DNA from: Owenia fusiformis
Taxonomy: Eukaryota > Annelida > Polychaeta > Sabellida > Oweniidae
Length of the DNA: 64,000 nucleotides
Assembly (NCBI GenBank): GCA_903813345.2
Contig: CAIIXF020000010.1
Location: forward strand, 8,051,169 to 8,115,168
Direction: 5' to 3'
Shown: one piece after another, positions 1-64,000 of the stretch
Numbering within the stretch: the first letter of the stretch is position 1
How the letters are laid out: each line of letters opens with the position of its first letter
Notes under the pieces: generated by a model
Seen by the model: only the letters and a program-made list of their open reading frames with translations
The model's database searches: none
Told to the model about the DNA's origin: nothing
Translations under genes and position numbers: made by a program

Positions 1-1465
1 ACATATTATGCTTATTATAGCTAGTGTAAATGTTGAAATATTTGTGCACTTTGTGATAGAAGCATGAAATTTGGCACAAAGTTAGTTTATACCATTGTGA
101 ACTAGGCATCATCATATAAAATTTGAACCGAATCCGTTCACTGGTCTCTGAGTTATCAAAAATTACGTTTTTTTACGAATGTGGGCAGCCATCTTGAAAT
201 TCAGCCGCCATCTTGAAAATTATTTCTTGAACAGGGCTACTGTGTCCCTAGGCATAATCATATAAAATTTCAACCAAATCTGTTCACTGGTATTTGAGTT
301 ATCAAAGATTACGTTTTTTACGAAAGATTGCCGCCATTTTGAAATTAAGCGGCTATCTTGAAAATGTTTTGTCGAACATAGCTAGTCCCTAAGCATCATC
401 GTATAAAATTTGAACCAAATCCGTTCACTGGTATTTGAGTTATCAAAGATTACATATTTTTACGAAAAATGGCCGCCATTTTGAAATTAAGAGGCCATTT
501 TGAAAATCTCTTTTTGTGCGAAACTCCTTTGTCCCTAGGCATCAGCATATAAAATTTGAACCAAATCCGTTCACTGGTATATGAGTTATCAAAGATTACG
601 TTTTTTACGAATATGGGCCGCCATCTTGAAATTCAGCCACCATCTTGAAAATTATTTCTTGAACAGAGCTATTGTGTCCCTAGGCATAATCATATAAAAT
701 TTAAACCAAATCTGTTCACTGGTATTTGAGTTATCAAAGATTACGTTTTTTACGAAAAATTGCCGCCATTTTGAAATTAAGCGGCCATCTTAAAAATGTT
801 TTGTCGAACATAGCAACTGTGTCCCTAAGCATCATCATATAAAATTTGAACCAAATCCGTTCACTGGTATTTGAGTTATCAAAGATTACATATTTTTACG
901 AAAAATGGCCGCCATTTTAAAATTAAGTGGCCATCTTGAAAATCTCTTTTTGTGCGAAACTCCTTTGTCCCTAGGCATCAGCATATAAAATTTGAACCAA
1001 ATCTGTCAACTTGTATTTGAGTTATCAACGATTACATTTTTTACGAAAAATGGCTGCCATTTTGAATTGAGCGGCCATATTGAAAATTCCTTCTCGAGCA
1101 GAGGTCCTACACTCATAAAGCATAAGCCTATAAAATTTGAATCAAATCCGCGAAACTCCTTTGTCCCTAGGCATCAGCATATAAAATTTGAACCAAATCT
1201 GTCAACTTGTATTTGAGTTATCAACGATTACATTTTTTACGAAAAATGGCTGCCATTTTGAATTGAGCGGCCATATTGAAAATTCCTTCTCGAGCAGAGG
1301 TCCTACACTCATAAGGCATAAGCCTATAAAATTTGAATCAAATCCGTGAAACGGTATTTGAGTTATCGCCCGGACAAACAGACGGACGGACGGACCGACG
1401 GACGAACGGACGGACGGACGGACGGCTTTCCTATATCCCTCTCGAACTTCGTTCGGTGGGATAAT
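1..1465 (+). mobile_element. Pearl/Helentron-like repeat element with tandem core
   Basis: Monomers of about 145 bp (gagttatcaaagattacg..., AAAATGGCCGCCATTTTGAA) are repeated about nine times. They are followed by an (ACGG)n tract at 1372-1425 and the end motif CGAACTTCGTTCGGTGGGAT near 1445-1464. The left part is cut by the window edge. Two of the last monomers form a second, longer (about 195 bp) direct duplication (951-1148 and 1149-1347). The layout matches bivalve pearl elements and non-autonomous Helentrons. Confidence 0.75.
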
Positions 1466-3734
1466 AAAACCTTGTTTTTGTAAAATAATATTATAATAAA
1501 AATGACAGTAGCAATGGCTGATCTGTTGTATTATTTTGAGATTTAGAACATGACAATCACTAGCAAACTATGAAACTTACATAAAAATTCAGAACAAAAT
1601 CTTGACCAATCTGACCACTGGTATTAGAGTTATCAAGTGATAAGGTGTCGCATTTTGTGATTCGATGCATCCTTCCGATAAATATCTATCATTGGGTACT
1701 TTCTACACCATACTAAACTAAAATTCTTCCAAAATAGTATGAAGAAGAGTATTGTTTCAACATTTAACCAATAAAGCTTGGTTCTTGCCCATGTAAAGGT
1801 CATGAACTTTCTCGATCCTTTCTAACATTTCTCCTTAAATGATGATTATCATTAAATTAAAACCATAAAGTATATGTTAAAATCAATATCCAACAGTCTA
1901 TAGTGGAAATAATGAAAACTAGACAACTGCAACGCCAAAGCGAAGCAAATCCAATCGAACAGCAATGGCTGGTATTTTTACGACCGAAATGTATAGCAAA
2001 TATTGTAAAATAACATATTAAACTACATACAATGGGGGCTTTTCAACAGCTTTTTTATGGTTCTATAGACTCAAATTTCTTGCAAGAACCAACAATTTTT
2101 GCCTTGAATCCAATTACTCTGTATGGGGTAAAAGTAATGGCAAATGTAAACTTTGTAATTTGAATGTACATGAAGATTTATAGCATAGGTTATACATAAG
2201 AAAGGCCACCATTTTCAAAATGGTTGCTCAGTAGCCAAATTGTCATCATAAGTAATATGCTTTTAAGTAGGCACATATAAAATTTTTTAAAAAATCGCAC
2301 AGATGAACATGTAAATGTCAGCCATCTTTTAAATGGCCGCCTACTACCAAAATGTCATAAGACATTGTGCCATGCTTATGAGTATTCACATATCAAATCT
2401 GAACAAAATCGCTCTATTACTTTTTGGGTTATTATAGCAAAAAATGTAAAATAACTCACGTCAAAATGGCCAGCTACTCTCAAAAGTGTTATAAGACAAT
2501 GTGCCATGCCTACCTAAAACGGACGGATGGACAGAGGCGTGCCCTATATCCCTCCGAACTTTGTTCGATGGGATAATAGTCTGGGAAAGCAGTTCCTTTA
2601 ATTCGGGGGGCTCCTCTGGGGATTTCTTCAATATTTCTGAGTAAATTCATCACTCTGGTACTTAAGTTCATTTACTTAAGAGTAAAATGTTTCAATAAAA
2701 TTGTTCAATATTGTTTATTTAAATTCTTGGTTCATTTTAGTGATCTTTACCTTAAACTTTCCAATGACAATTCATATCATTATTGTAAAAATATGCTCTT
2801 ACTTCATTCTGATGTTGCAGGTCTGAGCCCAAAAATTGCCATAAATGAAATTTCCAGAATTTTTGACTTTTTCACATATGGGTGCTTATATGAAGGGGGT
2901 ATTTTAAATTTTCTAAGTGGTCAAGTGCTAATTACAGAGAATGTGGTCTGAACATTTCTTCTTAAGCAAACTCCTATATGTACACCTACACAATTTCGTT
3001 TGGTTGGATAATGTTTTTATGAAGTTGTTGGTGATAATTAATTAATACCAATATTGCAGGCAATGGGGGGTAAGGGTTCTTAAGCATAGAGAACTTTCAT
3101 CAGCTAATAAAGGATGTACTTTATTAGGTAAAATATAAGTACAAGGTGATCATTAAATTCTGGGAATTGGTCTGCCATTTCAAGATTTCTCAACCATTTG
3201 AGTTGACATTTTCAGCAGGTGTACATTATACATAAAAGAGGCTGAATTCATTTATCGAACCTAAACCAATCAAATTCTTAACACATCTCACTGCTGACTA
3301 CAATCACTTACATGATGGAACTTTACTTTCATAGAAATTACTTCTAGCTTAATGAATTGACCCATTAACTAAACTAAGTAATATGTACAATAAATATTAT
3401 CCCTTCTCATGAACATATATTTGAATATTGCAGTTATTACCAAAAGGCACTTTCATAATTATTACTATTGTCATTCAACTCGAAAGTAGTCAACAGGTCA
3501 TTCAACTATATATTGCATAATAAAACTTTCCACGGCACTTACCAACCTGATGTACCTTTACTTTCAGTTTTGAATAAGAGGCCCTGGGAGTTAAAAGTGC
3601 ATATAACACTTTTATTTGCACTTTAATTACCTTCCATTAAAGGATGCACTATAGTTGGTAACATATTTGCAAATACTCTACTCTGGAGATATCTTGTACT
3701 CAATGCTAGATATTAAGTTTTCTTGTTCACTTAC
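1466..3734. other. Intron 3' of exon 32, mostly no feature
   Basis: Apart from the degenerate element at 2196-2577, I see nothing coding here. Both strands were checked for a C1 zinc finger exon (His-Cys spacing) and none was found. Confidence 0.5.
2196..2577 (+). mobile_element. Degenerate third relative of the pearl-like element
   Basis: It contains AAATGGCCGCC-type cores at intervals, an ACGGACGGATGGAC remnant near 2519 and the end CTATATCCCTCCGAACTTTG with TTCGATGGGATAAT. The monomers are highly diverged. It seems an old copy of the family at 1-1465. Confidence 0.5.
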
Positions 3735-3983
3735 ATAGATTTGATCTTTTTTCTTCTTGTCCTTCTTCCATTGTTTAGCTTCATTTCTGGTCCTATTATC
3801 CTTCTTTAATTCCTTGAATTCCCTATTTTCTTTTTTTCTATTGAATTCATCAAGAAATCCCCTAAAGGCATTGATCCCCATGATTTCAAGTTCAGCGCTT
3901 GATCCTTCCTCTAACATCTTCGATCTCAAGCTGTTCTCAAAGCTGATCATCAGATCTCTGTAGTTTAAAGATTCATCAATTAC
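3735..3983 (-). CDS. MYO9: MYO9 exon 32: last exon in window, just before C1
   Basis: Residues 1677-1759: [20 protein letters not shown], then [15 protein letters not shown] and [11 protein letters not shown]. It aligns with IRYKDLYALFEQIL...VNTFKVFLDEYM...RKKRRKK of human MYO9A, which directly precedes the C1 domain. Donor TAT|GTAAGT in phase 0 shows that coding continues leftwards. Confidence 0.93.
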
Positions 3984-6900
3984 CTGGAAGACATCATATC
4001 GATTGAAAAACTTTGAGGAGATCAGAACTCTGGGATATGTACTACTACAACTAGATATTATGGGTAAATAAAATACTACTGTATAAGTGGTAATTTTGCC
4101 TAATCATTTAATTTCCCTATTCCCTAATTTTTTCCAGGTTCGGAAAATTAAATGTCGGAAATATTGTCTTTATAATGTTATCCAATGGGAGGTTTCTTGT
4201 CATTAGGAAAATTAAAATTAGGAAAATGATGATATTTGACCATTCGGAAAATTAACCACTCGGATTAAATACCACTTATACAGTATTCTGGGTAATTGTT
4301 AGGTCTTGATAATAGCATTTCTGGATGAGAATTCTTGGTTATTGCTGGCATTGATAGGATCTCTGGGAATCAAAACATGTAGCCAAGTAGCAAACTGTTC
4401 CATAATTCAACCAGTGGGTTTAAATTCTTTTAACAAACTCTAGGAATTATGCAGAGCAGAGCAGAACTAGGAGTACTGAGTAATTCATTTAAAAAAAGTT
4501 AGGGCTATGAATTCTGGAAAATTCTTTCAGAGAAAGTCCAGAATTCCAGGCAATACAATGTAACTTTCAGAAAAAGAGGTATGAATTCTGGGTAATGACC
4601 AACAGCGGACAGGGCTGGAATTCTGGATAATGACCATCAGGAAACAGAGCTAGGAATTCTGGATAATGACCTTCTGTGAACAGAGGTAGCCATTCTGGTG
4701 TATTACCTGCATAGCTATAGATGTCTTAGTTATAATTACACTCTGGATCTCTTTCAGAGTAGCCTTGAAGACTCTGTCAAATGCTGTGTCTTGTTTTCCC
4801 CCATCCTCTGAGAGACTCATACACTGGAATGAGAGAGATCACTTCAAAACACCATGCATGATGGTACCAATGAATACCTGTGGCACTTTCTCAAGATGAT
4901 ATTCAACTAGCCCAAGAAGAGCATCGTGGAATATCATTTGTGAAGGATGCACAGGTATTCATTCACCTTAATAGAATTTAATATTTGTATAATATTGTTC
5001 CCCAAATGTGTGCAATACAGTGTATACTATATTGTATATATAGTAAATTAACATGATTTGATTTCATATTCTACATGTACCAGGTCCAAGTATAATTAAA
5101 ATAAATCAGGCAATCTATATGGTAAATAAAGTTTTGGCGCGAAATTTGCCCTCCTTCGACGTCATCGGTTTCCACTGACCAATCAGTGTTACCATCAAAT
5201 GAGTACACCTTGGACTTTAAGGGGAAAGGTGAATAGCACTGTCCTTACCATCATCTCATACCTAAATGGATCAAACTTTGAATGGCCCTATTTATAATCC
5301 CCAACTCCCAAAACTAAATGCATTCTGTACATGTATATGGTAAGGCACTTAAAAATAGCTCACCTTTTGTGAAATAAATTTTTCGAGACACTTGAACTCT
5401 AGCACAGATGAGGCTAGTATAATTGTAGGATACTGCCATTGTGAGGTCCCAGCAACATTCCACTGAGACTCCTTAGGTTCTCTTTCACCCTATATAATAC
5501 ATGAAATAATATTAAGTTCAAAAATACATATTAAGTTCAACCCTATGTAATACATGAAATACATATTAAGTTCAAAAGTTCTCTTTCACCCTATGTAATG
5601 CATGAAATACATATTAAGTTCAAAAGTTCTCTTTCACCCTATGTAATACATGAAATACATATTAAGTCCAAAGGTTCTCTTTCACCCTATGTAATACATG
5701 AAATACATATTAAGTTCAAAAGTTCTCTTTCACCCTATGTAATACATGAAATACATATTAAGTTCAAAAGTTCTCTTTCAACTTAAATACATGAAATACA
5801 TATTAAGTCCAAAGGTTCTCTTTCACCCTATGTAATACATGAAATACATATTAAGTTCAAAAGTTCTCTTTCAACTTAAATACATGAAATACATATTAAG
5901 TCCAAAGGTTCTCTTTCACCCTATGTAATACATGAAATACATATTAAGTTCAAAAGTTCTCTTTCACCCTATGTAATGCATGAAATACATATTAAGTTCA
6001 ACCCTATGTAATACATGAAATACATATTAAGTTCAAAAGTTCTCTTTCACCCTATGTAATGCATGAAATACATATTAAGTCCAAAGGTTCTCTTTCACAC
6101 TATGTAATACATGGAATACATATTAAGATCAAAAGTTCTCTTTCACCCTATGTAATGCATGAAATACATATTAAGTTCAAAGGTTCTCTTTCACCCTATG
6201 TAATACATGAAATACATATTAAGTTCAAAAGTTCTCTTTCACCCTATGTAATGCATGAAATACATATTAAGTTCAAAAGTTCTCTTTCACCCTATGTAAT
6301 ACATGAAATACATATTAAGTTCAAAAGTTCTCTTTCACCCTGTGTAATACATGGAATACATATTAAGTTCAAAAGTTCTCTTTCAACTTAAATGAAACAC
6401 ATATGAAACACATATTAAGTTCTTAAGTTCTCTTTTCCCTTGTGTATGTACATAAAATACATACTAAGACCTTGGGTTCTCTTTCACCCTATAATAATGC
6501 ATGAAATTATTGGCATTCACAGCACATGTACATTCTACTATTTTCATACATTTTAATGGATTTAAGTCAGTTTTTAAGCTTGCATATAATCGAATTCAAA
6601 TCACTCAGTGCATTTCTCCTTGCATCAGATTCAATTTAAAACACTACTTTACTGTAATCAAATGATTACTGTTATTAGGTTAGATTTGACATCCTTGCTT
6701 CCTTTAATGAGGATTATCTCCCATCAAATTTTCAATTTTCATTGAGCTCATCAAAAGCTCCTCAAATGAGGTAATTTCATACAAAGGCACAGATGGTCAA
6801 ATAAACAATCACATTTCCTCATTAATTACCCTATAATGTGTCACAAAATAGAACAGTGCAAAATAGTCTGAAGATAACTTGATAAGGTTATGCATGGTTG

Positions 6901-9900
6901 GAAAATGTAACAATATCACAGATGCCGAATGCTAGCCCCAAACACCAGTCATAAAGACGTTGAAGGTTATAGCAATATGTCACTTCTGTTAAATGGAAAA
7001 TACAGGTGCCCATAATAATCAATACACAGTCCGATCTTTACCTTAAATTTCTTGCTGCCTTTTCTTCGATGTTTTGGTTTTTTCTCCAATTGGTCCTCAT
7101 CATTTCCTGCAGAACTCGTTGATCGTATATGGCTCATCTCTGCCGCCCAAGTCTCCTTCAGACGCTTTGGAGACATTTGTTCTTTCCTTCGATCAGCTGT
7201 TGGTGATGTAGGTTTGCTCAGAGATTTTGCTGGAAGCACTGGAACACCAACTGAAAAAATGCAGTACATGTATTACTGAAAATATCTCTTGAAATGGCAA
7301 TGATAAATGCAAAATATGGAGGCATATGGATTCCAAATGAAATTAAGATGTAACATAGGAGGAATTTTAATGTTGCTTTGGTCTCTAAGTGTTGTCCTGT
7401 TATATGTTCCATGATAACACTTGGTGTTGAAAATCCTTAAAATTACATGAAACCCTGTCAAAAAGTAGGTGTGAATCCTATGAAAATGATGAAAGTTGAG
7501 ATTTTGGATCTACAACACTTTTGAGAATAGCAAGACAAACACTCATGACAAAATTTCTTATGCTATCCACCTGTACACCAACTCATCCACACAGGTCCAG
7601 CTTTTGGCATGGGGGGTTCACTTTTCAAAAAAATCCAGGGGGTTCACATTTGACAACTTTGACCTAAATCACTTGAAAAGTGCTCAACATGGTGAATAGG
7701 CAATTAGAAAAGCATGATTTTTAAAGAATTTTTTAGGCAAAAGGGAGGTGGGCAAGAACTGTTCGAAGCCCCCTAAATACAAGCCCGCCCATAGGCCCAC
7801 ATATCCATCAGCACAACAAGAAAAATAACAGCATGTTCAGTGTTGTTCACGTGCAATAATAAAAAAAACATGGGAAATCACTGGATTGTACAAATAAATT
7901 GCACTTACTGGATTTGCCAAGAATGCTGGCTGAGGTGTTTGTGTTGCTGGTTTCTTCAGTATCAGACTCATCACTTTGTTCATAAATATCCTTCTTTGAT
8001 TTCTTTCCTGTAAATTATATAAGGATAATTTAGCGAATGAATTATTGAACATTAAACCAAATTTCAAAAATACTGCATGTTACCAATGTTCTTTAAGATT
8101 ATTTTCTGTACGCTTTTGAGTATTCACTCTAAAATTTTTAGACAAACAAACCCTACTACACAATTGCTTATTGGATTGATTTGTTTTTAAAAATCTATGA
8201 ATATTGTCAAAATTATATGATTTCTATTTGAGCTGTAATAATAGCATTTATAATCATTAACATGAAACTTGATTCACCAGAGGATTTGTAAATACAATAT
8301 AAACAGAGAATAAGATTCAATCAGTACAAATTCCAAACGTCATGCTGCTCTAAAATATCAGCAAATCATGCTTAAAATCTATTCCTGAAAACATTTTTTT
8401 AATATCACTGTATCAATGACGCACAAATAAGAGCTAATTGAAGTAAAAGTAAATTAAAACATTAACTCAATACAAACATGTAAGATTCAACACAATCATA
8501 AATAATTACAGTTTTAATATGTAATAATTGCACAAACATTCTGCATGATCAAACTGCAGCTTCTGTAACCAGGGGTTTTCTTAAATCAAACTACTACTTT
8601 TTGATTTCTTACCAAGGGTTCTTCTTAAATCACACCCCTTCTTTTTGATATGTACTGGTACATGTATATCTTTAGCAAATTCAAATTAATTGCACCAATA
8701 ACAAACCATTCAGTGCTTTCACATCAAAATGGGGAAATCAAAATCGCATCATGTATCTGCTACTCAAGACTCAGTTGTTAGTGTCAGTCCATGCATATAG
8801 GTGTCACTTACTGACACTGGCCCATGGCCTATGCATGACATCTTTAAGGGAGCCATAATTGCTGATTTTGATAAGCTCTGATTTGGGTCTACTAGGTAGA
8901 GAAGAATGTTTGGTAGAATCCTCCATGTTATAATTTCCTTGAAACATGGAGCCAATCTTTTCTAAAACAAAATTGCAAAAATAGAAACTAGCAAAGGAAT
9001 CCTGTGCCACACTGCTCGCCTGCTCAAGCATTTCGCCAGGATACAATACTCACCTAGAATATCAGTAAGATATCCAGTCATGTATCAATATAAAATTTAG
9101 TTACTTGCTAAAATTGTTTGTAAGAGGAAAGTATCGCTGCTCGTATCAAAATTCAAATTTTGTATCCTGATACCTCTTATAGAAATACCACCGAAAAAGT
9201 AATAAACTCCGCATGACACACATTACGAGACAAATACTGCCTGATCATTTATATTTTTCATTAGCTCTAACGTCTGTATTTTCAGGCCTCCATTTGATCA
9301 CTAACAGTCAAAATATACATATAAAATAGGCTTATTTTACTGACCTCCCATGAAGTTTTTGATGTGTTTCTTAGCCCGACGGAAGGGGCTCCGAGAGCTG
9401 GCAGGGGCTGCAGATCCGTCTTCTTCTACCTCTAGTTTATCTCTGCGACGGTTCACCATTTTCTCAATTTCTTTAAGTTTATCAGGAGTAAGAGCCCCCT
9501 GGCGAGTAAATGATGAATTGAGTTCATTGTCTTCCGTGTACTGTAAAATAAAAGTAATGTAAAAAATGATGTATTAAATAGTCATAAAGTATTGCCATAA
9601 ATCATTTCTTAAATGACTTGCTAAGATTCTTCGAGGAAGAGCAATTAAAAATTAGTTTACTAAGGGTAATAATGCATAGTACAAACATGTGTCAAATTCA
9701 TTATACAATACACAAATGGTTTAGAAATATTCAACTTGACAACACTAAGCAGGACAACACATACAATAAAGGTGGTCCAGTAGAGTTAAAGACAAAACCA
9801 CAGAAAAAATAGTTACTAAATGAATGATAAACCACTTTGAGTTGAGACATTGCTTGTGGCTGTGTGTTTAGCTTTACAGAAAAGGGTCGGATGTTTTGTG

Positions 9901-12900
9901 CCATAGGGAAATGCCCATAAGGTCTTAAATAGTGAGCAACTGTGCACTGTATACCAGGTTCTACCCACATAAATAGTGAAGAGGGATTGAAATACCTGAA
10001 CGTCATTGAAGTACTAAGAAAGTCATATTTATACATGTGTACAGTACTTAAGTATTGTCAATGTTACACCAAAACAATTTGATGCTAATGGCAAAATGAT
10101 CAAATGCCAAATTAGCATAAAGAGATTTGGTATTGGTGAGGATACTTGCATTTATTAAAATCAGAATAAAATGAAATATTATCCTAAATGTGGTATAAAG
10201 CTATTAAATAGGTTTGTTAGTAGATAAGTATGTATTAGTACCTTAGCATCAATTTCATCCTGTAAAGAGACGCAGAGCAGAATTAATAGATAATAGATGG
10301 TAGTGATAGCAGTGATCTACCCTGTATTAGAGCAACTGACTGGGTGTTGCATACTCTTTAATATTCTAATTTTCCTGCCACCATTTTGAAAATTTGCTTT
10401 CAATCTGCCAAAGGATGAAAATTGAGATATTCTGACCAAAAAGGGAAAATTAAGGTTTAGTGCCCAATTAGAAAAACATTTGGGGGAGATCACTGAATAG
10501 CTACAATTACAGAGTTACAGAATTTTCTAGCAAAGCAACGAGTGACACATATAATGTTTGTAAGTAAGAAATCAAATACATGTAATAGGACATTACACCT
10601 CTGTTTTATGCCTTAATTCCAATAACTTTTGATTTGGTTTTCATAACAGGTTTTTCAAATATTTGAAAAATTATACAAAGTGTGATGAAAATGACTCTAC
10701 ATGTAATTGCTTTTTCAACCCCATTCAAAAATTAAAGCAAAATGTGCAATGTAAAATGCATGTAATAATATGCTTTTCAAATGAGGAGAGAATTGGATAT
10801 CATTTAAAAAGGTAAGACATCAAAATCAAAAAGTAAAGGTGTAATGCCGTACAGTAGAAATATCACATGACAGAATAAAGATGTGAGACCACACAATTAA
10901 GGCATGACATCACACTGTTAATATATAGGAGAACAAGGAACATGCAATTAAATTGAAGATTTTAATTAGCTAAATCTTCTGTGAAAGGCGAAACATATAG
11001 ATGGCATTACCTATGTCTGCGATAGGGTTTACCATTTTTAGTTGGCTCTGAGATAAGACTGAATGATTCATTTTTCTTTCAATGAAAAGGTTAGGAAAGG
11101 TAGTTCATTGAAACATTGTGGTAATACAATGATAGGACACCTTAACACACACATAGGTGAAATGTTAGTACATTACCTCCTCTGAGTAGAAATCTGCCAG
11201 AGACTCTTGCTTGGCTAGGGGGGCTATAACACGGGGCTGGGATTTGTTTATAGTATCAGCAGATTGAGATTTCATAAGGATTTGACGTCGACGAGGGGGC
11301 GGCTGAAATATGATGCAACATGCTAGCTCGGCTACATTCAAGGTCATGGGAGTTGACATTCAATGGCATGAGAGTTGACATTCAATATCACGAGGGTTGA
11401 CATTCAATGTCATAAGGGTAGACATTTAGTATCAGGAGAAATATGCAAGATATTGTTATATCAGGCGCAAAAGCATTTGACTGGTCTATCATTGTAGTTG
11501 TATTTTATGTTTACAAGTCATTGTGTCATACAATTTTTGCTGTATATGGAAATACTTAAAAATGTAAGTAACTGTACATCATAACTATCTGCACTCCATA
11601 TTTTTGTAATCTGATTGGTTCATAAACAGCTACTACACCTATCAAGAAAGTCTTTCCTGATATAAACTTAAACTGAAACATAAAATACAACCAACTGTTT
11701 ATATAATCCAGTACCATTTAATTGACCCATGTACCATATAATGGTCCCTTTTCCATATAATAGAAATGCTTGCATAAAAGCTTTCAATGAAAATAACCGA
11801 AGTGCTTTGTTTTCAAGAACTATAGGCACTAACCACATCACTGTGATTATATTCTAAATAAGGTGCAAATTATATATTAGAGAGATTTCTTAACCCACTT
11901 ATAGCATGTTTATATATCCCTTATTATATATATATCATATTATAATCCAATCCATATTATAAATAAACAGGAATTTATAGAAGAAAAAAAAATCAAAATT
12001 TAAATTCACTTATACTTATACCATATAGCTATACCCATAAACATAAGTTATACTTTCACTTATGAGTGAAATCTCTCTATTATAAGTCTAGATCTACTGA
12101 TTGCATAAATGCATCAAACTAAGAATTTTCAGGTTAAAAAACTATTCATGCTATAAAGTGAATATCAGATTTTATTTCGGAACTGTTATACAATATAATG
12201 CCAGGCTTGAATATACCCAAAAGGAGGTTAATTGACTAGAATGGCTTACCTCAGGTGGGGGTTGACTAGAAGAGCTAGGAGTTTCATCTATCCTTTCAAA
12301 TGATTGCGCCATTTGTAAAACTCTGAAATGCATATGCAACAATATTAGGTAAATAAAACACATATGAGTATACAAAACAGCAAACTCTACTTATAGGCAA
12401 AGACAATGTTACGATGTTGTTTTTCAAATGTACTTGTTTATTGCCAATCAATTCGTTCTAAGTCGGCACGATACAAAAATACATCAGTTACCTTGAATTT
12501 GACCTTGACCTTTGAATTTGACCCTGATCCGTTTCATCATCAGGAGTGACAGCACCATCTCCTGGGAGAGATGGAACTACTTCAACAGGGTGTCTAGGTA
12601 GTGTATCATGTTGCTTTGCAGCATGGGACAATGTTGTTGGGGGACTGACAATAGAGTCGCGACTTTTACGATGCAAACTCTGGTCTAATTCAGTTTCTGA
12701 GTGGTCGTCCAAGATTCCACTGCTCCTGAAGATATCCATGAAAAATGATTATAAGGTAAGATAATTGTAAAAGGCATTTGGCATTCTTTAATTTACAAAA
12801 TACTGTGGAAAGCAAATTTTTGGCTCACCTTGTACATAAAAATTAAATTGCAAAAAGGACTGTTATACTTTTTTGTTCCACCCTGTATAAAACAAACAAT

Positions 12901-15900
12901 TATCGCAGCAAAAATGACAAATTAATTGAGGAACATATAAATTGTACATACTCTTCAGAGTCATACAAGTGGGATTTTGGGTGATCATAATCCAGTTCTT
13001 CAGTACTACTCGAATCTTTATTTGTTAATATGCCCTCATCACTTGTTGAAAGGTTAAGAATATCATTAAGTTCTTTCTGGCGTTGAGCTTTGGCAAGTTC
13101 TTCCTGTTTCTTTTGTTCTTCCAGTTTTTTCTTAATCTCAGCCTCACGTAGTTCTTTAAGTCGACGCTCCTCGATCATCTTACGCATATGCTCAGCTTGG
13201 AGTTGCCGTTCCTTTTCTTCCTCTTCAGCTAAGAGCCGAAGTCTTCTCTCCTCAAGCAGGGACTGGTATCTAAAACCATGAACTCATGTGAGAGAAATAT
13301 CTTGTGGTCATGTTTAAAAAATGAGAGTGTAAAACAGAGAAATCTGACAGAAATAAAGGAAACAGGCAAGTAGTCATCAATCTGAGCAGATGTCTAATGT
13401 GACCCTTGGAAATAGAAACAGCCCAACTATGCAACCATTTGTACATAAACACAAGAAATGAGCCTCTTCACTCAAACTATAGAAAGAGTATGGATGAAAA
13501 GCATGAACGAAATATTTTAGAAGATACTGCATGATGAACATGAATTTAAAACTGTAATATGTACAGGATATTGAGCATCACAGCCTTTCGTTGGACAGGA
13601 TTGTATGTAAAATACAAACATCTTTAAAGTGTAACTGGAATGTGTTCAGGAACATAGCAATTGTTAATTCTTTTGGAAATGGGTTTTCCCATATTTATTA
13701 TGGTTATGAACCATCTTTTGTTTGTACCTTTTTTGAGCTAGGTAGAATCGTATCGCACTCTGTATTTGAACTGCAGCCTGGACTTTCTCCCGGAATGCCT
13801 TCCGCACTTTATAACCTTTATAGTACTTTTGAATCAACATTGCAGCATATATACCAAGCCTTATACGCCTCCTTGCGATGTAACTTCGCACAACAGCCTG
13901 GAAACATCAGAATAAAAGAGAAGTGATTTTCTCATTTTATAGTTTGTATGATGTGTTTTTATTGTTATTCCTTGTTCTTTTCCACCTCACCTGGTTCCAT
14001 ATGATATGAATATGATGCGTGTTGGTTGAAAGTAGAGCTTGTAACCCCCTGTAACCTTTTATTTGGGAAAGCTACATATATTTCAGATTCACTTCTAATG
14101 TAAGACATTGCACATTGATTTAAACAAGTTTCATATGACAAAAGAGAAAAGCAATTCATATGCTGTATTGGTAATACATTTGAGATGGTGTTTAACTGTC
14201 AACATTTGTGGAGAATGGAGTAAATTAGGTTGCGAAATATGTGAAATTCACAATTTACAGTAATTTATAAGTTCATTTCTCCACAACAGTAGACACCATC
14301 CCTAAGTATCTAAAAAGCATTCACATCAATACAGAAGACTTACTTGTATCTTGATTACAGAACTCCTCATCTTAATATATCTCTGTCTCTCTTGTTTAGC
14401 CCGAACCAAGCGTTGTATCTTGATGATGCATGCCATGATGGCCTGGTGGAGCATGTCGTCTAACCTCAACTTCTCAGTTTCTCGCAGAAACACCTTTAAG
14501 AGTTTTACCTTTCTTTATAATCATGCATTGTCAAAATCAAACACAAGCAAATATTATTGAATAATGCAAGTATTTATTTTTTATTCAACAGGAAACAATG
14601 CTTTTCTATCACTAGCAATGTACACAGTGTGACAATATAATTAACACCCAAAGGCCCAGTTATTTTCAATTTTGGCCAGCTATTTGCTTCAGCACAACTG
14701 ATAATTTGTCATTTCTTTAATATTATGGCATAATCAATTGAAATAATTTAATAAAAAATACAAAATATATGTATTGGAAAATAATTTTAAAAACTGGTTG
14801 GTAATTCAATTTTTAGAGGTTCAAGTACAGTTAACCCTGTCTTAGTGAACACCTCTCTCTAGTAAACACATGTGTTTAGTAAACACCACTTCAATACACA
14901 TTTTATATTAACTCCTGTACTAAATCCAGTCTCTGTAGTGAACACTTACCCACAGTGAATACTTTTTTTGGCTCCATAGGTGTTGACTTTATACAGGTTT
15001 TACTGTACATACATACAACACACTTGTGGTATATCTTACCTTAGTCTTGCCAATCTGGTAATTGTCTTTGTTCAGACCAAGAGAATTCAGAAACTTTGTG
15101 ACATCTTCCCGAGAGCTTAATAGACCATTAGGCAGCAAGATCTTGTAGTTGAAGATGAACTCCTGAAATAGTTATATTAGTGCATTTAATACTACACATT
15201 CATAATTGTACATGTATATGCATTATATATCACTCGCTGTGACCATAATTCATACATGACCGTGCTAGATCAGAATTCCTCATCCAATCAGAATGCAGCA
15301 TAGCCGTTCTCTAATTCTCAATAGATGAGTGACAATTTATCGTGCAATCTGCATCCGGGAATCTATGTATCGTGTTGTATTGTTACGTCACACCTGGGAA
15401 TGACGACAATATCAGCAAGGTTGTTATTTCATGGACCTCAATCGCCAATTAACAGTATATTCTAGTGATAATTTTTAGGACAAGTTTATAATATCAGTTC
15501 TGCATACTGGGTCCAAGATACATTACCAGTTTTAAATTCAAAAATCAAGACAATTGATAAATATGGCTGTTGATGAGGAAAATGACTGCCTCTTAGATCA
15601 TCCAGCTTGTCCTAATCAGATCTTGAGATAAGTCTTTTTTGTCAATTATACCATATCACTTATAATGGTACAAATTCAAATCAGGCTGAATTGTTATTTG
15701 TTATCTTCATACCAAGATGATTTGACCCCTCCCCCACATGTCCATCAGAACCTGATATAAACAATTTCATGTGCAATAATAAAATAATAGTGGAAGCCTT
15801 TTTTATCGTGGATTAATAAAAATGACAACATCCATACAATCGCACCTTGTAAATATGGGACATAGATGGTGATAGGTTAAGATGTCGCCTAGCATATTGG

Positions 15901-18900
15901 GTTACCCAGCAGAGACAAAAGAAGCATACCTCAAATGTAAGTCTGTAGTTATAGCCTGACTGTCTAATCATGACTGTAGCCAGCATGCCAGTGTAACGTA
16001 ACTGCCGCAAAACTGTCTCATCATCAAACCTACACGGAGCCTAAAATATATATCAGGAAATATGAAGAAAGACTGTGTGTGGGATGTGATTGCATAGAAG
16101 CCTCATAGGGATCTCATTAAAAGAATGAATAAGGGAATGAGTAAATGCTAATAAAGGCTGACTAACCAACTTAATCACACATGTTAATAAATGTGAAATT
16201 TTACAATTAAATTCTTGATTCATTACAATACAAACCAATTCCATGACATATGCTAACTCCCCTTATTTGGAGTGATTGGCAAGTCTAAAATCATCCGGAT
16301 AAAAATAATGAGCTGATCCAAGTAAAGATCCCCAAATAATAAAGGGGAGTAAGCATATGTCATGGAATAGGTTGGATTGCATGTAATCTTAAATACCCTA
16401 TACTTAAGTTGTTTCTACTTTGTAATTTGTACATGCTCCCACTCGTGTTTTTTCATGATAACAAATATTTGTTTTTATAAGAAACTTATTAAGATACTTA
16501 TTTTAATTCTCAGCAGGAGATTAATTAAGCATCAAAATTCAAGACAAGTAAAAGTACATACATGTATAGTACATTTACTAAAAAAACATATTTCACACAG
16601 ATTTAAGTGAGTTACCAAAGGGATATCCTGATACATAAACTCTGACATAAAGCAAAAATGAATGGAATCATTGGAGAAACGTTTATAAAATTGCTCAAAA
16701 CAATATTGGCAATTTACGTAATTATGAACATGTAGAAGAACAAAAATGAAATAATATGTCTTATAGGGTAAATACTTTACTCACCTTGTCTGCGTTAGAC
16801 TTGATACAGCGGATGAAATATGGATTCCCTTTGTCTAATGTCTCCATCAATTTTGACAAAGAATGCTAGAAAATTAATAATATTTTTTTTATTCAAGGCG
16901 ATGCAACAGAAACTAATCAAATTTTGGCAAAATCAGAAAATATGAAAGGCTATAAGCTATGGTTTAGAAGACTCAAGTGAATAAAATCTATACATATATG
17001 ACTGGAAAACATACTAATTTTGGTTTAAAATCTAAATTATTGCAAAATCATAGTTGGACTTATTGAATGACTTGTAAAACATGGTCACATTGATGTTTAG
17101 ATCTTTTGGATCTAATATCTTACCTGGAATTGGGCGCTAACACTTGGCATCTTTTTACTGGATGACCTCCGACTAATTGCACCTTTCCCCTGCATTGCAC
17201 GCATAGACTTCAGGTCCCGGAACCCCTAAACATGTGAAAACACTTATAAGCCACACGGTGAACAGAATCGCACCCTTGAACAAGATACACTTTTCGGGAT
17301 GGAAAATCCAAAATGGCCAACTTAACATTTACCCAGAATGCCAAAAACTAATGAGTTATAAACTTTCATAGGTAGAAACATCCCTGAAAATTTCAAATGA
17401 ATCTCTTAAACGGTTTGGCGGGAAACCGTAGACAAGCCTTCACAGACACGATTTTAGGACGAAAAATCCAAAATGGCCGCCTTAACATTTACCCAGAATG
17501 CCGAAAAACTAATCAGTTCTAAACTTTATAGGTAGAAACATCCCTGAAAATTTCAAATGAATTCCTCAAACGATTTGGCTGGAAACCGTAGACAAGCCTT
17601 GACAGACAAGATTTTAGGAGGGAAAGTCCAAAATGGCCGCCTTAACATTTACCCAGAATGCCGAAAAACTAATCATTTCTTAACTTTCATAGGTAGAAAC
17701 ATCCCTGAGAATTTCAAATGAATCCCTCAAACGGTTTGGCTGGAAACCTGTAGGCAAGCCTTGACAGACAAGATTTTAGGACGGAAAATCCAAAATGGCC
17801 GCCTTAACATTTACCCAGAATGCCGAAAAACTAATCAGTTCTAAACTTTCATAGGTAGAAACATCCCTGAGAAATTCAAATGAATCCCTCAAATGGTTTG
17901 GCTGGAAACCTGTAGACAAGCCTTGACAGACAAGATTTTAGGATGGAAAATCCAAAATGGCCGCCTTAACATTTACCCAGAATGCCGAAATACTAATCAT
18001 TTCTAAACTTTCATAGGTAGAAACATCCCTGAGAATTTCAAATGAATCCCTCAAACGGTTTGGCTGGAAACCTGTAGACAAGATTATTCGGGACGCCTGC
18101 CCAACCGCCCGCCCGGCAAACTGATTACAATATAGCACCTAAGGGTGCGATAAAAATATGATTAGATACCAAGAGTACAGGGAAACAAGACACATGCTTT
18201 TAATTTCAAATTTGACACACAACAGTTTCCCTACGATTGAACCAGAATATCACTCTTTCTTTTTATTAAATAATCATAACTTATCTTCACATATAAAGGC
18301 ACTGCAGCACTGTCTTAATCGGTATCCTCTATTCTAACAATGGTTGTTTTTGAATAACAAACTGTGTTTAAAATTCCAACATATAACATTAATTGAACTT
18401 CAAAATGTATTAAATGTACATGATCTGCAAGAGAATAATTTGACTCAGTGAATTTTATAAACAATGACGGTATAAACTAACCCTACTATCACACCAAACT
18501 AGTTCTCACTATGTTCTCGAAAACGGGCTTCAACTGTTTACCAACGGACTGGACGTACTTAAAACCATTTGGGGTCTATTTACAAACTTCATCGAACATA
18601 CTCGAACGGGTAGGTCCTCTAAAACTTAGAACTTGCTCAAATGTCCTCTTGGTCATCACGTTCTACAATTAGAACAAGTGACAACCTACTAACGACGAGC
18701 TGGACGTACTACAAATGGAATCGTAGTACTTCAATCCTACTATGGACAGTTTAACAACGAGTTGAACTGTCTGGGGACATATTGAGAACGAGGTAGAACT
18801 AATTGCAAACAGGTTAAAACTGATTAAGAATGTATTTATCAATGAGTTAGCAAAAATATAGCTATCACACCAAGCAAGTTGCCACTGGTTTTAAACTGTG

Positions 18901-21900
18901 TGCGAACGGAATGAACGTAGCTACAACGTTCAACGGTCTGTTTACGAACTTCATGGACTTTCCCGGACGGGGAATGTGATTTAGAATTTTGAATCGATTA
19001 AAAATTCAATGGCGACCATACCATTCTGTAATCAGGTCATGATGACCTTCTAGACTAAGGGACACGTTATACGAAGTTGCACACCGACGTGGTGCAACCT
19101 GAACGAACTGCGAATGAGATGGACGTATTGAAGACTGTTCATGAACGAAGAAGCTATTTATTTTAGACATATTTCCCTACCACAGCCAGATTGAGCCCGT
19201 TTTATGATGTTTTCGTAGGACTGGCAAGAATGGGTAAGAAATAGTTTGGTGTGATAGGGGGGTAACAAAACAAACACATGGCCTCTCCACACTCATATCA
19301 TAAAACTTTTATCAAAAGGAATATAACTCAACAATGAAGAATACTACTAGGTAACTGCACTTTTCAAATCTATGAAATCAATACTTGATATACTTTTAAA
19401 TGCCATATGGTGTCAGTATTACTCATGTATTATTATTGTACTGTATATACATTATTTCTAAATTAATAAATACTAAAATATATAATTCCTTTGTCCAGCA
19501 GAACTGAATTCAATACAAAATCTATGTACTCATTATTTTCAGTGTTTAATATTTTGGGGTTAAAGCCCCAAGTTTAATTACAATTATACTGAGTTAGAAA
19601 TATTAGAAATTAAAATTGCTAATATCTAATAATAACAATAATTAAGCTCTTGTGTTTGTCTTATGATCTTTGACGTTCTACCAGATTCAATGACTGATAA
19701 CTCCCACTGATTCATTATCACTAGAATTCATTACTCCTTTAACTCAGTGCATTTCATAAAAGACAATAACAAAAAATGGGTTCGATAATCAATTTTGATG
19801 AAATTGAGATTAGGTTTTTGTTATCTGAATGTACCTTTAAGCTCCTACTGCTTTTTGGCTTGAAAGACTTGTTTTTCCTGAAAATCATGTAAACTTATTT
19901 AAAACAAATATGTACATTGTATCATATATATCCAAACAATACAGGATTCAGTTTATTGAAAACAATAATAAATTAATAATAATAACCATTCTCTATAATT
20001 TATCAAAATATATATTTTTGTTTTTGACAATTTTGTATTTCTTCAGAAACACCCATGCAATTTAGTGCACGCATATAGCAGTAAGCCTCAACCACTATAT
20101 CTAATATATAATAAAGATCAACAAGAAGGAAATATATAAAGTTTAGAAAAAAGCTTTATTACAAACATGTACATGTAACTATTCTATATAACAGGTAACA
20201 TACATATTATGCTTATCAGACTTAAATAAATCAAAAGGATATTTTAAAAAATAGAAAATCATTAAGCACATGGAAATACCAGTGAATAATGAAACAGAAA
20301 ACCTCTAAAATTGTCATCATAGTATTTCCCGGATGATGGGCCAGACCCAAGATTTGTCACAGTATACAATAATTAGGAATGAAATTTGAGGATAAGAGAA
20401 AACATTGAGAGTGATGTTATCACATGATTATTGCAGTTAGGTGCAGTTAGGTGAAGATTAAGGAAAATACAATTTACATACAGTGCAAGATATTTATTTT
20501 GACAATGGGTTTCATATTGTAGCATTTCACTAAAGACACAACCAAAATAGTTAATAAATAGTATAGTACTTGAGAGAGGATGTACCTCAGTGCAGAAATG
20601 GCTATGGACTGTGATATTCTATGACATAGCATTTTTGAGGAGAAAATGACAAGATAATTCAATGTTCTAGCAAGTGAGAAAAATTGGTCAAAATAATGAA
20701 ATATTGTTGCATTCAAGAGGAGAAAGTTTCAGTGAACAGAAATGTTTCAAGAGAGCAGAATTGGTTCAAGATAATTTACATATTGTAGCAATTCAGGGAG
20801 GAAATGTACAGGATCATTGATAGAGCACCATACTTAAGTGTAGAAATTACCATCTTAACTTACAAAGAATAGCACTTTAAGAGAGGAGAGGGCCAAGATG
20901 ATTTGTAAATTGTAGGGGAAAAGATATTTCTTATTGGACAATGTATTTGAATATTTTAGCTTTTCAGTAAAGATAGAGCTAAGACATTTAAATATTGTAG
21001 CACTTATAAGAAGATAGGAGAAATATTTACATATTGTCACTCTTTTATCAATAAAGGACCAGACCATGAACATTCATAAATTAAACGGTACAGAAGACAG
21101 GCTATAGACATATTTTAATTCAACTTATTTGTGGTAGCTTTGTTAAAGAGAGTCAGATCAATGATTAAATATTAGCACTTGGGTCAAGATAATTTACATA
21201 ATAGTGTTTCCTCTGTTAAGACATTGAAGCTTTTTGATTATAAGAGGGCCAAGATATTACATACTGTAGCACTTTAGTGGCTCGACGCATCACCTCCATT
21301 TCAGAGTCAAATTGTAGAGCATTATTGTTGCAAGGTAAAACATCACGATAAACAAGTGATTGCGTCCTTTGCGCCCGCTGTGCTCTATTCACAGAAGGCT
21401 TTTCCCTTAGGTTAACAGAGTTAGCTTGGTCAGACTGATGTTGAGTAGGGGAGGGAATAGAACGTTCACTTGCGCTACGTTTAGGACTGAAAACAATATA
21501 ACGTGAACTTTTCATAACATATGTCTTTTTGGTTTATAGAGGTTTGAGTAGTGGTCTGATTCCTCATACTCTCCTTCTACAAAAAAATCCCATAATGCAT
21601 TGCAGTGAGCAGACGTATTTAGGGAACATATAAAGAGTGAAATAGACACACAACAGTGAGCACATGCATATGCAGCCTGACACCCTAAACATCTAGTCTA
21701 CACAGAATGTTACACCTCCTCCAATTGCAGTTTAACACAAAGCCACTAGAAATGACAATGAACTATGGGCAAGGTTAAAGGCTACCTTATTTTTGACACT
21801 TTGTGGCTTTGTGTTGACTGATTCTAATATTCATGCATATATAACTGCACAGAAGTTACAATAAAATGCAGTATGCATACGTCATAATGCAACTGACTTC

Positions 21901-24900
21901 ACAAAACATGGACATATTTCATTCTGGAAATTGACAGAGCAGCGCATCAGGACTGCATATGCACAGAAACATCAAACAATAAATATTCCTTATATGATGT
22001 CGTGGTGGTCATAAATAACTGCAAATAAGTTGGCAAATGTAAATAAAGGACCCATAGCCCTTGTGCTCACACAGTCATGGTAAATCACAAAACTGATGGA
22101 CGGACCAATGTATAGGCTATAATGAAGGATAGATGGAGAACTGTGCAATTTCTAAAGTTTAATGTGTGAGCCAAAGAGTAATTCAAATATTGCATATATG
22201 TCTTAAGAAATGACAATAAAAAGAAAATTTTCTTGGCAAGTGTTTCGTGAAAATCAAAGACCAACATGACATCATTTCATACAGTTGCCCTTATAAGGAA
22301 ACACAACCTCAGATACATCAAAACATGACGCAAATCATTGTTTATTATGCTGTGCATTTTTACATACTTTAATTAAAATCAAAACAAACATGCATTAAAA
22401 GTGATTAAAATTGTTATGAATGTACCTGAAGAAATGTACAACCACCACAAGATAAAATGTAACATGCATAAATCAATCAAAACAAAATGCCCGTTGAACA
22501 CCCTGCCCTCTCTCTCTCCCTCTCTCTCCCCCCCCTCCCTCTCTCCCTCCATTGATGTGTAGGCATTATGCTTTGATTTTAACAACAAATGTGCCAAAAT
22601 TATGCAAAGCACTAGGCTCAACTATTTAAGTAATTCTTTAAGATTATAACTATAATTAAAATAGGATGACAATTTTGATGGCGTCTTCTTTCTTTGTTAC
22701 AAAATTAAATGATGGCCTTGGACATTCTTTTTCTAATTCATAAAAGCAAGGTACATTTATATGACTAGGGATGATACTATGATTTAAGTCAAACAGGTCA
22801 TAAGCAGGGAATATACTCCATTAAAAGATTACAAATAAGTGCATTACATTTTGAAATATCAAATTGGGGCAAATGAAGCTGTGACTGACAAATGATCAAT
22901 AGGATAATGAAGATATTGGTTACATAAAAAGACAACGATGACAAAACCTCAAGATAATGGTAACATGGCTTGGTGGAATGGTGTAAAGATGAGGAAATGG
23001 TGGGGGGAATGGTTATAAAATGGTAGCCCATGGGGGTAATGAAGTATGAAGTGAGGTCAAAGGAAAAAGAAATGCTGAAAGTGTAAGAAATGGGAAAGGA
23101 TGAACAAATGATTAGAAAGCACTTCATGGGGAAATCCAATATTGCACTGGCAAATGAGAGAACAGAAAATTAACTTACAAATGGGGGTAGAACATCTAAA
23201 GTGATCAACAATTAACCCAAACCAATGTGAACACACAATATAATAGAAAAATGTAACAAATTGGGGAATTATTTAAGAAAGAAATGAAACCAATGATGGA
23301 ACATGGTTAAAAAGTAACCACACTGTATAAATGGGAAGCATATAGTTATAATAACATTAGGGACTAAGAAATCAGGAACTCATGCTGCGGACTCACTTGA
23401 TACGGCGCAGAACTGTGAGAGCGAGTGTTGTTTCAAACATCCCACTACGTGAAGTAAAACAGAAATATTCGCTTGAAATGTCCAACTATTTTAGTGACAT
23501 GACTAAATCAAGTACTTTTACTAAACAGAATTCCAAAAACATGCAACCTGTTTCATATGGTAACTAATAATCTGAAAAGTATCAGAAATAGTTGAATTAC
23601 AGGTAATACACCTAAAATAAATAGAACAGTGGTTTTGGGGGTCTTGTGTGGGAATTTCTGACCTGTGCGGACATTACATCAGATGTAAAAGATCCGCCGA
23701 ATTAGCCACAAATATCATGAACTATAATTTGTGAAATTCAATTGACTTTCCCTTTGTATTGTACATGTATCATGATACATTAGAAAAATGAAGAGTTAAA
23801 ATTCATGATATTTTCAAAAATGGCATCTGGGTTATCTGTTCAGCATGGCCCACCTTAAGGAAATTGATGTACATATATCAGAGAGAATAGCACATCAAGC
23901 ATGCAGTTGATTTGTGACAGGCCTCCAGTCTGCAGTGTTATTGCTTGCTCCACCTCGTTAGCCTTAAATAATTTTTAGGGAGATTTATCAAGAGACACCA
24001 AACAAAACAAAATCTGGAGGGAGAATAGATGTCCTAGAATCAGGCACATAGGGGATTGCGAAAATCATGTCCCTCAATTTTCGAAATCTGATAATTTTGA
24101 ATTTCGATTGACTCCCATTTGTTAAATCAAACACTATTCAGTTTGCCATCTCCAATACCTCATCCCCCGGCAAAAGCTTTAAAAATGGCAGAATAAATTA
24201 AGTTTTAAAGTAAGTTTAGTTGTGCAGTTACACAGTGTGATTCACATGTGATTCATTCCATATTGAAGTGTTGTCACATCTTACCAATGACTATAAGCTA
24301 AGTTAAGCCCTATATGATGTGGAAAGCGACGCAGTTGTTTAGCCCAATGGTGCCTAAAACATGCATGAATAAAAATAAAGATGTCAGCAGGAGTACATCA
24401 GGGTAGGAGCTGCTGTTATTCTGTTACCTAGAATGCCTAGTAGATGCAGAGTAAATGTAAAACAAAAACAATAAATTCATTTAAAAAAAGTGCTCTTCAA
24501 TAACATAGCTTATCTACTCTAAAATATTATTGTGAGATATTAAGATCCGATTTTCAACTTAGTTAAATCCAGTCACCAAAATATTTATTTCACATGATGT
24601 TTTTCACTATCTTTCACATGAGCACATTTCTTGGGATGGAAATCTAAAATTGTTGTCTTCAAAAAAAACAAAATTAAATCATTACCCTAGTTACAGGGGA
24701 TGTTTGTTTTTACTTACCCAAGTCCCATGGTCTGAATACTGTCCATAGAACTTGTAGAAGTTGACTTAGGCCCCATAGAGAGTTGTCGTACAGGTAAACT
24801 ACTAGTGGACTGAGCTTTGAGCGAGTTCTGTTGGGCTTTGCGTCTTATTGAACCTATCCTACCTAAACAAGTAAATATTTATAACTTATATTATAGTATA

Positions 24901-27900
24901 GCCTTGCCCCAAGTCGGTCTCTTTTACTTATCTTGATTTCTATTATGACCGCCTTGTACCAAAGAGAAAGCCACGTGCTTTACCGACAGTTTGTTTATGT
25001 CGGTGATTTTGACCAATAGCACGCGATCTTTCAATGTCTAAATTTAGGTTACAAACACACGAGGTAATACAGTTGTTGATTTTGCTCCAATCAGCGAGTT
25101 AGTATCGGAACCTTTGATAGTGGCATTGTGGGAAGTCCTACCTCGCTTTACTTTCATCAGCTAGCAAAAATGAAAATGACCCTCACAAAATCGATAAACA
25201 TTTTATTTGCTAAATAGAATTGAAAGTAATTTGAATGTAGTGGACCGATTTAATATCAGAAAGTTGATGACTGATCAGTTCACATATAAACACTTATAGT
25301 TATGCTGTTAAAAGGATAATGAAAAGTTGGGAAAATCCTTTTTTAATTGATTTTCCTGTTTATAAACATACCCACCTCTCAATTATATGCCTTAGATTCC
25401 TTAAGCAATCTCTGTATGGAGTCCTAACACCCCTCTGGTTTTACTGATGACATTAACTTGGACGCGTCCACTATTGAATAAAGTAGTTTGTACACGTGCC
25501 AACGTCCTCAATTTCCCTATTCCCCCTAATGAATAGTGGGGAGGTCGGGTGGGACTTTGGTAATTGAGAGGTGGGTATGTTTATAAACAGGAAAATCAAT
25601 TAAAAAAGGATTTTCCCAGTATTATTACACATCCCACCTCTCAATTATATGCCTGAATGTAGCCGAAAAGGAGGTGGGTGAATTCAGTTAAACCAGAGGG
25701 ACCCACAAACCAACAAGTAGAACATTCTAAATAATTTACATTATAAAATCATAAGAATGTTTAATGATGATGACTCACCACAAGGCTGTTGAAGATGCTA
25801 TATGTTGTATAGTGAGCCTGCAACCATCATAGGGCCTAATTTCCGCAGTTCTCCCTCGATCACTGATGTATCTCGTAGGTAGAAGCTGGTAAATGTGTTG
25901 TGATTTGCCCATGAGCAGGCTTTGAGAACTGCAGTAACTGACAGATTTGCTTGAACAGCAAGGCTTGCAGATAAGGCCCTGGTTTCGTGGGTTTTAATAG
26001 AGTTGATTTGGTAATCTGTTTCTTGTGAATTTTTGTAAGTATACAAGATCAGATTTTTCACCCAAGAAGATATAGTGTTTACGTGTATATCTCCAGTATA
26101 TCCGGCTTTGTATGGTATAAACAGTCTATTTCGGTTGCCCCTTGTTGAGACTGTGGCTTGAAGGTAGTAACGTAGAGCTCTGAGGGGGCAAAGTGTCCTG
26201 TCTGGAGAGTCTCTATTCACCAGTGTGGTGAGAGCTTTAATGAGGATTGGTTGAAAGCGAGATTCTCCTTCTGCAGCTGATAGTGACTTTGGTAGAAATC
26301 CTATGAAGGGATACATAGTTACTTGGTCCCTGGATTCTTACCATTTTAAACGTCTGAAGTCGAGTGCATGTATATCACTTCTTCTCTTCCCTGAAGCCAT
26401 GAGTAAAAGAAAGAGTGTTTTCCATGATGTGAATTTAAGTTCCGCTGTGGCCATAGGTTCGAAGGGTGCTTTGGATAAAGCATTAAGAACAAATACAAGA
26501 TTCCATTTAGGTACCATGTTCCTTGGTGTCAGGTTTTCCAGTTTAAAAGATCTGATAAGATCGCCTATGAGGGAATTATCAGTCAAGTCAATATCAGATG
26601 ATTTTTTCAGTACTGTATTATTGGCAGTTCTGTATCCTTCAATGGTAGGAATTGAAAGTTTCTTAGTCTGGTGAAGATATAGTAGAAACTCTGCCACTAG
26701 AGGAATATCTGCTTGGCATGGATCTGAATTCCGTTCATAACACCAAACAGTGAAGGTGTTCCACCTGGAATCATAGAGTTTATTTGTGGATTTCCTCCTT
26801 GATGATTCTGAGATTCGAAGAGACACTTCTGTAGAAAAGCCTTGTTTTTTGAGGGTGTCGTTGACAATTTGCAGGCGTGAAGGGCAAATATTTCCGGAGT
26901 CTGGTGAAACATGCTTGTCTTTGGCATTTTTAGTAGTTTTTGAGACACTGGAAGCGTTCTTGGGTAGTCCGTTAGAAGTTCCAGAATTTGCGTGAACCAA
27001 GGTTGATTTGGCCATTTTGGAGCTATCATTATGGCTTCGCAATTGTGTGTTCTCATTTTTGTTAGAACTTTGTCGATCATGCTTGTTGGTGGGAATATGT
27101 AGAAGTTGAGATTGTCCCACGGGATTGACATTGTGTCTGTTCCCCAGCTGTTTTGGTCTGGTACTGGGGATACATATAGTGGTAGTTTGTTGTTGTGACA
27201 TGTCGCCATCAAATCTAACTGAGGAGTCTCCCATATTTGCCACAGTCGTTTCACTATTTGTGGGAGTAGAGACCATTCTGTGTTCACTATCCAGTCCCGT
27301 CTGCCCGTCGGTTTAGGGATCCTGCTATATGTTGAGCTCTTATGTTTATTTGGTGGTTTTTGCACCAGATTAGGATTTCCTGGCTTAGGGTCAGAAGACT
27401 TTTCGATTTTGTCCCGCCTTGTTTGTTTATGTAGCTTAGGGCTGTTGTGTTGTCCAGGCAAACTAGAATGTTTGCTTGAGGTACCAGTAGATGATTCAGT
27501 TTGTGTAGAACTTTCAATACTGCCGCTAGTTCTAGCCAGTTGATGTGGTTTCTCATTTCTGATGGGGACCAGAATCCATTGATTTCCACAGAGTCCATGT
27601 GTGCACCCCACATAGTCTCCGATGCATCCGTGAAGATTGTGTGATCTGGAACAAACATTCCCAGAGGTTGACCCATGAGTAGATTCTGCTCGTCCATCCA
27701 CCATTTCAGTGTGTTTATTACTTCTTGGTTGATGTAGATTGGTGTCTCTAGTGATTTTGTAGGAGACATCTGGCTGGCTAGGCACTGTTGAATTGGTCTC
27801 ATGTATAGTCTGCCCCAGGGTATATTTTTCTCTGCTGAGGCTAGTAGGCCTAGTAGTTTCATCCACTGCCTTGTTGGTTGAGAAAGGGTATTGGTGAATA

Positions 27901-30900
27901 ATTGTGCGATTTCTAAGATTTTTGGATCCTGTCTTGCGGAGGATATGTTAGGCCTAGTATTAGGTTGTATTGGGTGCCTATGTACTTGAAAATCTGTGTT
28001 GGGATCAGTTCGGATTTTTCTCTGTTGATCACAAAACCGAGTTTTTCCGTCACTGATAGTACTGTTTGTGTCCATATTTGGCACTGTTGTGCAGATGGGG
28101 CTCGTATTAGCCAATCGTCGAGATATTGGTGTGTTAATATCCCTTGGAAGTGTAGGAAGGCACCGATTGCTAATGTCACTCTTGTGAAAACATAAGGGCT
28201 GGTTGACATTCCGAATGGAAGTGTTTTGAATTGGTATACTTTGTTGTTGATCACGAAGCGAAGAAACTTCCTGAATGGTTTGGCTATCGGTATATGGTAG
28301 TAAGCATCCCGATAATCGATGGATGTGGCCCATTCGCCCTTTTGTAGAGAGTTTGATATTTTGGCTGAAGTTTCCATTTTGAACTTTGGGCATATTATGT
28401 GTTTGTTGAGGAGAGACAGGTCTATTATGGGTCTGTAATCTCCGTTTGGCTTTTGGCGTAAGAATATGATGCTGTAGTGGCCCGGTGTGTTGTAGTCTGT
28501 TTCCTCCACAGCTTGTTTTTGAATTAGGAGATCTACTATGTTTTGAAGCAGTAGAGCTTTTGTTTTTGATGCCGATTCGAAGTTGTTGAAGTTTTTTGTC
28601 AAAGGTGGATTGTTCACTAGTTGTGGCATGTAGCCATGTTTTATCACATTTAAAATCCATTTGTCCTTTGTGATGAGTTCCCATTTTTTTAAGTGTAGTT
28701 GAATCCTGCCTCCCACTGGTCCCAGCTGGGACATAGGTGAGAACGGGGGGAGGCGGGGCTGGGACATTGATGTTATTGAAGTGTCATTTACGCTTCTTAA
28801 AGCCTGATTTGTTGTTATTGTTGTTGGATTTTGTAGAAGTAGAACGGTCAGAGAAGTTTCCTCTGTTGTTGTTTCTGTTGTTGTTTCTGTTGTTGTTGTT
28901 GTTGTTGAAGTTGTTCCTGTTAAAGTTGGAATGTTGATTACTACTTCTGTTGGAGTTGTTATTACTGGATTTATCATAATTCTGTTTTCGATTTTTCCAG
29001 TTTGAAGCTAAATCTTGTAGCGCTTTTGAGGTTTTAGATTTATCCGATCCTTCACAGATATTTTTTAAATCCTCTTCAGGAAATAAAAATTTGGTGTCGA
29101 TGGGGAGATTCCTAAGGGCTTCAGCGTCTGACTTCCTGAACTTGGAGCTTACCCTGTCCCTTTGAGTCAGTATGACGTTTGTGACATTTGAAATGGTGTC
29201 CCTTGTAGCTTTATTTACCATAGTTGAAGCTGTTGTAATAAGATTGACGAGATCCTCATTTTCAGGGAAATTCTCTGCAATGATTTTCCCTGTTGTCCCT
29301 AGAATCCATTCAGTGTGAGACAGATGACGAAGAGGAGCTCTCGCTGATTCTTCCAACAGTTTGTGATGTTTGGCTGGAAGCTGGTAAGAAGTTGAAGCCA
29401 AATCTGATAGTTTCATGGAATGTGGAATAAGTTCCTTAGTTGTCCCATTCAAAATGGATTTTTTATAGAAGTGTTCATCTTCTTTGAGGGACGTGAACGA
29501 TCGTTTTGGTCTTAACAGGAAGTTAGTGTCATTCATGTTTTTCTTGTTGGCTAATTCCTGGTTAATGTTGGCGAAATTCTGTAGCACTGAAGGCCCGATC
29601 GGTAAGCCTTTTGTTGTGTCTGAAGAAGTAGATTTCTTACCCAAAGTTTGAAGTCCTAGCGGTCTATTTTCCGTTTGTGTTTCTGTGTTATAGTCTGTAG
29701 TTGTTTTAAAATGACTCGGAAAGGCATTTTTAATTAGTTTAACACAGTTCTTCCAACAAATTAAGTCATGATCGTTGTCGGAATTGGAAGAATCCGAGTC
29801 TTCCGGGTTATTGCTGTCACGGCGCATGTGCGCAGGAGAGGTCACGGGCGAGTCCAGTTCGCTGTAGGGATGATCACTTCTTGCCCGTTTGGGGCTAGAT
29901 GCCCGGTCCGGGAAACATACTGTAGACTAGACGGCGAAACAGTTCGCTTTTTCGCTCTTTGTACCTCCCTTCTTTTAGCGGACCTGCTTCTGTTGGTTGT
30001 TTCACCTAGAAGTTCAACGTCAAGTTGTTTGTTTGCTACGAGCAATTCAAGAGTTGGAGTCAGTCCTTTGATAATATCTTGGACCATATCTGGCGATATA
30101 CTTGAGGCTAGCCCTGGTTGTTGATTTTGATAGGTCCGCAGTTCGGAGTGTTGTTGTTGTTGAGATTTTGAAAACCTCTTAGATGGTAAAGTGTTTGTTG
30201 CTCTGAATCCTATTGAATTCAGACTATTAGACTGTATGAAGTCTCTCCCTGTTGTAGGGTGGTGATGTTGAAAGTTGGATGTGTCCTGCACCTCAGTCCC
30301 GGGTAGGGAGGTGAGCCCAGAATCACGAGTATCCAAAGTAGGGTTGAAATTTGACTGGCAAGTCAAGTCCTTCCCTTGTGAGTTCATATCATGCCCCTCA
30401 TTTCCTGGTGGAATGAGCCCACGATTCATGAAGTCACTGTTGATGTTGTTGTCAATGTCTATGCCGCTGGTGATGGTGTGGGATGGCATGCTACCCGGAG
30501 TTGGATTTTCCTCGCCAGAGAAAATGTTCCCTTGCAGCAAATTTGAACTATCCCTTTGAAGTTGACTTGAAAAGTCAGGAATTTGTCCATCTTCCAGTTG
30601 TTCATTGACATTGTAGTTCATTGTTGAATTAAGGTTGATATCCTTTACAACTGACGACTTGTTGTTCTCCATATAAAATTTTTGTTTCAAACAAAAACGG
30701 CGTGTTGATTGCACTAATGTATGGGGAAATTGAGGACGTTGGCACGTGTACAAACTACTTTATTCAATAGTGGACGCGTCCAAGTTAATGTCATCAGTAA
30801 AACCAGAGGGGTGTTAGGACTCCATACAGAGATTGCTAAAGGAGAAGCCTGGATTTGCAGACTGCAAGCATGCCGCATATAACTTCACAACCGCATGGCG

Positions 30901-33900
30901 AACACGTGGATTTATTTATTGATTTTTGTGTATGACTACCGCTATTGGCTAATGCTATAGTGCACACGTAATAGTTGGTGCATAATTTATCATAATAACA
31001 GTGGAGATGTATCGGATTACACAAGGCGGTAATAATTCAAGATCAGATAAAGTAAAAAATACCGACTTGGGGCAAGGCTAATTATAGTATATATTATTGA
31101 ATTAAATATGTGCCCAGAATTTATTTGTTTTATAATTTTACAGTTGTTTGGGAGTTTATGTCGTTTTATTTCTTAATTGACAGTAGGCAAATGTAGACCT
31201 CTTAAACAGCATTCGCTTACTTCAGTAAAGTTTCTATACAATTCCATTTTGTTTTGCATCATAACTTTGAGTTGAAATATTGATGACATTTTATGCAATT
31301 TGTATGAAAGGAATTTCTTATTGCTTTGAATACATTCCAAGATATTAGGGTTTTCAAATGGGCTGGTCAAAATTCAATTACAGATAGTTGATGCGTTATT
31401 TTCATACATATGCTGAAGAAAAGCAGCTGTGTCATAACAAAACTAAATCATTAAGAGCCTCAGGGTCAGTAACCATTGCACACTGATGATATTGCTATCA
31501 AATATACCTCCTTGTTTCCTATAACGCTTTCCAGCCATTTTGAATGCTGCTACCCCTCGGAAAAATGCACGTAAAATAGCCCATCGTAACACCGCTAAGG
31601 GGTCTGCTCCAACCAGTTCTCGAACAAAAGACTGGGTGCTATTCTTTAAGACAAACACAACATCTTGTCGCATGAGGTCCAAATTCTTTTCTCGGAAGTC
31701 CTACAAGAAAGAACAATCGCAGTGTACAAAAATCAATGCCTCAAAAAATGATGTCAATCTGCAGTTTTTCGCAAAATCTCTTTAGTGACCGAATTTTCAG
31801 AATTATCTGAAATTGTTAATTAAGACATACCCTAATTCCATACTGCACTTTGCCTGCATAATGCACTACACTGAATACAGTGTGGGTTGTACGAGGGGCC
31901 TCATAGTAAGGGGTATTGCGGTGTTGACTGTGAAACTTCTGCAGTAATGTCTCATTAGTTGCTCCAGGGAAACTAAAAAATTGAAATTGTAAAGATAAGC
32001 ATGTTAAGTGAATCCCTTTTTGTGAAGATTTTAGATCAACATTCAGGTATTATTAACTAGTCAATGGTAAAATTTATAGTAGGACCCAAGCTGGAGATAA
32101 GTCAGTCAACTGGCTATTACAAGGTTGCTTTTGATATGCTAAATGAGATTCTTCTTATACTGTATTAGTATTAGATATACAGAAAACGACATTGCAATTG
32201 GTCTATTTGCTGTTTTACCAAGTGGTCACTAATACTTTACAAGATTTAGTTTGAATGGTGTTTAGAAAATTGTTCAGATAATCTCTCATGATCTTACTTG
32301 CATTCCTCATCAAGTAGGCTGAAGAGACCAGCAGGTTTCTTGGCAAATAGATCCAGACATCCAGTGTTATCTATAAACTCAATGTTCTTCCACTGGATCC
32401 CTTCTCTCATGTACTCTTCCTGTATAAAGAGAAAGTCTTGATCAATGTACACATGATAATATTATTTATCAACTATATGCAATTTCACTTTTTCAGAAGG
32501 CTTTCAAAGCAAAATATTTCAAACAAATAAAATATATTATGCCTGTTTTTAATTGGTTAAGTTCAGATTAGCCTCTAGAGCTTATGGTCTCCTCCTAGTT
32601 TATTCAAACAATCTAAAATGGAACCCTTGAAACAAACATAATGATTTTACTTTATTGCCATACATACATACACATTGAGAGGAAAACAGGTCCAAACCAT
32701 GTTGATGACTGACTCGGCCTTATTCATTGACATTGAATTAAAGCTATATCTAATAGATAGTCATTCAAAGGTGTGTCTTACCTGTTCAAATTTGAATATA
32801 TGTTGGTTAAAGTAATACTGTAAGTGTTCGTTGGCATAGTTGATACAGAACTGTTCAAAGCTGTTCCTCTCAAAGTCCTCAAACCCAAATATATCCAGGA
32901 CACCTATAGAATTACCCTGGAAATAAAGAAACAAAAGATTGTAGTAAATTATAGAAATATGGTGAAAATAAATGGAGAACAAGGCATTAGCATGCAAAAA
33001 GTCACCACCTGTCATTTGTTACAGATGCTACTTGTTACAAATGCTGACCACTGCAGGCGGTAGATATATAAAAACATGTTGTCTTTACCATCTACAGAAA
33101 TGGCATAAGAAAAAGTATGTATCAAAATTATGGGACAATGCAAACAAAACAGATTTTGTTTCCATTGAGTTAGGTAGCAACGAAGCAAACAAGCTGACAA
33201 GGATATATTCTGCTCGAGAAATTCCGTATTGGAACGAGACAAAGTTGAGTGCCAATACAGAATATCGAGATTGGTACAGCACAAGAACTGACCAATCAGA
33301 GGGCTTCATTTCACAGATCATACGATAATATAATGTACAGGTATATAATGTGTATGTGTATAATTTATGTTGTGGTTCAAGTTAATACCTGATGGTCTCT
33401 ATTATCTTTCTTGCAGACTAAAGCGTGGTTGACCTGCAGCACGATCCAGTCAAACAAGGCACCATAGAGACATTTTGCCATCCCATCCCTCGTAGCTATT
33501 GCCTGAAGATTAAATACAATACAAGCAATGAAAGTGCCATCATTGTGCATAAAAAATATCTTGTTCTTGATAAGGTTTGTATATTGGATAAGGTTTGTAC
33601 CAGTTTATATTGTATTTCATATTTCAAAATATCAACAGAATTTCACATCTAATCAGAATGAATATACAATGAGACTGATCCCCAAAAATATTATTTTAGA
33701 GGCTACTCCTGAGCAATTAATCATGTTTTACGATATTCTCATAGCTGTTACATAATATGCACAACAATAGAAAAAAAATCAGGAGTCCCTATTCCTAATA
33801 TTTTTGAAGACATTCAGGACCTCACCTCCTCCATTTTGTAGTTGATTAATACTGTCTCTCCACCAGCTTGCGTCTTCTTCTTAGTAAGGGCTTCCACCAG

Positions 33901-36900
33901 GGTCTCATCCTTCACACGCAGTAAGTTGGAGATTATCGTCACCAGGTACATGTTTTTAATCTCAACAGACTCATGGTGGGCAGACCGTTCAGATTTCTGA
34001 AATTATTCCACATTTGAGGGCTCTATCTCTTAGATAACTTACATTTCTATAATGCAATTTGCAACATCAACAGACTTTGATATAAAGCTTTTTTGCATGA
34101 AAATACAAAAGTTTGAACAAAACTGGTCACCTGGTACCAAGAATTTCCAAACAGCAAACTCAATCTTATATGACCAATTTTTTCAAGCTCTAGCATTTGA
34201 AAAAAGAAGGTTTATGGCCAAGTCAATTGATAGTACATGTTACAGATTTATTATAATTTGTTAACAGAACCCGAGCTCATTTCATTTGACTAACTGGCTT
34301 TACCTTAAGACAGCAGGTTCGTTTTTCATAGGGAAACTCATGAGTTGATAATGTTTATTGGATGTAGGTTAGGGAGAGAGGGGGGGGGGGGGCTACATGG
34401 TTATAAACATAGGTTCAAATGACAATAAGTTCTAACAATAAGTTCTACGTTAACTTCAGACCTTTAAATAATCATTGAATCAATTCATTTTATTATACAG
34501 CCAGGTTGCTGAATGGTGAAAGCTTTTAATTTATCCTTACATTTACTGATGTTGTTCAATGATACCTCAGGAAGGATGGACCACTTATAATTTCACACTT
34601 TCACAATTTTACCTTTTTGTACTCCACATTGCCTAGATGCAACACAGCAGCCAACACCGCAAACAGTCGTCTCTGTATATCTGTGGAGAAGCCGACCATC
34701 TCCATAGATTGCTTCAGACGTGCAAACTCATGAGCTTCATCCATGTTTTCTCCATCAATGTTCTCAAGCGTGTAACAATCATTCTGCAATATCAAAATCA
34801 CTCAATCTAACTTTCTTATTAATTAGAAAACATAATATCGACTACAAATTAGTTGTTAGAAGATAAATAATTAAGTACAATAAATCATAATTCATTAACT
34901 AGAAAAACAGCAACTTCACGGAGTAGCAAATCCCACCGAACAAAACATGTTTTGGTAAATAGCGGCCATATAAAATTTGAGCCAAATCCATCCACTGGTA
35001 TTTGAATTATCAAAGATTGTGTTTTCATGAAACATGGTTGCCATTTTGAAATTCAGCTGTCATCTTTAGATTTCTTCTTTAGCAGAGCTCCTATGTGCCA
35101 AGGCATCAGCATATACAATTTAATCCAAATCCATCAACTGGTACTTGAGTTATCAAAGGTTATATTTTTTTAGGAAAAATGGCGCCCATTTTGAAATTTA
35201 GCTGCCATCTTGAAAATCCCTTCTCGAACAGAGCTCCTATGTCCCTAAGCATCAGCATGTAAAATTTGAACCAAATCCATTTATTGGTATTTGAGTTATC
35301 AAAGATAACATTTTTTTACGAAAAATGGCTGCCATTTTGAAATATGGTGGCCATCTTGAAAATGTCTTCTTGACCAAGAACCTTTGTACCTAGGCAACAG
35401 CATATAAAATTTGATCCAAATCCATTCAATGGTACTTGAGTTATCAAAAATAACAGTTTTTTACGAAAAATGGCCACCATTTTGAAATATGGTGGCCATC
35501 TTGAAAATGTCTTCTTCAGAAAGGCTCCTTTGTGCCTGGGGAACAGCAAATAAAATTTGAACCAAAACCATCCACTAGTATTTGAGTAATCAAAGATTAT
35601 CTTTTTTATGAAAAATGGCCGCCATTTTGAATTTAGCGGCCATATTGAAAATTCCTTCTCGAGCAGAGGTCCTACACCCATAAGGCACAAGCCTATAAAA
35701 TTTGAATGAAATCCGTCAACTGGTACTTGAGTTATTGCCCGGACACACGAACGGACGAAAGGAGGGACGAACGGACGGCTTTTCTATATCCCCCTCGAAC
35801 TTCGTTCGGTGGGATAATTAGGCTGAATCCATTCATCAATGGGTCTTTAACAGAAAATTATGTTCAATTAAGTTAAGATTTCCTCAGAACATTGCACTTC
35901 CTACGAAGTAAATAACGCCTGGTAGATACATTTAATGGACTGGCTTATGCTTAATTTAAATCCTTACGGGACAAATGAATGTATATTAAAAGATGTATGC
36001 TATGTTTAAAACTATTTGCCAAGTATCCAACTCATTTCGTTTTTATTCAGAATATATGGCTGAATGGCTAGGAAGGAAAAGGGACTTTGTGCCAAGTCTA
36101 TTCTAAAACATTCTACATGAAGAGAATTATTTTCAGACAAAATCAAAAATAAATAAAAATTTGGATTAAAAGTTCAAGTGAACATATTGTTGTATGGTTG
36201 TATGTGGATCTTCCACCAATAAACCCACAGCCTGTTTTGTGGGAAATGCCCTTACCTGGTTCAGATAGTGATAATCCTCAGGTTTAGTAAGTGACAGAGT
36301 TTCTTTCTCACTCTCGGAGGCCCCAGCCAGAAGATAGTAAAACACATGGTAGTTTCTATGAAAATAAAACACAAATTAATTGACACAAAAATCCTGGAAG
36401 AAGCTTTGCCTTATGAAATCTTAATGAAGTCATCCTTCTTTTTACCCATTTTTTAAATTAATTATCCAAAATATGCACTTTGTCTATTATGAAAGGATTG
36501 TTGCCTTTAACATTTGACGAAAAATATGAATAACAGTGATTGACAGTGGCTTCTTTATATAAATCAATAGCAACAATTAACAATTAATATCGAATCTGTC
36601 AATTGATTCTTATATACTGTAAATATATTACTATAGTATTGTTTCCTATGTTTGTAATCCTTTTTTACATGCTACAATTGCTACATGCATATATTTAGTA
36701 AGGGTTCAACATTATAAGTTTACAATATACAAGAAGGTGTCATATGAATATTTTACTTTTACCTTTCATCCTTGGCCTGTGAGACAATTCGTGACTTCTC
36801 CAGGAGATATTGGTCAACAATAGCTCTGCAAATACAAAAGCATAAATCATATACATCTGTTAAAAAGGTGAACAGATTATCTGTGGATTCTATCAATGTT

Positions 36901-39900
36901 CTGATACAACAAACAGTTCATCCAATTGAACATATGGTATTTCAATTCTCGAAATCGTTGTTCCCTCTTCAAAAGAGAAGACGCGAAAATCTTTCCTTAT
37001 AAGGACAAAATATTTCCCATGATGCAGTTCGCGGAGGAACAAATTTATACTTCCTTATTTTCCCTCATAGGTTTAACATGGGGATTTTCACACCTATTTT
37101 TCAAACGATATATTCGTTCATATTCCCGTACGAGAGTACAGAAAAAATTATTAGAAACGATTGATCTCTCATTAATCTTAATATAACAGCTATTTTTTCA
37201 TTGTATTAATTCATAGCGTGGTAAAAACGATGATCGAAAAGTGAGAAAATATTCCGGAAGAGAAGGTCACGTGATCAGTAGACTAGTCGCCATATTGGAA
37301 AAAACAATTCCATTCGACTTTCAATACTTTCATGCCAATCTTACCGCACTACAAACTGCGACATCGATGCAACAACTGAATAAAAGTATTCATCTTCAAA
37401 TTACATTATAGAGTTACGTTGAAAACCCACAAACAACTGAGCAGTAGACCAAAGAAGACGCGTCGCTATTATATAGGTCAATCTGTTCAGTGGTCCGAAA
37501 GCAAATCTATAGTACTCGTTTCCGAATTTTGTTGTTCATTGTACAATCTTTTATTGATTAAACTCGGTATACTGACTATTAAAGCAATGATAAAGAAGAA
37601 TACTTACGATGGTGTCATTGTTTTATTTAGCGTGCCGGTGTAAAAACAAAATTGAGTAATTAGTTTGATTTAGAACTTTCGTGTCACGCAAATAGCTACG
37701 CAAAATGCATAGTGGGAAAATACTGACCAATCAAATTTTGTCCTTTTTAAGTGCTTTTTCAGTGCATATTTGCGAACGTTCTGATTCAAAGAGCGAACCG
37801 CGAAAAGGAGAATTCTAAAAGGTCTAACAGTTATAGACAAAGGCATTAACATGCAAAATGTCACCACCTGCCTTTTGTTACAAATGCTGAACTCCGAACA
37901 CCAACTGTCGAATGCCAACTACATGTACCAAACACAGCCCACAAAAAGCTACAATATGCTACAATATGCCACCACTTGTGGTGGTGACAAAAGTGTAACT
38001 GTAACAGACCCAACACACTGGTTATAAAAATATGTTGACACTTCTCGCTGGTGGCATTATATATTAAATAAATAGACAAGCTTGTATCATCCTGACATCT
38101 TTCTGTTTTCATAAATAGCATTATCCTATGCCAAGTAGAGTTTTAGGGAGATAAGTTGGTAAGATATATCCCGTATCCTGATTTTGAGGTTTCCATATCC
38201 TGAACCTCCATATCGCCTGCCATATCTCCCGCTCCAGGGCATATCTTCCCGCTTCGAAAACAATTTTGAAAAAATTGAAAAAAAGAAAAAATGAAAAAAA
38301 ATTGAAAAAAATAAAAAATTGAAAAAAATAGAAAAAATTGAAAAATGTGAAAAAATTGAAAAAATAAAAAAAATTGAAAAAAATTTAAAGAAAATTAGAA
38401 AACTCTACTTGGTATAGGATAAAGCAGTTATGTACGGTCGGTTTGGATATTGGGTTCATCCCTCGTGAGATATGCACATCTACCCTCGGTCCCTCAGGTA
38501 GATATGCATATCTCCCTCTGGATAAACCCCATATCCAAAACCTCCCAGTATATAACCCTTATATATCCTTCGAGAAAAGAATGGAGAGAAAGCCATGATT
38601 TTCATGATGGGATTGCATATCAATATTATCCTGTTATCCTTCAGGATAATATGATATCCTCGTTCTAGAGAAAGTATATCAACCTTCATGATAAAACCTA
38701 TTCATCGCTGTTAATAACCTTTCTATGTCCCATACTTAGTGCCATTTCAAATAAATTGTCCATAATAACCTCTCTAGGCCACATATTAAAATTCTCAAAT
38801 GCTCATTTTTCAAAAATAAATGGTTTCAGCAGATCTCTTGACAGTCAGTTCAGGATATTGAGATTAGACCCTACACAAATACAGGATAGTCTTCATGATC
38901 ATAACAGTTCATGGCTTAGTAGACAAATTAACTAACTCATGTAGGTGGTATTACAGGAAACCTTATTCTGCGATATATTACACAATTTGCTCGCACTACA
39001 GCTCATACCAAATTATTGCTATAGTGAATAAAAAAACTGGTGTTGTGTTTCCAAATATAATACAGAGCTTTAAAGAGAGGAATTATCAAGGAATAAAGAC
39101 CAAAAGCATGTAGTCCATATTCAAAATCATACAGAAATGAAAGAAAATCAGCCACTTTATTCAAATATTAGAGGGTGAAATATGAGAAACATTATATTAG
39201 AGAGTTAAATCCCTGGGGTGAATAAAACTGATATTTATAGCTGGGTTTCTAGAAATCTGACACTTCAATGATAAATTAGGGAAAATATACATTAAAGAGA
39301 TGAAAAAATATGAACTTATTTGATCATTTCTAATTTGTGGCACATACTTTCCCTTGAGAATTCTTGTTATTACACTCATGCAATTTAAATCAACTTTTTG
39401 CTTAATATATGGTGATTTCAAAATTAAAAGCTAATTTCAGATTTTTTTGTATATTTTTCTAATCATCAAATCCTTGCAGTTAAATTTTGGTGATTTGAAT
39501 GTCAATGTTTTTGTGAGGTACAGAGCCATCAAACACTTTTGATACAGGTTTTATACAAAAACCTTCAGAATTTTGTATATTTTTGAATCACCAAACCCTA
39601 AACTTAAATTTTTGTCTAAATGACTCTTGAATTAATGGTGATTTATGTAACCAAATATATTTCATAAGTGTGATATATAACCAAGAAACAGTTTTGAAAT
39701 AACAATGAGGTTGTCAAATATAAACTTCAAAAAATTATATTTCCATGTTTGTTGCAATATAGCATTCTCTAGTCATACCAAGTCCTATTACAGTAGAGAC
39801 GATGGGCTCAATTGCCGTATCATATTGCAATTGAACGACGATACTGCAATCTCCGTATCGTCTTATTTTAATTCCAAACGCGCATGTCTAGCAACTCAGC

Positions 39901-42900
39901 ACTATTAAAGCATAATACGGCAATTGCCGTATCGTGCGTCAATTTTATTAAGAGTATTTATTTTTTATTATCGCCCAAATACAACAGCCCTGGAAGGTCT
40001 ATTAACACAACTCAAGCAAATATTATAATTCGAAATTCAATTTTACGCTGGTTTAAATTAAAAAGTCATTTTATACTTTCTAGGCTCCAGCGTAGTGCAA
40101 TACTTAAATATAATCAATACTGCGCTTAACACTGAAACACGATCTTTGAAATACATTTTTATTTCTATTGAACGTTTGATGTTTGATATCTCAAATGCAC
40201 TGAGACAACCGATTTATTTTGGATAAGCAATATTCAAAATTAAGTATAGCATTTAAATCACTGATTTTTAATTACGAAAATAGACTGAACCTAGTATCAA
40301 CAAGATATATCAATTATTAGTCAGTTAGTATGGCCAGTATATTTAATCAAAACATTGTCGATTATATTATGCGATACTGTTTATTTGCGATATGAAATCT
40401 GTGAAAGATCACAGTTAAAAAGATTTTTCCTTGGGAAATGGGAAGGGAAATGGTAGAATATTTGTCATTATCCACGAAAAAACAAAACTTAGTAGTAAAT
40501 CTATTGCCCGTGGTAGATCGCTATAAAAACGTTCTTGGCACTCTAATGTGCATGAAGGCATATAGTTTGACAAGTATTACGGAACCAGATACACGAAATA
40601 AAGTATTCTTTGCAGATTTGCAATTGCAATAAAGCTTTCAAGAATTTCTTTATAATTATGAGTTTATAACTGTATGTATTTTAATGAAGTTTGTATGATG
40701 TACATGTTTTTCCTCCTCCTATGTTAAAGCTGAGACTATACATATCTAATTGCGGGTGGCGCAACACGGGAGATACAACTCTCGGATAAAGTTTAAAATT
40801 CCTTTTATCTGTTTATGTTAGTCTCAGGTTGAAGTAAGTAGGTTTTCAGACGCAAAATGTAATATTTCCGCTGTAATATAATTACGAATTGAAGCTTAAA
40901 TACTAGTAAATGGAAATTATCAAATATGTATAAACATTTTTCAATCTGTGTGGATTCCGTGAAAGTACACGTAACGATTCATACCTGTATGAAGTATGCC
41001 GAAACGGCCGAGATCTGCTTATATATTGATACATGCGCGGCCTTGACAGAGAAAACCTACTAACCCACATACGTGTGCTACTAACCTAGATACGTCTAGC
41101 TAATTTGCATAACGTTGTTGCAGTCTGAATCCACTTTCTGGCTCTAAACTGGCTGTTTAAAAAATTGCATTTATTAGTCTATAACTTTGCTATTAGTGGA
41201 CAGATTTCGAAATAAATAAGACCATGGTTATGTTCGGAACTAAAGCTTTCTGATGGTTCCATTTTGTAGTGACCAAATTGCGAGAAAACTGAGGAAATAG
41301 AAGGTAAATGCGATTTCTAGAAATTCCAAGTTTCACAAAAGAAATCCTGCATTCTGATTGGCCGGCTTTCTTGCAGTCCCAATCCACTTTAGCTCTCCAA
41401 ACTCGCCGTTTTAGAAATAACACTTTTCGGTCTTTTTCTCCGCCATTTCTCGGTCGATTTCTAAAAGCATAATGTCATAGTGAAGCGGACAAAACCAGCT
41501 TCCCGATTGTATCACTTTTGAAGCGATCCTCGTGCAATAGATAGGTAGAATTCGAGCATGAAAAAGTTTCTCCATAATCGAAGATTCACTTAAGAAATAC
41601 TGAGGAATCAGGCATTCTGATTGGTCAGTTTCAAGTCACTTTCCCGACTCTAAACTGAGTTTCTAGAAATGGCACTTGCTACATACATCTCTTCGTTTTG
41701 TTTCTGGGCGAATTGGTTGCTGGACGAATTTATCCAGGCATCATTGTCCGTCTGAGAACAGGGGTAATGCAAACGGTATTTAGTACTTTGAACGCGATCT
41801 AGTAATGACTTAAAGCCGAGACTTTTATACCTTAAACGTCAGTGTAAAGGATGAATCAAACCCAAAATGCATGCAGGAAGATGATGTTATTTATAAAAAT
41901 GATAAAATTAAAATGAAAACCTGTCTGGTTTCATGTTATTCTCGCCTCTGGAATGTCTGAAGAGCACCTAAACCCCCAAAGTACGTTTTTGTCTTTTGCC
42001 TAAAACGAGTGAAACTTTGAGAACCCACGGGAGTAATTGCACACGGTAGAATTTAAATGCACGCGAGGAAAAGTTTATTTTATATATGTTCTTCTAATAT
42101 GAATAAAAAAATTCATGCCATCTCTTTATTTAATATTGCCGAAATTAAGTACAAGGAGGGTCTGTTGCAATTTCACAATTTCAGGGATTTCACGCTGTAA
42201 ACGGCCCTTGTGCACTGGAGTAGAAATAAACGATATCTCGGACAAAATATTTCATGTCATTAAATTCAAACCCCCTATTTATGGAAAATACTTTAAAATT
42301 GTACTAACTATGGATGTTATATGATTTAATTCGAATTTGAAATCCGGAATTGTTAAGATTTTTAAAAGATAACCGTTATTACAAATAATGACGTTCTATA
42401 CGGCAATTGCCGTATCACCGTTCAAATGCAGTATGATACGGCAATCGAGCCCATCGTCTCTACTGTATTACCCAATCCTCTAATAAATTACATATGTCTT
42501 TATTCCAAAGATTACTCATATCAAAATAAGATTAGTCTAAGAACAACATTGCGTAAGAATCTTTAATGAAATTTCAAAGAGAGATCAATCGATAATTAAT
42601 TCTATCACCCTTACAAAGAATATTTTTCATTGAACCTAATTTCATGAAACCTAAAAATATCAAAATGCCAGCAAGAGATATGTAAAATGTTTGAAGAAAT
42701 TCTTTTAATAAACTTGAATTTGTCTTCTACTATCCCTCCATTTCTAAAGTAAGGCATTAAAATGCAAATTGCCACCACCAGCCAATTGTTAGATGCTGAA
42801 CGCCAAATGCCAAATGCTGAACACCAATGGCCAAACACCATCCAGAAAATTTGGAGACTAAAATAACATGTCACCACTTCTGGCGGTGACAAAAAAACTG

Positions 42901-45900
42901 AAAGAAAAACTTGAGATTTATAAAATGCAGAAATATCTCTTGGTATTTCTGGAAAATAGGCTTATAAAGAATACTATGAACAAAACATTTTGTAAAATTG
43001 TGATAAATTATCCTTCAACTTGTCTCCATCCTTTGTTGCCCCTTTAAAGGGCTCTTTTAGCCTCAATAATAACACAACATACAGGCATTTAATCATACTC
43101 CATGCTTTCATTACCAAGATATAAATTAGAAATTACATTTCGTAACTACTTGTCCAAAGGCAAGCACTTAATATCCTTTCCCTTTTGACTAAGTAAATTA
43201 TTAGCAGCATAAAATGTTGAATAATACCTTCATAATACATTTTACATTTTAGGCCATGACTAGAATTTTGAAAGCAGATTGAATATGATTGAGAAATAAG
43301 TACTAACTGAAGCTATCTTCACTATTCCAGATAACAATATCTTATTTCTTCAAACTCAAATTTAAAAGAGAAAATTATATAATAAGCAAGGAAAGGGTGA
43401 CAGGCATATAGATAGTCAAAACAAAATTAGATGAAAACATGGAATTCTATTAATTTAGTATCAATGATAAAATAGTGAAATTTTAAAATAAAAATGCTTC
43501 GTATATTGCAATCCGAACACTTAGTTACGAGTTTCATTCTAAATCTGAAATGGTAAATTCCTGTTATTTCCCAATATACTGATTTTATTTTTGTTTCCAT
43601 CATACCACTTGAAAATATGGGCATCCCAGTTGGATTGAACCTCATTTCACATTAGAGACTAAAATGTTCAATGCCAATCAACTAATGTTTTTGAGTTATG
43701 CAAATTCTGTCAATTGGAGCTAACAATTTCATTTCTTACATCAAACCCCAAAATTATATTAGATCTGTCATGTGGAGGCATCACTTATGTAATTTTGCGA
43801 TTCGATTGATTCCTTCGTTAATAATCAGCTCTAGGCCCTTGAGATTCAACTGTGCTTTTTATGAAAAGTTGGAACAGCTGTAGTATCTCATGTGTATAAA
43901 ATAACCTATGATATGATATTTAGATATCAAGAAAGAAAACTGAATCAAGAATACATTAGCTTAGTTAAATCAGTAAATGTAGATACTACAGAAAACTAAC
44001 AAAAACTAGGGCGGTAATAAAGAAAGATAGTAAGGGACTAAAAGGGCATATATCATGACTCATCCTTTATTCTCTTCAACATGTATTTTTGGACATTTAT
44101 AAATAGTTCCATTATATTATATCTTGACCAAATTACCAATACAAATAGAGAGATGGGGGGGGGGGGTTGTACCTATGTAAGGAGAGAGGTTAGTCTTGCT
44201 CAAAGACTGTATCCACCCCCCCCCCCCCTCTGTCACCTTCACTCTCTTTACCTGGCAATATACAGAGAGAAGGATAAAGGGGGGGGGAGTACAGGGTCTT
44301 TTAAGCAAGACTAGAGAGAGGTCAGACACAGGGTAAATGATAGGGGTAGCATCGAGCTGACAGGCTTCTCCTTTAGGAAACAATAGAATACAAGGCATGA
44401 GCCAACCACCACCACAAAAAAGTAAGAGGCTGTAACAATATGTCAACACTTCTGGTGTTGATGGAATTGCTGATGTGGCTTTTTACCTATGTCATAATAT
44501 GGCCTCACTTAATACACCCAATCAACAGACCAACTAACCTGTAGATATTTGTCAAAGCACTGGGTAACATAGGATGTTTAATTTAATCTTCTTATAGCGT
44601 GACAGAGTATGTTTAGCATGCACGTATAACAAATATATTGTTAGTCGTAATAATAGATAGTGTTACATTGAGTGTTATGATAACTGAAAAGTGGTTGAAA
44701 TGATATACATAAGAGGCAATCACAAGAGCTTCTTTAAATGCTTCAAACTATTCAAGTACAAACTCAGTGTTTGTCCCAGAGTTTGTCCCAGTTTTTATTC
44801 AAGCAAGTTCACAATTTTTTGAAGGTCAATTTCGTCGGAATTTGCATTTTATGATTCATCAAAGTAGGTGCAATAAGCTTTTCAAGAATTTTTGTGAATT
44901 TGATAATGAAAGACTGACTATAAGTATCACTGTCAGGATTTCCTCATCACTTAAAGTGATACTCAATGTCAAGGTCAAAATGCCTTTGTGTGGATAAAAT
45001 GACTATCACTCTTAAGCAGCACTTTAAAATTGACATAATCAGAGAAAAACAATTATTCTTTTAAATACCAAATTCAAGAATGCAAGTCTTACAATAAATC
45101 ATGGTATACCTGGGTTTACAAAATATGAACTGCTGCCGAGATAATCTCCCAGGGTCATTATGGCGAAAATAATCAAATATGATGGTTTGCTTTGTTTTTC
45201 ACAACATGACTCGGACACTTTTAAATCCTCCATTTTGTTTTCATTAGCTTTGATGTCATTTAACCAATCAGTGATGAGGGTCATCTCTATATAAATTTAT
45301 ATTGAAGTTGAGTTCATCTTTGAACTCTGGGAGTTTTTCCTCCTCTAAATAAATCTGATGTCATAACATAAGTCATAACATGGTCAAAATAAGATTTGAC
45401 TGTTTTTAATTTGATCATCAATATGGCCTTTGTATTTTTCCAGTCCTATAACTGTTAATATTTCTTTAGCTCCCAACTTTTAATTGCTGATAGCTTGATA
45501 GGTTTTTTGGTTTCAACATTTTCTATCGAGGATGTTCTAAAATTGTTATCAAAATGCAGGTATATAAGGGATTCCTTGACTTTCTTTAATTCAAATATAA
45601 TTATAATTTTCAAGCTTTAAGATTGAAGGTTTACCTAAAATGTTAGGTGTAGCATTGCTTCAGATGCCAAACGCCAACCACTAAGTGCCACTTTTTGGGG
45701 GTGACAAAAAAGTATGTTCATTAAAACAAAGTGTGTTTGTTACACCTCAGTATACTTTATATCACACAAAAAATGCTGGCCCTGAAAAAATATTCCAGAC
45801 AGTGTTCAATCCAATTAGGTCATCCAAGTTCCAGGCCAAAATGACATCCAAAACTGTTGATATATAATTACGATAAAAGGCAATTGCACGTGATGAAGCT

Positions 45901-48900
45901 TGATGGTTCTACATGTATTACAGCGAGGATCATGACAGCTAATAGAACTATGGTCCCTGTGGATAATATCAAAAGATATTGGCCTTTGAAAGTGGACACA
46001 AAACCAGGGAATTTAATGATAGATGAAATAGTGGTGTCAATTTATATCTTCCAATTCATTGGAAAATAGCTTTTAACCCTGGCCCGATGTCAGCCTGGAC
46101 AAATGATGCGATAACTGGGAATTGCTGTACAAGAAAAGTTATTAACAGATGATTGACCGTTACGCCTACACAAATAATGCTATTCATACTCAAAAATACA
46201 ATTTTGTATTTATCACCCACATACATCCAGAAAAAACACATTCTGATGTACCAGGCCCTCACTAATCAATGCTTTGGAAAGTTCCAAGACAAAGAGGACA
46301 TGTATATCACAATTTACGAAAATCTCATTTTGATATTGACCAGTCAAAAGCTTAGATTCAGGTTATCATGTTTTTACTTTTAGAATGTCAAGGGAAGAGA
46401 ACTAATATCAATTTAAATAAGATATTAACATCCACATCCACATAAGTCATTCCGAATTAATCTTGGAGAATGACTGATGTATGTCTCTGTTACTGATGAC
46501 TTCAATGTATCATCTATCTTCTCTTTCTAAATTCTCTAAACATATTATACAGTATGTGGTATGAAACCTGCACCAAAATTTAATTAACTATGGCCAAAAG
46601 CAAAAAATACATCAGACTAGAGAGTGATAATTCATTTACTAATAATGTAAATGCCATTGAATAGAATGTGGTATAATATCAAAAGATTTGCATCCATAGG
46701 ATGAATCTTTACACAAGGTAATCCTTCATTAAAAAACAAGGCATTTACATGCAAAAGATAATAACCTGCCATGTGTTATAGATGCTGATCCCAGAACACC
46801 ATCCATAAAAAAGTTAGATACTGAAATAATATGTCACTATTTGTTGTGGTGACATAATAAAAATGCTAATACCTATAATGAATATGTCACCACTTCTTGG
46901 TGGTGACATAATAACCATTGAATACCATGCCTCTGATTATGGTATCCCTAATGCTGTATTTAATTAGTTCAAGTTTTCTATGATGCAACAAACATAAAGA
47001 ATCAAGGAAATAATTGTAACACAATAATACATTTCAATCAATTAAAAAGCAAGCCCAATGTCCTGTTTAAGAACCTGTATTCTTACTATTGGAAATAGAT
47101 TCTAGCAATACTTTTCTACATGAATGTACTTGTTGAGATTTGATCAACTTGAGTTCTTGTGAGAAAATGAGGATTTCAGTGAGGGTGTTAATATGGGGAT
47201 GCAATTGACTTTATCCTGCATATCTACATGTACAGTGTAGGAGAGAATTGCTAGAATCCATTTTCAATGGTAAGAATAGGGGTTCTTAGACAGGACATTA
47301 AAGCTAAACCAATGCCTTTTTGAAATTTTTGGTTAGTACTATTCTTGTTAAGTTCAGCATAAAGAGTCGAGACCCATAATTAATGAGTGAGACCATGCAG
47401 ATTAAATGACTTACCCATGTACCATGCCATTCTCTCTGTAATTGACCTGGATAAACTTGCCAAACCTACTGGAGTTGTTGTTATACACTGTCTTAGCGTT
47501 GCCAAATGCCTGGAAGAAATCATAAACAACATCAAAAATCATATTTGGATGAAAATACACTATTAGGCATGTTCTATATAAGAATAAATTAAAGATTTGT
47601 TACATAGAATTTATAGAGATTATCCAATATGAGGTTCAGGATATTGGGATTATCCCGAGGCTGTTTATTTCGAGGGTAGCTATATTATATTGGCCAAGAG
47701 ATAATCTCAATATCCTGAGCCAACTATAAGATGATCTGTTTATCATAACTGAATGCTAGGTAAAATTCACAACTGAATGCAAGGTAAAATTCTCAACTGA
47801 ATGCAAGGTAATATTCTAAACTGAGTACAAGGTCCAGATGGACATAAATTTTCAACTGAGTGCACACTGATTTTTAATTAGATGCAATGTGACGTTCAAA
47901 TTCTTTACTTTAGGGATTGAATATGGGTTTTATTCCGAGGGACAATATGATATTGACCGCGAAGGGTAATATGATATTGACTGAGGGAGAGCAGCACATT
48001 GTTTGAAGTCTGCATGTAACTTCCTGTAAAATACACTGAACGAAATGCTTTTATCAATGAAATTAGTAAAGGTTAAAAATAACCGGGAAACAAAAATAGG
48101 TTAAGACAATCCAATTCGATTTTTTCCCAGGGACAATGCGATTTTTTCATGTAATACGCTCCAATATGAATTTTTCCCGGGACAGTATGCTTTTTTTCAT
48201 GTCATACGATTCAATACGATTTTTATTCCTTCATATTTCCCTGGGAAAACAGTAGTATTATGGAATATACTTATTATTATTATATCCTCTAATGTATTAT
48301 AACCTTTCTTAGCAATCATGGAAGAAACATGAAAATTGAAACACTCAGAGACAACTGACTTCGAATGAACAAAGTCTTGATTAATGTCATATCGTTACAA
48401 ATGAGTAGCTGCTAAAGATAGAAACTTCAATGAATACATACAAATCTAATTTTTCTTTTTTCTATGGAACATTTTGAATAATGACGCCTGCAGAAGCATG
48501 GTTCACACATATATCTTAATTTGAGAAAATCAATAATAAAATTGATTCTGTCGTGAAGCAGGAAATATTTCCATTAACAACTGCATCCAAGCAATATGAA
48601 AAAAATCTCTCAATTTAGTCTCTGAGATTAATGTTCAACCTGTGTCAAAATAGACAAAATCGTATCATATGATTTTATTTTCATTGTTTCATTTGAAAAG
48701 CCTTCAGAGTGAATTACATCATGTTCTGTATAATCTTAGATTGCCTCATGTTTTGCAACATCAAAAATATTTGGCTACACCCCTGCATTCCTAAAATTAA
48801 AATGTGTGTGACTTTCCGGTATCTTAAAATAGTGTTTTTGGTAGGTGTTCTGCCCACAGAGGTTTATTTAAGATAAAGGCAATGGGTCACAGGACTGAAA

Positions 48901-51900
48901 AGTGTTCTACTTATAGAGTGTGTTCCACTTTTAGAGGTTCATTAACATCAAGTCAATGGGTCATGGTACTTCAAAAGTGTACCACTTATGGATGTTCTAC
49001 TTGACATTTTTACCACTAAAGTCATATAACAAGTCACATTTCCTCTTTTCTACAAAATATATGACTACTATATACTACATAATTTCCAAGACTTAACACT
49101 CGCTTAATCTTCCTTAAAAACTTGAATGAGTTGCTGCATTTCTATTTAATTACTGACTTCATGTGTGTGTGTTTCAAAATCAGGACACCTAGGGGTCATT
49201 TTGTATGTTTTGCACTAAATTTTACACATTTTGTTCAATAAGTTCTGTTCTGTTTTGTTCATCTCTTGCAAATTAACAATATTCTTGACTGTATTTTTGT
49301 TACCAACAAGACCAGCTAGACATTATCTACATGGATGGGAAATATCATGGTTACCTTAACATACACTGGGGCCCAGATGCTGTTAGTAATATTATTGTAT
49401 ATAAAGCTCTCTCTTAAAGATGTAAAATCAAAAACTTGAAAAGGGTAACAGGTGCAGGGACATGTCAGAAGAAAAATTGAGGTCAGAAAAAATGTGATAA
49501 TATTACATGTTCTGCTTGGATGTAAATACAGTTTTCTAGTGTGTTGGTTTACATATTCATGCATTCCTTAGTGGAAGTAGATATTGCCCTTGTGATTTCA
49601 ATAGACTTTAGATACTCGTTTGTCATGATATCGCATGATCTAACTCCTTAACAATTTTAGGTAAACAGTATAGGGAATGGTGTATTGAGGGGAAAACAGC
49701 TAATAAAATGAGCATGCTTTCTTTTGCATTCAGCTTATTGCTTCACACAGACTTCATTCATAAATGTTTTAGAATCCAAGCAAACCTTGATTTCATAGCT
49801 GTAACATTAAATTCAATGACACATAAATAATATCATATTCTGACACTATGGGGGTGGAAATATGATTCAGTAAGGAAACGATTCCCAATTACTCAAATGC
49901 CCAGCTTTAGCAAGAGATCATTGCATTCTCAGCATGGATAACATAGATAACCATGACTACCTATTGTTACCCTGGTAACCCAGCACAACTTGTACACAAC
50001 AAAATATCAAATCCCAGAGATACTGATTTCAATATTCTAACAGCAACTTGAAGAATGTGAACCCATACATAAAAGAAATCTTAACCATATTGCAAAAAAA
50101 AGTAATAGTAAAAGAAATACAAATGAGATGCCTAAAATAATATGTGAAATATACAAAACACAAATTGTCAAAAAATGTATTAGGAAACGACTATGGTATT
50201 CTTCGACACATGTGTAATAGAGGAACTATTTTTAGTAGAGGTACTATTTTTAAGTGAAGGAACTTTGGCAGAGGTTTTATTGAGTTAATTACAATCACAT
50301 GAATTTAGATGGTTTCAAAGTTCATCAGACTGACACAAATATTCAACCAATGGCTTCATGGTGGCCAGAAACATGTTTTCGGAACATTTCCCGGAGAAAC
50401 AGGTACTTAAAACAAGATTGCCATTGAGAAAGATCAAAGAGAACTGTTACTAAAAATAAACCTTCTACTGAATTTATAACTCAAAGACCAGTCTTGAATC
50501 AAGCCCTTCTGTAGCTATAGTAGTAGTGACATAAAACCACAAATGGGCTTTTGAATTACTTATTTTTTGATTGTTTCACTTACAGAATTCAGTATTTCAA
50601 TTTGCAGAAAACTAGGGGGAGTGAATGAAAGATATTCATATACTTCAGTTGTTGCCCTTTGCACTTTCCTAACTGGCCCGATATTCAACAACAAACAAAT
50701 ACAAGAAATACAAATGCCAAACATCTAAATATTGAAAACCTTTGGTAAGAAGCCAGTGTTTCATAAAACAACTTATACACAAGAGACCCGGTAACCAGCT
50801 TATCTATGTTAGTCTGATCTTGCAATTCAAGATCTCAAGAATATAGCTCTCAATGAAGTATCTTAATCTTCTGACATGTTAACACTGAAACATTTCTTGG
50901 TTGAAAATAAACCAACTTCTGGAATTTTTGCTATTTTGAACTCTTGTTTCAACAAGTAGATTTAACCTTGTACTATTGTATTTTGCTTACTAAACATAGT
51001 ACAGGCCCCAATTGTTGATTTGATGTACTTTTGCAAAATTATGAATAGCCTTCATCTATGTTAAAATTGTTCTATAATTTATCTATTGAGTTTACAATTT
51101 TTCTTTAAAATTGGAGATAGGGGTCTTGTTTGCACTTTCATTCCAAAACTCATCACATCTTGGTGTATGGTCTTACTCGAAGTTGGATGATCCCATGATC
51201 TGTAGTAGAGAAAAAATGGGGGAGGGGGATAAGTTCAAGGGTGGTTTGATAAGAGATGAATTGCACCTTCAGATTTTAGATGAAAATTTCTTTAATTCCT
51301 TTACAATTCATTTTGCGATCTTAACAGAATATAATTTGACAAATTAAATGTAGAATCTTTCAAAACCTACAGATTTTTATTTATTTCATCCAATTTCAAA
51401 GTTTGGCAATTGTACACATTTCACCCAACTACATATCTTTCATCTTGGCTTGTTTAGAGTTTCTTTGGTAAGGCAGTGAGACCTCTATGGATCTGCAATG
51501 TACGTTGTAACATTTATTGATATGTATTAATTCATTCATTCACATCTAAGAATAATTTGGAAATGACGAATATCCCATGAATTCAAGGTTGTAATAATTA
51601 AATGTTGTCAAACCGCTTTCAGTCAAAAATAAACTTGTCATATAGATTAGGTCCGGGACTTTACAGATTGAATGAGGTTATCCTTGATTAACTAATTTCT
51701 AATTTATTTTGATCAATCTTTTTGTCATACAATTTGTTCTATTCATTAGGGATTTAAATGATGTTTCTGTAACAACCGAACTACGGAATAAAATGGGATG
51801 ATGGATTGCCCATAATATAGAAAATCTGAGCTGGGAATCTTTACATACACATAAATACTTTAAGTATATTTTAAAGCATATAAATGGTTTGTAAATGCCA

Positions 51901-54900
51901 GTAAAATCCTCTCATCATGTAGTAGGATTTATTACCTTACAAGGTCATATTACTTTTACAATACCAGATGCAGCTTCAATATTTCAATACCAATATATAG
52001 GAGGGTTATGTTATAGCTGGTTTAGAATATGGCATATATCCTGAGGGAAATATAAATATCTTCACAAAAACCACAGTGGAGTATTTATCATAAATATGCA
52101 GCGAGAGAATGAATCTTGCTTCCTCAAGATATCATTTCCATATCACATGAACTCGAACCCTCACATGATACATAATAATCTGTATCTTTCATGGATCTTC
52201 CAAACATTAAACATTTCAATTTAACTTATCTGTGATAAAAGAATAAGGTATAGGAGGAAATATTTTGCTTATAGCACGTAGTAAACAATACCAACAATGG
52301 GGTAACCTTAGATTTGAACTTTATTTATTGAGAAATAATATTCCTTTCAGTATCGTGTTACTCTGTGTGCACTGAGTCTAATTATAAACTACTCTCTGCC
52401 TAGTATAGACTAGATTACCATAGTTTACTATAGTTTAGCAGCCCCACCCCCAAGACCGATACCTGTGACAGCTCTAGTCTTAAACCATTTCACACCTACT
52501 GCTACTCTCAACCAATCAGCGAGCTTGAGGAACAAGTGCTAAATGCGTGCACAATAATTATACAATTACGTCAGAGAAAATGACCATATATTAGAAAATT
52601 TCTGATTCGCTCAGTGAGCAGAGATTTATTGAAAACTGAAAGAGTGAAGACGAAGCTCTCTTTTGAGAAGCGAAGTCCAACAAATGCAAAGGGTAGTATC
52701 ATGTACATATATCATGTATATAGACATGTATATTTTATATTAAAGTTTATATATATGCTCGAGTGTGTGTATATCACTACAATTATATCTTTAATGTAAA
52801 TAACTTCCTATTTTGATATCATCATTTTTATTATACATTATTGTAACTAATGTCCATGTAAAAATAGTTTACATGCTGTGTGAAACACATATAGAATCAA
52901 TAAGTCAGATTTAGACTGACATTGTTTAGTTAATAAAAGATATGAACATGTATATTGTAGATTTTGCCTTTCGGGACATGCATGTTTTGCGACTAATTAC
53001 ACAATACCAAAGATTAGGCACGAAATATAAGTAGCATACCATGCTAACTTTTTACCTTAAAACTTTAGGTATATTTTTGTCAGTAAATAGATTGACTGAT
53101 ATCTCACTACATGTATATGATAAAATAAACATGTGTTTACTTATGTACAACAATTAAAGTATACAAGGTATTGTTCAATGGCAACAAAAATAAATGAAAT
53201 ATGCTCAATTTAAAGTGACATTAGCCCTAAATCTTATTTGATTTAAAAGTTTAAAAATCTACCTTTAAATGTACTCTAGTAAATAGAATGAAAAATACAT
53301 GTACTATCTTTACAGTGAGTTCTCATCAACACATCCATAAATTGAAGTTGAAGTTGTGTTCAGCGTGTAAAATATATATCATTCCTATATAGAGCTCTCA
53401 AATGTGATAGTGACATATTAACTATGCTGAAAAATAGCCCAATCTTCTGTTTGTCCAGATTACTGTACTTTAAATGTCACTGCTTTTTATTTTGAGAAAT
53501 ATAAAATCTTTTCTCGTTTATCTTCTTCAGTTTTTTTTATAATGCTAGCCTTGACCCTAAAACTAAATATCTAACATTTATTTCATTTTGATGAGGAATT
53601 CTGTATTTACAGTGAATTGCAGCAAGAGAATTGGAGAGTGGTAAATTCCAATGAGAGAATAAGAGAGTGGTAAATTCCAATGAGAGAATTGGAGAGTGGT
53701 ATATTCCAATGAGAGAATTAGAGAGTGGTAAATTCTAATGAGAGAATAAAAAAGTGGTAAATTCCAATGAGAGGATTAGAGAGTGGTATATTCCAATGAG
53801 AGAATAAGAGAGTGGTAAATTCCAATGAGAGAATTAGAGAGTGGTAAATTCCAATGAGAGAATAAGAGAGTGTAAATTCCAATGAGAGCATTGGAGAGTG
53901 GTATATTCCAATGAGAGAATTAGAGAGTGGTAAATTCCAATGAGAGAATTAGAGAGTGGTAAATTCTAATGAGAGAATTAGAGAGTAGTACATAACAATT
54001 AGAGAATTAGAGAGTAGAGAATTCCAGTGAGAGAAGTGGGAGAATTAAAGAGAAGTGTAATGTATCATTCTGATTTATCAGAGTCCCTCTTTACCTAACG
54101 CTTTTGAGAGAAAATGAACTATTCCAAAAGGATAGTAAAGGCTGTGGATCCCACAATGGTAATGCATGTATTGCACCTAAACATTAGCCGATAGATTTAG
54201 AATACAGACAATAGTTTTAATACACAGATATTATGTGCCAAATAGTATGCATCTACAGTTGGGGACAAAAATAAATGACAGGTCGATTTTCGATCACCAT
54301 TTCCTAATTATGGTGGTCTGAAAGCCCATAATTTCCAATATTGTCTAGATACATATCCCTTAAAATTTGTATATTTTACATTTTGTATAATCTCATCCAC
54401 TGATTTATGGCCTCTTGTAAATTCTCTTATTTTTAACATGGGAAATCCTCACTTCAGCAAATCCACCTGTCATTTATTTATGTCCCCAACTGTATGACTA
54501 GAACAAAGATATTTTTGAATGTTTTACTTTTGCTTTGGAAATGTTAGAACACAGACAAGGCAGTAATGCTGAGATTGCTCTAGCCTGAAATTGAATCTCA
54601 AAATCATTTTTTGGGATAATCTAGCTAATTTGGCCTTCACCCTTATAATCCAAGGCTATATCCACCCCTTGTATAAGCAGGCCTAAGACCAAGGCAGAGA
54701 CTCAACAAGTCATCAAAAAATATATCCTGGGAGGGAGGACACATTCATAATACTATATAATACATGTACAAATAACTGGAATGGTTAAACCGAACTAAAC
54801 TGAATGAATCTTGTAGGTGTAGGCTAATTGCTATTAGCATAGGGTGAGGCAATTAGATTAATTGATAGCTGTTTATCTTAATTGGCCTTTATTTACAAGC

Positions 54901-56970
54901 ATGCTCTAAGATTAGACTAGAGTGTTTAGAGATGCACATTATCTTATATAATCCGACTCTGTCTAACTGATAGGATTAACCTTAGAGTCTTCAAGAATAA
55001 GAACACGTAGCATTTTCTCTGGATACAGGATTTGACGGGATTATGATGAGGAGCAAAATTTTAATTTTACCAATTTTGAATTATAGATTAAAATTGGCAT
55101 CTAGGTGCATATGAGTGCATGTAGATCTGCATTTGTATATTGCGCTTTTCAACTAATCAAAGTTAGGAAATGTGGTATAATTTCTAAATTGACTGGATGG
55201 CTGGATGCAGTGTCCAGTTGGTTAAATGCTGGGTAAATCATTGATATAAGGTCCGAGTCCCATGAGGCATGATAAAAGCAAAATTTACAATAAACTTGTT
55301 AAACAGTAATACAGGTGCTATAAACACCAAAAGTGGACAACATCACAAGTTTTTATTTATTTGACCTCATCTGAAGCTGAGTAAGTTTAGGCATAATGTC
55401 AAGAAGAATGAAATACTTTATTTTGAAAATAGAGGCTGTGTGCTAGCAAAAGAAGACCCTCTAAGGAGAAAACATGATTCTGCATTTGTAGTTGTCTAAC
55501 TTGTTTTTTCTACCAGTACCTCCACTGAGCATCATGATAAAACATGTCATATCATTTCTTCTCAGTTCTGAAATGTTTCTGGTGATACAGAAATGGTTGA
55601 ATCAGTATCAGAATGCAACTGGATGTTAAAAAACAAGTCTCTACAATAACTCCTCTATATATACAGTAAAACCTGTATACAGTGAACACCTATCGAGCTG
55701 CAAAAACTGTTGGGAGGTGTTCACTACAGAGGCGATTTTATACATAAGTCAGTCTAGAGAAGGGTGTTCAATTAAGACATGTTTCACTGTATTTGGCAAG
55801 TGTTGCACTCCCTTCTTGCCACCAAAGTATCCCCCCCCCGCAAACATAAGGGACACACATGTGAAAGAAGATGGCAAGGAGAGGTTACCGAAGGAGAGGG
55901 GATCTACATAATGGACAAATGATTGACATAACTGATTATTGCAACATTCACATTAAGAAAATCTTTAACCAATTTGAAGTTTTAGTAATAAATACTGACA
56001 TCAAATTGATGTCATGCCTCATTTGACATCAAAACTTAATTGATATCAATACTCAACTTACCTCCAAGACAGGTCCTGCTCCAAGTATAGTATGTTCAAC
56101 ACCACTTCCATGTAGACCTTTCTGACTCAATGCCGTCAAATGATGTAACAACAAGTTTGTACTTTCTGTTTTTCCAGACCCGCTTTCCCCAGATATCACA
56201 ATACATTGATCCCTCCGCTGATGCACCATGTTATAAAACGCAGCATCCGCTATTGCAAATATATGGGGATGTAGCTCACCTAGGCGTTTGTTCTGGTACA
56301 TTTTCACATACTTAGGGTTATATATCGGGTAAAATTTAAAAGGATTCATTGCAATTAAAATAGAGCCTACGTAAGTATATATATTCCCATTTTGAAATCG
56401 AGCACGAAGGTTATCCATTAAAGTTCGCTCGTTGAGATCGGGAAGGTTGCACAAATCTTGGTACTCCTTTGTTTGGGGTTGGACTAGAAATGTACTCATG
56501 AAGTTATCAATTGGGCTTGGATCTAAGTACTCAACCCATGTATTTATTGAACTACTTGTTCGTACTTTCTCTTTCTGTCTTAGATAAAATCTATATTCAG
56601 TCACATGTGGATTGCTTCGATCTTGCATAACCTCATGACTAACTTTTGGCCACAATTTTTGAATCTTGACAGGGTATTCGGATGCTCCGATCCTACGTTC
56701 TTTACATAACTGACCAACAGAAAAGAACACCTCTGCTAGTTCAAGGTCATCTTCGGTGTTGCTCATGTGAAGTTTTGCTGCAGCCGCTGAAACAATATCA
56801 ATGGCGTATTGCTCTTTGTTGGATTCAATAGACACATATTCGATCTCATTGCTGAGGTTTCCAGTATATATCCGCACCATGTATGTATCATAACTTGGTG
56901 GTCTTCTCGCTGTGATGATGTCACTACGTGGTCGACGTTTCACCCCTGGTTGATCACGGGTTGTTGCCAT
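3735..56970 (-). CDS. MYO9: Unconventional myosin-IX, 32 coding exons, 3' end outside window
   Basis: Class IX myosins are single-headed actin motors that carry a RhoGAP domain and locally switch off Rho at actin structures. The spliced frame gives 1,759 residues: an RA-like domain (about 28-140), motor (about 165-1020) with P-loop GESGSGKT at 261-268, switch [10 protein letters not shown] near 313-321 and switch II DIFGFE at 549-554, a long loop-2 insertion (about 735-905), four IQ motifs (about 1030-1121), a Glu/Lys/Arg-rich helix (1121-1200), a low-complexity tail, and a segment (about 1614-1759) that resembles the region just before C1 in vertebrate MYO9A/B. Every junction keeps phase and has GT-AG sites. 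The C1 zinc finger and RhoGAP were searched for in 1-3734 and not found, so the 3' end lies off the left edge. I see no disabling change. The class call is secure because RA plus motor with a large loop-2 insertion is specific to class IX. Assignment to MYO9A or MYO9B is not meaningful for an invertebrate. Confidence 0.96.
4079..4283. mobile_element. TA-flanked MITE, 205 bp
   Basis: The ends CTGTATAAGTGGTA and TACCACTTATACAG are inverted copies flanked by TA dinucleotides (4077-4078 and 4284-4285). There is no coding. Interior repeats of GGAAAATTAA occur. Most likely a Tc1/mariner-type non-autonomous element. Confidence 0.65.
4500..4706. repeat. Degenerate 45-52 bp tandem repeat abutting the exon 31 donor
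   Basis: The phrase GAATTCTGGATAATGACC recurs near 4569, 4617 and 4661. A diverged unit (CATTCTGGTGTATTACCTGC) forms the exon 31 donor itself. Confidence 0.5.
4707..4823 (-). CDS. MYO9: MYO9 exon 31: pre-C1 block
   Basis: Residues 1638-1676: [20 protein letters not shown], then [19 protein letters not shown]. Compare the VFKKALKEFRQNI of human MYO9A. I chose the acceptor CATTCCAG at 4824 over a nearby CAGAG, because it has a pyrimidine tract and keeps phase 0. Confidence 0.88.
5364..5489 (-). CDS. MYO9: MYO9 exon 30: start of conserved pre-C1 block
   Basis: Residues 1596-1637: [20 protein letters not shown], then [20 protein letters not shown]. Compare IIASVSDLKSMDEFLLKK in human MYO9A. Acceptor ATATAG, donor AAG|GTGAGC, phase 0. 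Its acceptor and first 13-14 bases are the seed of the 48 bp minisatellite next to it. Confidence 0.9.
5490..6510. repeat. 48 bp minisatellite that repeats the exon 30 acceptor
   Basis: The unit (AAATACATATTAAGTTCAAA then AGTTCTCTTTCACCCTATGT and AATACATG) occurs about 19 times. About 15 copies keep TAGGGTGAAAGAGAAC on the minus strand, that is, the exon 30 acceptor plus its first bases. Some copies have lost the AG (TTTCAACTT form). Because 48 is a multiple of three, spurious open frames run through it. Confidence 0.9.
7042..7250 (-). CDS. MYO9: MYO9 exon 29: tail
   Basis: Residues 1526-1595: [35 protein letters not shown] and [14 protein letters not shown]. The last stretch is a basic cluster like the KAKRKRSVK part that precedes the conserved tail block in vertebrate MYO9A. 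Confidence 0.87.
7909..8007 (-). CDS. MYO9: MYO9 exon 28: tail
   Basis: Residues 1493-1526: [20 protein letters not shown] then [12 protein letters not shown]. Basic then acidic/Ser-rich. 99 nt in phase 1, skippable. Confidence 0.82.
8812..8961 (-). CDS. MYO9: MYO9 exon 27: tail
   Basis: Residues 1443-1493: [20 protein letters not shown] and on to [16 protein letters not shown]. 150 nt, phase 1 to phase 1, so skippable. Acceptor TGTTTTAG, donor TCA|GTAAGT. Confidence 0.82.
9345..9540 (-). CDS. MYO9: MYO9 exon 26: tail
   Basis: Residues 1378-1443: [20 protein letters not shown] and on to [15 protein letters not shown]. The [10 protein letters not shown] end resembles the (K)MRFWAKGK stretch of vertebrate MYO9 tails, weakly. 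Ends in phase 1. Confidence 0.87.
10242..10259 (-). CDS. MYO9: MYO9 exon 25: 18 nt microexon (DEIDAK)
   Basis: The 18 nt sequence is framed by CTTTACAG and AAG|GTACTA and adds six residues between SEE and YTED in phase 0. Microexons of this size are often tissue-regulated. It is optional for the frame, so its use is uncertain. Confidence 0.6.
11177..11302 (-). CDS. MYO9: MYO9 exon 24: tail
   Basis: Residues 1330-1371: [20 protein letters not shown] and on to [12 protein letters not shown]. The basic RRRQ followed by KSQSADT could be a 14-3-3 or kinase site (inference). 126 nt, phase 0, so it could be skipped without loss of frame. Confidence 0.85.
11340..11440. repeat. Short tandem repeat, about 28 bp unit, four copies
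   Basis: GAGTTGACATTCAATGTCAT-like units occur at about 11350, 11378, 11403 and 11428 in the intron next to exon 24. Confidence 0.6.
12250..12322 (-). CDS. MYO9: MYO9 exon 23: tail
   Basis: Residues 1305-1329: [20 protein letters not shown] then PPPE. 73 nt, converting phase 2 to phase 0. Acceptor CATTTCAG, donor GAG|GTAAGC. Confidence 0.82.
12492..12725 (-). CDS. MYO9: MYO9 exon 22: disordered tail
   Basis: Residues 1227-1305: [31 protein letters not shown] and [20 protein letters not shown]. Ser/Pro/Asp-rich, with possible phosphorylation motifs (RKSRDS). Supported by phase 2 at both ends and good splice sites. Confidence 0.85.
12952..13269 (-). CDS. MYO9: MYO9 exon 21: charged coiled-coil segment
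   Basis: Residues 1121-1227. A long Glu/Lys/Arg/Gln-rich helix from [20 protein letters not shown] to [15 protein letters not shown], then an acidic Ser-rich part ([20 protein letters not shown]). Likely a single alpha-helix or coiled coil beyond the IQ motifs. Donor GAAGA|GTATGT. Confidence 0.92.
13728..13897 (-). CDS. MYO9: MYO9 exon 20: IQ motifs 2-4
   Basis: Residues 1065-1121: [20 protein letters not shown], then [15 protein letters not shown] and [15 protein letters not shown]. Together with exon 19 this makes four IQ repeats. Ends in phase 2. Confidence 0.96.
14344..14493 (-). CDS. MYO9: MYO9 exon 19: end of motor and first IQ motifs
   Basis: Residues 1015-1064: [20 protein letters not shown], then [20 protein letters not shown] and the start of a second IQ. 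IQ motifs bind calmodulin-like light chains and form the lever arm. Phase 0. Confidence 0.96.
14828..15005. mobile_element. Pogo/Tigger-like MITE, 178 bp
   Basis: The ends CAGTTAACCCTGTCTTAGTG and CTTTATACAGGTTTTACTG are inverted and lie between TA duplications (14826-14827, 15006-15007). Internal GTGAACACC repeats are typical of pogo-like elements. A relative lies at 55664-55789. Confidence 0.7.
15040..15162 (-). CDS. MYO9: MYO9 exon 18: converter
   Basis: Residues 974-1014: [20 protein letters not shown] and on to [16 protein letters not shown]. The converter ends in the conserved (Y)Q(I/V)GKTK before VFL. Phase 0. Confidence 0.96.
15930..16040 (-). CDS. MYO9: MYO9 exon 17: SH1/SH2-region helices
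   Basis: Residues 937-973: [20 protein letters not shown] then [17 protein letters not shown]. The RQLRYTGML...IRQSGY block is characteristic of myosin IX. Phase 0. Confidence 0.97.
16235..16372. mobile_element. Snapback MITE, about 137 bp
   Basis: The arms ATTCCATGACATATGCTAAC and its near-complement (GTAAGCATATGTCATGGAAT) include a CTCCCCTTATTTGG/CCAAATAATAAAGGGGAG inner part. No clear target duplication. Confidence 0.6.
16785..16865 (-). CDS. MYO9: MYO9 exon 16: actin-binding part of motor
   Basis: Residues 910-936: [20 protein letters not shown] followed by IKSNADK. Classical LxxLMxTL...P(Y/H)F(I/V)RCI(K/R)xN motif. Phase 0 at both ends. Confidence 0.97.
17124..17225 (-). CDS. MYO9: MYO9 exon 15: end of loop 2
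   Basis: Residues 876-909: [20 protein letters not shown], then [11 protein letters not shown]. The motif (P)S(I/V)SAQFQ is nearly identical to vertebrate MYO9 at the point where the motor resumes. A pearl-like tandem array begins about 43 bp beyond its acceptor. Confidence 0.94.
17268..18152. mobile_element. Pearl/Helentron-like element with five 160 bp monomers
   Basis: Inverted ends TCGCACCCTT and AAGGGTGCGA. Between them are five monomers at a constant 160 bp spacing, each starting ATCCAAAATGGCCGCCTTAA or close to it. A GCCCGCCCGG-type tract precedes the right end. It lies in intron 14, directly beside exon 15. Confidence 0.75.
18481..19262. mobile_element. PIF/Harbinger-like MITE, 782 bp
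   Basis: Ends CCCTACTATCACACCAAACT and AGTTTGGTGTGATAGGGGGG are inverted and flanked by TAA on both sides (18478-18480, 19263-19265). An internal second copy of the end (CTATCACACCAAGCAAGTTG near 18860) suggests a partly dimeric structure. The interior is rich in CTGGACGTACT-like phrases and carries no transposase. Confidence 0.65.
19835..19877 (-). CDS. MYO9: MYO9 exon 14: 43 nt microexon, loop 2
   Basis: Residues 861-875, [14 protein letters not shown]; compare RNKNFKSKPALPK in human MYO9A. It converts phase 2 to phase 0, and exon 15 needs this: without the exon, joining exon 13 to exon 15 meets a stop within five codons. Acceptor ATTTTCAG, donor AAG|GTACAT. Confidence 0.85.
20490..21264. 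repeat. Degenerate repeats related to the exon 13 donor
   Basis: On the minus strand the phrase TGCTACAATATGTAAATTAT or a variant recurs (about 20505, 20780, 20990, 21030). The exon 13 boundary itself reads GCTACA|GTATGTAATATC. See findings. Confidence 0.45.
21265..21486 (-). CDS. MYO9: MYO9 exon 13: loop-2 insertion
   Basis: Residues 787-861: [20 protein letters not shown], then basic [20 protein letters not shown], then [13 protein letters not shown]. Acceptor TTTTCAG, donor CTACA|GTATGT in phase 2. The final helix fits the (L)LERAHGIL-type stretch of vertebrate MYO9 loop 2, weakly. Confidence 0.88.
22501..22558. repeat. (CT)n / C-rich microsatellite
   Basis: CTCTCTCTCCCTCTCTCTCC followed by a C run. 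The rest of intron 12 (21487-24717), apart from the candidate exon at 23397-23444, shows nothing I recognise. Confidence 0.85.
23397..23444 (-). CDS. MYO9: Candidate 48 nt cassette exon in MYO9 loop 2
   Basis: Bounded by acceptor TTCACGTAG and a strong donor CAA|GTGAGT. It is 48 nt long, enters and leaves in phase 2 like the exon 12/13 junction, and would insert 16 residues ([16 protein letters not shown]-like) without changing the frame. No homologue is recalled, so this is inference from splice sites and phase only. Confidence 0.42.
24718..24862 (-). CDS. MYO9: MYO9 exon 12: loop-2 insertion
   Basis: Residues 739-787: basic start [14 protein letters not shown], then Ser/Thr-rich [20 protein letters not shown]. 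Acceptor TTGTTTAG, donor TTGG|GTAAGT. Identified by open phase-compatible splicing and by place; loop 2 is poorly conserved, so the call rests on position. The acceptor is only 28 bp from the target duplication of the large transposon in intron 11. Confidence 0.88.
25798..27276 (-). other. Tyrosine recombinase region of the DIRS fossil
   Basis: An N-terminal SAM-like part ([20 protein letters not shown]) leads into the catalytic domain, with [10 protein letters not shown], a THETRALS box and [14 protein letters not shown] at the end. The pattern is that of DIRS/Ngaro recombinases. Confidence 0.85.
27287..28977 (-). other. Reverse transcriptase and RNase H region of the DIRS fossil
   Basis: RT signatures include [35 protein letters not shown] and the YLDD catalytic box. 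An RNase H region follows, with [19 protein letters not shown] and [15 protein letters not shown], the form usual in DIRS elements. Confidence 0.88.
28784..30753 (-). other. Gag-like region of the DIRS fossil
   Basis: Long open stretches rich in Asn, Ser and Gln, ending in a low-complexity Asn/Arg tract. It lies first in the element, where DIRS elements carry their gag-like gene. No recognisable zinc knuckle was seen. Confidence 0.65.
31508..31700 (-). CDS. MYO9: MYO9 exon 11: motor up to loop 2
   Basis: Residues 675-739: [20 protein letters not shown] and on to [20 protein letters not shown]. The ILRAFFR...F(R/K)xAGKR block marks the start of the class IX loop-2 insertion. The exon ends in phase 1, and the 6.6 kb intron after it holds the nested mobile elements. 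Confidence 0.97.
31831..31972 (-). CDS. MYO9: MYO9 exon 10: motor
   Basis: Residues 627-674: [20 protein letters not shown] and on to [15 protein letters not shown]. Contains the HYAGKV(x)Y motif of the lower 50-kDa domain. Donor AGG|GTATGT. Confidence 0.96.
32298..32419 (-). CDS. MYO9: MYO9 exon 9: motor
   Basis: Residues 587-627: [20 protein letters not shown] and on to [11 protein letters not shown]. Matches the EEY..EGI.W..I.(F/Y)IDN pattern of class IX. Ends in phase 2 (AA|T encodes Asn). Confidence 0.96.
32782..32916 (-). CDS. MYO9: MYO9 exon 8: switch II and relay helix
   Basis: Residues 542-586. [13 protein letters not shown] contains switch II (DIFGFE at 549-554). The relay region [20 protein letters not shown] follows. 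Donor CAG|GTAAGA. Confidence 0.98.
32981..33063. repeat. CCACC-rich dispersed repeat, copy 1
   Basis: Begins AAGGCATTAGCATGCAAAAA then GTCACCACCTGTCATTTGTT, with AAATGCTGA-type phrases. Member of the family listed at 37840, 42751, 44391, 45655 and 46738. Confidence 0.6.
33389..33502 (-). CDS. MYO9: MYO9 exon 7: motor
   Basis: Residues 504-541: [20 protein letters not shown] and on to NRDHQ. It holds the conserved AKxLYxxLFDWIV helix of the 50-kDa domain. Phase 0 at both ends. Confidence 0.96.
33826..33996 (-). CDS. MYO9: MYO9 exon 6: motor
   Basis: Residues 447-503: [20 protein letters not shown] followed by [19 protein letters not shown]. It corresponds to the LLEV...LFEALVTRKT stretch of vertebrate MYO9. 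Acceptor TTTCAG, donor GAG|GTGAGG. Confidence 0.95.
34613..34783 (-). CDS. MYO9: MYO9 exon 5: motor
   Basis: Residues 390-446, including [14 protein letters not shown] and [18 protein letters not shown], the conserved upper 50-kDa helices. Acceptor ATTGCAG, donor AAG|GTAAAA. Phase 0 at both ends. Confidence 0.96.
34930..35815 (+). mobile_element. Complete pearl/Helentron-like element
   Basis: Opens with ATCCCACCGAAC and closes with GTTCGGTGGGAT. About five monomers of about 145 bp, of the same family as 1-1465, lie between, then an ACGGACGAAAGGAGGGACGA tract. It gives both ends of the family, whose left end is cut off at the window edge. Confidence 0.78.
36256..36355 (-). CDS. MYO9: MYO9 exon 4: motor
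   Basis: Residues 356-389, [20 protein letters not shown] and on to YHYLNQ. This is the motor segment following (D/N)ERNYHVFY. Acceptor TTCATAG, donor CAG|GTAAGG. Confidence 0.97.
36763..36825 (-). CDS. MYO9: MYO9 exon 3: motor
   Basis: Residues 335-356, [20 protein letters not shown](R). The conserved YLLEKSR helix of the motor. Acceptor ATTTGCAG, donor AAAG|GTAAAA. 63 nt. Confidence 0.95.
37840..37992. repeat. CCACC-rich dispersed repeat, copy 2 (fullest)
   Basis: Starts AGGCATTAACATGCAAAATG, continues TCACCACCTGCC and several (A/C)AAATGCTGAACxCC phrases, and ends in the hairpin CACCACTTGTGGTGGTGAC. It lacks poly-A and an obvious target duplication. Confidence 0.7.
38272..38402. repeat. 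A-rich low-complexity tract
   Basis: Irregular (TTGAAAAAA)n. Flanked by a pair of phrases around TATCCTATGCCAAGTAGAGT and its complement (38130 and 38400), so it may be the centre of a small inverted element. Confidence 0.7.
39791..42465. mobile_element. 2.7 kb TIR element with subterminal palindromes
   Basis: Ends CAGTAGAGACGATGGGCTC and its inverted copy lie between TA dinucleotides (39789-39790, 42466-42467). The palindrome ATACGGCAATTGCCGTAT or half of it occurs near both ends (about 39810, 39920, 42400, 42433). A roughly 252 bp unit is repeated inside (near 41121, 41373 and 41626). No transposase is recognisable. Tc1/mariner-like by ends and TA, but unclassified. Confidence 0.65.
42751..42894. 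repeat. CCACC-rich dispersed repeat, copy 3
   Basis: AAGGCATTAAAATGCAAATT, GCCACCACCAGCC and, at the end, TCACCACTTCTGGCGGTGAC. Same order of parts as at 37840. Confidence 0.65.
44150..44330. repeat. G and C homopolymer runs with an inverted repeat
   Basis: Runs of G (about 44154-44166, 44279-44287) and of C (about 44216-44228). TAGTCTTGCTCAAAGAC at 44192 has an inverted relative (GTCTTTTAAGCAAGACTA) at about 44298. Confidence 0.6.
44391..44462. repeat. CCACC-rich dispersed repeat, copy 4 (short)
   Basis: CAAGGCATGAGCCAACCACC and a final TGTCAACACTTCTGGTGTTG hairpin. The middle is missing. Confidence 0.5.
45655..45710. repeat. CCACC-rich dispersed repeat, copy 5 (right part)
   Basis: GATGCCAAACGCCAACCACT and GTGCCACTTTTTGGGGGTGA with a following A run, as in the longer copies. 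Confidence 0.5.
46738..46912. repeat. CCACC-rich dispersed repeat, copy 6 with partial duplicate
   Basis: AAGGCATTTACATGCAAAAG to TCACTATTTGTTGTGGTGAC, then a second copy of the terminal hairpin (TCACCACTTCTTGGTGGTGA) at 46887-46908. Confidence 0.55.
47415..47509 (-). CDS. MYO9: MYO9 exon 2: switch I
   Basis: Residues 304-335, [19 protein letters not shown] and onward. It contains the switch I signature NNNSSRFGK. Acceptor CTTCCAG, donor GG|GTAAGT. It joins exon 1 at VLE|AFGNAKT as in all myosins. Confidence 0.97.
47752..47860. repeat. Short tandem repeat, about 26 bp unit
   Basis: CAACTGAATGCAAGGTAAAA-type units, four copies decaying to the right. Confidence 0.65.
52384..52693. repeat. About 300 bp dispersed repeat, copy A
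   Basis: Contains TAGTTTAGCAGCCCCACCCC, CTCAACCAATCAGC, CTGATTCGCTCAG and AAAGAGTGAAGACGAAGCTC. A diverged direct copy lies at 57909-58240. No terminal repeats found. Confidence 0.65.
53612..54045. repeat. 29 bp minisatellite (GAGAGAATTAGAGAGTGGTA...)
   Basis: About 14 units of GAGAGAATTAGAGAGTGGTA plus AATTCCAAT, nearly identical, purine-rich on the + strand. Confidence 0.85.
54256..54492. mobile_element. Tc1/mariner-like MITE, 237 bp
   Basis: 28 bp inverted ends (CAGTTGGGGACAAAAATAAA... and its complement) differ at one position, between TA duplications (54254-54255, 54493-54494). No coding. The near-identical ends suggest a fairly recent copy. Confidence 0.8.
55664..55789. mobile_element. 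Pogo/Tigger-like MITE, 126 bp
   Basis: CAGTAAAACCTGTATACAGT at the left, ATTAAGACATGTTTCACTG at the right, TA on both sides (55662-55663, 55790-55791). Internal GTGAACACC/GGTGTTCAC pairs. Same family as 14828-15005. Confidence 0.7.
56062..56970 (-). CDS. MYO9: MYO9 exon 1: RA domain and start of motor
   Basis: Residues 1-303. The RA-like fold runs from [10 protein letters not shown] to [10 protein letters not shown]. The motor follows, with [20 protein letters not shown], the [14 protein letters not shown] strand, the P-loop GESGSGKT and ILGAGPVLE at the end. The donor GAG|GTAAGT leaves phase 0. The 909 nt exon is much longer than any other in the gene. Confidence 0.97.
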
Positions 56971-57074
56971 GGTGATTGAGTATTGGAATCAAATTCCAAG
57001 TATGGAGATGTTTTGTTCACATCATGAATATGTTACTATAGTTTCATTTCCATTATTGCGTCCCATTTCTGCAT
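56971..57074 (-). other. MYO9: 5' UTR part of the first coding exon, start context
   Basis: The ATG at 56970 lies in ATCACCATGGCA, a strong animal start context (A at -3, G at +4). An in-frame TGA lies 24 bases upstream, so the start is well fixed. A possible acceptor (TTTTATAG) ends at 57075, which would make this a UTR segment joined to an upstream non-coding exon. No such exon or promoter could be recognised in 57075-64000. Confidence 0.6.
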
Positions 57075-57908
57075 CTATAAAACAAAAGATGAAAACTGTG
57101 TACAAGCATCAGGTAGCATCAATTCTTCTATAAATCTCATAAATTAACTAACATCAATTCCTATTAATATATTTTTAGAAAGATGTAATACATGACATGA
57201 TCCTCAACTGTACGTGTTAAAAACATTATTGAGTATGAAAAATTATGTCGTAACTTGGAAGCCTTCTATTCCTTCAAGTAACGTCCTGTTGAAGAAAAAC
57301 ACAATATTAGCGAAAATGTAGACTGAGTGGTGAGAATCCAAAATTAGCAAGAATCCTAAGTAAAATATCATCTGTGCCACAAAGATTACCCTAAAATCTT
57401 ATAAACAAAACAATTATAGTTATCTGCATTTGTCCATCCTTCCCATTTAATTCAGTCAATCCAATCAAGAACTTCCTACCAATATCCAGAGCGGCTAATG
57501 TAATAACTGAATGCAATGCTCAGTGCTATAGTTACAGGCTTAAGAATAGCCATGGTATAGATGCTATTCTATTTCTACTTAAAGACGCAATAATGTGTCC
57601 CACTGGTAACCTATTAACCATAAGTTGTTTTATGTAATTTCAAATCAATATTAACTGCTCTGTAAAATTGCTATTACCATAAACTTAAATATCTAGATAC
57701 TATTGAAAAATTATCTGTCAAAATATAGGTGGTAGAGACTAAGAGAAGTGGTGTGGGTGAGAAGGGGGTCTATGCAATATTTCATGAAATCATAGAACAA
57801 CCATTCCTTAGAATTTTACAAAAACCTGCTAATTCTGACCAAAAAACCTTTACAAAAAAGGTTAGATCAGGATTTTTGAAGAACCCTACCCTGCACGCAA
57901 AGTCCAGT

Positions 57909-58240
57909 TATAAACTATCTTCTGCCTATAGTATAGACTATATTACAGTTTAGCAGCCCCGCCCCAAAGCTTGGTGCCTGTGACAGCCCCAGTAATAAAT
58001 CATTTCAAATCTACCATGCTTACCCTTTCTCAACCAATCAGCAAAGTGGAAGGAACGCATGCTAAATATGTGCTCATTAACTATGTGGTGATGGCATAGG
58101 AAATGACCATGTAGAAAGCCATCCGTATTACGATGACGAACTCTGATTGGCTCGGTGAGATCAGAGATTTATTGTAAACTGAAAGAGTGAAGACGAAGCT
58201 CTCTTTCAAGAAGTGAAGTCGAACGAATCTAAAGGATACG
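57909..58240. repeat. About 300 bp dispersed repeat, copy B
   Basis: Same order of blocks as copy A at 52384-52693: TTTAGCAGCCCCGCCCC, TCTCAACCAATCAGC, CTGATTGGCTCGGTGAG and AAAGAGTGAAGACGAAGCTC. A C run follows at 58246-58261. Confidence 0.65.
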
Positions 58241-58384
58241 AGAACCCCCCCCCCCCCCCCCATCAGCCATCTTCTCCCTGACAAACCTACTTGAGACTAA
58301 ACAATTTCTAGATACATTGTATATATTTTAGATATATTTTCCAAACATTGTTTATTGTATTGGTACTGGGCTCACATAATATTG

Positions 58385-58860
58385 CTCAAAAAGAGAAAAG
58401 TGAATGATGGCTAAAATGGCAGACAATATATAAAGAGGGAATCCTATCGACAAGGGTCTTAAAACGTGCCACTATTGTGGACTGACCAAAAGACAGATGG
58501 GCAAATCAATGTGAACTAAACCAGCTGAAAATAAAAAATGATTTAATTTTTTGGCAATTTTTTGTAACAAAATTATTTCATACAACGACTCTTTATATTG
58601 ACATGACTTTACAATGCAAGACACCTGAAATTGACAATGAATTAACAGTGGATTTTACAAGATGAAAATGGCAGCCATTTTGAAAAAGGGCGAGCTCTTG
58701 AACCAGGAGCCATAGGGAAGTTTTCTGTATTGATGTTGAACAGATATAACTTAAAATGGGAATCCTATCAACAGAGTTTTTAAAATGCCACTATTGTTGA
58801 CAGACAGACAGAAAGACAGACGGACAAGTAGTTGATTGCAATAGCTCACCTATGTAAGCT
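58385..58860. repeat. Two-unit repeat with GACAGACAGA tract
   Basis: GGGAATCCTATCGACAAGGG and GGGAATCCTATCAACAGAGT, each followed by TTTTAAAATGCCACTATTGT-type sequence and a GACAGACAGAAAGACAGACG or ACAGATGG tract. AAAATGGCAGCCATTTTGAA lies near 58667. It looks like another diverged member of the pearl-like architecture. Confidence 0.5.
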
Positions 58861-60457
58861 AAAAACCCTAGAGGTTTGTCAACTAGGAAGTTTAATAATA
58901 ATGGAAAATCATGCTCAAGTTATTAGCTTTATTGAAATTATCAAATGATGTCATCTTAACTTTTAAAGGTTTGATATACGACGAATTGATTGGGAGATTT
59001 TTATATCCCATTTGGGGAATAATGTTTCATTATATGCTCCATCGAACATTTCCCCAACGTCTTTGCAAGAAAAATACTCTAATAAAATTGCTTCTAACAA
59101 GCAATAAATATTCTGGTAGTTATTTACATTTCTAATATTTCTCAGTTTATATGTATTCTACTTCCATGATATCTTAATTAAGTTAATCTCTAATTAAAAG
59201 ATTATTTCAATTTTTGAAGCAGGAAAACTAGGTTATTGAAGAACACTGTTCTTTATATTAGCAATTTACTGTCTTTTTAAACTATTCTGCTTGAAAAACA
59301 TAGTAATATATAGTCATACTATGCATTGTGCATATAATTCAAAAAAAATCCCACAAACGTGAACCCCTGAAGAGAACCTATAAATCATACAAATCATCTC
59401 ACAATATTACTTGCGCATACCTCTCCATCTCAGATAATCCAGTAGATTCATTACCAGTAATTAAACCAGTTCAAGTGTGGCTGTATAATATAATGGTAAG
59501 ACATGTACAAATATTCTTCACAATGAATATCCATCTCGATCACAAGTTATTTCACCAACTATTAGGAATTGGGAGTCTTGTATCAAGCCCACATCTTATA
59601 TCCTTCAGGATCACATGTCAATGAAAGAGCTATTGGAGGTTGGAGAAAACTTGATGATGAGTGAACATTATGTTTTTGTTTCACATTGAAAAACTCAGAA
59701 AACACTAAAATTGCAAAACATGAAAGAGAAAAGACAAGACCTACTGAACAACAATATCAATCCTCATACTAAATCAACACTCTAAAATTAATCCAAAAGG
59801 ATCACCTTGACATAAACAGGAATGTGATGTGATGAATTATCATGATGCAAAAAGCCCATTTATCTACACATCAGTACATATCTACTGATCACTTGAAGTA
59901 CCTGAACAGTATAAAATGTATAACTGAGTATTTGTGACATTTATAAGAAAAATATGATTTTTAAAATACAACTGAAATTACAACTGATTTTAGACAAGAA
60001 CTCAATGCTCTTTCATTTTGCACAATTACTGACTTACCTTGGTCAAAGCATAACTGTAGCATTGTATGTGACAAGAAACAAGTACATCTACCTGCTCAAA
60101 TCATGACTGGAAAGTATATCCTTATGTAACTTAAACATGCATTGCATGTGAAAGACCAAACAAAACAACATTGAAGCCTTTCTAGTATCATAATCACCTT
60201 ATTACGTGTTCCAAATCAATTCCAAGCTGTACATATCCAAAGCATCATGCCTTTCCGAAAGGCTATTTCTTTCAGCTATAAAAAATGAAATGTCAAGAAA
60301 AACATAAACCAACCAAACATTACCAATCCTCTGATTGAGTTTTGCATGTTGCTTGGAAAGTAAATAAATCAAATTATGGCACATGTGAAAAAAATACAAA
60401 ACAAAGTGAAATAAAACTTTTTCATTATTTTCATATCAGGTTTGAGATGTATATAAG

Positions 60458-62152
60458 CACCCTATGCAGACAGAGCCTGTGGGAAATATTGGGTGCGGAG
60501 CAAATGAGCGGAGGGTGCGGAGCTAACGGTCATTTTTGAATTTAAATTTGGGATATTTCTGAAACTAAGCCGTTTTGGGACTTCAAATATACCAAGATAT
60601 GTGTATTTGACACCAAATATCAATACAATTGTGAAAATAGTAGCGCAATTCATTCTATAGCGACGCAGTGTGCCTTAAACCTTTCCCAGACCTATATATT
60701 TTGAAATTATCCTTTTAATACTGAGTCCCCAGCATTCATAAACAAGACACACAGTGATAAATATCGCACTTTGAAGAGCAAACTGGCCACCATGCAATTT
60801 ACCCAGCATGGCCAAAACTAATCAGACCTTGGCACTAGTCTGCTCTTGCATCTGTAAACATTTCAAGTTGACAAGGTTAGCGGTTTTCCTGCAATTTTGA
60901 TGACAAGAATTTATTTGTAGTCTGGAACTTTGGGAAAATTTAGATAACATCGTTTGTGACCTAATTTGATAACCTTCGACCTTGAAAATTTAACTTTTTC
61001 AGACCTCAGTAGGTGTTTTGTAATTAAGCTGACCTAAATTTAAATCCAAAATATCAATTTAGAAAATTAACTTTTTTGACCTTTTCAAGGTCACTGAAGG
61101 TGAATGAAAGGTCAAATCTGAAATCTAAGGTCAGATTTGAACTTCTGAGAACTTGTAGATGTTTTTTAAAAAAAAAATTGGTCAATTTGGAGCAAGTTGA
61201 AAAATTCAAAATGGCCACCAAATTGAAAAATTCAAAATGGCCACCATGTAATTCAGCCAGCATACCCAAAACCTAATCAGATCTTGGCAATAGTCTGCTC
61301 TTGCATCTGTAAAAATTTCAAGTTGAACGGATAAGTGGTTTTCCTGGAATTTTGATGACAAGATTTGTTGAAAAATTCAAAATGGCCGCCACGTAGTTTA
61401 CCCAGCATGCCCTTAACCTAATCAGATCTTGGTACTAGTCTGCTCTTGCATGTGTAAAAATTTCAAGTTGAACAGGTAAGCAGTTATCCTGGAAATTTGA
61501 TGACAAGATTTGGTTTATGTCCCGCCCGCCCGCCCGCCCAACAGCACAAGACGACGGCAATATAGCACTTTTTCAAAGTGCGATAAAAATGGTGTTCAAG
61601 GTACACTATCTATACAAATTATTTTTGCATCTTGGAAGCCAGGCAGTATCTGTGTGATTTTATAAAAATTCGGAAATGTTTTTCAGATATGAGCCCCCTC
61701 TAAATATTGGGTGCGGAGGAGCTCCATAAAAGTACCTCCACACCCAATATTTAGAGGGGGCTCATATCTGAAGAACATTTCCGAATTTTTATAAAATCAC
61801 ACAGATACTGCCTGGCTTCCAAGATGCAAAAATAATTTGCATGGGTAGTGTATCTTGAACACCATTTTTTATGAATGCTGGGGACGCAGTATTAAAAGCA
61901 TAGTCTCAAAATATATAGGTCTGGGAAATGTTTAAGGCATACTGCGTCGCTATAAAATGAATTGCACTACTATTTTCACAATTTTATTGATATTTGGTGT
62001 CAAATACACATATCTTGGTATATTTGAAGTCCCAAAACGGCTTAGTTTCAGAAATATCCCAATTTTAAATTCAAAAATGACCGTTAGCTCCGCACCCTCC
62101 GCTCATTTGCGCCGCACCCAATATTTCCCACAGGCTCTGTCTGCATAGGGTG
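60458..62152. mobile_element. Foldback (palindromic) element with 5 bp target duplication
   Basis: The left arm (CACCCTATGCAGACAGAGCC...) and right arm (...GGCTCTGTCTGCATAGGGTG) match over about 285 bp. The palindrome continues inside (61586-61719 against 61735-61870) around a short centre. ATAAG flanks both sides (60453-60457, 62153-62157). There is no coding sequence. The left arm is split by the insertion at 60743-61585. Confidence 0.85.
60743..61585. mobile_element. Pearl/Helentron-like element nested in the foldback element
   Basis: Subterminal inverted repeat TATCGCACTTTGAA / TTCAAAGTGCGATA. Three to four diverged monomers with AAAATGGCC(A/G)CCA and TTTACCCAGCATG-like cores, then (CCCG)n at 61521-61539 and TATAGCAC before the right end. 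It inserted in an A run without a target duplication. Confidence 0.78.
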
Positions 62153-62377
62153 ATAAGTAGTACTTTAGAATACTTTATTTGAGCACTGTATACTAGCTAA
62201 TGTACATATACTTGAAAAAAGGGTTTTCTTGAGTATTGTACCATTGTACTTTATTGCACTTGAAAAAAGATTTACATAGACAAAAATCGCATTGCACAGA
62301 AATAACTTTTTTATTCTACAACTGTTGTTAATTGGACACAATCTCTATAAAATGTACTTGGTTTTCGTGGATATTGC

Positions 62378-62582
62378 ATGGTAGTACTGAAGTAGTACTA
62401 ATATGGTAGTACTGAAGTAGTACTAATATGATAGTGCTGAAGTAGTACTAATATGGTAGTACTGAAGTAGTACTAATATGGTAGTACTGAAGTAGTACTA
62501 ATATGGTAGTACTGAAGTAGTACTAATATGGTAGTACTGAAGTAGTACTAATATGGTAGTATTGAAGTAGTACTAATATGGA
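62378..62582. repeat. 25 bp tandem repeat (TAGTACTGAAGTAGTACTAA...)
   Basis: Eight near-identical units of 25 bp. Each holds two AGTACT palindromes. Confidence 0.9.
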
Positions 62583-63147
62583 CTAAACTTTTCTTGAGCA
62601 TTGTGTAGTAGTACTACAGTGTACTTGAAAAAACATCATGAGATCTCAATTCTATTATGTGAGACTGAGAAAACATTTCTTCACTCCAATAGTAATAAAT
62701 TATTAATAACACATTCCTGTTTTCTTTTTCTGTAGTGAACTGAATTACTAAAGAAACATAGCCAAGGAAAAGGAAAGGTAGCTATCTGGTTCAGATTCTA
62801 AGATTTCCTCAAATTGATTGGGAATTGTGGCTTTTAAATTCACTTATTAACAAAGTTGAAAAAATGAGAATTTCTGGGTTTCATTTTTATGTTCTATGAA
62901 AAGGCATTGACAAAAATATAATTTTGAAACCCCTGAAATATCATAGATAGAGAAATCGAAGCATGGAAGTGTATTATGTGCCACTATTTAAGCACACCTG
63001 TCTTGACTTTGCACTTCACTGTCAGATATCTAATTGAAATAAACATTAACAAAATACACCTTAGCACTTTGTTAGGTTAGATAGAAGAAGAGGCATTCAA
63101 TGAAAATCTTCAAAAATGGTATCTACTCTTACTGCTTAGACAATTCA

Positions 63148-63285
63148 ACTGCATAAATGTTAGGGGCTCCCTTGGGTTGTACTGGACTTTGTACAACTGC
63201 ATAATTATTAGGAGCTCCCTGGGGGTGTACTGGTATTTGTATAACTGCAAAATTGTTAGGGGCTCCCTAAGTATATACTGTTCAA
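63148..63285. repeat. Tandem repeat, about 48 bp unit, three copies
   Basis: AACTGCATAAATGTTAGGGG, then CTCCCTTGGGTTGTACTGG. Units start near 63149, 63197 and 63243. Confidence 0.65.
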
Positions 63286-64000
63286 CTTTTATTTAAACCA
63301 ATCATCACCATTTCAACTTTAATGCCCTAGAATAGCCCATGTGGCAATCCCATACAGCTGCCCCTTGTAATGTTTTCATTCTATGACAGCATATTTTACT
63401 AAAGACCATATTTCCATATTCTACCACTCATAATTCACCAAGACTGATGGTTCCATAGCTTGTGAAATGAGGGACAAAATTTGACAAAATACAATTTGAA
63501 TTTGCTCAGAAGAGGTAATTATTTCTATGCTACATTAATAGTATACTTAAAGCATGATTAACTGCCTAAACCCGACATAACTCTTGGATAACAAGACATG
63601 AGTGAATGTGATAGCACCACAAAAATGATAGCCACCATTGGTATTGTTAAACTAGAATGCATAACCTGTCTCAGCCAATAATATCTTCAGTAAATTGCTA
63701 AACCTTGCATTTTATTTGATGATATATAAGCACAACCAAATATCAGTCAACCCCAATAGCACATTAAAACCTCATTTGTGACCTTTAAAGCACAACCACA
63801 AGCTATTTATGTCGCAGTCCTGGTTAATTTGCAGGCCAGTTTGTAGGTAGGGAGAAAAAAATCTGAAATTTACTGAACATCTCTAACACACTGTTTGCCC
63901 AGCCCCTGAGGCTAATACCTACTGGCCCCTGGAATATGGGATATTTGGCCACCTGACTCAACCCTACAATTCACGACCTCATAGAACAAGCATGTGTGCA

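Follow-up and report, generated by a model that had tools for sequence, protein, structure and literature searches.

The Host Gene and Exons 29 to 31

The 64,000-nucleotide stretch of the Owenia fusiformis genome analysed here (hereafter, the window) harbors, on its minus strand, exons encoding an RA domain, a myosin head and an IQ motif; exons encoding a RhoGAP domain are located just past the window, on the strand of the host gene (C10:8050226-8050360, 8048174-8048293 and 8046593-8046757). An RA domain, a myosin head, an IQ motif and a RhoGAP domain together characterise class IX myosins and, all four having been found, the host gene appears to belong to this class. The order and the strand of the exons from RA to RhoGAP suggest that they belong to one transcript. 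The features of the host gene to which the analysis refers are the following:

56053-56988, minus strand: N-terminal exon, with the RA domain (Pfam PF00788) and the start of the myosin head (PF00063)
13664-13906, minus strand: IQ-motif exon (PF00612)
7042-7250, minus strand: predicted exon 29, starting at an acceptor that scores 5.38 and followed, immediately past 7042, by the donor GTAAAG (phase 0)
5364-5489, minus strand: predicted exon 30, encoding 42 amino acids in 126 nt, with its two ends in phase 0 (from open frame and phase)
5358-5363, minus strand: exon 30 donor, GTGAGC
3984-3985, minus strand: acceptor AG (score 10.52) of predicted exon 31, which starts at 3983 in phase 0

The introns on the two sides of exon 30, as delimited by the predicted exons, measure about 1.55 kb (intron 29) and 1.38 kb (intron 30). 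Exon 30 is itself a predicted exon, the prediction resting on its open frame, its phase and a good-looking donor; since both of its ends are in phase 0, it would be skippable without any change of frame. Of 1863 stop-free stretches, 19% match or exceed the codon score of exon 30 (0.25); compared with those of 50 training exons, this score lies below 86% of them, the other 14% scoring no higher. No Pfam family was found for exons 29 to 31, and their structure matches were insignificant (best E value 0.67). Acceptors were scored with a model built on 59 sites of myosin exons of the same genome (median score 10.2, 10th percentile 6.5); the training sites were drawn from 74 domain matches (71 with a candidate site and three without), 12 of the 71 being dropped for a score of 3 or less, and because the model chose its own training sites in this way its scores are biased upward. 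On this scale, the exon 30 acceptor scores 3.67, that is, under the 10th percentile of the training sites.

Elsewhere in the window, long overlapping reading frames are located at 25798-30759 (minus strand); they are seemingly intronic and by eye retroelement-like, with reverse-transcriptase-like and recombinase-like stretches. Two near-identical inverted reading frames (60462-60674, minus strand, and 61936-62148, plus strand) lie about 1.3 kb apart and are perhaps the arms of a transposon.

A Minisatellite Carrying Copies of the Exon 30 Acceptor

Directly 5' of predicted exon 30 lies a minisatellite array, whose 48-bp unit holds the predicted exon 30 acceptor together with the first ~13 bases of the exon. 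Its parts are listed below:

5490-6507, minus strand: minisatellite with a 48-bp unit and 21 AG-bearing acceptor copies (from TRF, unit map and module search)
6442-6490, minus strand: most distal copy, which still resembles exon 30 past the first 13 nt (from alignment tests)
5971-6005, minus strand: 35-bp truncated unit, which has lost most of its exon part
5492-5544, minus strand: last 53-nt stretch before the true acceptor, starting with the second truncated unit
5490-5491, minus strand: AG of the true, i.e., exon-proximal, acceptor

The TRF call covers 5477-6507, with a period of 48, 21.6 copies and 84% matches. A relaxed search disclosed 22 modules ending in AG, namely 21 upstream copies and the true site; 19 of the 21 copies retain the start of the exon, and two are truncated. 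When divided at the start of the exon, the units have the form AGGGTGAAAGAGAAC..TTAATATGTATTTCATGTATTACAT and vary in length (49, 52, 48, 45 and 35 bp, with a final stretch of 53 nt). The exact 16-mer TAGGGTGAAAGAGAAC occurs 14 times in the 498-Mb genome, always within the array, the true site included, and the same pattern read backwards occurs 0 times. In a genome search that skipped very common words, all the matches of a 96-nt dimer of the unit (10/10) likewise fell inside the array. Since the 16-mer and the dimer are confined to the array and the backwards pattern is absent, the array is far beyond chance: it is confirmed as real, and its locus is present in a single copy in the one assembly searched.

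The initial annotation had described tandem acceptor copies 5' of the real exon 30 acceptor, which TRF and the 16-mer search of the genome bear out, and a unit spanning this acceptor and the start of the exon, which is supported as well, the acceptor itself being predicted. The exon 29 donor that it had placed after 7042 agrees with the sequence, the junctions between exons 29 and 30 and between exons 30 and 31 both being in phase 0. Its estimate of about 15 copies has to be raised to about 21 upstream copies; the unit length of 48 bp stands as the TRF period but not for the individual units, which range from 35 to 52 bp and are joined by the 53-nt stretch; and the span that it had assigned to the array (5364-6510) does contain it, but takes in exon 30 itself.

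Other arrays are present in the window (102-1103, 34967-35735, 61223-61512 and 17297-18082), with units of 145 and 162 bp rich in AAATGGCCGCCATTTTGAA-like words; these words are also present at the loci L019 and L032.

Phase, Stops and Strength of the Copies

Each copy had also been regarded as a potential decoy acceptor, in the same phase as the real one. The phase does not hold, since only 2 of the 21 copies are separated from the true exon 30 start by a distance divisible by three. Moreover, when entered from exon 29 in phase 0, every copy (21/21) reaches a stop within 22 codons, so that the use of any of them would truncate the protein; decoys that keep the phase are thus ruled out. As for their strength, 20 of the 21 copies score below the true acceptor (-3.77 to 3.16 versus 3.67), and a single one, at 6386, is slightly above it (3.87). 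Both the stops and the scores therefore speak against copies usable as decoys.

Other Boundary Arrays in the Genome

The sample used for the rest of the genome consisted of 20 stretches of 10 kb round myosin-head matches, 74 of the 92 matches being inside these stretches and used; the loci were chosen for their myosin matches and are no random sample of the genome. In these 20 stretches, the window and L019, for a total of 274 kb, TRF disclosed 56 minisatellites (unit of 10-200 bp, at least 2.5 copies). Arrays of splice sites were found at several loci, as an example at L026:

L026, 4721-6116 (and 6282-6774): acceptor array of 32-bp units, 44 copies by TRF, plus a later array

By the count of modules, this array holds 43 copies, 42 of them with AG. 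Their median score is 9.69 versus 10.72 for the true site; 40 of the 42 score at least 6.5, six are at least as strong as the true acceptor, and all 42 run to a stop within 41 codons. The whole of the exon at L026, from the first to the last residue, aligns to myosin XV, and such deep conservation argues that the exon preceded the array. A second array (26 bp, 18.9 copies) begins a few bases past the donor of the same exon.

Shorter series of acceptors are located at two other loci. L039 harbors a 61-bp unit with four upstream copies (scores 6.7-12.0; true site 11.8). In L036, a 91-bp unit is found in 11 upstream copies (11.5-12.1; true site 12.1) and a 260-bp unit in three (4.0-6.4; true site 4.0); the exon beside the 91-bp array itself matched no family or structure and sits between two myosin-head matches of the same gene. 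Donors are affected too. At L028 (6813-7934), the 125-bp unit is the 3' part of a myosin exon with its donor GTAAGT, and nine GATAAA/GTAAGT sites, identical over 15 bases, follow one another, the true donor being the first and the eight downstream ones being decoys; this exon was matched to myosin Ic, with a Pfam score (23.4) under the curated cut-off. At L035, a 34-bp unit gives four sites, i.e., the true donor and three copies, and the case is borderline because only about 4 exon bases are common to the sites. When the reading frame is used to identify it, the true site closes the acceptor arrays and opens the donor arrays, which is the arrangement that removal of the array together with the intron requires.

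Two further arrangements were observed in the sample. At L025, minisatellites (2574-4197 and 4524-4922) closely flank both sides of a conserved myosin exon (about 4276-4500). At L020-L021 (C9:37986009-37994334), one myosin-head exon (profile positions about 18-84) is present in twelve tandem copies, perhaps mutually exclusive exons; exons of this kind exist in the muscle myosin of the fly.

Origin and Growth of the Array

The growth of the array from the exon 30 boundary is the better reading, and it is supported by the most distal copy, which was tested as the edge of the array. Past the shared 13 nt, this copy reads CCAAGGTCTTAGT against CTAAGGAGTCTCAGT in exon 30, an extra similarity whose p value is 0.0043 (alignments anchored on the shared nucleotides, against 20,000 random positions, uncorrected); unanchored tests of the same copy were weaker (p = 0.011 semi-global, 0.066 local), and in the other 18 copies tested the similarity to the exon past the shared 13 nt had p values of 0.10-0.68. 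The two copies at the edges terminate in ATTAT(T)ATAG, and 15 of the 20 inner copies in ATTACATAG. The sequences thus support the view that the edge copies are nearer to the ancestral boundary than the homogenised inner ones.

Within the array, exact runs of 152 nt at a lag of 93 and of 98-99 nt at lags of 275, 234 and 461 were disclosed; long exact runs at multi-unit lags show that blocks of several units have been copied. Slippage from the exon boundary had been put forward as the way in which the array grew: the boundary is retained here as the probable point of departure, but, judging from these runs, simple slippage by one unit at a time does not fully account for the growth of the array.

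The starting event would have been a duplication of ~23 nt of intron and ~25 nt of exon across the junction between intron 29 and exon 30, 13 exon nucleotides of which are still plainly shared; amplification and homogenisation inside the array, with copying of multi-unit blocks, would have followed. The whole array would leave the transcript as part of intron 29 and is most likely passive. We therefore regard it as quite probable that the exon 30 array is a passive minisatellite, derived from a tandem duplication that spanned the boundary and removed with intron 29.

The opposite course, in which an independent intronic minisatellite existed first, with exon 30 either taking over the last AG of this repeat as its acceptor or being no exon at all, appears unlikely. 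The weakness of the true acceptor (3.67), an indecisive codon score (0.25) and the fact that exons 29 to 31 are without protein-family or significant solved-structure matches would all agree with it, as would the symmetry (0,0) of exon 30, owing to which exons 29 and 31 could also be joined in frame. It is at odds with the extra exon similarity of the distal copy and, by analogy, with the array of L026, where the exon would have come before the repeats.

Are Exon Boundaries Targeted?

The frequency with which boundaries fall into local repeats was assessed with 28-mers centred on each boundary, a copy of which was sought within 3 kb. A local copy was found for 14 of 119 boundaries versus 365 of 3000 random positions, and for 6 of 74 mid-exon positions. 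Eight of the 14 positive boundaries are the exon duplicates of L021; without this locus, the boundaries with a copy are 6 of 98 (acceptors 3/48, donors 3/50) versus 207 of 2000 random positions. These counts are subject to some peculiarities of the test: at L039, L036 and L035 the script took an array copy or another AG for the true boundary; the donor used for L025 (4673) is probably incorrect, the frame indicating one close to the start of the array; the L029 donor entered the test unchecked; and the 91-bp array of L036 and that of L028 are invisible to it because their exons are outside the 74 domain matches.

Boundaries are hence found in repeats at or below the background rate, and a duplication process directed at boundaries is not supported. 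As there is no enrichment over random positions, the general birth of minisatellites suffices as a source, and the presence of further arrays in the same genome points to a high general rate of minisatellite formation as the cause, with nothing special to exon 30.

Passive Array or Functional Decoys?

It might be supposed that the copies compete for the spliceosome and, through RNA decay, tune the inclusion of exon 30 and the dose of the myosin, in which case the length of the allele would matter. Most units do contain an AG and a possible branch-point-like TTAAT (seen by eye and unscored), all 21 copies lead to stops, and elsewhere in the genome the copies are about equal to the true site in strength. 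The copies of the exon 30 array itself are, however, weak, the units of the different arrays (32, 61, 91, 125, 260, 34 and 48 bp) have no bias toward multiples of three, and the comparable lancelet arrays, known as mirages, are reported in passages of PMC3087553 and PMC3902484 not to disturb regular splicing. A regulatory role of this kind is therefore quite improbable.

Even less credit can be given to the idea that neighbouring units pair in the RNA and hide the copies, so that only the last acceptor stays open. The RNA of the array (300 nt) folds better than dinucleotide shuffles (z -3.5 for the exon 30 array and -4.1 for L026), and the true exon 30 site is the most accessible of the 22 (0.50 versus 0.28-0.46). 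Nevertheless, with the fairer control, in which shuffled units were arranged in tandem, the excess is not significant, as 14, 30 and 51 of 200 reach the folding of the myosin IX, L026 and L035 units, respectively, and the true site of L026 is no more open than its copies (0.39 versus a mean of 0.41); the hiding of copies by RNA structure is thus not supported. Finally, an origin of the unit from a dispersed satellite or transposable element inserted beside the exon is practically ruled out, even though other arrays of the window share similar 145-bp units at several places, by the 16-mer and the 96-nt dimer being found nowhere else in the genome (very common words being skipped in the dimer search).

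If the array is passive, as we prefer to think, the true site would probably be found in spite of the copies by exon definition, in which the spliceosome matches the donor of exon 30 to whichever acceptor lies closest on the other side of the exon; this mode is expected here because both predicted flanking introns exceed 1.3 kb. The true site would be favoured further by nearly all of the array copies being weaker, and any RNA in which a copy was now and then used would acquire a stop codon and undergo decay. Proximity across the exon and decay of mis-spliced RNA may therefore be the means by which the gene copes with its array. In the passages of PMC9225289 on which we draw, exon definition favours the sites closest across the exon; the human 3' site data given there show no more than a weakening of the upstream preference when exons are defined, and the paper thus backs the proximity rule in part. 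It also recalls the classical result that the upstream one of two competing 3' sites is chosen, a choice that would oppose the true exon 30 site if introns, and not exons, were the unit of recognition.

Relation to Known Systems and Significance

Lancelet mirages are minisatellites of intron/exon boundaries (PMC3087553, PMC3902484); genes harboring them also include PGBD5 and troponin C (PMC3902484), and the two papers, in the portions used here, describe them as polymorphic in length, also somatically, with regular mRNA splicing undisturbed. Instability of array length is reported for lancelet Adh3. The structure of the exon 30 array, exon 30 being predicted, matches that of a mirage: tandem units span the intron/exon boundary, the AG is kept in 21 upstream copies, and the inner units are homogenised and the edge units divergent. 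According to the same portions, lancelet mirages likewise consist of boundary-spanning tandem units with AG or GT kept in many copies, hit both acceptors and donors, have a homogenised interior with divergent edges, and have units of 10-160 bp, a range that includes the 48 bp of the exon 30 array. They differ in their host, which in the present case is an annelid, the exon 30 array being known from one genome assembly, and in their size, the lancelet BflGb6 having 6 and 3 copies in its two haplotypes, versus about 21 copies here and 43 at L026. As regards the host, the genome searched has three matches to Eryth_link_C, a linker domain of annelids, and, in a search run with no positive control, none to the GFP family; forkhead matches fall on nine of its contigs C1-C12, compared with nine of 12 chromosomes in Owenia fusiformis, although the numbers of the contigs differ.

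Two other systems are related in part. Internal tandem repeats of human segmental duplications (PMC2812944) are also minisatellites, with units averaging 30 bp, that involve exon-intron boundaries and can alter splicing; in contrast to the present array, they were found via recent paralogues, are reported to form novel introns or alternative splicing and, in the passages available of that paper, are not described as a series of copies of a single acceptor preceding the true site. The gain of introns by tandem genomic duplication, as outlined in part of PMC4974935, similarly has duplication as the source of new splice signals, but there the duplication is tied to a gained intron, whereas no new intron is evident at exon 30. 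No earlier report of boundary minisatellites in annelids came up in searches of an open-licence library.

Taken alone, the exon 30 locus is a modest finding; several arrays in one genome, some of them with tens of sites of normal strength, are worth noting. A broader proposal, namely that boundary minisatellites occur genome-wide in Owenia fusiformis, have arisen independently of those of lancelets, and that proximity to the donor decides the choice of the 3' site in vivo, is advanced as a tentative one, which we hold to be conceivable and somewhat more doubtful than not. If it were true, constitutive exons would withstand the presence of as many as about 42 acceptors upstream, the majority of normal strength, and the 3' splice site would be set by proximity to the downstream donor, and not by acceptor strength or first-come scanning. 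With an annelid as host, mirages would no longer be a peculiarity of lancelets. A single genome in which identical or near-identical splice sites are repeated 3 to 42 times beside conserved exons provides a set of natural experiments, and these arrays offer natural tests of how cells choose the correct splice site.
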